A DNA stretch of 55,050 bases from contig CANRAS010000012.1 of assembly GCA_947628655.1 (NCBI GenBank), positions 1 to 55,050 on the forward strand. The letters run 5' to 3'. A model generated the notes under the pieces. The model did not search any database. It worked only from the letters and a program-made list of their open reading frames with translations, and was not told the origin of the DNA. The stretch comes from an uncultured Clostridia bacterium. GTDB lineage: Bacteria; Bacillota; Clostridia; Oscillospirales; Ruminococcaceae. Positions 1 to 55,050 of the stretch are shown here, piece by piece (the first letter of the stretch is position 1; every line of letters begins with the position of its first letter). A program made the position numbers and the translations under genes.

Positions 1-75
1 AGCGTTTTCCACGAAACGGATAATGAGCGTTTTCCGCGAAGCGGATAATGAGCGTTTTCCGCGAAGCGGATAATG
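1..75. repeat. 25-bp tandem repeat, three units
   Basis: Three head-to-tail 25-bp units start at 1, 26 and 51. The unit begins AGCGTTTTCCGCGAAGCGG and ends ATAATG; the first unit carries two substitutions. Each of the later units contains a small hairpin, TCCGC-GAA-GCGGA. The same unit recurs at 796-845 (two copies) and, inverted, at 33861-33885, so it is a dispersed family. It is followed by a short CTGTAAACTG segment related to the AGTNNNN heptad family. Confidence 0.9.
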
Positions 76-122
76 CGTTTACTGTAAACTGATGAAAGCG
101 GGTAGGTGAGATAAATCAAACT

Positions 123-557
123 TTACAGCCATTGTATAAAAGCCGTCTTATCCTTCTTGTTATATCCCGCCTGTTCATAAAACTTGAGTGTGCTTTCTTC
201 CTTTGAACCTGTTAATAACATCATTTTATAGCAATTTTCGCTCCGAGCAATCTCCTTTGCGAAATTCAAACAAGCCGTTGCATAGCCCTTTTTTCTGTAT
301 TTTTTGTCGGTAATAACGTTTTCAATCAGAGCGTATGGCTGCTGTCCGTGCGTCAGATTTGGAACAATAATACATACACAAGATGATACCAAAACATCGT
401 TTTCATCTGCAACAATTATATGATGATTTTTGTCATTAAGAATATTATTCCATATTGAAACAACTCTATCATCTTTATCAGGAAACGGATTATCGTGCAG
501 CTGCATATAAAGCGACAAAAGACCGTCAAAATCATTTTCTTTAATTTCTCGTATCAT
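123..557 (-). CDS. GNAT-family N-acetyltransferase
   Basis: This 144-residue protein has the size and layout of a single-domain GCN5-related acetyltransferase, which moves an acetyl group from acetyl-CoA to an amine. The acetyl-CoA-binding motif A is visible around residues 80-100 (VITDKKYRKKGYATACLNFA, with the R/K-x-K-G-x-A core), and the C-terminal FYEQAGY segment is typical of motif B. The substrate cannot be told. A TTGACT-17-TATAAT promoter lies at 619-647. The gene stands alone, bracketed by copies of the 25-bp repeat at 1-75 and 796-845. The assignment to the superfamily is firm; specificity is unknown. Confidence 0.88.
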   Translation of the reverse strand: MIREIKENDFDGLLSLYMQLHDNPFPDKDDRVVSIWNNILNDKNHHIIVADENDVLVSSCVCIIVPNLTHGQQPYALIENVITDKKYRKKGYATACLNFAKEIARSENCYKMMLLTGSKEESTLKFYEQAGYNKKDKTAFIQWL

Positions 558-618
558 AACATCACACCTCCGAAAATACCGATTTAGCAGAGCAAGTCCA
601 AAACTTCTTTTATAATCT

Positions 619-647
619 ATTATACACCGCTTTCACAAAAAAGTCAA
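619..647 (-). promoter_or_regulatory. Sigma-A type promoter for the acetyltransferase
   Basis: On the minus strand the sequence reads TTGACT, a 17-base spacer and TATAAT, about 60 bases before the GNAT start codon at 557. This is a near-consensus housekeeping promoter. Confidence 0.8.
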
Positions 648-865
648 TACAGTTGCCAAGTGAATAGTAAAACCGTTCCCCGCCGTTGGCGGGGAAAACG
701 CGCAAATAAAAAACTTTCCTCGCTTACGGCGAGGAAAATAACCCGCTCTCTCCCGCCTACGGCGGGAGAGAGCGTAATTACTGTTCACTCAGCACAGCGT
801 TTTCCGCGAAGCGGATAATGCGCGTTTTCCGCGAAGCGGATAATGCGTTGACTGTAAACTGAAAT
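648..865. repeat. Intergenic hairpin mosaic
   Basis: No gene is visible here. The stretch holds three GC-rich palindromes (677-697, 715-737 and 744-774) with different lower stems, a short heptad-like CTGTTCACTCAGCAC segment, and two units of the 25-bp repeat (796-820, 821-845). The middle palindrome has the variant TTCCTCGC/GCGAGGAA stem, so both arms changed together. Confidence 0.8.
796..845. repeat. 25-bp tandem repeat, two units
   Basis: Two consecutive copies of the AGCGTTTTCCGCGAAGCGG...ATAATG unit. They lie on the far side of the acetyltransferase gene in the same orientation as the three units at 1-75, so the gene is flanked by direct repeats. Confidence 0.9.
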
Positions 866-1000
866 TCACCCTGCGTTTGCCGAATAGATAAACAGCACGA
901 TTATCGCTACGAGCGTTACTCCCATAATAATCCAATTTCGGCGTATCGTGCGTTCAAGTTTGCGGTCGTTCTTGTCGTTGTTGTCAAATCGTTTCGCCAT
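866..1000 (-). CDS. Small single-pass membrane protein (44 aa)
   Basis: The start is placed at the ATG at 1000 because a good ribosome site (GGAGGG) sits just upstream; a longer reading frame would overlap the previous gene. The protein begins MAKRFDNNDKNDRK, a charged cytoplasmic segment, followed by one hydrophobic helix (about residues 24-40, WIIMGVTLVAIIVLFIY) and a four-residue tail. It lies 28 bases downstream of the transglutaminase-like lipoprotein gene, so the two are probably co-transcribed. I do not recognise a family; it resembles many unnamed single-helix proteins of Clostridia. Confidence 0.6.
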   Translation of the reverse strand: MAKRFDNNDKNDRKLERTIRRNWIIMGVTLVAIIVLFIYSANAG

Positions 1001-1028
1001 ATTTCCCTCCAAATGTATTCCAAATCTA

Positions 1029-2261
1029 CTATGAATAACTCTGTCCCGCCGTCGGCACTTCAAACGGGTTTGCCGCGATGTGGTCGGCGGAAAGTGCGCC
1101 GTCGCTTACCAAAAAGTAATTATAACGCACTATGCTGCTGCCGTCAGACATAACGGGATCGTCCCATGTAACGTCAACATTATACCACGCGCCGCCTATA
1201 TTCACCATATTCCACATATGCTCCTCGCCGAGCGCCGTACCGATTATGCATACACATTGATAACCGAGCGACTGCGCGAAATACATAAACGCTTTTGAAT
1301 AACCCTCGCAAATCGCCTTGCCGTATATTACAGGACCGTCCGCCTCGCTTTCATAGGCGGTGTTTTGATTTATGTAGTTCGTGTTGTTTACAATCCAGTC
1401 GTGAACATATTTCAGCTTGTCATAGTCGCCCCCGAGCGCGTTCGCCTGCGCTATGACGCTTTGCGTTACCTCGTTGAAATTCCCCTGCGGTACGTCGTTG
1501 GACGTTCTGCCGTAATTTATTTTTATATTTATAACTTGCCCCGTGTCTTGTATGTACTCGTATGAATAACCGCTCCCCAATTCCAGAAACTGCGGATTGT
1601 CATAGTCGAACGCCCAATACGCCGTGTAAATATCATTGTCCCACACGCCCAAATCTTCCGTGCTGAACGTTTCTGTATGACCTTTCACACTTTTGAAAAG
1701 CCGTGTGTAAATCTCCTGCTGTTTTGCGTTTATATGATTATACGCCCATTTTTTCGTGTAGTTGTCTATAACGGAATTGCTTGTGTAGATTGCAGGTTCG
1801 GACGGCGTTTGTTCGGAAGCAGTAGATGTTGAACTCGTTGCCGTGGTGGTTGCCGTTGAAACGGGAATTTCCGTTGTCGAACTGCCGAGCGCCGAAGAGG
1901 TTGTCGAACTGCTTTGTGCAGGCGGTTTTTCAGCGCTTGACACGGGCGAGGAACTGCTCTGAGTAAAAACGGGTTCGGAACTGCTTATCACAATCGGCGA
2001 AGAAACGCTTGACGGTTCGGTTGAGGAACTGCTTGTTGACGATGAAGATTTTGACGTGGAACTTGTGGAGTTCGGCTTTGAGGACGAACCGCGGGAAGTT
2101 CCCGAAAAGCCCGATGTTACGGTGCTTTTGCTTGTACTCACCGATGAAACGGCTGATGTACTGTCATTGGAAAACACGCGGGTTTCTCTGTTTGAACAAC
2201 CGCAAAACAACAGCGAACATGCCAGCAGCCCCGCCGTGGCTTGATAAAATTTACTTTTCAT
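1029..2261 (-). CDS. Transglutaminase-like cell-surface lipoprotein
   Basis: The 410-residue product starts with a lipoprotein signal peptide (lipobox LLFCGC), continues with a Ser/Thr-rich, probably extended linker of about 130 residues, and ends in a transglutaminase/protease-like domain. The catalytic triad of that superfamily is visible: Cys in AICEGYS (about residue 318), His in EEHMWN (about 348) and Asp in NVDVTWDDP (about 362). Such proteins act outside the cell on peptides or the wall; the substrate here is unknown. The start at 2261 is chosen over an upstream start because GAGGTG lies eight bases before it and the signal peptide then begins MKSKF. A consensus promoter is at 2303-2331. 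The small membrane protein gene follows. Confidence 0.85.
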   Translation of the reverse strand: MKSKFYQATAGLLACSLLFCGCSNRETRVFSNDSTSAVSSVSTSKSTVTSGFSGTSRGSSSKPNSTSSTSKSSSSTSSSSTEPSSVSSPIVISSSEPVFTQSSSSPVSSAEKPPAQSSSTTSSALGSSTTEIPVSTATTTATSSTSTASEQTPSEPAIYTSNSVIDNYTKKWAYNHINAKQQEIYTRLFKSVKGHTETFSTEDLGVWDNDIYTAYWAFDYDNPQFLELGSGYSYEYIQDTGQVINIKINYGRTSNDVPQGNFNEVTQSVIAQANALGGDYDKLKYVHDWIVNNTNYINQNTAYESEADGPVIYGKAICEGYSKAFMYFAQSLGYQCVCIIGTALGEEHMWNMVNIGGAWYNVDVTWDDPVMSDGSSIVRYNYFLVSDGALSADHIAANPFEVPTAGQSYS

Positions 2262-2287
2262 CGCCCACACCTCACTTCGCGAAATCA

Positions 2288-2302
2288 CTAGTACATAACT
2301 AG
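2288..2302. promoter_or_regulatory. Possible operator, CTAGT-acata-ACTAG
   Basis: A perfect 5+5 inverted repeat lies directly downstream of the -10 box of the promoter at 2303-2331, where transcription of the lipoprotein gene should begin. That position suits a repressor site, but the repeat is short and could be chance. Confidence 0.3.
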
Positions 2303-2331
2303 ATTATATCATTTTTTGGAAGTATTGTCAA
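2303..2331 (-). promoter_or_regulatory. Sigma-A type promoter for the transglutaminase-like lipoprotein
   Basis: Minus-strand TTGACA, a 17-base spacer and TATAAT, about 40 bases before the start codon at 2261. Both boxes match consensus. Confidence 0.85.
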
Positions 2332-2385
2332 GAGGGAAAATATGGCAAAGCACGTTTAGAGGTAAGCGCGCTGGTGCGCAGTAGC

Positions 2386-2420
2386 TAGAGAATAGTTGTT
2401 AGTAGTTAGTAATTAGGTCA
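2386..2420 (+). repeat. Heptad array, TAGNNNN x5
   Basis: TAG trinucleotides occur at 2386, 2393, 2400, 2407 and 2414, exactly seven bases apart. This is one of the clearest (TAGNNNN)n arrays. A CCCCGCC/GGCGGGG palindrome follows near 2490. Confidence 0.85.
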
Positions 2421-2549
2421 CGGCGTTTTCGCAAAGAGGTAAGAACGCTGAATTAAAACGTTGACACACTAGGGAATACAATACACCCCGCCGTCGGCGG
2501 GGCGTATTAATTAAAGGACAATCTAATCCGCGCGTAGCGCGCACATTAT

Positions 2550-2581
2550 ACTATTCACTGTATACTATGTACTGTAAACTA
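2550..2581 (-). repeat. Heptad array (AGTNNNN) that contains the GH3 stop codon
   Basis: On the plus strand ACT occurs at 2550, 2557, 2564, 2571 and 2578. Read on the minus strand this is AGTNNNN repeated five times, and its first unit overlaps the TAG stop codon of the GH3 lipoprotein gene (2579-2581). Confidence 0.85.
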
Positions 2582-4009
2582 CACGAGCAACCCCATTTCC
2601 TGCTTCACTCTCAAAATCCTCTCCACGCTTTCATTAATGCGCTGTTCGCTGATTTCCCCCGATTTTACCGCGTTTATCACCGCAGTAACGGCGGCGTCAA
2701 GGTCTGCCGGCGCGAGTATCATATCAATGCCCGCATTTATAGCCATTTTGGCGGCAGTCCCCGAACTGTATACTCCCGAAATCGTGTTCATATTCTGCGC
2801 GTCGGTTATCGCTATGCCGTAAAAGCCGAGTTCTCCGCGCAGTAAAGTTGTAACCGCCGTATACGAAAGGTCGGCGGGCAGTCCGTCACCGAACGCCGTC
2901 ACCGTCTGATGTCCCACCATTACAAAATCACACCCCGAATTTATCCCCGCTTTGAACGGGATAAACTCCGTATTTCTAAGGTCGGTAAGCGTTCGGTCGA
3001 TTATTATTTGCGTTTCCGTATGGGAATTTCCGCTTTCCGCACCAAGTCCGGGAAAGTGTTTCAGAGTAGCAGACACTCCCGAATAGTTAAGCCCGCTTAC
3101 AACGCCGCTTACCATATTCGCGCAAACGTTGGGGTCGTCGCTGAAAATGCGGTCGCCGAGTTCGTTTTCGGGGGAAATATCCACGTCCGCTACGGGCGCA
3201 AAATCCACGTTAAAACCGAGTGATTTCAAGTCCGCGCCTATCGTACTCCCGATAGAGAACGCCTCGTCATAGTCGTTTCGCGCACCGTAAACCGCCATTC
3301 CGTCAAACGCGGTCGTTCCAAGTTTCAAAGCGCACCTTGCTACTCTTCCGCCCTCTTCGTCCACCGCGAGGAACACTCCCACGCCGCTTTGCAAAGCGAT
3401 TTCCTGCGTTCCCGAAAGCATAGCTTTCGTCTGCCCTACGCTCGCGAGATTATCCCCCATACACAGTATTCCGCCGACAGGCTTGTCCGAAATGTCAATC
3501 GCCGACTGTACGGGATAACTCCCGCCTATTTGTTCGGGCGTGACAAAAAACATCTGATAAACGCGCTCTTTAAGCGACATCTGCGCAATCCGCGCTTGAA
3601 CGGGGTCTACGGGTTCGGCGGGTTCGGGTTCGGAACTGCTTTCGGTACTTGCAGAGGTTTCAATACTTGACGAACTCTCCGTACTTGATGAACTTTCAAC
3701 GCTTGTTGAACTTTGCGTATTTGTCGAACTTTCCGTGCTTGTTGAACTTTCCGTGCTTGACGAACTTTCAATACTTGATGAACTTTCGGTACTTGTCGAA
3801 CTTTTCGTACTTGAAGAACTACTGCTTGATGAACTGCTTTTTGTACTTGAACTTGACGAACCGCTTGTGACGGTCGAACTTGATGTGCTTGCCGAGCTTG
3901 TAGTGCTTGCCGAACTTTCAACAGCAATTGACTGTTCGGACGAACTGCACCCCGTGCAGAACACGACAACCGCAAGCACCGCCCCTAGTAATTTTGATTT
4001 AAACTTCAT
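2579..4009 (-). CDS. Glycoside hydrolase family 3 lipoprotein (NagZ-like beta-N-acetylhexosaminidase)
   Basis: The 476-residue protein has a lipoprotein signal (VVFCTGCSS), a roughly 100-residue linker built from SSTEST-like repeats, and a single GH3 catalytic domain. NagZ hallmarks are present: KHFPGLGAESGNSHTE, which matches the KHFPG-x-G and substrate-binding His region, and ITDAQNM, which contains the likely nucleophile Asp. The family removes N-acetylglucosamine from muropeptides or related glycans, here from the outer face of the membrane. The start overlaps the end of the SPFH gene by 11 bases, so translation is probably coupled. The stop codon lies in a heptad array. Family is secure; exact substrate is inferred. 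Confidence 0.88.
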   Translation of the reverse strand: MKFKSKLLGAVLAVVVFCTGCSSSEQSIAVESSASTTSSASTSSSTVTSGSSSSSTKSSSSSSSSSSTKSSTSTESSSSIESSSSTESSTSTESSTNTQSSTSVESSSSTESSSSIETSASTESSSEPEPAEPVDPVQARIAQMSLKERVYQMFFVTPEQIGGSYPVQSAIDISDKPVGGILCMGDNLASVGQTKAMLSGTQEIALQSGVGVFLAVDEEGGRVARCALKLGTTAFDGMAVYGARNDYDEAFSIGSTIGADLKSLGFNVDFAPVADVDISPENELGDRIFSDDPNVCANMVSGVVSGLNYSGVSATLKHFPGLGAESGNSHTETQIIIDRTLTDLRNTEFIPFKAGINSGCDFVMVGHQTVTAFGDGLPADLSYTAVTTLLRGELGFYGIAITDAQNMNTISGVYSSGTAAKMAINAGIDMILAPADLDAAVTAVINAVKSGEISEQRINESVERILRVKQEMGLLV

Positions 4010-5075
4010 TTGTTGTAAATTCTCCGTTTTCAGCGAAAGTGTTGTTTTCTAGTTGGTCTTTGATAACAGCGCCCGTAAATGCCGCGCCGTGACTGATTTC
4101 CGAGGTGTGGCGGTCAAGGCAGTCGTCGTCAATGACGGGAGTTTGGGGCGCGGGCTTTTTGTTTTCTTTAAGCGAATTGCCGACGCCCAAAGCCTCGCCC
4201 GCAACGCCGAGTGCGGAAATAACTTCCGTTAAATCTGTCGGAATAAATATCTTCGTAGAATTGCCGTCCGCGACTGCTTTCAGCGCGTCAAGACCCTTTA
4301 ATCTCAAAACGGACGCGTCAACCTTAACCGCGTTCAGCCGTGCAAGACCGCTCGCTTCCGCCTCGTACACAAGCTGAATACTCTTCGCTTTACCCTCTGC
4401 CAAAGCGATCTGCGCGTCGCGTTCCGCCTCCGCCGCGAGGACTTTCGCCTGCTTATCGCCCTCCGCACGCTTGATTACGCTTTCCTGATGTGCCTCCGCC
4501 TCAAGAATAGCCTGCCGCTTTTCGCGTTCTGCGCGCATTTGCTTGGTCATAACCTCTTGAATTTCTGTCGGCGGCTGAATGTTCTTTATTTCAACGCGCG
4601 TGATTTTAATTCCCCACGGGTCGGTAGCCTCGTCGAGAACGCCTATCATCTTTGAGTTTATCGCGTCGCGCGAAGAAAGCGTCTGGTCGAAATCCATTTC
4701 ACCGACGATGTTTCGCAAAGTAGTCGCCGCGAGGTTCTCAATAGCGAACATCGGGTTATCTATGCCGTATGTAAACAGTTTAGCGTCAAGCACCTGCATA
4801 AACACGACGGAATCAATAGCCATAGTCACATTATCCTTTGTGATAACGCGCTGGGGCTGAAAATCGAGCGTGCGCTCTTTAAGGGAAACCTTGTTCACGA
4901 TTTTCTCAAAGAACGGTATTTTAAGGTGCAGACCCGAATTCCATGTGGCGCGGTATTTCCCCAAAAATTCCGTGACCCAACAATTAGCCTGCGGTACTAT
5001 CCTAAAGCACCGAATGAACATTATAATAACTAACAGCCCGCCTATAGAAAGCCAAACAATACCTGCTGTATCCAT
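3999..5075 (-). CDS. SPFH/band-7 membrane protein (stomatin/QmcA-like)
   Basis: A 358-residue protein with one N-terminal membrane helix (about residues 5-22) followed by an SPFH (stomatin/prohibitin/flotillin/HflC) domain. The segment VTEFLGKYRATWNSGLHLKIPFFEKIV and the later LRNIVGEMDFDQTLSSRD are classic for stomatin-type proteins, as is the Ala/Glu/Lys-rich coiled coil at about 170-250. These proteins form large membrane-attached assemblies that organise membranes or regulate proteases. A GGGGGG-type ribosome site precedes the ATG, and a consensus promoter lies at 5151-5179. It forms an operon with the GH3 lipoprotein, whose start it overlaps. No NfeD partner is adjacent. Confidence 0.92.
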   Translation of the reverse strand: MDTAGIVWLSIGGLLVIIMFIRCFRIVPQANCWVTEFLGKYRATWNSGLHLKIPFFEKIVNKVSLKERTLDFQPQRVITKDNVTMAIDSVVFMQVLDAKLFTYGIDNPMFAIENLAATTLRNIVGEMDFDQTLSSRDAINSKMIGVLDEATDPWGIKITRVEIKNIQPPTEIQEVMTKQMRAEREKRQAILEAEAHQESVIKRAEGDKQAKVLAAEAERDAQIALAEGKAKSIQLVYEAEASGLARLNAVKVDASVLRLKGLDALKAVADGNSTKIFIPTDLTEVISALGVAGEALGVGNSLKENKKPAPQTPVIDDDCLDRHTSEISHGAAFTGAVIKDQLENNTFAENGEFTTNEV

Positions 5076-5150
5076 AAGATTACCCCCCTTAGAAGTTAGA
5101 AGTAAGAAATAAGATGTAAGACTAAAGCGCGAACGTGGGCGCTTTACTTT

Positions 5151-5179
5151 ATTATAACACTAAACAGACGGATTGTCAA
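5151..5179 (-). promoter_or_regulatory. Sigma-A type promoter for the SPFH-GH3 operon
   Basis: Minus-strand TTGACA, 17 bases, TATAAT. The leader of about 70 bases contains an AAAGCGC/GCGCTTT hairpin and a heptad-like AGAAGTTAGAAGTAAG tract just before the ribosome site. Confidence 0.85.
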
Positions 5180-5351
5180 GCGGTGGTTACAGTTGGCAAA
5201 ACCGCGCCGCCCCCGTATTTAGCAGACCGTTCCCCCGACGCAGGCGGGGGAACGGCTTTCGCATTACTTTTACAACTAACCGCCCCCCGCCAACGGCGGG
5301 GAGCGGTCTTTGCGGTATGGGGGAAATTATACGTTGTAATTTAAGATTAAA

Positions 5352-7646
5352 TTACTTCTTTCTTCTAGCGCAAACCACGGTAACCGTGCCTGCGAGCAGG
5401 ACGGGCGCAAGTCCCAAAGCGATACCCGTGTTCGGGTTAGCGTCGGGAGTGGTGTTGTCTGCCGTGTCGTTGTCCGCCGCGGGAGCGTTTGTCTTGATTT
5501 GCTCCGTAGTAATAACGTACTTGCTGAAGTGGTCTGTAGTGAATACTACCAAACCGTCCTTTACTTCCGCTTTCATATCCGTGTATGTGCCGTTCGTTTC
5601 CTCGCGGTAAACGTAGACTTTCGACGCTTCCTTGAATACGGTCGGAACGGGAACTTTAACGGTTACTTTGCCGTTCGGCTGAACCTCAACGCCCTTGCCG
5701 TCCTTAAAGCAGATGTCGAGCGTAACTTTTGTGCCGTCGGTTTCATCGGCTACGGGTGTTACGGTGAGTTCCGCGCCGTCGGGTACAACGCCCTCGTCAG
5801 CTGTCGCAACAACTCCGCTTTCCTCGTCGGGGAATTCTTCTGTAGAGGGAGTTGTCGGTGTCGTTGTACTTCCCGAACTGCCCGAACTGCCCGAACCGCT
5901 TGAACCGCTGTCCTCGGCTTTCTTTTCCTTGAATGCCGCGGTTACGGTAACTTTGCCCTCGGGCATTTTGAACGAATAACCGTCCGATGTTACTGTTGTT
6001 TCTATCTCGTTGCCTTTCTCGTCGGTTACGGTCAGCGTGTCGAGTTCATAGCCCTCAGCGGGTGTTACCTTAACAGCTACAGTATCGCCTGCGGGAGCGT
6101 TTTCGGGAGTTACCTCTACAGTACCGTTTTTATCTTCTTCGGAAACAGTTACCGTATAAGTCGGCGTTTCGGATTTCTTAAATGTTGCCTTGACGGTTGC
6201 TCCGCCCTCGGGCATATTGAATTTGCAGCCATCTGTTGTTTTCGTTGTTGTTACGTCTTTGCCGTCCTTGTCGGTTACGGTCAGAGTGTCGAGTTCGTAA
6301 CCCGCGTCGGGTTTAACAGTAACTGTTACTTCTTCGTCCTTTACGGCACTTTCGGAAGATAATGTTACCTTTCCGTTGGTGGTAGTGTCAACAGTTACAT
6401 TGTAAGTAATTTCCTTGAATGTCGCGGAAACTGTTACATCTTCTGCGGGCATTTCAAATGTGTATGTTCCGTCCTTAACTTCTGTAACGTCTACAGTTTC
6501 CTCGCCTACGGTGAGTTTGTCAAGTTCGTAGCCCTCTTCGGGTTTTACGGTAACAGTTACCGTGTCGCCCTCTGCAACTTTTTCGGGAGATACTGTCACT
6601 TCACCGTTTGTAGCCTTTTCTGCTGTTACGGTGTAGCCTTTTACATATTTGCCGTCTTTCTCAACGAGTTCGTAACCTTCGGGAATGCAAGCCTTCAATG
6701 CCGTGTTAGCCTCGCTGGACAATGTGAGGGTTACATCTTCGTCAAATGTCAAAACATTTTCAGCGGTATTTCCATTAAGGGTTACTTTGTCAATGGTAAC
6801 TTCACCGCCGTTGAATGTAATGGTGTTGTTGTTGCTGGCTTTGAAGGATAAATCGCCGTCAAACGTGCAGTCTTTATCAAAAGTCACGCTTTTTTTAGAG
6901 TCACCATCACTAACAGAATAGAGCTTACCTTTCATATTGGTGTTTGTTAATTTGAATTCACCGTCGTTACTATTCACGGCGTCGATGTAGACTTCACCGT
7001 TAATTGTGCTGTCTGCGATAGTGACGGCATTTGATGTCGCGAGGTGCAGAACGCCGTGTTTATTCCAATTTTCCGAAGTCAGCGTTGCGTTCTTAATGGA
7101 CAAATTGCCTGTCCAGTCACTGCCAGAAGAACTGTTTATGTTGATAAGCCAAGTGTCGTTGTTGTTGGTGAAAGTACCGCCGTTTATGGTCAGCGTACCC
7201 GCATTTACACCGATACTGGACTTGCGCCCGCTTGAACCAATGGTAGCATTATCCTCAAAATCACCGCTTTCCCACGTCAAGTTGCCTGTCTTTGTAACCC
7301 AAATACAGTAATTTGAATTTGTGGTGTTGTTTCCAACAATCTTACCGCCTGTAGAGCTGTCCTTAATCGTCAAGTTTCCCTCAATTTTAATAGTTGTACT
7401 GTTGCACCCCGTTAAAGTCTGCCCGTTCAAGTCGATAGTAGCGGTTACACCGCTGGGAACGGTAATTGTTTTCTCCATTGTCAAAGGAGCCGTTAATTTA
7501 TAAGTTCCATTTTCTAGTTGTTCAGTGTTGTTTGCAAGGGTTTTCTCGCTCGACGCTGATGTAGCCGACGCCACATAGCACGACATTGACCCAAACACAA
7601 GAGCCGCGGCGGATACGCCGCAAAGAATACGCTTAGTCTTTCTCAT
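5352..7646 (-). CDS. Sortase-anchored surface protein with InlB-type B repeats
   Basis: The 764-residue product begins with a signal peptide (MRKTKRILCGVSAAALVF...) and ends with a cell-wall sorting signal: NPNTG, a hydrophobic stretch and the basic tail ARRKK. Residues about 40-320 are rich in Asn/Gly/Thr with short beta-strand periodicity and resemble a right-handed beta-helix. Residues about 336-573 hold three InlB/Flg_new-type repeats, each with a GYELDTLTV core and an MPEG or MPAE turn followed by VTVTATFK-like strands. A Ser/Gly/Thr linker and a final strand-rich domain follow. It is probably an adhesin or surface-display protein. The start at 7646 is preceded by AGGGAGGAAA; an upstream start lacks a ribosome site. 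The promoter is at 7724-7752. Confidence 0.88.
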   Translation of the reverse strand: MRKTKRILCGVSAAALVFGSMSCYVASATSASSEKTLANNTEQLENGTYKLTAPLTMEKTITVPSGVTATIDLNGQTLTGCNSTTIKIEGNLTIKDSSTGGKIVGNNTTNSNYCIWVTKTGNLTWESGDFEDNATIGSSGRKSSIGVNAGTLTINGGTFTNNNDTWLININSSSGSDWTGNLSIKNATLTSENWNKHGVLHLATSNAVTIADSTINGEVYIDAVNSNDGEFKLTNTNMKGKLYSVSDGDSKKSVTFDKDCTFDGDLSFKASNNNTITFNGGEVTIDKVTLNGNTAENVLTFDEDVTLTLSSEANTALKACIPEGYELVEKDGKYVKGYTVTAEKATNGEVTVSPEKVAEGDTVTVTVKPEEGYELDKLTVGEETVDVTEVKDGTYTFEMPAEDVTVSATFKEITYNVTVDTTTNGKVTLSSESAVKDEEVTVTVKPDAGYELDTLTVTDKDGKDVTTTKTTDGCKFNMPEGGATVKATFKKSETPTYTVTVSEEDKNGTVEVTPENAPAGDTVAVKVTPAEGYELDTLTVTDEKGNEIETTVTSDGYSFKMPEGKVTVTAAFKEKKAEDSGSSGSGSSGSSGSTTTPTTPSTEEFPDEESGVVATADEGVVPDGAELTVTPVADETDGTKVTLDICFKDGKGVEVQPNGKVTVKVPVPTVFKEASKVYVYREETNGTYTDMKAEVKDGLVVFTTDHFSKYVITTEQIKTNAPAADNDTADNTTPDANPNTGIALGLAPVLLAGTVTVVCARRKK

Positions 7647-7723
7647 AGATTTTTCCTCCCTAGATATAATCAGAAAATTATGCAAATAAAATTTCATATA
7701 CATAAAATGTTATTTGCGAGTTT

Positions 7724-7752
7724 ATTATATACCCAACGGAGCAATTTGTCAA
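7724..7752 (-). promoter_or_regulatory. Sigma-A type promoter for the surface protein
   Basis: Minus-strand TTGACA, a 17-base spacer and TATAAT. It faces away from the HTH regulator gene at 7863, so the two genes share a divergent control region of about 215 bases. Confidence 0.85.
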
Positions 7753-7825
7753 GCGGTTTTGTGTAAATTCGGCAATTTGCATACACGAATTGTGGTGTAG
7801 GCGGTGAAATTGTACAAAATTATGA

Positions 7826-7831
7826 TATAAT
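7826..7831 (+). promoter_or_regulatory. Candidate -10 box for the HTH gene
   Basis: TATAAT lies about 30 bases before the start codon at 7863. The matching -35 position (GGTGAA) is far from consensus, which would suit a weak or regulated promoter. Confidence 0.4.
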
Positions 7832-7862
7832 TGACTTAAAGAATACAAAAGGAGGTGCTGAT

Positions 7863-8108
7863 ATGACTTATTACGAAAATCTGCGTGTTATTCGTGAGGA
7901 CAGGGGCTACACCCAAAAGCAGATAGCGCAAGTGCTGAATACTACTCAACAGTATTATTCCGACTACGAAAACGGCAAGCGCGAAATTCCGATTAGAGTT
8001 TATATCACACTCTCCAAGTTTTATAATGTAAGCATTGACTATTTGGCAGGACAAGCAGATTACCCCGAAGTGCCGGAGGACTGTTTTGGCACATCATGTG
8101 TGGGCTGA
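7863..8108 (+). CDS. XRE-family helix-turn-helix regulator
   Basis: This 81-residue protein is almost entirely a Cro/C1-type HTH domain: NLRVIREDRGYTQKQIAQVLNTTQQYYSDYENGKR contains the turn-and-recognition-helix pattern and the conserved YENGKR. The C-terminal tail ends in two cysteines (DCFGTSCVG). A strong AAAGGAGGT site lies just before the ATG. It is divergent from the surface protein gene and may regulate it or itself; that is inferred from position only. The stop codon is immediately followed by a five-unit TAGNNNN array. Confidence 0.9.
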   Translation: MTYYENLRVIREDRGYTQKQIAQVLNTTQQYYSDYENGKREIPIRVYITLSKFYNVSIDYLAGQADYPEVPEDCFGTSCVG

Positions 8109-8143
8109 TAGTTGCTAGAGAATAGTCATTAGTAGTTAGTTCT
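8109..8143 (+). repeat. Heptad array, TAGNNNN x5, abutting a stop codon
   Basis: TAG occurs at 8109, 8116, 8123, 8130 and 8137. The first unit begins at the base after the HTH gene's TGA. Confidence 0.9.
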
Positions 8144-8149
8144 GCGGGT

Positions 8150-8455
8150 CAATACGCCCCGCCGTAGGCGGGGAGAATACAAAAATCTATAACGCCGTTT
8201 CCCACGCCGTAGGCGGGGGGAATACAAAAATCTATAACGCCGTTTCCCCCGCCGTCGGCGGGGAGAATACAAAAAATCTATAACGCCGTTTCCCCCGCCG
8301 TCGGCGGGGAGAAAGCAAAAATCTCCAGCGCCGTTTTCCCCGCCGTAGGCGGGGAGAATACAAAAATCTATAACGCCGTTTCCCACGCCGTCGGCGGGGA
8401 GAAAGCAAAAATCTCCAGCGCCGTTTTCCCCGCCGTAGGCGGGGAAAACGGCTTA
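8150..8455. repeat. Tandem array of seven GC-rich hairpins
   Basis: Seven copies of a CCCCGCCGtaGGCGGGG-type palindrome (third base variable: gta or gtc) alternate with two kinds of short spacer, AATACAAAAATCTATAACGCCG and AAGCAAAAATCTCCAGCGCCG variants, giving a period of about 45-50 bases. Open frames across it, such as one spelling RRRGKRRYRFLYS repeatedly, are by-products of the repeat. No gene is visible between 8109 and the promoter at 8662. Confidence 0.85.
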
Positions 8456-8514
8456 TTTATATATTTATAATAGTGTGTCAACGCACCGACCCGCAGGTCT
8501 TACCTCTTACATCG

Positions 8515-8575
8515 AAAGTTGCGCCACATAAGCGCGTGCGGATAGAGGAATATTTTAAGCGAGTGGCGCAACTTT
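8515..8575 (-). repeat. 61-bp inverted-repeat element (AAAGTTGCGCC family)
   Basis: The element is bounded by perfect inverted repeats AAAGTTGCGCCAC and GTGGCGCAACTTT about 35 bases apart. It is nearly identical, in reverse orientation, to the third unit of the tandem array at 54167-54226, and related to 43782-43843. Confidence 0.9.
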
Positions 8576-8661
8576 AACATCTAACTTCTTTACGCCAACG
8601 TCATTGCTCCGCGCTCGCTAGCTACTAGTTCTTACATTTTCGTGATATTTCCCAACGCTTA

Positions 8662-8690
8662 TTGACAATCCCCGTGAATTGTGCTACACT
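8662..8690 (+). promoter_or_regulatory. Sigma-A type promoter for the two-component operon
   Basis: TTGACA, 17 bases, TACACT, about 43 bases before the GTG start at 8733. The spacer resembles that of the promoter at 45048 (both contain a CCGTG...AATTGTGC segment). Confidence 0.8.
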
Positions 8691-8732
8691 AAAAATAAGG
8701 GTCTGAATACTGTTTGAAAAGGGGGTTCGGCG

Positions 8733-9428
8733 GTGGGAAAGAAAATACTTGTCGCTGATGATGAACGTGAAATTGCCGACCTTGTGGAGGCTTGCCTTGC
8801 GGGAGAGGGCTTTGAAGTGCATAAGTCATACTGCGGAGAGGACGCGCTGGACTTTGTTCGGCGCGAGGGCTGTCTGCTCGCGGTGCTTGATGTTATGCTC
8901 CCCGATAAGGACGGATTTGAACTTGTAAAGGAACTTCGGAAAAGTTTTGTGTTCCCGATAATAATGCTGACGGCAAGATCCGAGAACAACGATAAAATAA
9001 CGGGGCTTATGCTCGGCGCGGACGATTATATAACAAAGCCGTTTTCCCCGTCGGAACTCGCCGCGCGCGTGAAGTCCCAGCTTCGGCGGTATACTCGGTA
9101 CAACGCGGATTTACAGAACAAAAACGAGATTGTCATTCGCGGTTTGCAAATAAACAGCGACAGCCACAAATGCTTTCTGAACGACAGGGAAGTAATACTT
9201 ACTCCTACGGAATTCGGCGTGCTGTGGTATTTGTGCAGTCATAAAAATTCGGTAGTTTCGGGCGAGGAACTTTTTGAGGCGGTATGGGGAGAAAAATATC
9301 TGAACAGTTCCAACACGGTAATGGCGCATATCGCGCGTATCCGCGAAAAACTCTGCGAACCTCCGCGCCGTCCGAAATATATTAAAACCGTTTGGGGAGT
9401 GGGGTATACAGTTGAAGAACAGCAGTAA
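8733..9428 (+). CDS. VanR-like response regulator (OmpR/PhoB family)
   Basis: A 231-residue response regulator with an N-terminal receiver domain (acidic pair D9-D10, phospho-acceptor D53 in VLDVMLP, Lys in YITKPFSP) and a C-terminal winged helix (LTPTEFGVLWYL ... KYIKTVWGVGYTVE). The overall pattern, including GADDYITKPF and the C-terminal segment, is close to VanR of glycopeptide resistance. It starts with GTG behind AGGGGG. It overlaps the histidine kinase gene by 17 bases, so the two are translated together. No vanHAX-type genes are nearby, so targets are unknown; envelope regulation is a fair guess. Confidence 0.93.
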   Translation: MGKKILVADDEREIADLVEACLAGEGFEVHKSYCGEDALDFVRREGCLLAVLDVMLPDKDGFELVKELRKSFVFPIIMLTARSENNDKITGLMLGADDYITKPFSPSELAARVKSQLRRYTRYNADLQNKNEIVIRGLQINSDSHKCFLNDREVILTPTEFGVLWYLCSHKNSVVSGEELFEAVWGEKYLNSSNTVMAHIARIREKLCEPPRRPKYIKTVWGVGYTVEEQQ

Positions 9429-10497
9429 ACTCGCGGGGTTTAAACGGCGGTATATTTGGCAGTATGTGCTGACAATGCTCCTGATACTCCTTGCCGCGCC
9501 CGTTCTCGCGTTTGCGGTCGAGTGGACGGCGGGTTTCAGGATATGGTACGACGACGAACCGCTTTATCGCGTTTTGCATTTTGTCAAGGAAAATTTAGCG
9601 CTTATAATTCTGTTTGCGGAAATTGTCGCGACGGTAATCACGACGGTAATATTCATCAGAAAACCGCTGAAATATATTGACGAAATAACGCAGGCGTCGA
9701 AACAGCTTACCGCGCCGACCCAAACGCCGATTGAACTTCCGCCCGCGCTCGGCGAAGTTCAGCTTGAACTGAACGCCGTGCGCGAAACCGCTCTGCGCAG
9801 TGCCGCGCTCGCCAAGGAAACCGAACAGCGAAAGAACGATATGATAGTATATCTCGCGCACGACTTGAAAACTCCGCTTACAAGCGTAATCGGCTATCTT
9901 TCGCTTTTGCATGACGAACCCGATATTTCCGCGGAAAACCGCGCGAAATACATTGCCACGGCGCTTGAACGTTCGCGCCGTCTGGAGGAACTTATCAACG
10001 AATTTTTCGACATAACGCGCTTTAGTCTTACAACGCTGACTCTTGAAAAGCAAACGATAAACCTAACATTTATGCTGGAGCAGACGATAAGCGAGTTTAT
10101 GCCGATATTTGACAGCAATTCGCTTACCGTGAAATCCTGCTTACAGCCGAATGTTATGCTGTTATGCGACCCCGACAAACTTGCGCGGGTATTTGACAAC
10201 ATTCTGCGCAACGCCGTAAACTACAGTTATCCCGACACGGAGGTCGAAATCACGATGACCGCAGATGAAAACGCGGTTACAGTCACTTTCAAGAACCACG
10301 GCGACACGATACCTCCCGAAAAACTAAACCGAATATTCGAGCAGTTTTTCCGACTAGATACAGCAAGAGGTTCAAAAACAGGCGGCGCGGGACTTGGACT
10401 TGCGATTGCCAAAGAAATCGTTGAAATGCACGGAGGTAAAATCACCGCCGAAAGCGCGGATAATGTTGTTTTGGTGCGGGTTAATATCGGTTTATAG
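9412..10497 (+). CDS. VanS-like sensor histidine kinase
   Basis: A 361-residue kinase with two membrane helices (about 17-37 and 61-82) enclosing a short extracellular loop of about 24 residues, so it probably senses signals within or at the membrane. The phosphorylated His is H150 in YLAHDLKTPLTSVIGYLSLL, followed by the N box (VFDNILRNAVNYS) and G box (GGAGLGLAIAKEIVEMHGG). These blocks closely resemble VanS. The TTG start overlaps the regulator gene by 17 bases and has GGGG upstream. The TAG stop codon is part of an AGTNNNN array (TTTATAGTTAA...). Confidence 0.92.
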   Translation: MKNSSKLAGFKRRYIWQYVLTMLLILLAAPVLAFAVEWTAGFRIWYDDEPLYRVLHFVKENLALIILFAEIVATVITTVIFIRKPLKYIDEITQASKQLTAPTQTPIELPPALGEVQLELNAVRETALRSAALAKETEQRKNDMIVYLAHDLKTPLTSVIGYLSLLHDEPDISAENRAKYIATALERSRRLEELINEFFDITRFSLTTLTLEKQTINLTFMLEQTISEFMPIFDSNSLTVKSCLQPNVMLLCDPDKLARVFDNILRNAVNYSYPDTEVEITMTADENAVTVTFKNHGDTIPPEKLNRIFEQFFRLDTARGSKTGGAGLGLAIAKEIVEMHGGKITAESADNVVLVRVNIGL

Positions 10498-10519
10498 TTA
10501 ATGGCGCATAGTGCAAAGT
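10495..10519 (+). repeat. Degenerate AGTNNNN heptad array supplying the kinase stop codon
   Basis: AGT at 10496, 10510 and 10517 are in 7-bp phase, with one degenerate unit (GGC) at 10503. The TAG stop codon (10495-10497) is formed by the first unit. Palindromes and another ACT-phased tract follow up to 10700. Confidence 0.7.
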
Positions 10520-10715
10520 ATTAAACCACGCCTACGACTAATTAAACGACTAGTCCCCTCCCCCGCCGTAGGCTATTAAACCGCTCGCGCCCTCCCCCCG
10601 CCGTAGGTTAATTAAATCACTCGCGCCCTCTCCCGCCGAAGGCAGGAGGGGGCGCTTACTACTTTACTATGCACTTGCACTCTTAACTATAAACTGTCCT
10701 TTTACTTCTCCCCTA

Positions 10716-11633
10716 TCAGCCGTACAGCTTCTGATTAACATATCTCTGCACCGCTCCCGCGTCGTAGCCTGCCTCGGTAAGTCTGCGGAAACGCTCCTCG
10801 CCGTTGCCCCATTCTCCGCGGATAACTTCGTCCGAGATTTCCTCTATCGACTTTTTCGGCGGGTAGAGTATCTCGTTCACGCGCTTTTGCACCGCGTCAT
10901 AATCGTACCCCGCCGCCGTGAGTTTGTCGGCGCGTTCCTGTCCGTTGCCCCAAAGTCCGTTGATTACTTCCCGCGCCAGCTCGTCGACGGTCTTGCGTAC
11001 ATCATCGGGGATAATTGCCTTTGGGTAGCCGTTCAGACCGTTCTTTTTGATATATTCGGAGTAATCCGTATACCCGAAATTACAGTCGCAGGTGTTTTGT
11101 ACGCCGTCAACGGTTTGAGCGCCGTACTGCCAAATGCCGTAAGTATCCGTATAGTAACATTCCTTGCGATAGTCGGCAATCCACGCGGGGCGTTTTTCGC
11201 GGACGTCTTTATCGACGAAATTCGTGTACCAGTAAGTGGACGCGTAAACGCCCGCATAGTAACCTGCTTTTTCCAACGCCCCGCAAAACGTTTCAACCAA
11301 ATTCGTGCAGAACTCTTTTCCCTTGTCGAACTGAAATTTTTCTTCCAAATCCAAAAACACGGGAAAGTCAAGCTGTTTGCCCTTTAATGCCTTGATAAAC
11401 GCCTGCGCCTCTGCTTTCGCGCCGTCAATGCTCTGCGCGTAACTGTACCAATACGCTCCGACTTTCATTCCGCTGTTTTTCGCGTTTGCAAAGTTAGTTT
11501 CCCACGTTTCAACCGTCGATGTGGAATATCCCGCTTTGATGATAACGAACTCCACACCGCCGCTTTTTACGCGCTTGAAATCTATTTTCCCCTGTATTCC
11601 GCTTACATCTATGCCATTGAACAGAACGTTCAT
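10716..11633 (-). CDS. GH25 lysozyme with two Cpl-7 cell-wall-binding repeats (endolysin)
   Basis: This 305-residue muramidase cleaves the MurNAc-GlcNAc bond of peptidoglycan. The GH25 domain covers about residues 5-205, with catalytic acids in GIDVSG (D9) and FLDLEE (D95, E97). Two C-terminal repeats of about 40 residues (LAREVINGLWGNGQERADKL and EISDEVIRGEWGNGEERFRRL, each ending AGYD..AVQ.. VN) match the Cpl-7/CW_7 wall-binding repeat of phage lysins. It has no signal peptide, consistent with release through the adjacent holin. It overlaps the holin gene by four bases. The cassette is otherwise isolated from phage genes. Confidence 0.93.
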   Translation of the reverse strand: MNVLFNGIDVSGIQGKIDFKRVKSGGVEFVIIKAGYSTSTVETWETNFANAKNSGMKVGAYWYSYAQSIDGAKAEAQAFIKALKGKQLDFPVFLDLEEKFQFDKGKEFCTNLVETFCGALEKAGYYAGVYASTYWYTNFVDKDVREKRPAWIADYRKECYYTDTYGIWQYGAQTVDGVQNTCDCNFGYTDYSEYIKKNGLNGYPKAIIPDDVRKTVDELAREVINGLWGNGQERADKLTAAGYDYDAVQKRVNEILYPPKKSIEEISDEVIRGEWGNGEERFRRLTEAGYDAGAVQRYVNQKLYG

Positions 11634-11857
11634 AATTTGTCCCCCTTGCTGTCTGAACTTTCGCTTGATACGGCGGCGCTGTCGGTCATACCCTCGCCGA
11701 TGATGTAGCTTATTACCGCCGCGCCGCTAAGTATAGCGCCGCTTATTTTATCGGCAAGTTCTCCCGAACCGCCGAACAGCGCGACCGCTCCCGCGACAAA
11801 TCCCGCAAGCGACATCCAGAATTTACGGCTTGTTAGTTTTCTTTTCCAGTCAATCAT
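11630..11857 (-). CDS. Phage holin (phi LC3-like)
   Basis: The 75-residue product has a basic N-terminus (MIDWKRKLTSRKFW), two hydrophobic helices (about 14-30 and 40-56) and a charged Ser/Asp-rich tail, the arrangement of the phi LC3-type holins that form membrane lesions for lysozyme release. Its ATG directly follows the TGA of the upstream coiled-coil gene, and its end overlaps the lysozyme start by four bases, so the three genes form a tightly coupled lysis unit. Confidence 0.85.
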   Translation of the reverse strand: MIDWKRKLTSRKFWMSLAGFVAGAVALFGGSGELADKISGAILSGAAVISYIIGEGMTDSAAVSSESSDSKGDKL

Positions 11858-12073
11858 TCAATGTTCCTCCATTCGTTCTATTCTATGCTCGCATTGTTCG
11901 ATGCGTTCTTCCAGAACGGGCATACGGCGCGCAAAATTGTTATGCTCCGCTACCTTGTTTTCAAGCTGCTGCAATCTGTACGCCGTGAGTTTCGACGAAA
12001 CGAGTATTCCCCCAAGCGACCCGCCGAGCGTTCCCACGAGCGAAATCAGCGATACGATTATACTGCTGTCCAT
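11858..12073 (-). CDS. Small membrane/coiled-coil protein of the lysis cassette
   Basis: The 71-residue protein has one N-terminal hydrophobic segment (about residues 4-26, IIVSLISLVGTLGGSLGGILV) and a heptad-bearing C-terminal helix (LQQLENKVAEHNNFARRMPVLEERIEQCEHRIERMEEH). It recalls XhlA-like lysis accessory proteins but has the membrane segment first, so I do not name it. A very strong GAGGAGGTGAT ribosome site precedes it. Being first in the cassette, it may help the holin assemble. Confidence 0.75.
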   Translation of the reverse strand: MDSSIIVSLISLVGTLGGSLGGILVSSKLTAYRLQQLENKVAEHNNFARRMPVLEERIEQCEHRIERMEEH

Positions 12074-12321
12074 TTAGATCACCTCCTCGGAATGTTGTCT
12101 GATTTCACTATCAAAATACATCATTGGGAGGTGCAGATTACTGCAAATAGTATAATAGAGAATAGTAGTTAGTAGTTAGTTTTAGTGCGGGTCATAACGT
12201 TGACAGGTAACGGGCAGGCTTTTAGAGGTTAGAGGTAAGAAGTAAGCGATTGTGGCATAGTAGCCGCAAACTGTTTCGCCGTATGCTGATTTTCCCGTTC
12301 AAACTTTTTTTATAAAATATA
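12074..12321. repeat. Intergenic repeats upstream of tRNA-Leu
   Basis: No gene visible. A TAGNNNN array has TAG at 12156, 12163, 12170 and 12177, and an (T/A)AGANGT array begins near 12225 (TTAGAGGTTAGAGGTAAGAA). I could not place a promoter for the lysis cassette here. Confidence 0.7.
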
Positions 12322-12350
12322 TTGACTTTTTGCCTGTAATATGATATAAT
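12322..12350 (+). promoter_or_regulatory. Sigma-A type promoter for tRNA-Leu
   Basis: TTGACT, a 17-base spacer and TATAAT, 28 bases before the mature tRNA start. Confidence 0.85.
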
Positions 12351-12378
12351 TATAGAAGTGTTTATCAATTAAACATTC

Positions 12379-12465
12379 GCCGGTGTGTTGGAATTGGCAG
12401 ACGAGGTGGACTCAAAATCCATTGCCAGCGATGGCGTGCGGGTTCAAGTCCCGCCACCGGCACCA
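12379..12465 (+). tRNA. tRNA-Leu (anticodon CAA)
   Basis: An 87-base class II tRNA. The acceptor stem GCCGGTG pairs with CACCGGC, the anticodon loop is CTCAAAA (anticodon CAA, reading UUG), there is a long variable arm (TTGCCAGCGATGGC region), a T loop GGTTCAAGTCC, and an encoded CCA end. Confidence 0.96.
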
Positions 12466-12479
12466 ATCTAAAAAATATC

Positions 12480-12506
12480 GCCCTGCGGAGCAGGGCATAA
12501 TTTTTA
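12480..12506 (+). terminator. Intrinsic terminator after tRNA-Leu
   Basis: Hairpin GCCCTGC-GGA-GCAGGGC followed by ATAATTTTTA. The same element with a compensated C-G pair (GCCCCGC-GGA-GCGGGGC) follows the tRNA cluster at 39584. Confidence 0.75.
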
Positions 12507-12800
12507 GACGCAATGGGCGTCTAGAAGCTAGAGATTAGAAGTAAGAAACTAGATTACTTGTAAGGCGAGAGGTTTTCGCTTTACATTTTTCTAGCCTCCA
12601 GCCTCTATTTCCTAGCCTCTGGACGGGTAATTCGGTTTTGCTCCACTCCGCTTACGCTCCGTTCCGCAAAACACCGCAAAGCATTGCGGGGTTGCTCTTC
12701 TCGGATAATGTTACCTATGCTCGCCGCGCTTTGCGCGGCATCGCTAAAGGTGCGGCTTTCGCCGCATTTGGTTGTTGATGTTAATCAACGCTTTAATCCG
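12507..12800 (+). repeat. Block found downstream of tRNA genes, copy 1
   Basis: After the terminator come GACGCAATGGGCG, heptad-type AAGTAAG tracts, and from about 12628 a well-conserved block: AATTCGGTTTTGCT..CACTCCGCTT, a CCGCAA..TTGCGG hairpin, GGGTTGCTCTTCT, GTTACCTATGCTCGCCGCGC and the hairpin GCCGCG-CTTTG-CGCGGC. The same blocks in the same order follow the tRNA cluster at 39611-39880. No gene is visible. Confidence 0.8.
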
Positions 12801-12990
12801 CAGACAATCTTTCCGCGCGCGGAGCGCACACCTTGTCTTACTTCTTACCTCTAGTCGGTAAACGCCGTGACCCAATTACTAACAGGGTAATCCGCTTGCG
12901 TATTACCCTCTAGCAACTATTCTCTAGCAACTCTCTTTGTATAAAATCTATAAAATATCCGTCAAAATATCAAAAAATTTAGCAATAGTA
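12801..12990. repeat. Heptad tracts downstream of the tRNA-Leu block
   Basis: No gene visible. A CTTACTTCTTACCTC tract ends near 12853, and an inverted TAGNNNN array has CTA at 12910, 12917 and 12924. Confidence 0.7.
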
Positions 12991-13019
12991 TTGACAGTAC
13001 AAAAATATTATGGTATACT
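12991..13019 (+). promoter_or_regulatory. Sigma-A type promoter for the 455-aa membrane protein
   Basis: TTGACA, 17 bases, TATACT, 36 bases before the GTG start at 13056. Confidence 0.88.
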
Positions 13020-13055
13020 GTAAAGTAGGTTATTACGGTAAAACGAGGTGATAGC

Positions 13056-14423
13056 GTGCAAGGGAAGAATTATACTAACCCCGAAGACAGAGGGCGGTTC
13101 GGGTTCAGCAGGAGCGGGGAGTTCCGCTCGCCGTATAAGGGCGAAACGGCGTTTGTAGTGCTGTTGGTCGCGTTGGCGGTCGTCGGCGGACTTGTCGTGT
13201 ATTTCGTACTTCGCGGTTTTTACGACAAAAGCAGAGAGGGTATGGAGTTAGGTTCGGGAATGTTGCTTATCCTGTCGGTTATCGTGTCCGTAGGGTTTGC
13301 GCTGTTGCTCGTTATTATTTTCGGCGTCGGTATCCGTACCGTTAAAAAGGGCTTTAAATGCACCTACAGCGCGAACGATACGCTGTTCACGGCAACTATA
13401 GGCGGCGATTTGCACGTTGTTGAATATGAACAGGTAGCCGATATTCAGTTCCGCGGGAGAAGTTCTCTCGGAAAAATCCGCGGGTATGACGTGACTGTCA
13501 AGATGAAGAACGGCAAGGAAATGGAGTTCTCCGTCTGTTCGGACGGCTATATGTCCCCGCAGGCTACGCCGTTTTATATAATTCAGGAACGGCTTGAGAT
13601 TATCAGAAATTCCCGCAGAACGACCCCCGTCAAGGAGAACACGGCGAAATCAAATATCAAGGCGATTACTCAAGCGGAAACCGAACGCAGAACCGTCGGC
13701 GGTCTTAGCGCAATGGACAAAATGGCGCAGTTGTTGGGCGAAACGTCCAATATGCCCGAACTTACCGTTACGCAGTCACCGCTTGAACGCGCTCAACAGG
13801 AAGTTGACAAGATGATGCAGTCCGACGGCGATATGCCCTCAGTCGGTGAGAAAGCGCGTCCGAAACCCGACAGCTATTTCGGCACGGACGGCAGGGAGTT
13901 CAGCCTTGACACCATTCAGGCGCAGGGCGTTTACAACGTAACGCCCGATAATAAGACTAAGGTTATCGGAGCGGTTATAACGGCAGCCGCGCTTGCGGCG
14001 TTCGGTCCTCTCTCGTTTTATCTTATAGGAATGTTCCTTAGAATGTATTTGGGTTTTGAACAAACAGCGATTATTGCAACATGCGGCGTTATTATGGTTA
14101 TTGTTACGCTGTTTGCATACTATAAACTCGCTACCGACCTGCGCGGTACTTTGTACAATTACAAAGCCGACGGGCGCGGTATTTATATGACTTCCAAAAA
14201 GGGAAATATGCAAGTACTGTTTAAAGACGTTATCAGCATTGACTTCAACATAATAAAACTGTTCGGCAAAGACTACGGCTACAGGGTGGATATTCTGACG
14301 AACTACGGACCCGTTGAGATACGCTATAAATTCCCGAAGTACAATAATAAAATAGCTAAACAGTTTACGCCGTTTGAAGTGATACGGCGGAGTGTTGAAA
14401 GCAGGAAAACTGCCGACAAATAA
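13056..14423 (+). CDS. Membrane protein of unknown function with two PH-like regions
   Basis: I do not recognise a named family. The 455-residue protein has two N-terminal membrane helices (about 31-52 and 68-92), a strand-rich soluble region (about 98-180, including HVVEYEQVADIQFRGRSSLG), a charged linker, a second pair of helices (about 308-330 and 338-358), and a second strand-rich region (about 365-445, KGNMQVLFKDVISIDFNIIK). The two soluble regions look like repeats of one fold, possibly bacterial PH domains, each following a helix pair, so an internal duplication is likely. GTG start with an AGGTG-type site; clear promoter at 12991-13019. It is monocistronic. Confidence 0.75.
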   Translation: MQGKNYTNPEDRGRFGFSRSGEFRSPYKGETAFVVLLVALAVVGGLVVYFVLRGFYDKSREGMELGSGMLLILSVIVSVGFALLLVIIFGVGIRTVKKGFKCTYSANDTLFTATIGGDLHVVEYEQVADIQFRGRSSLGKIRGYDVTVKMKNGKEMEFSVCSDGYMSPQATPFYIIQERLEIIRNSRRTTPVKENTAKSNIKAITQAETERRTVGGLSAMDKMAQLLGETSNMPELTVTQSPLERAQQEVDKMMQSDGDMPSVGEKARPKPDSYFGTDGREFSLDTIQAQGVYNVTPDNKTKVIGAVITAAALAAFGPLSFYLIGMFLRMYLGFEQTAIIATCGVIMVIVTLFAYYKLATDLRGTLYNYKADGRGIYMTSKKGNMQVLFKDVISIDFNIIKLFGKDYGYRVDILTNYGPVEIRYKFPKYNNKIAKQFTPFEVIRRSVESRKTADK

Positions 14424-14655
14424 CAAAATAATTAAAAACTTCCCCGCCTTTCAACAATTTACAGTTAATAAGGTATAGCGCATAGCAAAGACCGCTCCCC
14501 GCCGTTGGCGGGGGGCGGTTAGTTGTAAAAGTAATGCGAAAGCCGTTCCCCCGCCAGTAGGCGGGGGAACGGTGTATGTCTTAATTAAGCCTTTCCCTGC
14601 CGTCGGCGGGGAAAGGCTTAATTGCTATTCACTCAACACTCAATGCTATACGGTA
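14424..14655. repeat. Intergenic hairpins between convergent genes
   Basis: Three palindromes near 14494, 14540 and 14587 have different but paired lower stems (ACCGCTCCCC/GGGGGCGGT, CCGTTCCCCC/GGGGGAACGG, AAGCCTTTCCC/GGGAAAGGCTT). An ACT-phased heptad tract (ACT at 14631 and 14638) lies before the end of the patatin gene. Confidence 0.75.
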
Positions 14656-15522
14656 TTAAACCGCCTGCGTCCGAACAGTTCCCAAGTACTCCAAAATCTC
14701 GTCCATTCGCGCGTCAGCCTGCGAGTAACCGTCGTGATAGGAGTTCATTATCTTGTCGCTGTCCTTTTCAAACTTCGAAATAGGCGGGAGGGTGGGGCGT
14801 ATCGTGATAAGCCTGCCCTCGTTTTCCAGACGCTCCATAAGCTCTATTGTCTTTTTGTAACGCTCAACGCGCGTCATACAAGCCTCTTCAAACGCGGGGA
14901 ACTGCTTATACATTCTATGGATTACCATACGGAATTTGGAATAATCCGTCGGAGGCACGGCTTTGCCGGGCTTTGTAAGTATTATTACCAGCTTGTCACA
15001 GCCCATTTCAAGAGCGTGTTCTATCGGAATGGAGTCCGCGATAGAACCGTCAAGGTAATGCTTGCCGTCAATGACAACAGGACTGCACAGCATAGGCACG
15101 GAACAGGTCGCTTTTGTGACAGTCAGCAGTCTTGCGCAGTCGCTGTTTTCGGAGAAGTATTCCGCTTTTCCTGTTTCAAGGCAAGTGCAGACATATTCCG
15201 TGTCAATTCCGCTGTTGAAGTATGTATCAAAATCGAACGGGAACTGCTTATACGGGTATTCAAACGCCATTTTATCGAGATTTATCAGTTTTCCCGAACC
15301 TAAAAACTGTCTGAACCCGTAATACGACTGATTTCTCGGAACGTTAATCATACGGCAGGTACGCCCCTTTTGCCCGGAAACGTAACTCATAGCGTTTCCG
15401 CCGCCCGCCGAAACGCCGATAACATACGGAAACACAACGCCGTCATCAAGAAACCTGTCAAGCACGCCTGCGGTAAAAATTCCGCGGACAGCCCCGCCCT
15501 CAAGAATAAGACCTGTTTTCAT
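14656..15522 (-). CDS. Patatin-like phospholipase
   Basis: A 288-residue intracellular patatin-family acyl hydrolase. The oxyanion-hole motif GGAVRG is at 9-14, the nucleophile is S38 in GVSAG, and the catalytic Asp is D158 in YLDGS, giving the Ser-Asp dyad of the family. Such enzymes cleave acyl chains from phospholipids; the bacterial RssA/YchK-like branch is mostly uncharacterised. The start is set at the ATG at 15522; a GTG nine bases upstream lies inside the ribosome site GAGGTGG and is rejected. No partner gene is adjacent. Confidence 0.9.
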   Translation of the reverse strand: MKTGLILEGGAVRGIFTAGVLDRFLDDGVVFPYVIGVSAGGGNAMSYVSGQKGRTCRMINVPRNQSYYGFRQFLGSGKLINLDKMAFEYPYKQFPFDFDTYFNSGIDTEYVCTCLETGKAEYFSENSDCARLLTVTKATCSVPMLCSPVVIDGKHYLDGSIADSIPIEHALEMGCDKLVIILTKPGKAVPPTDYSKFRMVIHRMYKQFPAFEEACMTRVERYKKTIELMERLENEGRLITIRPTLPPISKFEKDSDKIMNSYHDGYSQADARMDEILEYLGTVRTQAV

Positions 15523-15946
15523 TTGTTCCACCTCTATATATGTAGTAAATTCTATCTTTACACTATATATTCTACCACGCGAATTTAAACTTTTTGTAAA
15601 CTTTATTAACAGTTGATTTTTGCATTTTGACGAAATATAAAAGTTCGCGAGAGGAATTTTTGGGCAAAATTACACAACAGAGTGGATTGTCAACAGTTTA
15701 CTGCTTATAGCGTTGAGAGCTTTTAGTAGCCAGAGAATAGTTGCTAGTAGTTAGCGAGTAATCCGCCGTAGGCGGATTACCCTCAGGTGCGCCCTGCGGG
15801 CGCGGATTAGATTGTCTTTGAATTAATACTCCCAGCCAAAGGCGGGGCGTATTTGGGTAATGCGTTCTCCCCGCCTACGGCGGGGAGAACGTGTGTTGTT
15901 TAATTAGCTAACGTCGGGAGAGGGCGATTGAAACAATTTTGAACGT
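15523..15946. repeat. Intergenic repeat mosaic
   Basis: No gene visible. An A/T-rich stretch upstream of the patatin gene (15540-15700) holds no promoter I can name with confidence. Then follow a 7-bp-phased array (TAG at 15724, 15738, 15745 and 15752 with CAG at 15731), a TAATCCGCC/GGCGGATTA palindrome, GGATTAGATTGTCTTTGAATTAAT (also seen near 43854), and a GTTCTCCCCGCC/GGCGGGGAGAAC palindrome near 15865. Confidence 0.75.
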
Positions 15947-17179
15947 TTATTTTAAACTATTCACCGCCGATAAAACATCATCAAACCGCACCCAATAATC
16001 GCTTTCGGAATTGAGAGGGTCTTTGCATACACGCAGAACTGCATCGCCTTTCATATCGGTGTATATGGTTTGAATTTTGTCCGTAATGTCTGGGAAATTT
16101 ATAAAATGCAACTTGCCTGTTTCATCATCGAAAACGCAGATCATATCCAATGTCGGCGAGGAATAAGAACCCGCCCTGAACATAACATATCTGCCGTCGA
16201 TAACGCCGTCGTGATACCGTTCGCCGATTGAGTAATCCGCGCTGACTGTGAAAACCTCGTGCGTGTTTTTGTCAATTACTGCGATTGTCGGTCTGTCGCC
16301 CTGCACATAAACACGCTTGTTGTAATACTGAAGTATAATGTGATTTTCCGTTACCGTAAGCCCGCATAGAGGTCTGTCCGCGTATTCGGCGGGGAGAGTT
16401 ATCTGCTGTTCGTAAAACGCTTTTCCGTCGGAATTAAGCGTTGTTATCGTGACAATGCTGTTGTCACCGCTGTTTTTGCACATTGCCAAATAAATTTCAC
16501 CGTTATAGCAAGCCATCTGCGGGTTGTTGTCCCACGTTTTTTTGTCTAACTGCGCTTTATAAATCAGTTCGCCCGCGCCCTCGTCCGTGTTGTATTTGTA
16601 CAGCACGGTTTCGTGTATGTTGGCATTGACCGCGTTGGGGTCGGAAAAAATAATCAGTTCGCTGTCGCTTAGCTGTGAATATTTGTTTTGAAAATTATGC
16701 GATTCAAAGTCAAAGCATTGCTGTTCTTTGCCGACAGCGCCGAAATACAGATGATTATAGCATACGCCGTCAGCAAAGTCAGTCGGCGGGTCAGCCATAT
16801 AATAACCGCAAACCGTGTGGTTTAACACAGAGCCGTACTTGAGTCCATAATGCAGAATATCCTCGCGTTCGCCCGTGGTTCTCGAAACTGCCGTCACGGT
16901 ATTGGGAAATTCTTCGGTTACGAAATAGTAATAGTTGTTGTCCATAGCGTCGAGAAATTCATTATCCTCGTTGAAACGCTCGCCCTGCCCGTGAATAAAA
17001 TCGACAGAGTACTTCAGCTGTCCGACTTGCAAAGCGGGTTCTTCGGCAATTGAACTTTTAAAGAGCGTTATCTGAAAGTTGCTTTCATCGCCGATTTCGC
17101 TCGACCCGCCCTTAGAACAGCCTGTCAATGCAAGACAAATTACTGCGCTTGAAATTAAAAGTGTTTTAAAGTTTTTCAT
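15947..17179 (-). CDS. Lipoprotein of unknown function
   Basis: A 410-residue protein with a clear lipoprotein signal peptide (MKNFKTLLISSAVICLALTGC). The remainder has no motif I recognise. Its alternation of short strands and loops with recurring hydrophobic-aromatic pieces (for example GEIYLAMCKN, VTENHIILQYYN, YVMFRAG) is compatible with a beta-propeller of outer-surface lipoproteins, but that is a guess from pattern alone. GGAGGGTATT precedes the ATG and a promoter lies at 17226-17254. Confidence 0.75.
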   Translation of the reverse strand: MKNFKTLLISSAVICLALTGCSKGGSSEIGDESNFQITLFKSSIAEEPALQVGQLKYSVDFIHGQGERFNEDNEFLDAMDNNYYYFVTEEFPNTVTAVSRTTGEREDILHYGLKYGSVLNHTVCGYYMADPPTDFADGVCYNHLYFGAVGKEQQCFDFESHNFQNKYSQLSDSELIIFSDPNAVNANIHETVLYKYNTDEGAGELIYKAQLDKKTWDNNPQMACYNGEIYLAMCKNSGDNSIVTITTLNSDGKAFYEQQITLPAEYADRPLCGLTVTENHIILQYYNKRVYVQGDRPTIAVIDKNTHEVFTVSADYSIGERYHDGVIDGRYVMFRAGSYSSPTLDMICVFDDETGKLHFINFPDITDKIQTIYTDMKGDAVLRVCKDPLNSESDYWVRFDDVLSAVNSLK

Positions 17180-17225
17180 AATACCCTCCTGAAACTATAA
17201 ATAAAAAGTAAAGTATATCAATTTT

Positions 17226-17254
17226 ATTTTATCATATGTTTTCAGCTATGTCAA
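17226..17254 (-). promoter_or_regulatory. Sigma-A type promoter for the 410-aa lipoprotein
   Basis: Minus-strand TTGACA, 17 bases, TAAAAT, about 45 bases before the start codon. Confidence 0.75.
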
Positions 17255-17338
17255 GATGTTCCGCGAAATTCTTTGCAGTAAACTGCACCTTCGAACACAT
17301 TACACTATTCACATCACACAAAAAAGGAGGGTATCTTT

Positions 17339-17602
17339 ATGTCAGCACGAAAAAAAATTACCGTTGAGGAGTATTTTCAAAAAAACCTCAGAAAGTTCAT
17401 TGATTTCGGCGTGCAGTTCGCTGACATCATCAGCGACAGTTCCTACATCTCCGCGCTTGCGGAACGCGACCTTGAAAAACTCGCTAAAGTTTGGAAACTC
17501 GTGTTTGAAATGCTCGGCGAAAACTGCTCCGAAAACGCCGCGGAAACGCTGTCACAGCTAATCGGCGAGTACAAACAGCTTGGAGGTGACGAGGACGAAT
17601 GA
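17339..17602 (+). CDS. Small protein coupled to the terminase (possible small subunit)
   Basis: An 87-residue acidic, mostly helical protein (MSARKKITVEEYFQKNLRK...). Its stop codon overlaps the start of the large-terminase gene (ATGA), which places it where phages carry the small terminase subunit. No helix-turn-helix of the usual TerS kind is visible, so the identification rests on position. AAAGGAGGGT gives a strong ribosome site; I see no convincing promoter. Confidence 0.6.
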   Translation: MSARKKITVEEYFQKNLRKFIDFGVQFADIISDSSYISALAERDLEKLAKVWKLVFEMLGENCSENAAETLSQLIGEYKQLGGDEDE

Positions 17603-18834
17603 TGTTTTCACCAAAGCAGGAACAGGCATTGCTCCTGCTGAAAAACGGAGAACTTCGGCGTTTAAATATCTTTGAGGGCAGCGTCCGCAGCGGAAAAACG
17701 CATATTTCAATGTTAATGTGGGCGTTTTGGGTCGCGGGTTCGCCGAAAGACAAGGCGTACCTGATGAGCGGTAAAACGCTTACTACGCTGAAACGAAACG
17801 TACTCGAACCGCTGAAAAATCTGCTCGGCGAATGTTTCTCCTACAGTATTGTCAAAAAAGAGGGGGAACTGTTCGGACGGCGCGTGTATCTTGAGGGCGC
17901 GGCGAACGCACAGGCGGAAAGCAAAATCCGCGGTATGACGCTTATGGGCGCGTATTGCGATGAACTTACGCTGTTTTCGGAGGATTATTTTGTAATGCTG
18001 TTATCACGGCTTTCTGAAAACGGAGCGAAACTTTTCGCGACAACCAACCCCGACGCGCCGTCGCATTGGGTAAAGCGCGATTATCTTGACAATCCGCGCG
18101 TTGATTTGCTGTCAATACGCTTTCAGCTGGAGGATAACATATTCCTGCCGAAAAAATATGTGCAGTCTTTGAAAAACGAGTTCTGCGGAGTATTTTACAA
18201 ACGCTATATTCTCGGCGAATGGGTCGCGGCGGAGGGCAGGGTTTACGAGAAATTCTCCGCTGAAAACATCCTTTCATCGGAGCAAATTGCGGGCAGACTT
18301 TCCGAGAACGGTCTTATGCTGTGCAACATCGGAGTTGACTACGGCGGGAACGGCAGCGCGTCGGCGTTTGTGCTGATAGGCGTTGACAAGGGTTTTCGCA
18401 GTTTGTATGTCTTGGCGGAGTATTACGACAAGAAAAACCGTTCAGCGGAAAGCCTGATAAACAGTTTTGCGGAATTTTGCGAACGCGGAAAGAAACGTTT
18501 CCCAATGCTCCAAACCGCCTATTGTGACAGCGCCGAACAGCTTTTGATAAAGAGTTTTCGGCAAGCGGTAAGAACCAGCGGGATTGAAGTAAAGAACGCG
18601 CTGAAAAAGCCGATAAACACGCGGATAAATATGCTCAGCCGTCTGATAGCGGGGGGCAGATTTTTCGTAAGCGACGAGTGTCCGCACGTTATTGAGGCGA
18701 TAAGCGGTGCGGTCTGGGACGAGCGCGACGTTCACAAGGACGTAAGACTTGACAACGGCACATCGAACATCGACAGCCTGGACGCGCTTGAATACGCGTT
18801 CGAGAGGTTGGAAAGGCAATTGTTTGCTTTTTAG
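17599..18834 (+). CDS. Phage terminase large subunit (PBSX-type TerL)
   Basis: The 411-residue protein is full length for this family and shows both terminase domains. The packaging ATPase has Walker A GSVRSGKT at 27-34, Walker B LMGAYCDE near 115, and the coupling motif FATTNPD. The C-terminal nuclease has the acidic residues expected of an RNase H-like fold in NIGVDYGG, AYCDSAE and NIDSLDALEYAF. TerL cuts and pumps phage DNA into proheads. No portal, capsid or tail gene is near, and the downstream region is repeats, so this is an orphan or the end of a decayed prophage, yet the frame is intact. Confidence 0.92.
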   Translation: MMFSPKQEQALLLLKNGELRRLNIFEGSVRSGKTHISMLMWAFWVAGSPKDKAYLMSGKTLTTLKRNVLEPLKNLLGECFSYSIVKKEGELFGRRVYLEGAANAQAESKIRGMTLMGAYCDELTLFSEDYFVMLLSRLSENGAKLFATTNPDAPSHWVKRDYLDNPRVDLLSIRFQLEDNIFLPKKYVQSLKNEFCGVFYKRYILGEWVAAEGRVYEKFSAENILSSEQIAGRLSENGLMLCNIGVDYGGNGSASAFVLIGVDKGFRSLYVLAEYYDKKNRSAESLINSFAEFCERGKKRFPMLQTAYCDSAEQLLIKSFRQAVRTSGIEVKNALKKPINTRINMLSRLIAGGRFFVSDECPHVIEAISGAVWDERDVHKDVRLDNGTSNIDSLDALEYAFERLERQLFAF

Positions 18835-19058
18835 TAATTCCAGCCCGCGTTATCACTGCCCGCCAACGGCTAAATATCACCCGCGCCCTCCCGCCGTTGG
18901 CGGGAGGGCGCAAAAACAATTCCAAACGTTCTCCACGCCGCAGGCGGGGAGAACGCATAAATACAGCAAATTCCCCGCAGACGGCGGGGAACGGCTTTAC
19001 TAAACACCTTGCATTGTACACTATAAACTATTGACAGGCGGGGAACGCTTTTTACTGT
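18835..19058. repeat. Intergenic hairpins
   Basis: Three palindromes near 18885 (CGCCCTCCCGCC/GGCGGGAGGGCG), 18925 (CGTTCTCCACGCC/GGCGGGGAGAACG) and 18968 (TTCCCCGC/GCGGGGAA), then an ACT-phased tract (19020, 19027). No gene visible. Confidence 0.75.
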
Positions 19059-19265
19059 TCACTTGTAAAATTCGGGGCGGTCGGTGCGTTCTAGGAGATA
19101 ATCAATCGAAACTTGAAAATAGTCGGCGAGCATTATCAGCGTGTGATAATCCGCTTGCCGTGTGCCGTTTTCGTAACGGCTTATCGTATTTTGGTTCATA
19201 TTTAAATCCATAGCCAGCTTTAACTGCGTAATCCCGCGCGCACGGCGCAATTCCTTTAATCTCAT
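19059..19265 (-). CDS. XRE-family helix-turn-helix regulator
   Basis: A 68-residue single-domain Cro/C1-type repressor: LKELRRARGITQLKLAMDLNMNQNTISRYENGTRQ contains the full HTH with the conserved RYENG. The start is set at the ATG at 19265; a TTG one codon earlier is possible. Its promoter (19307-19335) is consensus and overlaps a perfect inverted repeat, so autoregulation is likely. No obvious target gene is adjacent other than the terminase on the other side of the repeats. Confidence 0.9.
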   Translation of the reverse strand: MRLKELRRARGITQLKLAMDLNMNQNTISRYENGTRQADYHTLIMLADYFQVSIDYLLERTDRPEFYK

Positions 19266-19298
19266 CAATCAAAACCCCGCAAAACCTATAAAAACCCC

Positions 19299-19335
19299 TT
19301 GACAATATTATACCACATATTTCTTCGATTGTCAA
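19299..19335. promoter_or_regulatory. Candidate operator, TTGACAAT...ATTGTCAA
   Basis: Perfect 8-bp inverted repeats (19299-19306 and 19328-19335) straddle the promoter; the right arm contains the -35 box and the left arm lies just past the -10. This is a typical arrangement for a dimeric repressor site. Confidence 0.55.
19307..19335 (-). promoter_or_regulatory. Consensus sigma-A promoter of the HTH gene
   Basis: Minus-strand TTGACA, 17 bases, TATAAT. All twelve box bases match consensus. Confidence 0.9.
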
Positions 19336-19456
19336 TAATTAGGCGGGATTAAAAGGCATATCGTTGCCTCGACGTAGGCAAGCAAAAATTGCGCTGTTAG
19401 AAGTACGCGAGTTATCCGCTTTGCGGATAGCCCTAGCGCGTGAATACGGCGTTGCT

Positions 19457-19544
19457 CGTCGCGGGGGGCGTTTTCTCGCGCACCCCTCATTCTCCGCGCC
19501 CATACGGGCGCGGAGAATTTAGGGGCGCACTCGAAAACGCGACG
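19457..19544. repeat. Long nested hairpin
   Basis: The apical stem is a perfect 13-bp pairing (19489-19501 with 19506-19518, loop ATAC). Outside it, CCCCT pairs with AGGGG, CGC with GCG, GCGTTTTC (19468-19475) with GAAAACGC (19533-19540), and CGTCGC with GCGACG, giving a nested arm of more than 30 pairs with small bulges. Confidence 0.8.
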
Positions 19545-19627
19545 GTTCACCGCTTGAAATTCGCATTCGCGAATTTCCCCGCCTGACGGCGGGGGCGTTT
19601 GGCTAACGCCAAACGCGCGGTGAACCG
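19543..19627. other. Perfect three-armed cloverleaf structure
   Basis: An 11-bp closing stem (19543-19553 with 19617-19627) encloses three hairpins: GAAATTCGC/GCGAATTTC (19556-19564 with 19569-19577), CCCGCC/GGCGGG (19578-19583 with 19588-19593) and CGTTTGGC/GCCAAACG (19596-19603 with 19608-19615). All stems pair perfectly. It is not a tRNA. It could be a folded RNA or a DNA element able to form a branched cruciform. Confidence 0.75.
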
Positions 19628-19633
19628 CGAGGA

Positions 19634-19911
19634 GCCTGCAAAACCGCTCTAGGTAGCTTTTGGCGCTCGGAATGCCACCGGCATTCCGAGCGCGGAGAGG
19701 TCGCTTTAAATCAACCGTTCCGCGCACTTCGTGCGCTCCACTAGGCGCAAGGGGAAAGCCCTCTATCGCAAGGCTAGCGTTGACCGCTTGCGGTCAACTC
19801 CCCCTCTGGACTCCCGCAGCCTTTAGAAAAGGCTGGCAAAACTTTCGCTTGTCTACGGCGAGGACGTTTACAGTTCGTTCTTTCCAACGTTGCGACAAGC
19901 GCAGGGGCGTA
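19634..19911 (+). repeat. Three-copy multi-hairpin element, copy 1
   Basis: This copy starts GCCTGCAAAACC..CTCTAGGT, then has the signature hairpin with a 14-bp stem and 3-base loop (19663-19693), the motif ACCGTTCCGC with a GCGCAC-TTC-GTGCGC hairpin (19722-19736), TCCACTAGGCGCAAGGGG, a variable TTGACCGC/GCGGTCAA hairpin, then GGACTCCCGCAGCCTTT..AAAGGCTGG and ACTTTCGCTTG. It ends with CCAACGTTGCGACA, shared with copy 3. Open frames across it are not conserved among copies. Confidence 0.85.
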
Positions 19912-20019
19912 TTGACTTAAATACAATCTTTCTGTCCGCCGTAGGCGGACACTTAAACTAACTACTAACAACTATTCTCTAGCAACTGCGCCCTCTCTTA
20001 CCTCTTACTGCTTACCTCA
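19912..20019. repeat. Repeats upstream of the ATP synthase terminator
   Basis: A TGTCCGCC/GGCGGACA palindrome near 19935, an inverted TAGNNNN array with CTA at 19958, 19965, 19972 and 19979, and a CTTACCTCTTACTGCTTACC tract. No gene visible between 19335 and 20060. Confidence 0.75.
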
Positions 20020-20045
20020 AAAAACAACACCCCGCGGACGCGGGG
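20020..20045 (-). terminator. Intrinsic terminator of the ATP synthase operon
   Basis: On the minus strand a CCCCGCG-TC-CGCGGGG hairpin (20030-20045) is followed by TGTTGTTTTTT, 15 bases beyond the atpC stop codon. Confidence 0.8.
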
Positions 20046-20060
20046 CGTTTGTTTATCCGA

Positions 20061-20462
20061 TTAGTTAAACTGCGAGGTATCAATTCTGTTAAGCGCGCGT
20101 TTGAGCTTTGCCTCGGCTAGGAGAAGTTCCTTGTCGTCCTTCGCTGCCTTTACGCGGTCCTCCGCGGCGGCTTTGGCGGCTTCGGCTCTCGCTACGTCTA
20201 TCTCGTCCGCCCATTCGCAGGTCTGAACAAGTATTACTGTCTTGTCCTTTGATACCTTTATAATTCCGCCCGATGTTGCCGCGCGCCGAAACTCGCCGTT
20301 CATCATTATCCGCATTTGCCCTATCGCAATCGCGGCGCAGTACGGCTCGTGTCCGTTCAGTATTCCCACATCTCCGACTGTCGTGCGGACGATTATCTGT
20401 TCGGTTTCACCGTCAAATACCGTCTTTTCGGGCGTGATAATCTGTAATTTAAAAGGTGTCAT
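20061..20462 (-). CDS. atpC: ATP synthase F1 epsilon subunit
   Basis: The 133-residue protein has the usual two parts: an N-terminal beta-sandwich (LQIITPEKTVFDGETEQIIVRTTVGDVGILNGHEPYCA, the canonical epsilon signature) and a C-terminal helical hairpin (about 85-130, VARAEAAKAAAEDRVKAAKDDKELLLAEAKLKRALNR) that can inhibit ATP hydrolysis. It joins gamma to the c ring as part of the central stalk. It is the last gene of the operon, 31 bases after atpD, followed by an intrinsic terminator. Confidence 0.97.
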   Translation of the reverse strand: MTPFKLQIITPEKTVFDGETEQIIVRTTVGDVGILNGHEPYCAAIAIGQMRIMMNGEFRRAATSGGIIKVSKDKTVILVQTCEWADEIDVARAEAAKAAAEDRVKAAKDDKELLLAEAKLKRALNRIDTSQFN

Positions 20463-20493
20463 TTAAGCAGTCCTTTCTTGGCAAATTACGGCG

Positions 20494-21915
<1,422 letters not shown>

Positions 21916-21936
21916 TTAGGAATTGCTGTCCTTTTG

Positions 21937-22776
21937 TCAGTTCGACTGCGCTGACGCGCCCGAAACGATGTCGATGATTTCGGTCGTTATGCTCGACTGC
22001 CGCGCTCTGTTGTAAAGCAATGACAAATGCTCCGTCATAGCGTCGGCATTGTCTGTCGCCGCCTCCATTGCGGTACGGCGCGCGCCTTGTTCGGACGCGT
22101 AGCTTTCAACAATGGCGCACATCAGCAGGCTTGCGGTAAATCGCGGAACAATGCGGTTAAAGACCGCCTCAGGCGACGGGTCGTAGGTCATAGAACCCTC
22201 GACTTCCATTTCCTGCGTGTTCAGCGGGAGCAGCTGCATAGTTTCGGGCTGCTGCGACATTGACGACACGAACATCGTATAGAAAACGTGAACCTCGTCA
22301 ACACTCCCGTCCGCGAACATCTTCAGCGCCAGATCCGTTATATCCTGCGCCGTGCCGGGCTTTATGTCCTCGGCGATATTCGCGAAACTCGCGACTATAT
22401 CATAACCGCGCTTTTGGAAATACTCCGCGGCTTTTCTGCCAATAGCGATTATCTTCGGCTTTTCCGCGTCGTTTTCATGGGCGGACGCCGCCATTTTCAG
22501 CACGTTTGAATTATATCCGCCCGCAAGTCCTCTGTCGCCCGCGATAACGATAAACAGCTTTGACTTCACCTCGCGCTTTACCGTGTACACCGTCGAGAAG
22601 TCATCGTTTGCGGACGCTATCTCGCACATCGTTTTGTACAGCTCGTTAAAATAGGGGCGGGTCTGCTCCGCGCGCGCTTTCGCCTTGCGGAGTTTGCTTG
22701 ACGCCACAAGCTGCATAGCGTTTGTAATCTGCTTTGTAGAACCTACAGACTTTATACGCCGCTTTATGGCTTTCAT
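21937..22776 (-). CDS. atpG: ATP synthase F1 gamma subunit
   Basis: The 279-residue rotor shaft shows the conserved N-terminal helix (MKAIKRRIKSVGSTKQITNAMQLVASSKLRKAKARAEQ), the central GDRGLAGGYNSNV segment, and the C-terminal helix (SEQGARRTAMEAATDNADAMTEHLSLLYNRARQSSITTEIIDIVSGA). The ribosome site (AAGCGGAAAT) is weak. A 41-residue ORF separates it from atpA, where most genomes have none. Confidence 0.97.
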   Translation of the reverse strand: MKAIKRRIKSVGSTKQITNAMQLVASSKLRKAKARAEQTRPYFNELYKTMCEIASANDDFSTVYTVKREVKSKLFIVIAGDRGLAGGYNSNVLKMAASAHENDAEKPKIIAIGRKAAEYFQKRGYDIVASFANIAEDIKPGTAQDITDLALKMFADGSVDEVHVFYTMFVSSMSQQPETMQLLPLNTQEMEVEGSMTYDPSPEAVFNRIVPRFTASLLMCAIVESYASEQGARRTAMEAATDNADAMTEHLSLLYNRARQSSITTEIIDIVSGASAQSN

Positions 22777-22821
22777 ATTTCCGCTTGCTATAATATCACC
22801 CCCAAAGATTTTTTATCACCA

Positions 22822-22947
22822 TTAGATGTTGTCATCGGTGGTGATGTATTTTACTTTCTTCTCGATGTAAAGCCACGACACCGCGATTGCCGACGCCACC
22901 GCGATAACCGTTGCGACTATGCCGAGAACGAATGATGCCGTTTTCAT
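22822..22947 (-). CDS. 41-aa single-helix membrane protein inside the ATP synthase operon
   Basis: A small reading frame between atpA and atpG with a strong ribosome site (AAAGGAGTTCC) five bases before the ATG. It starts MKTASFVLGIVATVIAVASA; about residues 5-28 form one hydrophobic helix, followed by a charged, probably cytoplasmic tail (EKKVKYITTDDNI). It starts 19 bases after the atpA stop and ends 45 bases before atpG. I do not recognise it as a known Fo or assembly subunit; it is unlike c, AtpI or AtpZ. Position and translation signals argue for a real gene with a role at the ATP synthase, which is inference. Confidence 0.75.
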   Translation of the reverse strand: MKTASFVLGIVATVIAVASAIAVSWLYIEKKVKYITTDDNI

Positions 22948-22966
22948 AATGGAACTCCTTTCGCCG

Positions 22967-24475
22967 TCATTCCGAATACGATTGAGCAAAACTCGTGAGC
23001 AGTTCTTTAAGAGCCTCCTCGTTTTGCTCGGAGAGTACTTTCTCGTTTCTTATTCCCTCAAGAATTTCGGGAGCGTTCGCGCGGATATGCTCGATCAAGT
23101 CTTTCTGATACTGCTTTATCATCGGCACGGGAATTGGCGCTAGGAAATTGTTTACAACCGCGTAGATGATAACGACCTGTTCCTCCACGGCAAGCGGAGA
23201 ATTTTGGTCTTGCTTTAAGACCTCCACGATACGTTCGCCCTTTGCAAGGCGGTCTTTCGTGTCCTTATCGAGGTCGGAGCCGAACTGCGAGAAACTTGCG
23301 AGTTCGCGGTACTGCGAATAGTCGAGTTTCAGCTTGCCCGCGACTTTTTTCATTGCCTTTATCTGCGCGTCGCCGCCGACACGGGAAACCGATATACCGG
23401 GGTTTACCGCGGGACGAACGCCCGAATTGAACAGTTCTGTTTCAAGGAATATCTGACCGTCGGTTATTGAAATAACGTTTGTCGGGATATACGCCGAAAC
23501 GTCGCCCGCCTGCGTTTCGATTATCGGCAGAGCCGTAAGCGAACCGCCGCCGTATTCGCTGTTCATACGCGCCGCGCGTTCGAGCAGTCTTGAATGGAGA
23601 TAGAATACATCTCCGGGATAAGCCTCGCGTCCCGGCGGGCGTTTAAGCAAAAGCGACAGCGCACGGTAAGCGACTGCGTGCTTTGACAAATCGTCATAAA
23701 CGATAAGCACGTCCTTGCCCTGCTCCATAAAATACTCGCCCATAGCGCACCCCGCATAAGGCGCGATGTATTGCAGAGGGGCAAGTTCCGAGGCGGTGGA
23801 GGATACAACTATCGTATGCTCCATTGCGCCGTTTTTCGTGAGCGTTTCCACAACGTTCGCCACCGTCGAGTTCTTCTGACCGATTGCGACGTAGATACAA
23901 AGGCAGTTCTTGCCTTTTTGGTTAATTATAGTATCAATGGCGATAGCGGTTTTACCCGTCTGTCTGTCGCCTATGATAAGTTCGCGCTGACCTCTGCCTA
24001 TCGGTATCATAGAGTCAATAGCCTTAATTCCCGTTTGCAGAGGAACGCTTACGGGTTCGCGCGTGATGATACCCGATGCGATTTTTTCAATCGGGCGCGT
24101 TTCCTTTGCGAGGATACTGCCCTTGCCGTCGAGCGGCTGTCCGAGGGAGTTGACAACGCGTCCCAAAAGTTCTTCGCCGACGGGAACGGAAACGATACTG
24201 TTCGTCCGTTTTACGGTGTCGCCCTCCTTAATGCCCTTGTCCGAGCCGAGCATTACCGCGCCTACAAACTCCTGTTCGAGGTTCATCGCCATACACTGAA
24301 CGCCGTTTTCAAATTCGAGCAGTTCGTTCAGCATACACTTTTCCAAGCCCTGTATGCGAACGATACCGTCGCCTATCGTAACGACCGTGCCGACGTCGCC
24401 TAACTGTATTTTAGAGCTGTAGTTTTTTATGCGGTTCTTGATAAGACCCGTTATTTCATCGGGGCGTAAATCCAT
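22967..24475 (-). CDS. atpA: ATP synthase F1 alpha subunit
   Basis: A 502-residue regulatory nucleotide-binding subunit of F1, with P-loop GDRQTGKTA and the segments [28 protein letters not shown] and [14 protein letters not shown]. The start is placed at the ATG at 24475 ([19 protein letters not shown]), because AAAGGG lies nine bases before it and the product then aligns with the usual alpha N-terminus; an ATG three codons upstream is too close to that site. It is followed by the 41-residue ORF. Confidence 0.98.
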
Positions 24476-24530
24476 TACATACATCCCTTTCTTAAATTTA
24501 GTTTGACGGAGATTTTAAAAAGCCCCTCCG

Positions 24531-25082
24531 TCAGGCAATAACCGAGCCGAGTTCTTTTGAAAGTTCGCTGAGCCTTGCCTTTACGCTGCCGTCATAGCGG
24601 CGGCTGCCGTAGTCTATGATAATTCCGCCGATTATCGACTTGTCAAGCCGTTCGTTTATTGTAACGGTCTTGCCTATTATCTTCGACATTTTATCGGAAA
24701 TCTTCCTCTTCATTTCATCCGAAAGCGGTATAGACGCGGTGACGGTTATCTCCGCAAGTTTCATCTTATCGTTGTAAAGTCCGCGGAAATGCTTTACAAT
24801 CCCGCCAAAGCAGTTCATTCTGCCCTTTTGCGCGAGTACGCACAGCAGATTGCGCGTAAGCGCGCTTACCCCGCCTTTTTCGGACATTTCTTCAATAAGC
24901 GCGAGTTTTTCTTCGAGCGGTACGGTCGGCGTTCCCATCAGCTTTATAAATTCGGGATTTTCCGAAAACACTTTTGAAAGCTCCGTAAGCTCCTCTAAAG
25001 TATCCGAAAGTCCGCCCTCGTTTTCTTCGCAGCAAAGACTGAAAAACGCGTCGCCGTAGACCTTGCAAGCGTTGTCGTTCAT
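24531..25082 (-). CDS. atpH: ATP synthase F1 delta subunit
   Basis: The 183-residue protein links the peripheral stalk to the top of F1. The N-terminal helical domain (ACKVYGDAFFSLCCEEN...LSKVFSENPEFIKLMGTPTVPLEEK) and the C-terminal signature near 135-175 (IGKTVTINERLDKSIIGGIIIDYGSRRYDGSVKARLSEL) are typical of AtpH/OSCP. It follows atpF after a 21-base gap. Confidence 0.96.
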   Translation of the reverse strand: MNDNACKVYGDAFFSLCCEENEGGLSDTLEELTELSKVFSENPEFIKLMGTPTVPLEEKLALIEEMSEKGGVSALTRNLLCVLAQKGRMNCFGGIVKHFRGLYNDKMKLAEITVTASIPLSDEMKRKISDKMSKIIGKTVTINERLDKSIIGGIIIDYGSRRYDGSVKARLSELSKELGSVIA

Positions 25083-25103
25083 AAAAATGACCCCTTTCCG
25101 CGC

Positions 25104-25643
25104 TTATTCAGCCGCTCCTACTTCGCTTAGGAACTGCGAGATTATCTCCTCGTTATCCGACGCGGAAATCTCTTTTTGAGCAACTTTTCCCGCCGCCATA
25201 ATAACGAGATCCGAAATCTGGTTCTTCACTTCGTTTAATGCCTGACGCTTTTCCCGCTCGATATTTTCCTCAGCTTTCGTGCGAATATCCGCAGCCTTTT
25301 GATTTGCCTCGTTCAATATCTCTTCCTCGCGTTTCTGCGCACGAAGGGTCGCCTGCTTGATTATCTCCGCCGCCTCGGCTTTTGCGTCCGCAAGGCGGTC
25401 GGTATATTCCTTTTGCGCAGCCTCAGCCTCTGCTTTTGCCTTTTCCGCGTCCGTTATAGCGGCGGCAGCCATTTCCTTGCGCTTGTCAAGAATTTTCCCG
25501 ACAGGCTTGAAAAGGAATATTCTAAAGATGAGGAAGATTATAAGCGTATTTATCAGCGTGAAAACTATCGTGCCGAGGTCGATTGACACGAGTGCCAAAT
25601 TGTTCTGCTGACCCGACGCCGCTTCACATACAAAATTAAGCAT
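25104..25643 (-). CDS. atpF: ATP synthase Fo b subunit
   Basis: The 179-residue peripheral-stalk subunit has one N-terminal membrane helix (about 24-45, GTIVFTLINTLIIFLIFRIFLF) ending in KPVGKILDKRKE, then a long Ala/Glu/Lys-rich coiled coil (about 55-150) that reaches the delta subunit. A GGAGGAGGAG ribosome site precedes it. Only one b-type gene is present, so the stalk is a homodimer. Confidence 0.96.
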   Translation of the reverse strand: MLNFVCEAASGQQNNLALVSIDLGTIVFTLINTLIIFLIFRIFLFKPVGKILDKRKEMAAAAITDAEKAKAEAEAAQKEYTDRLADAKAEAAEIIKQATLRAQKREEEILNEANQKAADIRTKAEENIEREKRQALNEVKNQISDLVIMAAGKVAQKEISASDNEEIISQFLSEVGAAE

Positions 25644-25677
25644 TTATGCTCTCCTCCTCCGATATGTTTCCCTTATC

Positions 25678-26016
<339 letters not shown>

Positions 26017-26739
26017 TTAATCCTCCGAGCAGTCAGCCGAAGAAATGTACGACATACTCAGCATCATAAAGATGTAAGCCTGCATAACAGCAGAGAATAT
26101 GTCGAAGTAGAGCGACGCCACCGCGGGAATACCGACAGCGAAATGTCCGAGCGCGAAGTAAATCAGCGCGCCGATAACCATACCCGCTACCATATTGCCG
26201 AACAGACGGAGCGTAAGCGCCAGGGGGTTCGCAAATTCGCCGATTATGTTAAACGGGAGCATAAACGGCATAGGCTCTACAAAGCTCTTCATAAAGCCCT
26301 TGAATTTACCCGTTTTCGCCTTGTTGAACTGCACTAAACAGAACGTGATAACGGCGAACGCGCCTGTTACCGAAACATCGGCGGTCGGGTTTCTAAGCCC
26401 CAAAAGTCCCATAAGGTTGTTCAGCATTATGAAACAGAACAGCGCGGAGAAATACGGAACGTAGCGTCCATACTTCGCGCCCATTGTGCCGTCTACGGTA
26501 CTGCGGAAGAAATCCACTATCATCTCCGCGGCGGCTTGCCGTTTCGTTTCGGGAACTACCTTTAGGTTTCGTGAGAGTATAAGCACAACGATAAGCAATA
26601 TCAGCATTACGAACCACTGCACTATAATGCTCTCTGTCAAGTTGAATGTTATGCCGAATAGCTTAAAGCTCGCAACAACCAGAGGTCCGTTTACGGAAAT
26701 TCCCGCACCCTCCGAGGCGAACATCAACGCGGCAGGCAT
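26017..26739 (-). CDS. atpB: ATP synthase Fo a subunit
   Basis: A 240-residue membrane protein with five to six helices. The essential Arg lies in LTLRLFGNMVAGMVIG, and the AFVAILFCF-like helix pattern and C-terminal SVMQAYIFMMLSMSYIS are characteristic. It provides the two half-channels for ions against the c ring. A GGAGGAATGATA ribosome site precedes it, five bases after atpI. Confidence 0.96.
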   Translation of the reverse strand: MPAALMFASEGAGISVNGPLVVASFKLFGITFNLTESIIVQWFVMLILLIVVLILSRNLKVVPETKRQAAAEMIVDFFRSTVDGTMGAKYGRYVPYFSALFCFIMLNNLMGLLGLRNPTADVSVTGAFAVITFCLVQFNKAKTGKFKGFMKSFVEPMPFMLPFNIIGEFANPLALTLRLFGNMVAGMVIGALIYFALGHFAVGIPAVASLYFDIFSAVMQAYIFMMLSMSYISSADCSED

Positions 26740-26743
26740 ATTA

Positions 26744-27160
26744 TCATTCCTCCTTTTTTTCAGAACGCTCTTGACGCTCTTTAATTATTTCTCTTACTGT
26801 AATCGCGATACGCACGAAAAACAGCGGTATCACCGACGCAATAAGATTTATAAACGGAATAAAAGCGGCGGCGGTAAGCAATGCGAAAAGTCCCATATAC
26901 CTTACGCAGTACATAATGTTCATATATGTCTGCGCGGATTTTTCGGTCGGACGTTTAACTGCCCGCTCGGCGCTTTTGCCAAGGCAAAAGAAGTTCGCCG
27001 CGCTTAAAACCGTGCCGTACACCGCGCCCAAAGGCAGGGAAATATCCCCTCCGAACGCACAGCACAGCCCCGCCGTTACAACAAGATATATGCCCCCAAG
27101 CGTCAGAAAATACGGCGCTAAGGAACGCATCTCGTCTATAATAATATCATCTTTTTTCAT
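26744..27160 (-). CDS. atpI: AtpI-like ATP synthase assembly protein
   Basis: A 138-residue protein with four predicted helices (about 15-33, 39-57, 84-102, 106-124) and a charged C-terminal tail (REIIKERQERSEKKEE). Its size, topology and position just before atpB fit AtpI, which helps assemble the c ring. The sequence of this family is poorly conserved, so the call leans on position. Confidence 0.82.
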   Translation of the reverse strand: MKKDDIIIDEMRSLAPYFLTLGGIYLVVTAGLCCAFGGDISLPLGAVYGTVLSAANFFCLGKSAERAVKRPTEKSAQTYMNIMYCVRYMGLFALLTAAAFIPFINLIASVIPLFFVRIAITVREIIKERQERSEKKEE

Positions 27161-27166
27161 AAAGCC

Positions 27167-27472
27167 CTACTTTCGCAGGTTGTTGTATTCGTCATAATAA
27201 TCGTTGTCCTCCCGATTGCTTGTGAATGTTTTCGGGTATTTGCGGTCGGGCTTTTCGTACATCCTGATAAGTTTCATAATGTAATTTCCCGCGCCGCATA
27301 TCATAAATATTACGGCAAGCGCGATGAATATTACCATAACCCATTCGGGGAGATTATAGTGACTTACGACCGCGCTCCCGCCCCATATGAACAACAGCAG
27401 GGGCGCTATTATCACAAATGCAAGCTGGCTTACTTTCGCGTATACAGACAACGGGTGTTCGTTCTTACTCAT
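27167..27472 (-). CDS. AtpZ-like membrane protein
   Basis: A 101-residue protein with two helices (about 13-35 and 42-66) and a long polar tail (PDRKYPKTFTSNREDNDYYDEYNNLRK). Two-helix proteins next to atpI usually belong to the AtpZ/AtpI family (PF09527 type), proposed to form a Mg2+/Ca2+ channel or assembly factor with AtpI. The start is set at ATG 27472, with AGG eight bases upstream; a TTG two codons earlier is possible. Six bases separate it from atpI. Confidence 0.7.
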   Translation of the reverse strand: MSKNEHPLSVYAKVSQLAFVIIAPLLLFIWGGSAVVSHYNLPEWVMVIFIALAVIFMICGAGNYIMKLIRMYEKPDRKYPKTFTSNREDNDYYDEYNNLRK

Positions 27473-27486
27473 AGGCAAGACCTAAA

Positions 27487-28587
27487 TCAGCTTTTGACTT
27501 CCTTGCTGTCAATGGAGATAGCGTCGGGGAACACGTTTCTGCTGTCCTCTTTTGAGAGGAACGTCGTGTTGACATAGCCCTGAATGATAGCGCCGTCCGT
27601 CACCGCGATTGTCGAGGCGTTTATATCGCCGAAAACTACCGCGTCGCGTTTAAGTTCGGCTTTTCCGACAACATCGAGTTTTCCGCGTATTCTTCCGTTA
27701 ATATCCGCATACTGCGAAGAAAGGTCGCCGATAAGTATTGTGTCGCGGTCCATTCTCATACGCCCTTTAAGCGAGATATTCCCCTGCATTGCCGCGCTTA
27801 TCATACCCGCGTTGTTGCAGGTTACGTCGCCGATTATCTTTCCGCTCATATCTATGTTGCGCGTCGTTTCGACATTGCCCTTGATGTTGCCGTCTATCTG
27901 CATATTCGCGAGGGAGCGCACGTTTCCGTCTATCATCGTGTTTTTGGAAATTATTGTTATCTCGTCCGTTTCGCTGCGGTCCGCGGAAGGCGCGCCTCCC
28001 ATCGGGGGATTACCGCCCAGACTTCCGCCGTAATTCCCGCCGTAACCGCCGTTTCCGCCGTTGTAACCTCCGTTCGCGTTGCCGTAACCGCCGTTCGGAT
28101 TATTAAAACCGCCGTTCGCGCCGTTATAACCGCCGTCATAGTCCGCGTTCGCGTTCATACCGCCGTCCTGCGCGAAGTTCCTGCGGGCGTTCTGGACGTT
28201 CTGATTATACGGCTGTTGGGGCGCGCCGTACTGCGGGCGCTCGGCATTTCTTGCGAAACCGTCCGCGCCGTTCTGCGCCGTTTGAGCGTTCGGCGCGGGA
28301 TTGTTCTGCGCCTGAGCCGTGGGCTGAGGATTTGCGGTCTGTGCCTGCTTAGGCTTTTGCTCCTCCGATGTGCTTGCCGTATTGCGGTAGTACGGAGTTT
28401 CAAGCGGGACGCCGTCGCTGTTCACCTCGACATTGGAAACAGTCTTTGACTGCGCGGTTTCCTCGCTGCGAAGATACTTGTCAAGCTCCGACGGCTGTGA
28501 CGCACCGCCGTCTTTTTTATCACCGTCTTTACCGTCTTTTTTCCACAACTCCTTGACCGCCTGTGAAAAATTATCCTTAATTCCCAT
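27487..28587 (-). CDS. Bactofilin with a long Gly/Asn/Gln-rich N-terminal region
   Basis: A 366-residue polymer-forming cytoskeletal protein. The bactofilin core (about 218-345) is a right-handed beta-helix with repeated strands such as NTMIDGNVRSLANMQIDGNI, GKIIGDVTCNNAGMI and AVVFGDINASTIAVTDGAII. It is preceded by about 200 residues of low complexity, including NGGYGNANGGYNGG repeats. Bactofilins scaffold wall-modifying enzymes; the polysaccharide deacetylase directly upstream could be such a partner. It lies 14 bases before the AtpZ-like gene, so it appears to share a transcript with the ATP synthase operon. Confidence 0.9.
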   Translation of the reverse strand: MGIKDNFSQAVKELWKKDGKDGDKKDGGASQPSELDKYLRSEETAQSKTVSNVEVNSDGVPLETPYYRNTASTSEEQKPKQAQTANPQPTAQAQNNPAPNAQTAQNGADGFARNAERPQYGAPQQPYNQNVQNARRNFAQDGGMNANADYDGGYNGANGGFNNPNGGYGNANGGYNGGNGGYGGNYGGSLGGNPPMGGAPSADRSETDEITIISKNTMIDGNVRSLANMQIDGNIKGNVETTRNIDMSGKIIGDVTCNNAGMISAAMQGNISLKGRMRMDRDTILIGDLSSQYADINGRIRGKLDVVGKAELKRDAVVFGDINASTIAVTDGAIIQGYVNTTFLSKEDSRNVFPDAISIDSKEVKS

Positions 28588-28663
28588 AATACGTTCCTTT
28601 CAGCTAAAATTCTGTTATCTTATACGGATTTCTCCGTTTATCCTACATTACCGTCAAATTCCG

Positions 28664-29989
28664 CTATGCGAACGGTCCTATAAACTGCACGGGTTCTGTG
28701 TCGTCGTGAATGGAATCGAACTTGTATCCCTCGTTCACGAGAACTCTCAAAACGTCCTCCAAAACCAGCACCGCGTTAGGCGTTCCCGCCGAATCGTGCA
28801 TAAGCACCACGGGACGTTTCAGCGCGTGGCAGTCGCGCGGAATGGAATTGTACATATCGTTCCACGTCGCGCCGTTCACGTCGCCGCTTTCGACGTTCCA
28901 GTCGTAGTATCTGAAACCGCGCCTTGTCATTTCCTTTATAATAGCGTCGCGCGTGTCCTCGTTGAAGTCGTTTTTACTTCCGCCCGCGAAACGGAAAATC
29001 TGCGGTGTTTGTCCCGTTGCCTCGCGGACTATGCTCCACGCCTCGTGGTAATCCTCAAGAAACGCCTCGACGGACGCGTATATCTTTTCATAATCGTGCG
29101 TATAGCTGTGTACGCCGATAGTATGACCCGCCGCGGCGATTGCCCGGAGCGCCTCGGTACACCATTCCTCGCGGCTCGGCACAACAAACCAAGTTGCCTT
29201 TACGTTATAATCCGCAAGGTATCCCAAAATCGAATAAGTATATTTTGACGGACCGTCGTCGAACGTGAAGTAAATCGTACCCTCTTCGTAGTTGTAATCC
29301 GCAGGCGCTGTGACGTACATATCGGGGTAAAGCTCCGCATACGGGCTGTCTTCCGCAGGACTGCTTGAACTTTCCGAACCGCTCGAACTGCCCGAACCGC
29401 TCGAACTGCTTTGCGTTCCGCTCTGCGAACCGCCCTTGCTGTTCACAAATTCGATAATCTCTTCGTCGGACAATCCGCACCCCGAAAGAATATTGTAAAT
29501 ATCTTCGGGCTTTGTGACGTTCTTTTGGAGAACCGTTTTAACAAGCGCCGTCGGCGTAATGCCGTTGTTGTTCATAATTTCGATGAACTCCTCCGCGCCG
29601 ACCGTGTTTTTAGCCGCCGCCATCGCGATAATATCCTTATCGGAAACGCCTGCGTTTGACAAAACGTCATACAAGCCGTTTGCGTCGATGTCCTTTTTAG
29701 CCGCGGCAAGCGCCAAAAGTTCCGTATACGAAACCCCGCTTTTGTTTATAATCTCGCGCATATCCTGCGCCGAACCGACTTTTTCGCCGACAAGCACGTC
29801 CGCCATAATCGAGAGCTTATCGTTCTCCTGCATAACGGCGGAATTTTCTTCACTAAGCGATTTATACTGTGAATTTTTTTGTGCAAAAAGCACGCCGAAC
29901 ACTATAGCAAGTATCAGCGGAACAAAAAACAATACTCCGAGTACTGTTTTTATTAATACTTTAAAAAATTCAACACTGCCGAATTTCAT
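28664..29989 (-). CDS. Membrane-anchored polysaccharide deacetylase (CE4/NodB)
   Basis: A 441-residue protein with one N-terminal membrane helix (about 13-33), a helical region made of three or four related units (VSYTELLALAAAKKDI, VSDKDIIAMAAAKNTV, ITPTALVKTVLQKNVT, LSDEEIIEFVNSKG), a Ser/Gly linker, and a CE4 domain. The metal and catalytic motifs are present: TFDDGPS near 244, HSYTHDY, RFAGGS, the DWN segment and VLMHD. Such enzymes de-N-acetylate peptidoglycan or other surface glycans. The promoter is at 30173-30201, with a long structured leader. The bactofilin gene follows after 76 bases. Confidence 0.93.
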   Translation of the reverse strand: MKFGSVEFFKVLIKTVLGVLFFVPLILAIVFGVLFAQKNSQYKSLSEENSAVMQENDKLSIMADVLVGEKVGSAQDMREIINKSGVSYTELLALAAAKKDIDANGLYDVLSNAGVSDKDIIAMAAAKNTVGAEEFIEIMNNNGITPTALVKTVLQKNVTKPEDIYNILSGCGLSDEEIIEFVNSKGGSQSGTQSSSSGSGSSSGSESSSSPAEDSPYAELYPDMYVTAPADYNYEEGTIYFTFDDGPSKYTYSILGYLADYNVKATWFVVPSREEWCTEALRAIAAAGHTIGVHSYTHDYEKIYASVEAFLEDYHEAWSIVREATGQTPQIFRFAGGSKNDFNEDTRDAIIKEMTRRGFRYYDWNVESGDVNGATWNDMYNSIPRDCHALKRPVVLMHDSAGTPNAVLVLEDVLRVLVNEGYKFDSIHDDTEPVQFIGPFA

Positions 29990-30003
29990 AACGATCCCCT
30001 TTT

Positions 30004-30134
30004 AGAGGAAAGCAATTAGAAGTAAGATGTAAGCGGGCAATCCGCTGCGCGGATTGCCCTCAAACAGCAGGCTTTGCCTGCTGTTTGGGAAAATGCAAGA
30101 CCGTCACCGCTCACAAAAATTTGCGCTTTCCTCT
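30004..30134 (-). promoter_or_regulatory. Structured leader of the deacetylase gene
   Basis: The leader of about 180 bases contains two strong hairpins (GGGCAATCCGC/GCGGATTGCCC near 30033-30057 and an AAACAGCAGGC/GCCTGCTGTTT pair up to about 30088). They are enclosed by a perfect 10-bp long-range pairing, AGAGGAAAGC (30004-30013) with GCTTTCCTCT (30125-30134). The 30004 arm lies just upstream of the ribosome site, so regulation is possible, but the hairpins may simply be inserted repeats. Confidence 0.4.
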
Positions 30135-30172
30135 GCTTGGATTATTAGAATTTATAATTTCCCTATTCTATT

Positions 30173-30201
30173 ATAATACAATAATTTTCATTATTTGTCA
30201 A
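30173..30201 (-). promoter_or_regulatory. Sigma-A type promoter for the deacetylase-bactofilin-atp transcript
   Basis: Minus-strand TTGACA, 17 bases, TATTAT. It is the nearest clear promoter upstream of the bactofilin and ATP synthase genes; I found no convincing one between 28588 and 28663. Confidence 0.7.
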
Positions 30202-30450
30202 TAGCAACATTATACAAAACGATAATTTATTACAAATTTATTCGTCTGTTTAACAAATTTCCTCCGAATATTTTGTGAATTATGCACAATTTTTGGTGCG
30301 AGAGAACGCTAGCTCCGATTAATACGCAGTGTCCCGCCTACGGCTAATATTATCCGCGCCCCCTCCCGCCGTAGGCGGGAGGGGGCAAAATCGGGTTTAA
30401 GGCGTTTCAACGCCGACGGCGGGGATTTTTGAAATTAGTTTAATTTCCCC
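30202..30450. repeat. A/T-rich stretch and palindromes before brnT
   Basis: No gene visible. 30202-30300 is A/T rich. A CGCCCCCTCCCGCC/GGCGGGAGGGGGC palindrome lies near 30358-30386 and a partial one near 30410. Confidence 0.6.
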
Positions 30451-30479
30451 TTGACAAATCAACAAAAAATAATTATAAT
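30451..30479 (+). promoter_or_regulatory. Perfect consensus promoter of brnTA
   Basis: TTGACA, 17 bases, TATAAT. The -10 box ends only six bases before the brnT ATG, so transcription should begin at or next to the start codon. Confidence 0.92.
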
Positions 30480-30485
30480 ATAATT

Positions 30486-30776
30486 ATGGGAGAGATAATA
30501 TTTGAGTGGGACGAAAATAAGAATAACATCAACAAGGCAAAGCACGGAATATCTTTTGAGGAGGCAAGGGAGGTTTTTGCTGACGAAAATGCCGTCCTCT
30601 TTGACGACCCCGATCATTCCGTCGGTGAAGAACGTTTCTTAATCATTGGAACAACGGAGTCATCAAAAATCTGTATAGTAAGCCATTGTTATCGCCATAA
30701 TGATGATGTTATCCGCATTATTTCCGCAAGGGAAGCAACGAAGAACGAAAAGCAAATTTATATTCAAGGGTGGTGA
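30486..30776 (+). CDS. brnT: BrnT-type ribonuclease toxin
   Basis: A 96-residue BrnT toxin of a type II toxin-antitoxin pair; the family cleaves RNA and stops growth. The signature N-terminus FEWDENKNNINKAKHGISFEEA and the C-terminal RIISAREATKNEK are unmistakable. The ATG lies at the predicted transcription start, so the message seems to be leaderless with no ribosome site. brnA follows after five bases. In known systems the BrnT-BrnA complex represses this promoter. Confidence 0.94.
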   Translation: MGEIIFEWDENKNNINKAKHGISFEEAREVFADENAVLFDDPDHSVGEERFLIIGTTESSKICIVSHCYRHNDDVIRIISAREATKNEKQIYIQGW

Positions 30777-30781
30777 ATGTT

Positions 30782-30997
30782 ATGAGAAAAGAGTACGATA
30801 TTAAGTCATTAAATCCACGGAAAAATCCGTATTCCAACAGGCTGAAAAAGCAGGTAACGATAAACATTGACAGTGACACCGTTGATTATTTCAAGAAACT
30901 TTCGGACGTCACGGGTTTACCGTATCAAACGCTTATTAATTTGTATTTAACGGATTGCGCAAAGAATAAACGACAGTTGAATATTTCTTGGTCGTAA
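30782..30997 (+). CDS. brnA: BrnA-type antitoxin
   Basis: A 71-residue antitoxin with the BrnA ribbon-helix-helix pattern: KKQVTINIDSDTVDYFKKLSDVTGLPYQTLINLYL, where the beta strand and first helix bind DNA as a dimer. The start is placed at ATG 30782, seven bases after GGTGGTG; GTG codons further up are inside that site. It neutralises BrnT and is expected to repress the operon. Confidence 0.9.
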   Translation: MRKEYDIKSLNPRKNPYSNRLKKQVTINIDSDTVDYFKKLSDVTGLPYQTLINLYLTDCAKNKRQLNISWS

Positions 30998-31106
30998 TAA
31001 GTTTCCGTTTACAGATACAAGCGTACTCCCCGCCGTCGGCTGGGAGTACGCTTTTACTATGCACTATGCGCTTTTAATTATAAACTGTTAAACGGCGCTT
31101 GTTTGT
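30998..31106. repeat. Hairpin and AGTNNNN tract
   Basis: A TACTCCCCGCC/GGCTGGGAGTA palindrome near 31024 and an inverted AGTNNNN tract with ACT at 31056, 31063 and 31084 and degenerate units between. Confidence 0.7.
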
Positions 31107-31529
31107 TTATCCTTGCACTATAGCCAATTTTTCCGAAAATTCAGCAGGCGTCAGAGCGGGGATTTTACTGTCCTTATAGTGTCGGATATTTCGTGTTACA
31201 ATATAGTCCGCGCCCAGCCTGTCGGCTTGGCACATTTGAACAGCGTCCTCAAAATCATCAGCGCACATATCGGCGGCGTTTTCCAAATCATCTGTTTTGA
31301 GGTCGGCTATTTTAAATACGTCTGCGATTTGCCAAATAATATAACGCGTTTTTTGCGGATTTAGTTCGCGGCGCATAATATAAACTATATCTGCCACGGA
31401 AAGCGCGGATATATACCCGTCAACACGCTTTTCCTCGCAAAACTTCCACACCTTTGATGAATGTTCTAAAAACTCTGCGCGTTTGCAAAGCACATCAAGT
31501 ATAACGTTTGTGTCAATCAAAATCTTCAC
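31107..31529 (-). CDS. PIN-domain toxin (VapC-like ribonuclease)
   Basis: A 140-residue PIN domain, an Mg2+-dependent RNase fold. The first catalytic Asp lies in KILIDTNVILDVL, followed by acidic residues in DLENAADMCADDFEDAVQMC and the C-terminal DYIVTRNIRHYKDSKIPALTPAEF typical of PIN toxins. The GTG start at 31529 overlaps the antitoxin gene by 17 bases and sits behind AAAGGATTAAGG. RNA target unknown. Confidence 0.88.
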   Translation of the reverse strand: MKILIDTNVILDVLCKRAEFLEHSSKVWKFCEEKRVDGYISALSVADIVYIMRRELNPQKTRYIIWQIADVFKIADLKTDDLENAADMCADDFEDAVQMCQADRLGADYIVTRNIRHYKDSKIPALTPAEFSEKLAIVQG

Positions 31530-31734
31530 GAGCCTTAATCCTTTCAGCGTGCATCGCTTTGTCGTCATAATCGTTTTTAAGAACGCCCGTCAGCGCGTCG
31601 GTTATGGAATTATAAGCAACCAGCCGTGCGACTTCCTTGCCGCCGTTTAGGATAACAATTTCCTCGCCCGATTGAACAGATTGAAGATAGTGACCGAAGT
31701 TGTTTTGAACTTCCGTTGCCGTTGCCGTAATCAT
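31513..31734 (-). CDS. Phd/YefM-family antitoxin
   Basis: A 73-residue antitoxin. The N-terminal half (MITATATEVQNNFGHYLQSVQSGEEIVILNGGKEVARLVAY) is a classic Phd/YefM DNA-binding fold; the C-terminal tail would wrap the toxin. AAGGGGGCG precedes the ATG at 31734, which is preferred over an upstream start lacking a ribosome site. It overlaps the PIN toxin gene, forming a type II pair with its own promoter. Confidence 0.9.
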   Translation of the reverse strand: MITATATEVQNNFGHYLQSVQSGEEIVILNGGKEVARLVAYNSITDALTGVLKNDYDDKAMHAERIKAREDFD

Positions 31735-31768
31735 AATTCTCGCCCCCTTAAATCGTTTTCTTACTGTT

Positions 31769-31797
31769 AGTATAGCACACTCACGGCAAATTGTCAA
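31769..31797 (-). promoter_or_regulatory. Sigma-A type promoter of the PIN/Phd pair
   Basis: Minus-strand TTGACA, 17 bases, TATACT, about 35 bases before the antitoxin ATG. Confidence 0.85.
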
Positions 31798-32028
31798 GTA
31801 AAAATTAAAGCGTTCTCTGCCATAAGCGGGGAGAAGTTAGAAGTAAGAGGTAAGAACGTTAAGTCATTGCGTTGACACACTAAATAAGGCGATTTCCCCG
31901 CCGACGGCGGGGAAACGCTTATTTAATGTGACAACTTTTGATTTTAAAGGTCTTACCTCTTACTTCTTACCTCTCTAACTAGCCTTTAAGCTCTTCCAGC
32001 CTCTAGCCTCTAACCCTCTAGCCTCTAT
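31798..32028. repeat. Heptad tracts and a palindrome
   Basis: AGTTAGAAGTAAGAGGTAAG near 31836, a GCGTTGACACACTA motif (also near 2460 and 54940), a GATTTCCCCGCC/GGCGGGGAAACG palindrome near 31895, then CTTACCTCTTACTTCTTACC and a related CCTCTAGCCTCTA tract up to the ABC gene promoter. No gene visible. Confidence 0.7.
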
Positions 32029-32057
32029 TTGACAACACTCTCAAATTATGTTATAAT
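32029..32057 (+). promoter_or_regulatory. Consensus promoter of the ABC exporter
   Basis: TTGACA, 17 bases, TATAAT, 18 bases before the ATG. Confidence 0.88.
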
Positions 32058-32074
32058 TAACAAGGGGTGATTGA

Positions 32075-33808
32075 ATGAAACAAACTCGGCTTTTAAAGCG
32101 TTTTTTGCCTTACTTCAGACCATATTGGAAAACTCTCGCGCTGGATTTGATCTGCGCGGCGCTTACTACGCTGTGCGAAATCGTTCTGCCGATGCTTGTA
32201 AGGTACATCGCGCAGGTCGGAATTGACGATGTGAGTTTGCTTACCGCTGAACTTATTCTGAAAGTCGCGGCGGTGTACCTTGTTCTTCGCGTTGTTGACG
32301 TTACCGCGCAGTATTTTATGTCGAATGTCGGACACGTTATGGGCGCGAAAATCGAAACGGATATGCGCTCCGCGCTTTTCGCTCACATGGAAAAGCTGTC
32401 GTTTCACTATTTTGCCGAAACAAAAGTCGGTCAGCTTATGGCGAGGATAACAAGCGATTTGTTCGATGTGACGGAGTTCGCCCACCATTGCCCCGAAGAG
32501 TTCTTTATCGCGGGGCTGAAACTTATAGTTTCGTTTGTAATTCTATGCACGATAAATATTCCGCTGTCGCTGATTATTTTCGCGATAGTGCCGGTTATGG
32601 CGGTAGTATGCGGGAAGTTCAACCATAAAATGCGCGCGACGTTCGCGAGAAACCGAAAGCAGGTAGGCGAGGTAAACGCGCAGGTAGAGGACAGTCTGCT
32701 TGGAATACGCGTCGTAAAGTCGTTTACGGGGGAACAGCGCGAAATTGAAAAATTCGAGCGCGGAAATCAGGACTGGCTCGATATAAAGCGCGAAAATTAC
32801 CGCTATATGGGCGCGTTCAACGCGACTACACGGGCGTTTGACGGGCTTATGTACATAGCGGTGATTGTGGGCGGCGGGCTGTTTATGATGAACGGGCAGA
32901 TTACCCCCGCCGACTTAATGGCGTTTTTACTGTATGTTACTACATTGCTTTCAACAATAAGACGAATAGTCGAGTTCACCGAACAGTTCCAGCGCGGAAT
33001 GACGGGCATAGAGCGGTTTTTTGAGGTTATGGACGAAATACCCGATATTGAAAATCCCGAAAACGCGCTGAAACCCGAAAAAATCACGGGGAACATCACA
33101 TTTACGGACGTCAGCTTTTCATATAAGGACGACCCCGACACCGCCGTTTTAAGTCATCTTGACCTTGATATTAAAGCGGGGCAGTCTGTAGCGCTTGTCG
33201 GACCGTCGGGCGGTGGAAAAACCACGGTCTGCAATCTGATACCGCGCTTTTATGACGTGACCGCGGGCAGTGTGAAGATAGACGGCATTGACGTCAGAGA
33301 AATTGACCTTGACACACTTCGCGGGAACATCGGCATAGTTCAGCAGGATGTTTACCTGTTTTCGGGAACGATTTACGAGAATATTGCCTACGGCAGACCG
33401 AACGCGACGGAAAACGAGATTATCGACGCTGCGAAGAAAGCGGGTGCGCACGAGTTTATAATGTCCACTCCGAACGGCTATCACACCTATGTCGGGGAAC
33501 GCGGCGTAAGACTTTCGGGCGGTCAGAAACAGCGCCTTTCGATAGCAAGGGTATTCCTCAAAGACCCGCCGCTGCTTATTCTTGACGAGGCGACAAGCGC
33601 GCTTGACAATCAGTCGGAGCATATCGTTCAGCAATCGCTTGAACGGCTTTCGGAGGGCAGAACGGTTCTTACAATAGCGCACCGCCTGACGACTATCAAG
33701 AACGCGGACAAGATAGTCGTGCTTACCGAAAACGGCATATGCGAACAGGGAACGCACGAGGAACTTTTAAACAAGCACGGGATTTATTTTGAACTATACA
33801 ATATATAA
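32075..33808 (+). CDS. ABC exporter, fused membrane and ATPase domains
   Basis: A 577-residue half-transporter of the type IV exporter class. Residues about 1-310 hold six helices; residues about 335-577 hold the ATPase with Walker A GPSGGGKTT, Q-loop VQQDVYLFSG, signature LSGGQKQR, Walker B LLILDEATSALD and H-loop IAHRLTTI. It is a multidrug/lipid-type (MdlB, MsbA-like) exporter that should work as a homodimer because no second half is adjacent. Substrate unknown. AAGGGGTGA is the ribosome site. Confidence 0.93.
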   Translation: MKQTRLLKRFLPYFRPYWKTLALDLICAALTTLCEIVLPMLVRYIAQVGIDDVSLLTAELILKVAAVYLVLRVVDVTAQYFMSNVGHVMGAKIETDMRSALFAHMEKLSFHYFAETKVGQLMARITSDLFDVTEFAHHCPEEFFIAGLKLIVSFVILCTINIPLSLIIFAIVPVMAVVCGKFNHKMRATFARNRKQVGEVNAQVEDSLLGIRVVKSFTGEQREIEKFERGNQDWLDIKRENYRYMGAFNATTRAFDGLMYIAVIVGGGLFMMNGQITPADLMAFLLYVTTLLSTIRRIVEFTEQFQRGMTGIERFFEVMDEIPDIENPENALKPEKITGNITFTDVSFSYKDDPDTAVLSHLDLDIKAGQSVALVGPSGGGKTTVCNLIPRFYDVTAGSVKIDGIDVREIDLDTLRGNIGIVQQDVYLFSGTIYENIAYGRPNATENEIIDAAKKAGAHEFIMSTPNGYHTYVGERGVRLSGGQKQRLSIARVFLKDPPLLILDEATSALDNQSEHIVQQSLERLSEGRTVLTIAHRLTTIKNADKIVVLTENGICEQGTHEELLNKHGIYFELYNI

Positions 33809-34012
33809 TATAATAATTTTTCCAGCGTTTTCCCCCGCCCGCATCAGTTTATAGTGTACGCATTATCCGCTTCGCGGAAAACGCTGTGTAAAGTGCATAG
33901 TAATATGCGTTCTCCCCGCCGACGGCGGGGAGAACGCTAACTCTAATTAACGCGCAGTTTTCCCGCCGTCGATGTGGATTTTGGTTTCGCCAAACATCGG
34001 CAAGCCGTAATG
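33809..34012. repeat. Repeat mosaic after the ABC gene
   Basis: The 25-bp unit occurs inverted at 33861-33885, flanked by an AGTTTATAGT heptad fragment, inside a larger CAGCGTTTTCC/GGAAAACGCTG pairing. A GTTCTCCCCGCC/GGCGGGGAGAAC palindrome lies near 33910 and a CGATGT..TTGG/CCAA..ACATCG hairpin near 33970. No gene visible. Confidence 0.7.
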
Positions 34013-34213
34013 CGCCTGCGAAACCACTCTAGGTGGCTTTTGGCGCGCGGAATGTCACCGGCATTCCGCGCGCGGAGAAGAGTTGCATTAAACCAACCGT
34101 TCCGCTCGCTACGCTCGCTCCACTAGGCGCAAGGGGGACGCCCTCTGGACTCCCACAGCCTTTGAAAAGGCTGGCGAAACTTTCGCTTGCCTACGGCGGG
34201 GCGGTTTACGGCT
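34013..34213 (+). repeat. Three-copy multi-hairpin element, copy 2
   Basis: This copy shares with copy 1 the start GCCTGCGAAACC.CTCTAGGT.GCTTTTGGCG, the 14-bp signature hairpin (34043-34073), ACCGTTCCGC, TCCACTAGGCGCAAGGGG, CTCTGGACTCCC.CAGCCTTT and GGCTGGCGAAACTTTCGCTTGCC. It lacks the variable hairpins between AAGGGG and GGACTCCC that copies 1 and 3 carry. In the signature stem, one T-A pair of copy 1 is G-C here. Confidence 0.85.
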
Positions 34214-34352
34214 CTAACTCCGCAACAAAATGCACGGGCGAACGCCCGCGCACCTGCTAACACGCAGTTTCCCCGCCAACGGCGGGGAAACGCTTTATTT
34301 AATGTATCAACTTTTGAACTTAAAGGTCTTACCTCTAACCTCTCCCCGCCCA
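34214..34352. repeat. Palindrome and heptad tract after copy 2
   Basis: A GTTTCCCCGCC/GGCGGGGAAAC palindrome near 34268 and a CTTACCTCTAACCTC tract near 34327. No gene visible. Confidence 0.7.
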
Positions 34353-34382
34353 AAAGCCCCTTGCCGAAAAGCAGGGGGCTTT
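34353..34382 (-). terminator. Hairpin terminator downstream of groL
   Basis: AAAGCCCCTTGC (34353-34364) pairs with GCAGGGGGCTTT (34371-34382). It has T runs within the stem ends rather than a long tail, so termination may be partial. Confidence 0.55.
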
Positions 34383-34385
34383 GAA

Positions 34386-34416
34386 CTAAAAACTAACAAC
34401 TATTCTCTATTAACTA
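34386..34416 (-). repeat. Heptad array, TAGNNNN x5, abutting the groL stop codon
   Basis: On the plus strand CTA occurs at 34386, 34393, 34400, 34407 and 34414; the array ends at the base next to the groL TGA (34417-34419). Confidence 0.9.
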
Positions 34417-36060
<1,644 letters not shown>

Positions 36061-36146
36061 TTAAAACTGCACGTTGCATTTCAATCTAAACGGCGAACAC
36101 AACGCAATTGCATTCGCCGAATAACGGCTGCTGCCGAATTTTTCGT

Positions 36147-36515
<369 letters not shown>

Positions 36516-36571
36516 CTAAATTAACAAATGTTGCCAAAAGCCGTGGATTTGTTTCCAAATTCAACAACTTT

Positions 36572-36598
36572 TTAGCACTCGCGACCAACGATTGCTAA
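36572..36598. promoter_or_regulatory. CIRCE operator (HrcA binding site)
   Basis: TTAGCACTC, nine bases, GATTGCTAA: one mismatch from the universal TTAGCACTC-N9-GAGTGCTAA. It lies between the promoter and groS, where HrcA represses the operon until heat shock. Confidence 0.95.
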
Positions 36599-36602
36599 TT
36601 AT

Positions 36603-36630
36603 ATTTTAACTCATATTATGAAAAAATCAA
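36603..36630 (-). promoter_or_regulatory. Promoter of the groES-groEL operon
   Basis: Minus-strand TTGATT, 16 bases, TAAAAT, immediately upstream of the CIRCE element. Confidence 0.7.
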
Positions 36631-36824
36631 GTAGTTAAGACCGATTTTTTCGCAAGTTTGTTACTTATTCACAATCAAGCGCGGATTTATCACCGATTTA
36701 TTGGCGAATTTAAACAATACTTCCCGCGATTTCCCCGCCAACGGCGGGGAAACGCCCAAGCCTAGTGTGTCAACGCTTAAACTAAAAGACAATCCAATCT
36801 GTCCGCCGTAGGCGGACACATTAT
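36631..36824. repeat. Repeats between groS and mnmA
   Basis: A GATTTCCCCGCC/GGCGGGGAAACG palindrome near 36730, a GTGTGTCAACGC motif, and a TGTCCGCC/GGCGGACA palindrome near 36800. No gene visible. Confidence 0.7.
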
Positions 36825-36859
36825 ACTGTGCACTCAGCACTCAACACTATTAACTGTTA
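36825..36859 (-). repeat. Heptad array AGTNNNN x5 encoding the end of MnmA
   Basis: ACT occurs at 36825, 36832, 36839, 36846 and 36853 on the plus strand. The mnmA stop (36834-36836) lies inside, so about seven C-terminal residues (TVNSVEC) are read from the repeat. Confidence 0.85.
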
Positions 36860-37886
36860 TAGTTCCCCCGCCAACCACTAAGTCCCCGTCATACAATACA
36901 ACCGCCTGCCCAGGGGCTATTGCTCTTTGCGGTTCATCGAAACGAACGGTTACCGTGCCGTCGGCGTTGAAATACGCGCGGGCAGGCGTTTCTTTGGAAT
37001 GGTACCTTGTGCGGACGGTGCAGGGGAGAGGGTCTTTCGGCGGGGTTTCAAGCGAGATTAGGTTGAAATTCACGGCGGTGAGTTCCGACGAGTACAGTCC
37101 GCTTGCCGTGCAGAGCGACACCGTGTTGTCTTTGGGCGATTTTTCGCGCACGAAAAGCGGTTCGGTGTACGATACGCCCAACCCCTTGCGCTGTCCTATC
37201 GTGTACGAAATAATCCCGCTGTGCCTGCCGATAACAGAGCCGTCGGGCATAAGAAAATCCCCCGCGGGGTAGGTTTTCCCCGTATAACCGCGGATAAATC
37301 CCGCGTAATCGCCGTCGGGGATAAAGCAAATGTCCTGGCTGTCGTGTTTATTAGCGTTCATAAATCCGTTTTCTTCCGCGATTTTGCGCACCTCGGATTT
37401 GTCGGAAAACACGCCTAGCGGGAATTTAACGTGCGCTAACTGCTCCTGACTCAGAAAATACAGCACGTAACTCTGGTCTTTCGCGATGTTCCGCGCCTTT
37501 TTTAACAGGAAACGCCCCGTTTTCGCGTCCTGTTCAACGCGCGCGTAATGCCCTGTCGCGATGAAATCATAGCCAAGCGCGGACGCTTTTTCGTAAAGTT
37601 TGCCGAACTTCAGACGGCGGTTGCACTCTATGCACGGATTTGGCGTTTCGCCAATCTCGTAGGAGCGAATAAACGGCTCAATAACGGCGCAGGCGAAGTC
37701 CTCCGTGAAATCCAGCCCGTAGAACGGTATATCAAGTTTTTCGCAGACTTTCCGCGCGTCGTCAAACGATGTTTCACCGTGCAGGCGCATAGTACCGCCC
37801 GCGCAGGAATATCCCTTTTCTTTAAGCAAAAGCGCTGTGACGGCGCTGTCCACTCCTCCGCTTAATGCAATAAGTACGTTATCCAT
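36834..37886 (-). CDS. mnmA: tRNA-specific 2-thiouridylase MnmA
   Basis: A 350-residue enzyme that puts sulfur on U34 of tRNA-Lys, -Glu and -Gln. The ATP pyrophosphatase loop SGGVDS is at 9-14, the catalytic cysteines are C85 in NPCIECNRRLKF and C187 in DICFIP, and the KDQSYVLYFL and GHYARV motifs are present. The start at 37886 has GGAG seven bases upstream and overlaps the nadA stop codon. The C-terminus runs into a heptad repeat array (TVNSVEC), so the native end may have been altered. No IscS-type sulfur donor is adjacent. Confidence 0.96.
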   Translation of the reverse strand: MDNVLIALSGGVDSAVTALLLKEKGYSCAGGTMRLHGETSFDDARKVCEKLDIPFYGLDFTEDFACAVIEPFIRSYEIGETPNPCIECNRRLKFGKLYEKASALGYDFIATGHYARVEQDAKTGRFLLKKARNIAKDQSYVLYFLSQEQLAHVKFPLGVFSDKSEVRKIAEENGFMNANKHDSQDICFIPDGDYAGFIRGYTGKTYPAGDFLMPDGSVIGRHSGIISYTIGQRKGLGVSYTEPLFVREKSPKDNTVSLCTASGLYSSELTAVNFNLISLETPPKDPLPCTVRTRYHSKETPARAYFNADGTVTVRFDEPQRAIAPGQAVVLYDGDLVVGGGTITVNSVEC

Positions 37887-38796
37887 TTCCAAGCTCCAGC
37901 ATACGGTCTATGCACCGTTTCGCGGCGACGCGCGTTTGCTCGTCCAAGATTATCTCTTCGCCGTCCGTACCCTCAAGGCAATGCAGAACGCTTGCGATTT
38001 TAGTAAGTTGCATATTCGGGCAGATGAAATTTTTGGAGAGCGGGTAAAACCGCTTTTCGGGGCAGTCTATTCCTAAGTGCTGAACAATGCTGTTTTCCGT
38101 GCCGATTATAAACTCCCGCCTGTCGGATTTTTTCGCGTAATCCATAATTTCCGTAGTCGAGCCGATAAAGTCAGCCAGCGCTGTCACTTCGGGCGAACAT
38201 TCGGGGTGAACGAGCAAAAGCGCGTTCGGGTGCGCGGATTTCGCGCGTTCAGCGTCCTTGCCGTTATACTGCGCGTGCGTAGGACAGCACCCCTGCACCG
38301 TGACGATAGTCTTTTCGGGGCATTGTTTCGCGATAAACCCGCCGAGATTGCGGTCGGGAATAAACAGTATCTTATCTTCGGGCATTCTCTCGATTATTTT
38401 CTTCGCGGAACTTGACGTTACGCACACGTCGCACTCCGTCTTTAAATCCGCCGTTGTGTTTATATACGCAACGACAGCGTAATCCTTGTATTTCTCCTTT
38501 AACTGTAACAGCATATCCTTATCGACAGCCTCCGCCATAGGACAGCCCGCGTCGGGTTCGGGCAGGAGTACGCGCTTTTCGGGGCAGAGTATCTTCACGG
38601 TTTCCGCCATAAAGCGCACTCCGCACATCATAACCGTTTTGTTGGGGGCTTTCTCGGCTTGCTGGGCAAGTCCGAAACTGTCGCCGACATAATCGGCTAT
38701 TTCAAGAATATCGTGCGTTTGATAGCAATGCGCGAGAATACACACGTCCTGTTCCTTTTTAAGTTCTGTAATCTTCCGCTGAATATCGCTTAGCAT
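37879..38796 (-). CDS. nadA: Quinolinate synthase NadA
   Basis: A 305-residue 4Fe-4S enzyme that condenses iminoaspartate with dihydroxyacetone phosphate in NAD synthesis. Conserved cluster-ligand regions are visible as PEPDAGCPMAE, VQGCCPTHA and KNFICPNMQLTKI, along with the N-terminal AHCYQTHDI. nadB and nadC, its usual neighbours, are absent; instead nadA overlaps mnmA by eight bases. A ribosome site GAAAGGAGC and a promoter at 38830-38858 precede it. Confidence 0.96.
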   Translation of the reverse strand: MLSDIQRKITELKKEQDVCILAHCYQTHDILEIADYVGDSFGLAQQAEKAPNKTVMMCGVRFMAETVKILCPEKRVLLPEPDAGCPMAEAVDKDMLLQLKEKYKDYAVVAYINTTADLKTECDVCVTSSSAKKIIERMPEDKILFIPDRNLGGFIAKQCPEKTIVTVQGCCPTHAQYNGKDAERAKSAHPNALLLVHPECSPEVTALADFIGSTTEIMDYAKKSDRREFIIGTENSIVQHLGIDCPEKRFYPLSKNFICPNMQLTKIASVLHCLEGTDGEEIILDEQTRVAAKRCIDRMLELGNG

Positions 38797-38829
38797 ATAA
38801 ATGCTCCTTTCGTGGTAAAGTATAACTAT

Positions 38830-38858
38830 ATTATAACACGATTTGACGAGGTTTGCAA
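38830..38858 (-). promoter_or_regulatory. Sigma-A type promoter of nadA-mnmA
   Basis: Minus-strand TTGCAA, 17 bases, TATAAT, about 33 bases before the nadA ATG. Confidence 0.75.
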
Positions 38859-39195
38859 GGGTTTAAGGAAATAAATTAAGGCGTTTCCCCGCCGTAGGCG
38901 TGGAATACCAAAACCGCGCAAGCAAAATAAATAAGGCGTTTTCCCCGCCAACGGCGGGGAAAACGTGACAAAACCCGCCGTGCAGGCGCATTATGAACCG
39001 CAGACAATCAAAACTGCCCGCCGCAGGCGGGCAACTTTATACATACTATCCACTCAGCACTATTAATTATAAACTGCTGTCCCCCGCCTTGTTATTTTTT
39101 TGTGCAAGATGTAGATTTTAAAATCCGCAGTCCGCTAAATATAGTACGCTTGTTCGTCAAAATAACCATAATTTCTAAAATTGCGAAAAACCCCC
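38859..39195. repeat. Repeat mosaic upstream of the tRNA cluster
   Basis: Palindromes near 38884, 38938 (GTTTTCCCCGCC/GGCGGGGAAAAC) and 39017 (TGCCCGCC/GGCGGGCA), then an AGTNNNN array read on the minus strand with ACT at 39045, 39052, 39059 and 39073. No gene visible. Confidence 0.75.
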
Positions 39196-39224
39196 TTGAC
39201 AAGCGGGGCAAAAAGGTGTAAAAT
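39196..39224 (+). promoter_or_regulatory. Promoter of the tRNA cluster
   Basis: TTGACA, 17 bases, TAAAAT, 45 bases before tRNA-Val. Confidence 0.85.
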
Positions 39225-39269
39225 ATTACTGTTGTTGAGATGTTTTTACAGGTTTCGACAAGTCAAAAC

Positions 39270-39345
39270 GGAAGTTTAGCTCAGCTGGGAGAGCATCTGC
39301 CTTACAAGCAGAGGGTCATAGGTTCGAGCCCTATAACTTCCACCA
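39270..39345 (+). tRNA. tRNA-Val (anticodon TAC)
   Basis: A 76-base tRNA. Acceptor GGAAGTT pairs with AACTTCC, the anticodon loop is CTTACAA (TAC), the T loop is GGTTCGAGCC, and CCA is encoded. Confidence 0.97.
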
Positions 39346-39413
39346 TCCCTCTGTTGCTCTTTACAGACAGATGCCTGAAATATCGGGGGTCGGTCACGAA
39401 GAGAACGGAGTTC

Positions 39414-39490
39414 GGTCCGGTAGTTCAGTTGGTTAGAACGCCGCCCTGTCACGGCGGAGGTCACGAGTTCGAGTCTCGTTCGGATCGCCA
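39414..39490 (+). tRNA. tRNA-Asp (anticodon GTC)
   Basis: A 77-base tRNA. Acceptor GGTCCGG pairs with TCGGATC (two G-U pairs), the anticodon loop is CTGTCAC (GTC), discriminator G, encoded CCA. Confidence 0.97.
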
Positions 39491-39492
39491 AT

Positions 39493-39568
39493 GCGGATTT
39501 AGCTCATCCGGTAGAGCGCCACCTTGCCAAGGTGGAGGTAGCGAGTTCGAGCCTCGTAATCCGCTCCA
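39493..39568 (+). tRNA. tRNA-Gly (anticodon GCC)
   Basis: A 76-base tRNA. Acceptor GCGGATT pairs with AATCCGC, anticodon loop TTGCCAA (GCC), discriminator T, encoded CCA. Only two bases separate it from tRNA-Asp. Confidence 0.97.
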
Positions 39569-39583
39569 GTCCAAAAAAATATC

Positions 39584-39610
39584 GCCCCGCGGAGCGGGGC
39601 ATATTTTTTT
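39584..39610 (+). terminator. Intrinsic terminator of the tRNA cluster
   Basis: Hairpin GCCCCGC-GGA-GCGGGGC followed by ATATTTTTTT. It is the counterpart of the terminator at 12480 with one compensated base pair. Confidence 0.88.
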
Positions 39611-39880
39611 GGACGCAATGGGCGATTAGAAGTAAGATGTTAGAGGTAAGAAGTAAGACGAACTGCGGGCAATTGCGTTTTCGCCTTGTTTTTCAGTTTC
39701 TAACCGTTCAACGCCACGTTCTCTTACCTCTTACTTCTTAATTTCTAACCTCTGAACGGGCAATTCGGTTTTGCTTCACTCCGCTTGCGCTCCGCGAAAT
39801 ACCGCGGAACATTGCGGGGTTGCTCTTCTAGGGCGGTGTTACCTATGCTCGCCGCGCTTTGCGCGCATCGCTATATGCGC
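39611..39880 (+). repeat. Block found downstream of tRNA genes, copy 2
   Basis: It begins GACGCAATGGGCG as at 12507, includes a five-unit heptad array (TAG/AAG at 39627, 39634, 39641, 39648 and 39655), then from about 39758 the same AATTCGGTTTTGCTTCACTC, CCGC..GCGG, GGGTTGCTCTTCT and GTTACCTATGCTCGCCGCGC blocks. A CGCCCTCTCCCGCC/GGCGGGAGAGGGCG palindrome follows near 39885. No gene is visible between the terminator and 39976. Confidence 0.8.
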
Positions 39881-39947
39881 CCTCTCCCGCCGTAGGCGGG
39901 AGAGGGCGCTTTGGCTGTCTAGGGTGAAAACGTCTGAATTTAAAGGT

Positions 39948-39979
39948 CTTATATCTTACCTCTAACCTCTTACCTCTTA
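39948..39979 (-). repeat. Heptad array abutting a zinc-ribbon gene stop codon
   Basis: On the plus strand CTT/CTA occurs at 39948, 39955, 39962, 39969 and 39976. On the minus strand this is ((T/A)AGANNT)n, and the TAA stop codon (39977-39979) is part of its first unit. Confidence 0.9.
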
Positions 39980-40573
39980 ATCGTACCTCGTCAACGTCAA
40001 TGTGTCGTTCGGATTTGAATAGTCGGCAAGTATCAGCCGGTTTCCGTCCTCGCTGAATGAAATCTTGAATTTCATCGTTGTAGAATACACGTCCATTTCA
40101 AGAACATCATCGTCAAGTTTCCAGTCAAAATTTGCTTTATTGCCGGAGTCTAGAGATTTGAGTTCTTTGTTATTGAAGTCCCATACAAAATCATCGTTGT
40201 CAAGCCATTGGTGCTTTAGCTTCCCCTCTAACCCGCCTCCGCCGTTCGGGATTATCACGGTAAACAAAATCACGACGAACGCGACCACCACAGCGGATAC
40301 AACGCCAATTACTATCGGCACGGTGCGCCGTTTTCTTACGGCATATCCCATAGCGGGATAACCGCCGTACTGCTGATTGGGGTACTGCTGATTTGGATAC
40401 GGCTGACCGCCGTACATCGGCTGTTGGTAAACAGACTGCACGGGCTGAACAGTCGGCGGTGTACTGCTTTCGGCAGTCTGCCCCGCCGTATTCGACTGCG
40501 CGATTATTGCACCGCACTTAGGGCAAAACTGCCCGTCCTCAACCACCTGCGCCCCGCATTTCGGACAAAACAT
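39977..40573 (-). CDS. Zinc-ribbon membrane protein (paralogue A)
   Basis: A 198-residue protein with an N-terminal double-CxxC zinc ribbon (MFCPKCGAQVVEDGQFCPKCG), a Gln/Pro/Tyr-rich linker, one membrane helix (about 88-112) and an extracellular strand-rich domain (about 120-198, KGKLKHQWLDNDDFVWDF...ISFSEDGNRLILADYSNPNDTLTLTRYD). The C-terminal domain resembles DUF5640-type domains. It is divergent from and homologous to the gene at 40813. Function unknown. The stop codon lies in a heptad array. Confidence 0.82.
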   Translation of the reverse strand: MFCPKCGAQVVEDGQFCPKCGAIIAQSNTAGQTAESSTPPTVQPVQSVYQQPMYGGQPYPNQQYPNQQYGGYPAMGYAVRKRRTVPIVIGVVSAVVVAFVVILFTVIIPNGGGGLEGKLKHQWLDNDDFVWDFNNKELKSLDSGNKANFDWKLDDDVLEMDVYSTTMKFKISFSEDGNRLILADYSNPNDTLTLTRYD

Positions 40574-40743
40574 ATAATTACCTCCTTAAATTCTGCAAAA
40601 TATTCGCTATTTCTATTATATCACATTAAAATAAAAAATGGTATGCAATTTTGCATTATTTTTAAAATTCAATGCAATGGCTCTGTTATCAGCATTTCTC
40701 CGCCGACGGCGGGGATCGGCTATAATTATACGCTTTTTTTCGC

Positions 40744-40772
40744 TTGACAAATTGTGACAGTTATGTTATAAT
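40744..40772 (+). promoter_or_regulatory. Consensus promoter of zinc-ribbon paralogue B
   Basis: TTGACA, 17 bases, TATAAT, about 40 bases before the ATG at 40813. The rest of 40574-40743 is A/T rich with one CTCCGCCGACGGCGGGG palindrome. Confidence 0.88.
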
Positions 40773-40812
40773 AAAGTGTAAGCATTATGTTGTATTTTTA
40801 GGAGGATTTATT

Positions 40813-41466
40813 ATGTTTTGTCCGAAATGTGGAACACAGCTGCCCGACGGTTCGCAGTTCTGCTCTGAATGCGGTGCGTCGATAGAACAGCCGTCTGCGC
40901 AGATACCTCAGCCCGCGGTTCAGCCTGCACAGCCTGTTCAGCCCGAACAGCCTGCGCAAACCTTTGGCGCACAGCCTACATATCAGCAGCAGCAATTCGG
41001 CGAGCAACCGCAGTTTGGCGCACAGCCCGCATATGCCGCGCCTGTTTACGGTCAGCCTGCCGTTAAGAAGAAAGTGCCTGTTGTGCCTATCGTTTGCGGA
41101 GTAGTCGGCGCGGCAATCGTGGCGTTTCTTATCGTGCTGTTTGTCGTTATTATTCCCAACAACACGGGCGTAAAAGGCAAACTTAGACACGAGTGGCTTT
41201 ACGATGACGAGGACATCATTATTGACTTGAAACACAACAAGGTAAAGCCCGCAGACAATTCGCTTTCAGGTCTTACGGGTATAGACATTTCTTTCCCGCT
41301 GAGCTGGAGCGTTGACGGCGAGGACCGCCTTACGGTTTCAATGAGTATGATGGGAGTAAGCGACGAGGAGGAATACCTGATTTCGTTCAGCGCGGACGGC
41401 AAGACCCTAACGCTTGCTGACCCCGATTATCCGTCCTATAAGATTACATGGACGAGGGTTGATTAA
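40813..41466 (+). CDS. Zinc-ribbon membrane protein (paralogue B)
   Basis: A 217-residue protein laid out like its neighbour at 39977: zinc ribbon (MFCPKCGTQLPDGSQFCSECG), a long Pro/Gln/Ala linker (QPAQPVQPEQPAQ), one membrane helix (about 95-120) and a C-terminal domain (KGKLRHEWLYDDEDIIIDL...LISFSADGKTLTLADPDYPSYKITWTRVD). The start at 40813 follows GGAGG. The two paralogues are divergently placed and likely arose by local duplication. The stop codon is followed two bases later by a five-unit AGTNNNN array. Confidence 0.82.
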   Translation: MFCPKCGTQLPDGSQFCSECGASIEQPSAQIPQPAVQPAQPVQPEQPAQTFGAQPTYQQQQFGEQPQFGAQPAYAAPVYGQPAVKKKVPVVPIVCGVVGAAIVAFLIVLFVVIIPNNTGVKGKLRHEWLYDDEDIIIDLKHNKVKPADNSLSGLTGIDISFPLSWSVDGEDRLTVSMSMMGVSDEEEYLISFSADGKTLTLADPDYPSYKITWTRVD

Positions 41467-41467
41467 C

Positions 41468-41502
41468 AGTTTATAGTTAAGAGTGCTGAGTGCATAGTAA
41501 AA
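41468..41502 (+). repeat. Heptad array, AGTNNNN x5
   Basis: AGT occurs at 41468, 41475, 41482, 41489 and 41496, starting two bases after a stop codon. It is followed by CGCCCTCCCCCGCC/GGCGGGGGAGGGCG and GTTACCCCGCC/GGCGGGGTAAC palindromes. Confidence 0.9.
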
Positions 41503-41681
41503 GCGCCCTCCCCCGCCTACGGCGGGGGAGGGCGCGAGTTGTTTTAATTAGTTTACGGCGGGGAAAGGCTAATTCTATTTATCCGCAGTTACCCCGCCAA
41601 CGGCGGGGTAACTGCGTTATTTCGTGTGTCACCGTAACCGCCCCGCAGGTCTTACTTCTTACCTCTTACCTCTAACAGTTC

Positions 41682-41705
41682 AGCCCCCCGCAAACGCAGG
41701 GGGCT
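41682..41705 (-). terminator. Hairpin between convergent zinc-ribbon genes
   Basis: AGCCCCC pairs with GGGGGCT around a short GCAAACGC loop region. It sits downstream of the gene at 41748 (minus strand) and may end transcription from both sides, but lacks a long T run. Confidence 0.4.
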
Positions 41706-41747
41706 TTGAGCCAAATAACTAGTAACTAATTACTATAAAACCAGCAA

Positions 41748-42254
41748 CTACTTGGGTTTCCCGCATCTGAAGCAGAATGCGGAATCCGCGCTGTTTTGAG
41801 TACCGCATGCAGAACAAGTCCACGCGTTGTTCGCGGGAGCGGGTGCGGGAGCTTGCTGTACAGGCGCTTGTTGTACGGGCGCTTGCTGAACGGGAACCTG
41901 CTGTACGGGAACTTGCTGTACAGGAGCCTGCTGTATGGGAACCTGAGGCATACCGTAGCCGTTCTGAGGCATATAACCGCCCTGTGGGGGTGCGGAGACA
42001 TTAAATGCGGGTCTTGCAAGTTCTTCGGGTGTGTATTTCTCAGCAATCTTTCTTGAAACTTCAAGAACTACCGCAAGGATAACCAGATATAACAGCATAT
42101 CAAACAGACCTGAGAACATTGTTCTTACACCGTATCCTCCGTTTTGCTGAAAAGCCAGCACCATATTGATTATCCAGAATGTGAATTTGTACACCGCCGC
42201 GAAAATGAAAATCCAAACGCCGCCTTTTGAAATTATCCTGTTAAGTTTCTGCAT
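41748..42254 (-). CDS. Membrane protein with C-terminal zinc ribbon
   Basis: A 168-residue protein: two membrane helices (about 13-33 and 45-65), a Pro/Gln-rich repeat (VQQAPVQQVPVQQ, about 100-135), and a C-terminal zinc ribbon (WTCSACGTQNSADSAFCFRCGKPK). The start at 42254 is preceded by GGGAGGATTTA. The promoter is at 42314-42342. Function unknown. Its TAG stop codon is the first unit of a TAG-phased array (CTA at 41719, 41726, 41733 and 41748 on the plus strand). Confidence 0.8.
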   Translation of the reverse strand: MQKLNRIISKGGVWIFIFAAVYKFTFWIINMVLAFQQNGGYGVRTMFSGLFDMLLYLVILAVVLEVSRKIAEKYTPEELARPAFNVSAPPQGGYMPQNGYGMPQVPIQQAPVQQVPVQQVPVQQAPVQQAPVQQAPAPAPANNAWTCSACGTQNSADSAFCFRCGKPK

Positions 42255-42313
42255 ACTTATAAATCCTCCCAATATATACAATATTTCGCCGTCGAAACTA
42301 TTCCGACAAGTAA

Positions 42314-42342
42314 AGTATAACACATTTTATAGATTTTGTCAA
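42314..42342 (-). promoter_or_regulatory. Sigma-A type promoter of the 168-aa zinc-ribbon protein
   Basis: Minus-strand TTGACA, 17 bases, TATACT. Confidence 0.85.
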
Positions 42343-42440
42343 GTATTGGCGGAAATTTATTTTGCGCACGGCTTTATGCACGGTTTACGGTTACGGGTGA
42401 ACAGCAACAGCTTTCTCCCCGCCGACGGCGGGGAAAACTC

Positions 42441-42503
42441 TTACCTCTTACTTCTTACCTCTTACTTCTTACCTCTTACTTCTTACCTCTTATCTCTTAC
42501 ATC
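42441..42503 (-). repeat. Nine-unit heptad array containing the spoIIP stop codon
   Basis: Nine perfect 7-base units on the plus strand, alternating TTACCTC and TTACTTC with later TTATCTC and TTACATC. The spoIIP TAA (42483-42485) lies inside, so the last seven or so residues of SpoIIP (QDVRDKR) are encoded by the repeat. Confidence 0.95.
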
Positions 42504-43679
42504 TTGCCCCTTCCCGCTTAATACCTCTAAACTGTCTGCGATAATGTCCCCAAGCAATTCTCCCGTGTAAACCGCCTCTTCCAGGCTATTCGCCTGACTG
42601 CCCACTTCTATAAGTATATCCCCGCGAAACAGCGATTGATTGTAGTTTCTGTAATCGAACAGCACGGGACGCGCAAGCGTCGGGCAGGCGTTTTCCGCGC
42701 AGTTCTGTATAAGACACGCCAGCTTGAAATTCGTCATGTAATCGGGTATTTCCGTTTCGGGACTGTCACAGCCCGTTATTATCATAAACTGCGCGGCGGT
42801 TTTTCCGTTTATTTCGGCAATCGGCGCGACAGCCGAGCCGTCGGCGTTCTGTATTCCGTCGCGGTGGAGGTCTATTGCGATTTTGATTTGGGGATACTCC
42901 TCCAGATTTTCTAAAAGCGTATCCGCGGAGCGGTAATACGCGCCCGTAAACATCGGGCTGTCGTGTACCGTGCAGTCGTGAACGCAGGAAATCCCGCGTT
43001 TTGCCAGCGCCTCACATAACGCGTCGCCGACCGCCGTCATATTGCGCGCGCTGTCCGTTGTGCTTATCGGGTAATCGGGGTCGTATGTATCGCCAAACGG
43101 CATAAAACTCTCGGTCGTGTGGGTGTGATAAATCAGCACCGCAGGTTCGTTTAGGTCAACTTCGCCCAAATCGGGAAGTTCTTCGGCGGAGTGCGCTAAG
43201 ACATCGTTCTCCTCGTCCGTGTAGTTGCGTATCTGCGCACCGCTTGAAAGCGTAATGATATTAGGGTCATCGAAATATCCGAAGTTAAATCGGCTGATAA
43301 TCCCGCTTTTGTTTGTGAATTGTGAGTAATCCGTGTCATCTGTATTGTCGGCGCGGTTTTTTACGATAATATTCCCGCGCGCCGTTTCAACAGGCGGTTC
43401 GTTCGGAGTTTCGGCAGCGGAACTCTCCGCGCCCGCCTGCGAAGTGCTGTGCGGAACAGCCGAAACGCTTGAACTGCTCTGCGCCGTGCTTGTTACGCTC
43501 CCCGCCGAACTCTGCGCCGAAGTATCGTGTTCGGGTTGTCCGCTCACGTCATTGAAATCACCGCCCGCGCCCCAAACCGCCGCGCCGCGCAGAAAACTCC
43601 CCGCGCCCGTGCTTGAGCCTGTCAGAAAAACGCACACCAGTGCGATTGCGAAAATAATACTTGCTTTCAGCTTTCCCAT
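42483..43679 (-). CDS. spoIIP: Stage II sporulation protein P (peptidoglycan hydrolase)
   Basis: A 398-residue membrane-anchored amidase/endopeptidase that, with SpoIID and SpoIIM, drives engulfment of the forespore. It has an N-terminal helix (about 7-25), a Ser/Thr/Ala-rich linker, and the SpoIIP domain with the zinc-site motifs YHTHTTESF (about 187), IAIDLHRD and the C-terminal LIEVGSQANSLEEA. Finding it implies a spore former. A sigma-E-like promoter lies 22 bases upstream. The extreme C-terminus is encoded by a heptad array. Confidence 0.94.
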   Translation of the reverse strand: MGKLKASIIFAIALVCVFLTGSSTGAGSFLRGAAVWGAGGDFNDVSGQPEHDTSAQSSAGSVTSTAQSSSSVSAVPHSTSQAGAESSAAETPNEPPVETARGNIIVKNRADNTDDTDYSQFTNKSGIISRFNFGYFDDPNIITLSSGAQIRNYTDEENDVLAHSAEELPDLGEVDLNEPAVLIYHTHTTESFMPFGDTYDPDYPISTTDSARNMTAVGDALCEALAKRGISCVHDCTVHDSPMFTGAYYRSADTLLENLEEYPQIKIAIDLHRDGIQNADGSAVAPIAEINGKTAAQFMIITGCDSPETEIPDYMTNFKLACLIQNCAENACPTLARPVLFDYRNYNQSLFRGDILIEVGSQANSLEEAVYTGELLGDIIADSLEVLSGKGQDVRDKR

Positions 43680-43701
43680 TTAGAACATCCCCTTTTTTAA
43701 C

Positions 43702-43730
43702 ACTATATGCGTAGGTGGACAAGGATATGC
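43702..43730 (-). promoter_or_regulatory. Sigma-E-like promoter of spoIIP
   Basis: On the minus strand GCATATC, 14 bases, CATATAGT, close to the Bacillus sigma-E consensus KMATATT-N14/15-CATACANT. It is correctly placed before the AGGGGATG ribosome site, and no sigma-A promoter is visible. Confidence 0.6.
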
Positions 43731-43741
43731 GGGGGAGTTAT

Positions 43742-43765
43742 TAGAGAATAGTTGTTAGTAGTTAG
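43742..43765 (+). repeat. Heptad array, TAGNNNN x4
   Basis: TAG occurs at 43742, 43749, 43756 and 43763 in exact 7-base phase. Confidence 0.85.
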
Positions 43766-43781
43766 TTTTGGTGCAGCCCCT

Positions 43782-43843
43782 AAAGTTGCGCCCCCTATCA
43801 TAGGAAATGCCACTATCCGTACTTCCTTATGGGGCGCAACTTT
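43782..43843. repeat. AAAGTTGCGCC inverted-repeat element, divergent copy
   Basis: Ends AAAGTTGCGCCCC and GGGGCGCAACTTT. Relative to the 8515 and 54044 copies, the inner A-T pair of the stem has become C-G on both arms; the interior differs. Confidence 0.8.
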
Positions 43844-43873
43844 TGGCGCGGAAAGATTGTCTTTGAATTAATG

Positions 43874-44205
43874 CGCCCCTGCACCTGTCGCAACGTTGGA
43901 AAATAGCAACCGTCAACCACTCCGCCGTAGGCAAGCGAAAGTTTCGCCAGCCTTTTCAAAGGCTGCGGGGGTCACGGGGGCAGAGCCCCCGTGTCGCCGT
44001 CCGCAGACGGCGAAATTCCCCACGCTCAAGGGCTCCGCAAGGGGGTGAATGCCCGCGCAGCGGGCAGAGGGGGACGCCCTGCGATAGAGGGCGTCCCCCT
44101 TGCGCCTAGTGGAGCGCACGAAGTGCGCGGAACGGTTGTACTAAAGCAACTGTATTGTGAGCGGACTGCCAGTGGCAGTCCGCTCACCGTGTCCACCTAT
44201 GGGAT
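43874..44205 (-). repeat. Three-copy multi-hairpin element, copy 3
   Basis: Read on the minus strand it matches copies 1 and 2: the 14-bp signature hairpin (44157-44187), ACCGTTCCGC with GCGCAC-TTC-GTGCGC, TCCACTAGGCGCAAGGGGGACGCCCT, CCGCAGCCTTTGAAAAGG and CTTTCGCTTGCCTACGGCGG, ending CCAACGTTGCGACA. Between these it carries four extra perfect hairpins (43973-43993, 43995-44012, 44051-44065, 44069-44099). The signature stem differs from copy 1 at four pairs, all still paired. No gene visible in 43680-44308. Confidence 0.88.
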
Positions 44206-44249
44206 TTTAAAGTCGTGTTACGTTTTGCCGTAACTCTCCACGGCGGGTC

Positions 44250-44278
44250 TTGACTTTATATATAAATTATGTTACAAT
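44250..44278 (+). promoter_or_regulatory. Sigma-A type promoter of the 162-aa membrane protein
   Basis: TTGACT, 17 bases, TACAAT, about 30 bases before the ATG. Confidence 0.75.
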
Positions 44279-44308
44279 AAAATCATAGCATTAATAGGAG
44301 TTGACATT

Positions 44309-44797
44309 ATGGAAAAATTTGACAACAACGAACTTATAAAATCGCTTGTATTTCCGATTATATGCGTATTGTGGGGGCTTGCACGCGTTGTACCGGGGGT
44401 GTTCACGGGCGCTGATTTTGCGGATCTTTTTAACTCTCCGGCTGTCGTTGATACCGTTATCTGTTTGTCGGCGGTATTGGCAGGCGGCGTTGTGTCGGCG
44501 ATTTTAACGATGACAAAGCGCGTTCACACGGAACAATTTTTGCGCGAACGCCTTTTGACCGTTCTCGCAGTCGCGGCGGCGGGCGCTATTATTCAAATAA
44601 TTCCGTTCGGCAATATCTACTCGCTGGGTATGGCGATAGCAAACGGTTATGCGGTGTTCGTCAGGATAAAAAAGATTTCGTCAACCCCGCTTTTCCCGAT
44701 AGAACGCGCCGTCCTGATAATGTCCGAACCGATTTTCTATTGGGAGATTTTCTTCATTTGGTCGTTAATTCTTGAGGGCATAAGCAAGTACATATAG
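44309..44797 (+). CDS. Membrane protein of unknown function (162 aa)
   Basis: An integral membrane protein with four predicted helices (about 11-30, 44-66, 83-103, 141-157) and short loops. I recognise no motif. TAGGAGTTGAC precedes the ATG, and it has its own promoter and a downstream terminator at 44949, so it is monocistronic. Its TAG stop codon is exactly the first unit of a five-unit TAGNNNN array. Confidence 0.72.
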   Translation: MEKFDNNELIKSLVFPIICVLWGLARVVPGVFTGADFADLFNSPAVVDTVICLSAVLAGGVVSAILTMTKRVHTEQFLRERLLTVLAVAAAGAIIQIIPFGNIYSLGMAIANGYAVFVRIKKISSTPLFPIERAVLIMSEPIFYWEIFFIWSLILEGISKYI

Positions 44798-44829
44798 TTG
44801 TTAGAGAATAGTTGTTAGTAATTAGTTGT
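44795..44829 (+). repeat. Heptad array, TAGNNNN x5, first unit is a stop codon
   Basis: TAG occurs at 44795, 44802, 44809, 44816 and 44823. The first is the stop codon of the preceding gene. A second array follows with TAG at 44884, 44891, 44898 and 44905, separated by a TTCGCCCCCGACGGGGGCGAA palindrome. Confidence 0.93.
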
Positions 44830-44948
44830 TTAAGCGCCTTAGAGGTTAGCGGTTGTTCGCCCCCGACGGGGGCGAAAAGCAGTTAGAGAATAGTAATTAG
44901 TAGCTAGTTGTTTACGCGCCGTAAAGTTTAGAGGTTAATAGTCAGTAA

Positions 44949-44977
44949 TACCCGCCTGCTAAGGCGGGTATTTTTTT
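44949..44977 (+). terminator. Intrinsic terminator
   Basis: TACCCGCC (44949-44956) pairs with GGCGGGTA (44963-44970), followed by seven T. It is a strong rho-independent terminator for the 162-aa gene. Nothing else is visible up to the promoter at 45048. Confidence 0.92.
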
Positions 44978-45047
44978 CGGGAACATCAGCATAATAACTC
45001 AAAGAGAGCGTAAACCGAATACGTTCTTTCATCCTCTTTCACGGTAC

Positions 45048-45076
45048 TTGACAATTCCGTGCAATTGTGCTATAAT
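45048..45076 (+). promoter_or_regulatory. Consensus promoter of the DUF1858-trmK-Nif3 operon
   Basis: TTGACA, 17 bases, TATAAT, 50 bases before the ATG. Confidence 0.9.
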
Positions 45077-45126
45077 AAATAAGTATAGGGTTTTGAAAAA
45101 GCCCGATAAAGAAAGGAAGTTTTATT

Positions 45127-45333
45127 ATGAAAGTAACTGCTGATACTATTATAGGCGATATTCTCGATTTTAACGGCGAGGCTGCCGCTCCGATTTTCCT
45201 TGCAATGGGTATGCATTGCTTAGGCTGTCCGTCGGCGCGCGGCGAGAGCGTCGGACAGGCTTGCTCGGTTCACGGCGTTGACGTAAACGACATCGTAAAC
45301 AAGCTGAACGCCGCGCTCGGCAATAAGAATTGA
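45127..45333 (+). CDS. DUF1858 domain protein
   Basis: A 68-residue single-domain DUF1858 protein (MKVTADTIIGDILDFNGEAAAPIFLAMGMHCLGCPSARGESVGQAC...). The CLGCP motif with a further Cys suggests a redox or metal role; similar domains occur at the N-terminus of iron-sulfur repair (ScdA/RIC) proteins. It overlaps trmK by four bases (stop TGA inside TTGA). Confidence 0.9.
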   Translation: MKVTADTIIGDILDFNGEAAAPIFLAMGMHCLGCPSARGESVGQACSVHGVDVNDIVNKLNAALGNKN

Positions 45334-46016
45334 GCGGTTCTCCCGAACTTTCAAAACCGCAGTCAATTACGCTTGATGAAAGATTATCGGCGGCGGCGGG
45401 GTTCTGCCGTAATGGGAAAATCGCCGTTGACGTCGGCTGCGACCATGCACAGCTTGCCTGTTTTTTGGCGAAAAACATCTCAAAGTCGGTTATCGCGTCC
45501 GACGTGCGGGACGGTCCGCTCTGTTCGGCGCGAAAGACCGTTGAGAAACAGGGCGTTTCTAATGTCAGAGTAGTGAAGTCGGACGGGCTTTGCGAAATAG
45601 ATTTTGCCGATGATGTTATAATCTGCGGAATGGGCGGGGAGCTTATCGCGCAGATAATCGGAGGCTGTCGGTTTCTGAACGGGGACACGAGGTTCATTCT
45701 TCAGCCGATGACAAAGGCTGATTACCTGCGCCGATTTCTTTGCGGTCAAGGCTTTGAGATTGTCGAGGAGAAAGGCGCCGAGGACGGCGGTCATGTGTAC
45801 ACGGTAATGCTCGTGAAGTTTACGGGCAAGCGTTTCCGTATAGACGAGATTTTCGCGCTTGTCGGCAAGAACACCGACCCGCGTTACCTGAAGATGACCG
45901 CGCATAAACTTTTAAAAAACGCGGCGGGAATGGAAAAATCGGCGGATTTGACAGATAAAGCCGTGAAACTGCGCGAACTTGCGGAAAAAATTTTGACAAA
46001 GGCAGAAGAAATATGA
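45330..46016 (+). CDS. trmK: tRNA (adenine-22-N1)-methyltransferase TrmK
   Basis: A 228-residue class I SAM methyltransferase that makes m1A22 in tRNA. The SAM site is AVDVGCDHAQLACFLA (about 32-47), followed by SDVRDGPLCSARKTVEKQGV and the family-specific ICGMGGELIAQIIGG. The TTG start overlaps the DUF1858 stop; no better in-frame start exists before the conserved LDERLSAAAGF. It is followed by the Nif3-like gene with an ATGA overlap, the same pairing as yqfN-yqfO in Bacillus subtilis. Confidence 0.93.
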   Translation: MSGSPELSKPQSITLDERLSAAAGFCRNGKIAVDVGCDHAQLACFLAKNISKSVIASDVRDGPLCSARKTVEKQGVSNVRVVKSDGLCEIDFADDVIICGMGGELIAQIIGGCRFLNGDTRFILQPMTKADYLRRFLCGQGFEIVEEKGAEDGGHVYTVMLVKFTGKRFRIDEIFALVGKNTDPRYLKMTAHKLLKNAAGMEKSADLTDKAVKLRELAEKILTKAEEI

Positions 46017-46780
46017 CAGTAAAAGATGTATTGGATTATTTAAATACAATCGCCCCATTGAACACGGCAGAAGATTTTGACAACGTTGGTTTGCTGACAG
46101 GCGATGAAACCCGCGAAGTCACGGGCGTTTGCTGTTGTGTTGACATTACTCACGCGGTAATAAAAGAGGCGTGCGGCAAGGGCGCGAACCTTATAATATC
46201 ACATCATCCCGTGATTTTCGGGGGCTTAAAAAAAATAGAACCGTGGCACCCCGTATCGGCGCTTATTCAAAACGGCATTTGCGCGATTGCAATGCACACG
46301 AATTTTGACATTGCGGAAAACGGCGTAAACGCGGCTTTGGTGGAACTGTTGGAGTTCGAGAGTCTGGGCGCGCTTGACAGGGGTTTCGGCGCGGTGTGCG
46401 AACCTCCGCTCCCGTTCGTGCCTAAGGGTTTAGCCGAGCATTGCAAGGCGAAACTTGACCTGCAATGCGTAAAATACAGCGCACACGGCGCGGAGAAAAA
46501 ACAGCTTTCCCGCATAGCGGTCTGCTGCGGCGGGGGAATAGACGGCGCTGTTATGCAGGCTGCGAGAGAACAGCATATTGACGCGGTTATTTCGGGCGAT
46601 ATAAAGCACAATTACTGGATAGAGGCTGAAAACTGCGGGCTTACGCTGATAGACGCGGGGCATTTCGGAACAGAAAAATCGGCGGCGCACGCGTTAGCCA
46701 AGATAGTTACATTACAGTTTCCTCAAGTACCCGTATTTAGTGCGGAGAGCGAATGCGACCCCTGCGCGTATAGTTGCTAG
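46013..46780 (+). CDS. Nif3-like dinuclear-metal protein (YqfO family)
   Basis: A 255-residue member of the NIF3/YqfO family, hexameric proteins with a two-metal site, often listed as GTP cyclohydrolase I type 2. The metal-binding segments are visible: ISHHPVIFGG near 63, MHTNFDIAENGVNAAL near 99, and the C-terminal DAGHFGTEKSAAHAL. Function is unsettled in the family. Its last two residues and stop codon (S-C-TAG) come from a TAGNNNN array. Confidence 0.92.
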   Translation: MTVKDVLDYLNTIAPLNTAEDFDNVGLLTGDETREVTGVCCCVDITHAVIKEACGKGANLIISHHPVIFGGLKKIEPWHPVSALIQNGICAIAMHTNFDIAENGVNAALVELLEFESLGALDRGFGAVCEPPLPFVPKGLAEHCKAKLDLQCVKYSAHGAEKKQLSRIAVCCGGGIDGAVMQAAREQHIDAVISGDIKHNYWIEAENCGLTLIDAGHFGTEKSAAHALAKIVTLQFPQVPVFSAESECDPCAYSC

Positions 46781-46803
46781 AGATTAGTAAGCAGTAGTTA
46801 GTT
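46771..46803 (+). repeat. Heptad array, TAGNNNN x5, containing the Nif3 stop codon
   Basis: TAG occurs at 46771, 46778, 46785 and 46799, with CAG at 46792. The second TAG is the stop codon. A TTTGTCCGCC-TTC-GGCGGACAAA hairpin follows directly. Confidence 0.88.
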
Positions 46804-46844
46804 TTTTGTCCGCCTTCGGCGGACAAAAACGGGAGAATATAAAG

Positions 46845-48617
46845 ATGTCATTGGACGGTGCTTTTCTGCATTGCGTAAAGCGGGAACTTAACACTCTAAT
46901 CGGCGCTAGGGTGGATAAAATTTTTCAGCCCTCTAAAGAGGAAATCGTGGTTAGTCTGCGAATGTTAGGGGGCGCGGACAAGGGCGCGAAAAAACTCGCG
47001 TTTTCCGCGGGCGGCACGTCGGCGCGGGTACATTTGACGGAGCAGGAGTTTGAAAACCCGTCCGCACCTCCGCTGTTCTGCACACTTCTGCGAAAGCATT
47101 TAAACGGCGGACGGCTGTCCGCGATACGGCAGGACGGCTTGGAACGCGTACTGTATTTCGACTTCGAGTGCGTAAACGAGATAGGCGACAGGGTACTTAA
47201 CACGCTCGCTGTCGAGATTTTGGGACGGTATTCCAACATCATTTTACTGCGCGGAGGTCGTGTGGTTGACAGCATAAAGCGCATAACCGACGGCGGGGAC
47301 GAGAATTTCACGGGTCGGCGTATCCTGCCGAACATACCGTATGAAACCCCGCCGCGCATACCGAGGCTTTGCCTTACGGACGCTGAAACTTCTGACGTGC
47401 TTTCTGCGGTTTTCGGCGGGGAGTACGCCGAACAGCGCCTTGCAAAGGCTCTGCAGTCCGTTCTGGAGGGAATTGCGCCGATATTCGCGCGGGAGTGCGC
47501 GTTTTACTCGGCGGGCGATGTTGACGCGGTTGTCGGGGAATTGGGCGAGAGCGAAAGAACGCGCGTTCTCGAATTTCTCGAAACGGCGAAATCCGCTCTG
47601 CAAGGCGCGGGAAGATATTGTATTCTGACCGATGAAACGGGGAAGTATAAGGACTTTTCGTTTATAGAAATTCACCAATACGGCGGTTTGTATAAAACCG
47701 TGGAATTTCAAAGCCCGTGCGCTCTGCTCGATGAATTTTACGGCGCGTCGGCGGTGCGCGAACGCGCAAAGCAGAAGTCGCGGGAACTTTACAGAACCGT
47801 AAATTCCGCGTATGAACGCGCTCTGCGCCGCGTCGAACTCCAAAAGAAAGAACTTTCCGACTGCGCAAAGCGCGAGGAACTCCGCATTGCGGGAGATTTA
47901 ATAAACGCGAATATCTACCGCCTTGAAAAGGGAATGACGAAGTGTATTCTTGATGATTTCTACAGCGGAGGACAGCGGGAAATCGCGCTTGACGCGCGCC
48001 TTACTCCCGCGCAGAACGCGCAGAAATACTACCGCGAATACCGAAAACTCGACACCGCCGAACGCAAACTAACGGTGCTGATAAAAGAGGGAAACGGCGA
48101 AACCGCGTATCTTGACAGCGTTCTCGACAGCATTGAACGCGCCCGCACCGACAGCGAGCTTGCCGAGATACGCGCGGAACTTACCGAGCAGGGTTATCTT
48201 CGCGGAGCGCGAACCGCCGTAAGACCGAAAAAACTCGCCGAACCGCTTAAATACTTGTCAAGCGACGGTTTTGAGATATTAGTCGGCAGAAACAACAAGC
48301 AAAACGATTTATTGACCCTCAAAACGGCAAACGCGCAGGACATCTGGCTTCACGTCAAGGATATTGCGGGTTCGCACGTTATAATCCGCACAAACGGCGC
48401 TGAACCGACGGAGAAAACGATTTTCGAGGCGGGTATGCTTGCGGTATACCATTCAAAAGCGCGGACGTCGCAGAACGTACCCGTAGACTTCACGGCGGTA
48501 AAGTTCGTTAAAAAGCCCGCGGGCGCAAAGCCGGGAATGGTTATTTTTACGAACAATAAAACGCTGTTCGTTACTCCCGACGAGAGCGTTATTGAAAAAC
48601 TGCGCGGAAAGGACTAG
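46845..48617 (+). CDS. rqcH: NFACT protein RqcH (ribosome quality control)
   Basis: A 590-residue NFACT family protein. Bacterial RqcH binds obstructed 50S subunits and adds C-terminal alanine tails. The N domain starts MSLDGAFLHCVKRELN, a coiled-coil region spans about 290-430, and the NFACT-R domain contains DIWLHVKDIAGSHVIIR near 500. The Asp-Arg pair needed for tailing in Bacillus appears as E100-R101 (DGLERVLYF), a conservative change. The start at 46845 follows GGGAGA; a longer frame runs through a repeat and is rejected. Older annotations call this fibronectin-binding protein. Confidence 0.93.
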   Translation: MSLDGAFLHCVKRELNTLIGARVDKIFQPSKEEIVVSLRMLGGADKGAKKLAFSAGGTSARVHLTEQEFENPSAPPLFCTLLRKHLNGGRLSAIRQDGLERVLYFDFECVNEIGDRVLNTLAVEILGRYSNIILLRGGRVVDSIKRITDGGDENFTGRRILPNIPYETPPRIPRLCLTDAETSDVLSAVFGGEYAEQRLAKALQSVLEGIAPIFARECAFYSAGDVDAVVGELGESERTRVLEFLETAKSALQGAGRYCILTDETGKYKDFSFIEIHQYGGLYKTVEFQSPCALLDEFYGASAVRERAKQKSRELYRTVNSAYERALRRVELQKKELSDCAKREELRIAGDLINANIYRLEKGMTKCILDDFYSGGQREIALDARLTPAQNAQKYYREYRKLDTAERKLTVLIKEGNGETAYLDSVLDSIERARTDSELAEIRAELTEQGYLRGARTAVRPKKLAEPLKYLSSDGFEILVGRNNKQNDLLTLKTANAQDIWLHVKDIAGSHVIIRTNGAEPTEKTIFEAGMLAVYHSKARTSQNVPVDFTAVKFVKKPAGAKPGMVIFTNNKTLFVTPDESVIEKLRGKD

Positions 48618-48619
48618 CT

Positions 48620-48850
48620 GTGTTTGGGTTTAAGAAAAAAGAGCCTGTTTTCATAGAAAACGACTTAGGGAAATTTAAACTTGTCGAAACGAAGTCCATA
48701 ATTTACGCTGACGGCAGGAAACAACCGCATATTCACCGTTATTACGGCGGATACGCCGTGGATGTCACGGCGCGCTGTGTCAGAAACGCGAATATTGCTC
48801 TCAAAGCGAGAGTTATCAATACAATCAAGGAAAGAGGACAAAATAAATGA
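48620..48850 (+). CDS. Small conserved-looking protein between rqcH and valS
   Basis: A 76-residue soluble protein (MFGFKKKEPVFIENDLGKFKLVETKSIIYADGRKQPHIHRYYGGYAV...). It starts with GTG two bases after the rqcH stop, with GGAAAGGA upstream, and its TGA overlaps the valS ATG. I do not recognise a family. The tight coupling on both sides supports a real gene, perhaps linked to translation like its neighbours; that is inference. Confidence 0.75.
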   Translation: MFGFKKKEPVFIENDLGKFKLVETKSIIYADGRKQPHIHRYYGGYAVDVTARCVRNANIALKARVINTIKERGQNK

Positions 48851-51480
48851 AAAAAGAACTCGATAAAACATACTCTCCGAAAGAGTTTGAGGACAGGCTT
48901 TATAAATATTGGGAGGAGAGCGGTTTTTTTAAAGCCGAGCGCGACCCCGAAAAAAAGCCGTTCACAATAGTAATGCCCCCGCCGAACATCACGGGGCAGC
49001 TGCATATGGGACACGCGCTTGACTGCACATTGCAGGACATAATTATCCGTTTTAAGAGAATGGAGGGTTATTCCGCATTGTGGCTTCCGGGAACCGACCA
49101 CGCCGCGCTTGCGACCGAGGCGAAAATCGTGTCCGCGATGAAAGAAGAGGGTATTACAAAATACGACTTAGGGCGCGACGGCTTTATGAAACGCGCATGG
49201 GAATGGAACGACAAATACGGCGGTACGATAAAGAAACAACAGCGCAAAATGGGTACTTCCTGCGATTGGAGCCGTGACCGTTTCACAATGGACGAGGGCT
49301 GTTCAAAAGCCGTCGGGAAAGTGTTCACGGATCTGTACCGCAAGGGTCTTATTTACCGCGGAGAGCGCATAATCAACTGGTGTCCGAACTGCAAGACTTC
49401 CATTTCCGATATTGAAACCGAATATGAAGAACAGGACGGCTTTTTCTGGCACATAAACTATCCTTTAGCGGACGGGAGCGGTTTTGTGGAAATCGCGACG
49501 ACGCGTCCCGAAACTCTTTTGGGCGACAGCGCCGTTGCCGTAAATCCAAAGGACGAACGCTATAAAACAATAGTCGGCAAAATGCTGAAACTCCCGCTTA
49601 CAGACAGGGAGATACCCGTTGTCGCCGATGAATATGTCGATATGGAATTCGGCACGGGCTGTGTAAAGATAACCCCCGCGCACGACCCGAACGACTTTGA
49701 AGTAGGAAAGCGCCACGATTTGCCCGTTATCCATATGATGAACGACGACGCGACGATTATGGACGGCATAGGCGGAAAGTACGCGGGAATGGACAGGTAC
49801 GAGGCGCGAAAGGCGATTGTTGCGGATTTGGAAACGGCGGGACTTCTCGTGAAAACCGAACCGCATAAGCACAATGTCGGCACTTGTCAGCGGTGCGGAA
49901 CTACCGTAGAACCTACCGCGTCACTTCAATGGTTCGTCAAGATGAAAGACCTTGCAAAGCCCGCTATAGACGTTGTAAAGAGCGGAGAACTGCGCTATAT
50001 CCCGAAACGCTTTGAAAACAGCTATCTTTTCTGGATGGAGAATATCCGCGACTGGTGCATTTCCCGCCAAATTTGGTGGGGACACCGCATACCCGCGTTC
50101 TATTGCCAAAACAAGGAATGCGGTCACACGGAAATTACCCTTGATAACATCGACAAATGCCCGAAGTGCGATGCGCCCGTAAAGCAGGACGAGGACACGC
50201 TCGACACATGGTTTTCATCGGCATTGTGGCCTTTCTCAACGTTGGGCTGGCCCGACGAAACCGAGGATTACAAATACTTCTATCCGACGAATACGCTCGT
50301 TACGGGGTACGATATAATCACGTTCTGGGTGTCGAGAATGATTTTTTCGGGGCTGGAACACACAGGGCAAAAGCCGTTCACCGATGTGCTTATTCACGGA
50401 CTTGTCCGCGACGAGCAGGGGCGCAAGATGTCCAAATCCTTAGGAAACGGCGTTGACCCGCTTGAGATAATCGACAAATACGGCGCGGACGCTTTGCGTC
50501 TGACGCTCGTCACGGGAAACGCTCCGGGCAATGATATGCGCTGGTCGGAAACAAAGGTCACAAACTCCCGCAACTTCATAAACAAGCTGTGGAACGCCTC
50601 GCGCTATATCCTGATGAATTTGCCCGACGATTTGGAAAAGCCCGTTCTCCCCGATACTCTGACGATAGAAGATAAGTGGGTGCTGTCGCTTTTCAACGAT
50701 ATGATAAAGAACGTTACAGCGAACCTCAACGCTTACGAACTCGGCGTTGCCGTGCAGAACGTTTACGACTTCACATGGGATATATTCTGCGACTGGTATA
50801 TTGAACTCACAAAACCGCGTATATCCGCAGGCGGAGATACCGCCCGCGCCGCGCAGAATGTCCTCGTGTTCGTAATGCGCGGGATTTTAAAGACGCTCCA
50901 CCCGTTTGTGCCGTTCGTGACGGAGGAGATTTGGCAGTCGCTCCCTCACGGCGAGGAAGAGAGCATTATGATGACACGGTGGTGCGAATACGACGAGAAA
51001 CTAAGTTTCCCGCAGGAAAAAGAGGATTTCTCGCGCGTTGTCGACAGCATACGCGGGGTTCGCGTTCAGCGGAATGAAATGAACGTCCCGCCGTCCAAGA
51101 AAGTCACGATGATAGTTGAAACGCGCTTTACCGCGCTTTACGGGAGCGCCGAGCCGTTCTTTGAAAAACTCGCGGGCGCGGGGGAATTTACCGTATGCGA
51201 AAAAGCCGAAAGCACGGACGGTATGATAACCGTCGTAACGGATTCGGCGCGCGTGTTTATTCCGATGGGCGAACTCGTTGACAAGGAAAAGGAAACAGCC
51301 CGCCTTGAAAAGGAGCGCAAATCCGCGCAGAAAGACATAGATTTTCTGTCCGCTAAACTAAACAATCAAGGCTTTTTGTCAAAAGCCCCCGCAAATCAGA
51401 TAGAAAACGAACGCGCAAAACTCGCGAAAGCGGAGGAGAAGATGAAGAAAATCCTCGCGTCGCTTGAAAGCCTGAAATAA
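48847..51480 (+). CDS. valS: Valyl-tRNA synthetase
   Basis: An 877-residue class I synthetase, normal length for a Firmicute ValRS. The HIGH-type motif is PPPNITGQLHMGHA at 44-57, the editing domain has ATTRPETLLGDSAVAVNP, two zinc-type CxxC clusters occur (NWCPNCKT and FYCQNKEC...CPKCDAP), KMSKS is near residue 526, and the C-terminal about 65 residues form the tRNA-binding coiled coil. There is no T-box leader in front; it is expressed with rqcH and the 76-residue gene. Confidence 0.98.
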   Translation: MKKELDKTYSPKEFEDRLYKYWEESGFFKAERDPEKKPFTIVMPPPNITGQLHMGHALDCTLQDIIIRFKRMEGYSALWLPGTDHAALATEAKIVSAMKEEGITKYDLGRDGFMKRAWEWNDKYGGTIKKQQRKMGTSCDWSRDRFTMDEGCSKAVGKVFTDLYRKGLIYRGERIINWCPNCKTSISDIETEYEEQDGFFWHINYPLADGSGFVEIATTRPETLLGDSAVAVNPKDERYKTIVGKMLKLPLTDREIPVVADEYVDMEFGTGCVKITPAHDPNDFEVGKRHDLPVIHMMNDDATIMDGIGGKYAGMDRYEARKAIVADLETAGLLVKTEPHKHNVGTCQRCGTTVEPTASLQWFVKMKDLAKPAIDVVKSGELRYIPKRFENSYLFWMENIRDWCISRQIWWGHRIPAFYCQNKECGHTEITLDNIDKCPKCDAPVKQDEDTLDTWFSSALWPFSTLGWPDETEDYKYFYPTNTLVTGYDIITFWVSRMIFSGLEHTGQKPFTDVLIHGLVRDEQGRKMSKSLGNGVDPLEIIDKYGADALRLTLVTGNAPGNDMRWSETKVTNSRNFINKLWNASRYILMNLPDDLEKPVLPDTLTIEDKWVLSLFNDMIKNVTANLNAYELGVAVQNVYDFTWDIFCDWYIELTKPRISAGGDTARAAQNVLVFVMRGILKTLHPFVPFVTEEIWQSLPHGEEESIMMTRWCEYDEKLSFPQEKEDFSRVVDSIRGVRVQRNEMNVPPSKKVTMIVETRFTALYGSAEPFFEKLAGAGEFTVCEKAESTDGMITVVTDSARVFIPMGELVDKEKETARLEKERKSAQKDIDFLSAKLNNQGFLSKAPANQIENERAKLAKAEEKMKKILASLESLK

Positions 51481-51539
51481 GCGTTATTTGAATACAACAG
51501 GAAAACTCGAAAAAGACATTATCAATAGGGGAGTATACT

Positions 51540-52442
51540 ATGGCTGAACTTACGTTAATTGTACTCGCGGCGGGAATGGGAAGCCGTTTCGGCGACAGGA
51601 TAAAACAGCTTGAACCTTTAGGACCGAGCGGTGAACTGCTTATCGACTACTCTGTTCACGACGCGCTCCAAAACGGCTTTTCGCGCGTGGTGTTCATCAT
51701 TCGGCGGGATATAGAGCAGATGTTTAAAAGCACGATAGGCGCGAGAGCGGAAAGGCTTGTGAAAACCGAATACGTTTTCCAATCTCCCGACAATATTCCC
51801 GTGCGGAGCGGGGATTTCCCAACGCGGTCAAAGCCGTGGGGAACGGCGCAGGCGCTCTGGTGCTGTAAGGACGTAATTGACGGCGCGTTCGCGGTAATCA
51901 ATGCCGATGATTTTTACGGCGCCGGGGCTTTTAAGCAGCTCGGCGATTTTCTGAAAAATCCCGTTTGTTCCGCGTGTTCCGTGGATTTTCTGCTGAAGAA
52001 TACGCTGTCCGAAAACGGCACGGTAAACCGCGGGATCTGCCGTACAAATTCCGAGCATTTCTTAACGCTTGTAGAGGAAACCAAAGAGATAAAGCGCGGC
52101 GCGGACGGCGTTATCCGCGGGAAATTCAAAAGCGCGGAGCGCGTTTTAAACGACCTTGACACAACGTCAATGAGTATGTGGGGATTTAAAGCGGAGTTTA
52201 TGCCGATTTTGGAGCGAAATCTGTGCGATTTCTACAACGGTTTGCCTGCGGACGACGCGAAGTCCGAACTTACTATAGCCGAATGTGTAAGCCGTGAAAT
52301 AACGGAAAACGGCTTTAAATGCCTTGACATTCCGACCGACAGCAGGTGGTTCGGCATAACGTACGAAAGCGAAGTTGAAAACGCTCGGCAGACGCTTTTA
52401 AACTACACGGAACAGGGCGTTTACAAATCCCCCCTGTTTTAA
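51540..52442 (+). CDS. Nucleotidyltransferase (sugar-phosphate type)
   Basis: A 300-residue NTP-transferase fold protein. The N-terminal LIVLAAGMGSRFGDRIKQLEPLG is the nucleotide-binding loop (G-x-G-S/T-R-x-x-P-like) and AVINADDFYGAGAF is the metal-binding Asp region. Such enzymes activate sugar phosphates or related metabolites for surface polymers. The product here is unknown. GGGGAG precedes the ATG; putP follows 28 bases after the stop codon. Confidence 0.88.
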   Translation: MAELTLIVLAAGMGSRFGDRIKQLEPLGPSGELLIDYSVHDALQNGFSRVVFIIRRDIEQMFKSTIGARAERLVKTEYVFQSPDNIPVRSGDFPTRSKPWGTAQALWCCKDVIDGAFAVINADDFYGAGAFKQLGDFLKNPVCSACSVDFLLKNTLSENGTVNRGICRTNSEHFLTLVEETKEIKRGADGVIRGKFKSAERVLNDLDTTSMSMWGFKAEFMPILERNLCDFYNGLPADDAKSELTIAECVSREITENGFKCLDIPTDSRWFGITYESEVENARQTLLNYTEQGVYKSPLF

Positions 52443-52470
52443 TAGGTAATTTTATGAAAAGGAGAACAGA

Positions 52471-54030
52471 ATGAAGTTCAATGTTTACACGATCATTGCG
52501 TTCGTCTTGTATGCGGTGATTATTCTGGCAATCGGTATTTGGGGCTTTTTGAAAGCCAAAGGCACAAAGGATTATTTCTTGGGCGGAAGACAGCTCGGCA
52601 GTTGGACGACCGCGATTTCCGCGCAGGCGTCCGATATGAGCGGATGGCTCCTTATGGGTCTGCCGGGTTCGGTTTTAGTCGGCGGTATGACCCAAAGCTG
52701 GGTAGCAATAGGGCTGTTTGTCGGCACTTATCTAAACTGGCTTATCGTCGCAAAGCGTCTGCGCAAGATGAGTTACGCGGCGGGCGACGCTATCACCATT
52801 CCCGAATATCTTCAAAAGCGTTTCTTTACGAAATCCCCCGTCGTGCGCCTCGTATGCGCGGTGATAATCTTCTTTTTCTTCCTTATATACACCGCGTCTG
52901 CGTTTAACGGCGGTGCAAAGCTGTTCGGCTTTGTTTTCGGCACGAATTACATACAGTCGCTTACTATCGGCGCGCTTGTAATAATTTCCTATACGTTTTT
53001 AGGCGGATTTCTGGCGGTCTGCTGGACTGACCTTATTCAAGGTATGCTGATGTTCGCGGCGCTCGTTGTTGTGCCTATCGTGGTAGTCGCAAGAGTACCC
53101 GACCTCGGCGCGGCGTTTCAGAACGCGCTGTCCGAAGATACGCTGATTTGCGGAAGTCAGATAACGGACTATTACTGGAGTTTTGTACGCGCTCCCGACG
53201 GCTCTTTGGCGGTAACGACAATCGTTTCGGGGCTTGCGTGGGGACTTGGATATTTCGGTATGCCCCATATCTTAGTGCGCTTTATGGCGATAAAGAACAG
53301 CGATATGATAAAGAAATCCCGCCTTATCGCGACAATTTGGGTGTTCGTGACGCTCGCGGCGGCGGTGCTTGTCGGCGGTCTTGGAATGATATTCCTCCAC
53401 GACCCGCAGAACGCCGAACTTCTCGCGGAATTTAACGCATTGGGCGAAAGCGAGAAGATATTTATGTTCTTATCGAGTTCGCTTTTGCCGTCGCTTATAG
53501 TCGGGGTTATCCTGTCGGCGATACTCGCCGCGATAATGAGTACTGCGGATTCTCAGCTTCTCGTAACGTCCTCGGCGGTGACGAACGATATGTTCAAGAT
53601 TTTCAAGAAAGACGCGTCGGAAAAGACGCTGATGTGGATTTCCCGCGGTACGGTTCTCGTAGTGGCGGTTATCGCGTACCTAATAGCGCTTGACGAAAAC
53701 AGCACGGTTATGGGTTTGGTATCGTACGCGTGGGCAGGTTTAGGCGCGGCGTTCGGACCCGTTATGCTGTTGTCGCTTTTCTGGAAACGAATGACGATGC
53801 CGGGCGCGGTCGCGGGAATTATCACGGGCGGCGCGGCGGTCATAATCTGGGAGAGCGTCGAAGTTCTCAAGAACACGGGCGTTTATTCGCTCCTGCCCGC
53901 GTTCGCTCTTGCGTTGGTCGCGATTATCGTTGTATCTTTAGCGACAAAGGTTGACAGAGCGCAGGTCGATGAACTTTTTGAGAAAGCAAAGGCGCACGAC
54001 CTTGACCAAGTAGAAAACGCGGAGAAGTAA
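52471..54030 (+). CDS. putP: Sodium/proline symporter
   Basis: A 519-residue sodium:solute symporter with about 13 helices. The N-terminus (FNVYTIIAFVLYAVIILAIGIWGF), GGRQLGSWTTAISAQASDMSGWLLMGLPG, and SAILAAIMSTADSQLLVTSSA (Na+ site) match PutP. It would import proline with Na+, which fits the Na+-type ATP synthase. AAAAGGAGAA is the ribosome site. The stop codon lies in a short AAGTAAG-type tract. Confidence 0.95.
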   Translation: MKFNVYTIIAFVLYAVIILAIGIWGFLKAKGTKDYFLGGRQLGSWTTAISAQASDMSGWLLMGLPGSVLVGGMTQSWVAIGLFVGTYLNWLIVAKRLRKMSYAAGDAITIPEYLQKRFFTKSPVVRLVCAVIIFFFFLIYTASAFNGGAKLFGFVFGTNYIQSLTIGALVIISYTFLGGFLAVCWTDLIQGMLMFAALVVVPIVVVARVPDLGAAFQNALSEDTLICGSQITDYYWSFVRAPDGSLAVTTIVSGLAWGLGYFGMPHILVRFMAIKNSDMIKKSRLIATIWVFVTLAAAVLVGGLGMIFLHDPQNAELLAEFNALGESEKIFMFLSSSLLPSLIVGVILSAILAAIMSTADSQLLVTSSAVTNDMFKIFKKDASEKTLMWISRGTVLVVAVIAYLIALDENSTVMGLVSYAWAGLGAAFGPVMLLSLFWKRMTMPGAVAGIITGGAAVIIWESVEVLKNTGVYSLLPAFALALVAIIVVSLATKVDRAQVDELFEKAKAHDLDQVENAEK

Positions 54031-54043
54031 GCGATAAGATGTT

Positions 54044-54226
54044 AAAGTTGCGCCACCCGCTTAACAAATTTCTCTATCCACACTAGCTTTTGTGGCGCAA
54101 CTTTCAAGTTGCGCCACCCGCTTAACAAATTTCTCTATCCACACTAGCTTTTGTGGCGCAACTTTCAAGTTGCGCCGCCCGCTTAAAATATTCCTCTATC
54201 CGCACGCGCTTATGTGGCGCAACTTT
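54044..54226 (+). repeat. Triple tandem AAAGTTGCGCC inverted-repeat element
   Basis: Three units (54044-54104, 54106-54165, 54167-54226; period 61). Each is bounded by AAGTTGCGCC(A/G)C and GTGGCGCAACTTT. Units 1 and 2 are nearly identical; unit 3 differs inside and is almost the same as the single copy at 8515-8575. The remainder of 54031-54308 has no gene or clear promoter. Confidence 0.93.
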
Positions 54227-54308
54227 CGATGTAAGACGTAAGACCTGCTGGTCATTGCGCTGACACTCTCGGAATATGTAACGCAGATTTACGGAAAGGA
54301 ATTGCATT

Positions 54309-54890
54309 ATGGAAAAGACAAAACAGTATACTTGTGTAAACTGCGGAGCGGTGATAACGTCCGAAATATGCCCGTACTGCGGGAGCGTTACGAACGTAAA
54401 GACCGACGAGGCGTATATGGAATACCCCGAAATAAACTGTAAAGAGGCGACGGTGGGGTTCTTTCAAGTTGCGTTCCCGCTGATATTCGCCGTGATGTTT
54501 ACGATAGGCGGGGTAATGGCGATGAACATAGCAATCAAAGGCTTAGCAGGAGAGGACACGCCGATGGTCGTGTTGATGTGCATACCGTTCCTGCTGATAG
54601 GCATAGCCGCGGCGGTCGTAGTCTTAAAGAAAGTTTACAGATACATAGTTCTGAAACGTAAGGGGAAACACATCACGGGAACATTTTACGGCTATTTCGA
54701 CGACAATATTCGGATAAACGGACGCCCCGCGCAGGTGGCAAAAATCCTGGTGGATACTCCGCAAGGCAAACGTTTTATAATGTACCAACTCGGCAGTACC
54801 GAAAGGAATATCGCCGTTAATCAGGAAGTGTGCCTTTTGGTTTACAAAGACATCTTTATGATTGAGAAAAATCCGGGAGTGGAATGGTAG
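54309..54890 (+). CDS. Zinc-ribbon membrane protein (193 aa)
   Basis: An N-terminal zinc ribbon (YTCVNCGAVITSEICPYCGSV, about 8-28), two membrane helices (about 50-75 and 88-112), and a C-terminal strand-rich cytoplasmic domain with short basic segments (KRKGKHITGTFYGYFDDNIRING). Its function is unknown; it recalls a family of small zinc-ribbon envelope proteins also present at 40-42 kb. An AAAGGAATTGC site precedes the ATG. A five-unit heptad array starts two bases after its TAG stop codon. Confidence 0.8.
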   Translation: MEKTKQYTCVNCGAVITSEICPYCGSVTNVKTDEAYMEYPEINCKEATVGFFQVAFPLIFAVMFTIGGVMAMNIAIKGLAGEDTPMVVLMCIPFLLIGIAAAVVVLKKVYRYIVLKRKGKHITGTFYGYFDDNIRINGRPAQVAKILVDTPQGKRFIMYQLGSTERNIAVNQEVCLLVYKDIFMIEKNPGVEW

Positions 54891-54891
54891 G

Positions 54892-54926
54892 TAGAGGTTA
54901 GAAGTAAGATGTAAGAGGTAAGACCT
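54892..54926 (+). repeat. Heptad array, (T/A)AGANGT x5
   Basis: TAG at 54892 and 54899, then AAG at 54906, 54913 and 54920, all seven bases apart, beginning one base after the stop codon. It is followed by the GTTGACACACTAGGGAATACA motif also seen near 2460 and a GCCCCGCC palindrome remnant at the window end. Confidence 0.92.
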
Positions 54927-55050
54927 TTAAGTCAAGAGGTTGACACACTAGGGAATACAGTACGCCCCGCCTACGGCGGTAAAATGTAAAAATACTTAAA
55001 AACCCGCATAACAATGCGAACAAGCAACTGGACTTTGCACCAAAAGAATA

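Follow-up and report, generated by a model that had tools for sequence, protein, structure and literature searches.

Degenerate 7-base units repeated in tandem between genes, known as STRRs, occur in heterocystous cyanobacteria, and REP/REPIN sequences are palindromic, extragenic high-copy repeats, one superfamily of which is tagged by GTAG, linked to RAYT transposases. In the case of bacterial MITEs, such as Correia/NEMIS, RUP, and ERIC/IRU, the account in PMC2229807 describes short, dispersed repeats with inverted ends that are largely intergenic and foldable; all-frame stops are present in RUP and in the 155-bp Correia repeat, and some MITEs are fused to, or encode, parts of proteins. The TAACTGA heptamers of Beggiatoaceae, Cyanobacteria, and Bacteroidetes are described as abundant, intergenic, stop-containing, and patchy across taxa, and consist of one exact heptamer, which in the Orange Guaymas Maribeggiatoa genome lies mostly just upstream of starts (PMC4679880).

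Between the genes of an uncultured gut Clostridia genome (G000), hundreds of short arrays of 7-base units exist, many of them directly against a gene end. A search of the open-access literature found no earlier account of a stop-docked heptad family in Clostridia. The G000 arrays share with STRRs the degenerate, tandem, intergenic 7-base units; with REP/REPIN the high-copy extragenic repetition; with the TAACTGA repeats abundant, intergenic, stop-containing heptads of patchy distribution; and with the MITEs, as described in PMC2229807, dispersal, intergenic location, inverted ends, and all-frame stops. Unlike the TAACTGA repeats, the units are degenerate, TAG-framed, arranged in facing pairs, and docked on stops. 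Unlike REP/REPIN, the ends are heptad arrays, and the Y1 transposase (PF01797) is absent from G000. Compared with the bacterial MITEs, the ends are degenerate heptad arrays that close three frames inward, and the elements have modular bodies and adjoin stops, -35 boxes, and tRNA ends; no parent transposase (PF01797 being the one family searched) and no clear target duplication (n = 28) were found.

Heptad arrays in the window and the genome

The window is a stretch of 55,050 nt from G000, and counts were also taken in a 455-kb sample, 22% of the genome; in both, an array comprises at least four TAG/AAG units spaced by 7 bases. The window holds 17 such arrays, 12 on the + strand and 5 on the - strand, and none at the control spacings of 5, 6, 8, 10, and 11. 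A sequence-only reading had described heptad arrays here, and its sites at 2386, 8109, 34386 (inverted), and 44795 were all recovered. Genome-wide, the pattern (TAGNNNN)x3TAG occurs 357 times versus once for the reversed control. The sample contains 120 arrays, none of which lies inside a predicted gene. Gene calls came from a home-made codon-model finder rather than from a standard program (384 stops in the sample); 120 is the number of arrays when the left gene alone is required, and 111 when a gene is required on both sides. The distribution of arrays is patchy in the genus and in the order. Rfam covariance models at the gathering threshold match four tRNAs and no other family in the window, and the 24-mer core has no exact match in viral contigs; a known Rfam RNA family and a phage origin were rejected accordingly.

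Twelve stop codons had been named as bearing arrays. Eleven of them have at least three AG heptads near the stop, ten of these arrays starting between -37 and +1 and that of the stop at 41748 at +12, whereas nothing of at least three units exists at the kinase stop (10497). By eye, a degenerate heptad match is seen at the latter. The gene names GH3, HTH, histidine kinase, GroEL (Cpn60), MnmA, SpoIIP, and Nif3 are confirmed by Pfam; among the four genes named zinc-ribbon, those ending at 39977 and 41466 score above the cut-off, the one at 41748 falls below it, and the one at 54890 has no match at E 1e-5.

At the GH3 gene, the first TAG of a C-type AG-heptad array (2551..2581, - strand) is the gene stop; the stop of the 162-aa gene is likewise the first TAG of an A-type array (44795..44825, +), and a second A-type array follows after a GC hairpin (44877..44907, +). 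A-type arrays lie directly 3' of the TGA of the HTH gene (8109..8139, +) and of groL (34379..34416, -), a C-type array directly 3' of the TAA of a zinc-ribbon gene (41467..41497, +), and a B-type array one base 3' of the TAG that ends the gene at 54309 (54892..54922, +). A C-type array overlaps the last codons and the stop of MnmA (36826..36856, -), a B-type array the TAA stop of a zinc-ribbon gene (39948..39978, -), and a twelve-unit B-type array the stop and the last ~12 codons of SpoIIP (42440..42519, -). The array at 46771..46801 (+) overlaps the end of the Nif3 gene, and the protein ends in Ser-Cys, most relatives ending in Val or Ile. The stop at 41748 is followed by a three-unit array 12 bp 3' (41719..41735, -) and by a B-type array 73 bp behind (41651..41674, -), and an A-type array lies 79 bp behind a same-sense stop (19958..19981, -). 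Further arrays are an undocked A-type heptad array with the TAGAGAATAGTTGTTAGTAGTTAG core (2386..2416, +), an A-type array at 12156..12179 (+), a B-type array at 12223..12246 (+), a heptad array 57 bp past tRNA-Leu (12522..12552, +), and a B-type array 59 bp past tRNA-Gly (39627..39657, +). A B-type array of AGAAGTA units (5090..5127, +) and an A-type array (43742..43765, +) lie 68 bp and 62 bp beyond a start codon, respectively, and a B-type array (30003..30033, +) is 1 bp away from the Shine-Dalgarno-like site belonging to a minus-strand gene with its start at 29989.

Docking on stop codons and at other borders

In the G000 sample, 49 of 64 first-in-line arrays start at -40 to +8 relative to a same-sense stop, and in 38 of these 49 the stop lies within the array or overlaps it. 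Docking within -20 to +8 of the stop is observed 47 times against 5.65 under random placement (maximum 13 in 500 trials), and 25 arrays (of 64 first-in-line or 73 same-sense) start at -3 to 0 of the stop end, for which the null gives a mean of 0.8 and a maximum of 5 in 500 trials; the docking read from the letters is thus non-random. When any NAG heptad is admitted (at least four units), docking is seen at 64 of 374 gene ends, no stop has an array in reverse orientation, and none of 360 start sides is docked within -40 to +8, so that both position and unit (TAGNNNN/AAGNNNN) separate the arrays from the TAACTGA repeats. Of 93 TAG stops in the sample, 27 lie in an array, and 17 docked genes have at least one codon encoded by the array. 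Repeats cover 45% of the bases at 0 to +5 of 168 stops versus 1% at 191 starts. In other genomes and MAG loci, where arrays with at least two TAGs were counted, docking reaches 13 of 14 in G026 and is weaker in the named MAG loci (6 of 17); the tiny samples of G084 and G103 give 0 of 1 and 0 of 2.

The array ends also adjoin other borders. A TTGAC -35 box is adjoined by 4 of 35 start-side arrays. Where the distance to a start is 13-45 bp (11 arrays), 5 arrays have their end 1-5 bp away from a Shine-Dalgarno-like site. Arrays are also seen at a distance of 1-3 bp from the 5' ends of tRNAs. These borders are so varied that no shared sequence target can be made out. In 33 of 59 cases T precedes the AG of the element, a few of the 59 being chance matches inside genes; this T is not constant, and a TA target model was rejected.

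Element ends and insertion sites

The array is the end of a larger modular repeat and does not stand as a unit of its own. Repeats found within the sample cover 32% of intergenic versus 0.5% of coding bases, and their coverage is 95% within the arrays, 68-88% immediately on the inner side, and 21-38% at a distance of 25-60 bp beyond the outer edge. Neighboring arrays of the sample face each other (><) in 14 pairs and point apart (<>) in 1, giving the terminal inverted repeats of a MITE, though 11 pairs are << and 8 are >> (19 of 34 facing the same way) and many regions hold a single array only. All five G026 pairs are ><, the sequences between their arms looking unique by eye, and three of seven G129 pairs are <>. 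Read inward, 104 of 120 arrays close all three frames, compared with 18 read outward and 8 for random intergenic DNA. The array is therefore a stop in all three frames, as had been proposed, and this closure goes with the element end, on its inward strand, rather than with gene ends.

The end codon of the relatives is the codon where the array begins in accA, gpmI, and ftsZ (six of six relatives each), in an ABC-transporter gene (six of six), and in fumA (five of six), and most orthologues compared carry no array. Filled and empty sites were compared for 14 genes: accA and a penicillin-binding-protein gene are clean, and the other 12 give no clean answer among the comparisons listed. In accA, the native sequence picks up again at +132/+133 behind the stop in all five relatives with enough flank, the insert being a repeat in the sample over its first half only. 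Because the native DNA resumes intact downstream, deletion-capture of the stop was rejected for accA, and the alignments establish a discrete insertion at its stop. In the penicillin-binding-protein gene, the sequence resumes at +165 relative to G011, the one of five relatives aligned, which suggests a similar event; the earlier proposal that elements insert at stop codons is in this way borne out by five relatives for accA and hinted at by one for the second gene. Little about the exact position can be learned from the phosphorylase, EAL, GH25, AMP-synthetase, and recO genes, whose C-termini vary, and the comparison of the traG-like gene covered just two relatives. AMP-synthetase, traG, EAL, and GH25 are names given by eye from the sequence, Pfam having been used to check the others.

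The Y1/RAYT family (PF01797), the sole transposase family searched, is absent from G000 and, G000 included, from 12 of the 13 genus genomes with at least ten pattern hits, G035 having one. It is present in 9 of 43 genus genomes, among which only G035 (14 hits) and G006 (3) carry the TAG pattern in a scan that excluded G159; a REP/RAYT origin was rejected on the absences. Target-site duplications (n = 28) number 11 for 4-mers versus 8.5 expected, 6 for 5-mers versus 2.0, and 0 for longer ones. Transposition would be the means of spread.

Origin of the docking and its meaning

The arrays are probably the terminal modules of a dispersed, modular inverted-repeat (MITE-like) family with stop-rich ends, docked by selection at functional borders. 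Such elements would fill much of the intergenic DNA of G000. Degenerate, inward-pointing 7-base units (TAGNNNN and its relatives) would make up their ends, so that translation entering an element would usually be halted within 17 to 23 bases, whatever the frame. Elements would survive only where no function is hurt, the tolerated sites being the space that separates a stop codon from the 3' signal following it, positions upstream of a -35 box or a Shine-Dalgarno site, and the gaps between tRNA genes. Since the tip closes every frame, insertion may occur at a native stop or slightly to its inside; the array would then become the stop, sometimes encoding the last few residues, and because the units halt all frames it could replace the gene's own stop with the protein unharmed. 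Selection would be the cause of docking, but plain tolerance would account for docking as exact as that at -3 to 0 only if the 3' spacers are short.

Site-directed insertion, in which a recombinase or a replication- or transcript-linked process prefers stops or the terminator hairpins behind them and selection merely keeps the result, would account for the 25 of 73 same-sense arrays at these positions, for the accA insertion exactly at the stop, and for independent docking in relatives, for example at the penicillin-binding-protein gene of G026 (on the TAG of a B-type array) and at a paralogue of the 443-aa gene in G024. This alternative is nevertheless unlikely, as the same ends adjoin -35 boxes, Shine-Dalgarno sites, and tRNA ends, and T precedes the AG in 33 of 59 cases.

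Retention of the arrays at gene ends by selection, whether they serve as fail-safe stops or as mRNA 3'-end signals, also put forward in the sequence-only reading, is quite improbable, despite the sharp docking, the closure of all frames, and an element (L035, 8128-8370) with a long stem of which the arrays form the basal helix (z = -10.3). Leaving out arrays whose next unit is a hairpin module, units 3 and 4 retain the stop in 16 and 14 of 16 docked arrays, 15 and 15 of 17 on the promoter side, and 19 and 19 of 20 elsewhere; stops kept no better at gene ends speak against fail-safe selection, as do the arrays at -35, Shine-Dalgarno, and tRNA borders and the majority of compared orthologues without arrays. 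The arms of one element pair no better than those of different elements (n = 13, 5, and 6), and compensatory maintenance of the stem was rejected. Furthermore, Ho and Hurst 2019 (PMC6764699) report no compelling evidence of selection for additional stops in eubacteria.

Local heptad slippage without mobility (as in STRRs or long simple sequence repeats) is highly improbable, since, even with B-type arrays varying from 4 to 19 units and heptads being, in most genomes, more common than any other long-unit repeat class (Mrazek 2007, summarized in PMC4679880), the A-type unit order is common to many sites and several species, and A-type arrays run on into shared hairpin modules and rarely point outward.

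For the MITE-like family, the present analysis connects heptad repeats with dispersed inverted-repeat elements, and closure of all frames is a testable reason why the unit has 7 bases. Tentatively, the ends may even have evolved as universal stop caps, with degenerate heptads, coprime to the codon, conserving above all the TAG frame in a self-taming strategy. Any gene could then take up an element at or within its last codon, with the stop replaced and the C-terminus rewritten harmlessly, and, if so, elements would colonize gene ends, tRNA spacers, and promoter edges across the genome. In many genes, a repeat now serves as the stop codon and C-terminus, and in genomes of this kind TAG stops, as well as some protein tails in -KK, -SS, or -SC, may stem from repeats.

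Heptad phasing and position relative to genes

Within the window, arrays of at least four TAG/AAG triplets at a spacing of 7 occur 17 times, and five other spacings give none. Among periods 3 to 13, period 7 also yields the most self-similar positions at every threshold from 17 to 23 of 28. Over the whole genome of 2.09 Mb in 34 contigs, (TAGNNNN)x3TAG has 357 matches versus 1 for the reversed control, bearing out the 7-bp phasing claimed by the sequence-only reading.

The docking sample, made up of the window plus 20 further 20-kb stretches, totals 455,050 bases, in which a self-trained gene finder called 384 genes, with 77% of bases coding. It contains 120 arrays, none within a called gene. 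Behind a same-sense gene lie 73 arrays, 64 of them first in line; 49 of these 64 start between -40 and +8 relative to the end of the stop codon and are termed docked. The interval from -20 to +8 holds 47 array starts versus a mean of 5.65 and a maximum of 13 in 500 random placements, confirming the proposed enrichment at stop codons. Arrays are not equally common inside genes or upstream: when any NAG unit is accepted, docking is found at 64 of 374 gene ends and at 0 of 360 start sides, and no reverse-orientation array lies at a stop among the 374 ends.

The stop codon of the 49 docked genes is a TAG in the array in 27, a TAA in the array in 10 and a TGA in the array in one, and immediately precedes the array in 11; usage over all genes is TAA 175, TGA 109 and TAG 93. 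At least one codon is encoded by the array in 17 of the 49. The C-terminal residues of SpoIIP are array-coded, as are six extra residues of an RNase R-like gene. The tails -KK, -SS and -SC end 6, 3 and 2 docked genes, and 17, 6 and 4 of all 377 genes. The Nif3 protein ends in Ser-Cys, as in G026, G028 and G037.

Array types and the elements that they bound

Two main types exist: type A is built around the core AGTWGCTAGAGAATAGTTGTTAGTAGTTAG, and type B consists of runs of AGAGGTA/AGAAGTA. A third type, C, has runs resembling ACAGTTTATAGTGC. After the seed AGAGAATAG alone (n=64), the following unit is TAG in 50 and the unit after that in 43, and the four bases between TAGs are variable. The arrays continue into common modules, including GC hairpins and GATTAGATTGTCTTTAAGTCAA. 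Repeats no shorter than 45 bp and no less than 78% identical span 32% of the intergenic versus 0.5% of the coding bases of the sample. This coverage peaks within arrays and falls across the 25 bp beyond their outer edge, which identifies the arrays as the outer ends of dispersed repeats. Within one intergenic region, adjacent arrays face inward in 14 pairs, the same way in 11 (both reverse) and 8 (both forward), and outward in one. One full element is predicted to form a long branched hairpin with two arrays as the basal stem (z = -10.3), and two same-facing arrays at window 44795-44985 give a folding z of -3.5; arms of the same element pair no better than arms from different elements.

Other repeats were also seen. 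Immediately behind the docked array at 8109, a 45-bp unit containing a GC hairpin (CCCCGCCGTAGGCGGGG) is repeated in tandem about six times (window 8157-8445). A 61-bp unit starting AAGTTGCGCCACC occurs three times in tandem in the intergenic stretch 54045-54227, a 25-bp tandem unit (AGCGTTTTCCGCGAAGCGGATAATG) is present at 1-75 and 797-847, and the GH3 gene contains an 18-bp repeat in about ten copies (3639-3820). A dispersed intergenic module without a long array (43845-44230) has copies 81-92% identical elsewhere in the genome. At locus L253 (2194-2284), the loop between facing arrays resembles by eye the 3' part of a tRNA; ARAGORN finds no tRNA in that locus.

Gene ends and arrays in related genomes

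Orthologues, with protein names checked by Pfam, were compared in six relatives (G011, G024, G026, G028, G039 and G040; DNA identity mostly 65-74% where compared). The end codon is the same in 6/6 relatives for each of accA, gpmI, ftsZ and an ABC-transporter/FtsX gene, and in 5/6 for fumA, the G026 copy being interrupted. At these five genes the relatives mostly lack arrays, and the first array TAG in the studied genome (G000) is that end codon. The suggestion that elements insert at stop codons is upheld at accA, where the post-stop sequence of five relatives (from +0 or +1) starts at +132 or +133 in G000, just behind a TAA; the contig of the sixth ends at that point. For the penicillin-binding-protein gene the same is suggested by one relative, G011, whose post-stop sequence starts at +165 in G000, behind an insert spanned by repeat coverage; in the other four aligned relatives, the first 30 to 80 post-stop bases do not align. 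At fumA, one relative's sequence from +11 resumes at +335, and the remaining genes give no clean filled/empty answer among the matches listed. Relatives apparently carry independent dockings, at the penicillin-binding-protein gene in G026 and a paralogue of the 443-aa gene in G024, and apparently independent degenerate arrays behind gpmI in both.

At least one TAG-pattern match occurs in 19/41 genus genomes, 20/118 family genera drawn and 24/147 order genomes drawn (own genome included); single matches may be chance, since the reversed control also yields some. At least ten occur in 13/41, 9/119 and 9/147, respectively, and G000 has the highest count of all genomes searched with this pattern. 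The exact 24-mer core is present in 24 stretches of genome_contigs, titled as MAGs of uncultured Clostridia, Oscillospiraceae or Ruminococcaceae; viral contigs contain no match. First arrays are docked in 13/14 cases in G026 and 6/17 in named-MAG loci, both picked for carrying arrays, and in the tiny samples of G157 (3/3), G129 (1/1), G084 (0/1) and G103 (0/2). Both pairs in G157 face inward, as do four in G129, alongside three facing outward. Heptad units vary between lineages. In G075, of the same family, the reversed control GATNNNN x4 was found 127 and 113 times; another heptad frame therefore exists in the family.

Proposed stop caps and functional borders

Read inward, 104 of the 120 arrays close all three frames, versus 18 read outward and 8 length-matched random intergenic pieces; inward closure needs 17 or 23 bases in 83. 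Fail-safe selection at gene ends, the alternative offered by the sequence-only reading, would predict better stop retention in docked arrays. When arrays that lead directly into a hairpin module are set aside, units 3 and 4 still carry a stop codon in, respectively, 16 and 14 of 16 docked, 15 and 15 of 17 promoter-side and 19 and 19 of 20 other arrays; in these small numbers docked arrays fare no better, which argues against such selection.

Stops are also one of several borders. With spacers of at least 120 bp, repeats cover 45% of bases right after 168 stops versus 1% before 191 starts, climbing to ~35% near 100 bp upstream. A -35 box (CTA|CTTGAC) adjoins 4 of 35 start-side first arrays; among the 11 at a distance of 13-45 bp from a start, the nearest five terminate 1-5 bp from a Shine-Dalgarno-like site. 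In G026 (locus L239), 1 bp separates the start of an array from the tRNA-Gln 5' end, and at locus L070 there are 3 bp between an element and tRNA-Gly, with degenerate units reaching as far as the tRNA-Phe CCA end (a spacer also seen at L052 and L072), these few tRNA cases being noticed rather than systematically counted. Array edges thus stop at several kinds of functional border.

The best reading is that these are MITE-like modular elements whose ends would serve as stop caps. Spread by transposition is inferred, and no clear target-site duplication was found. According to two sources (PMC2229807, PMC4679880), MITEs with stops in all frames, protein parts coded by MITEs and heptad repeats are each already known. 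The open literature searched gave no description of heptad stop caps that point inward and dock at the ends of genes. Tolerated insertion sites would be thin slivers between functional borders. In the relatives, the native stop of accA is followed within a few bases by a short inverted repeat that includes a T-run (GGTAAA..TTACC), which may have left the stop as the sole harmless site. A stop cap would broaden the tolerated sliver to take in the stop codon and the last codons.
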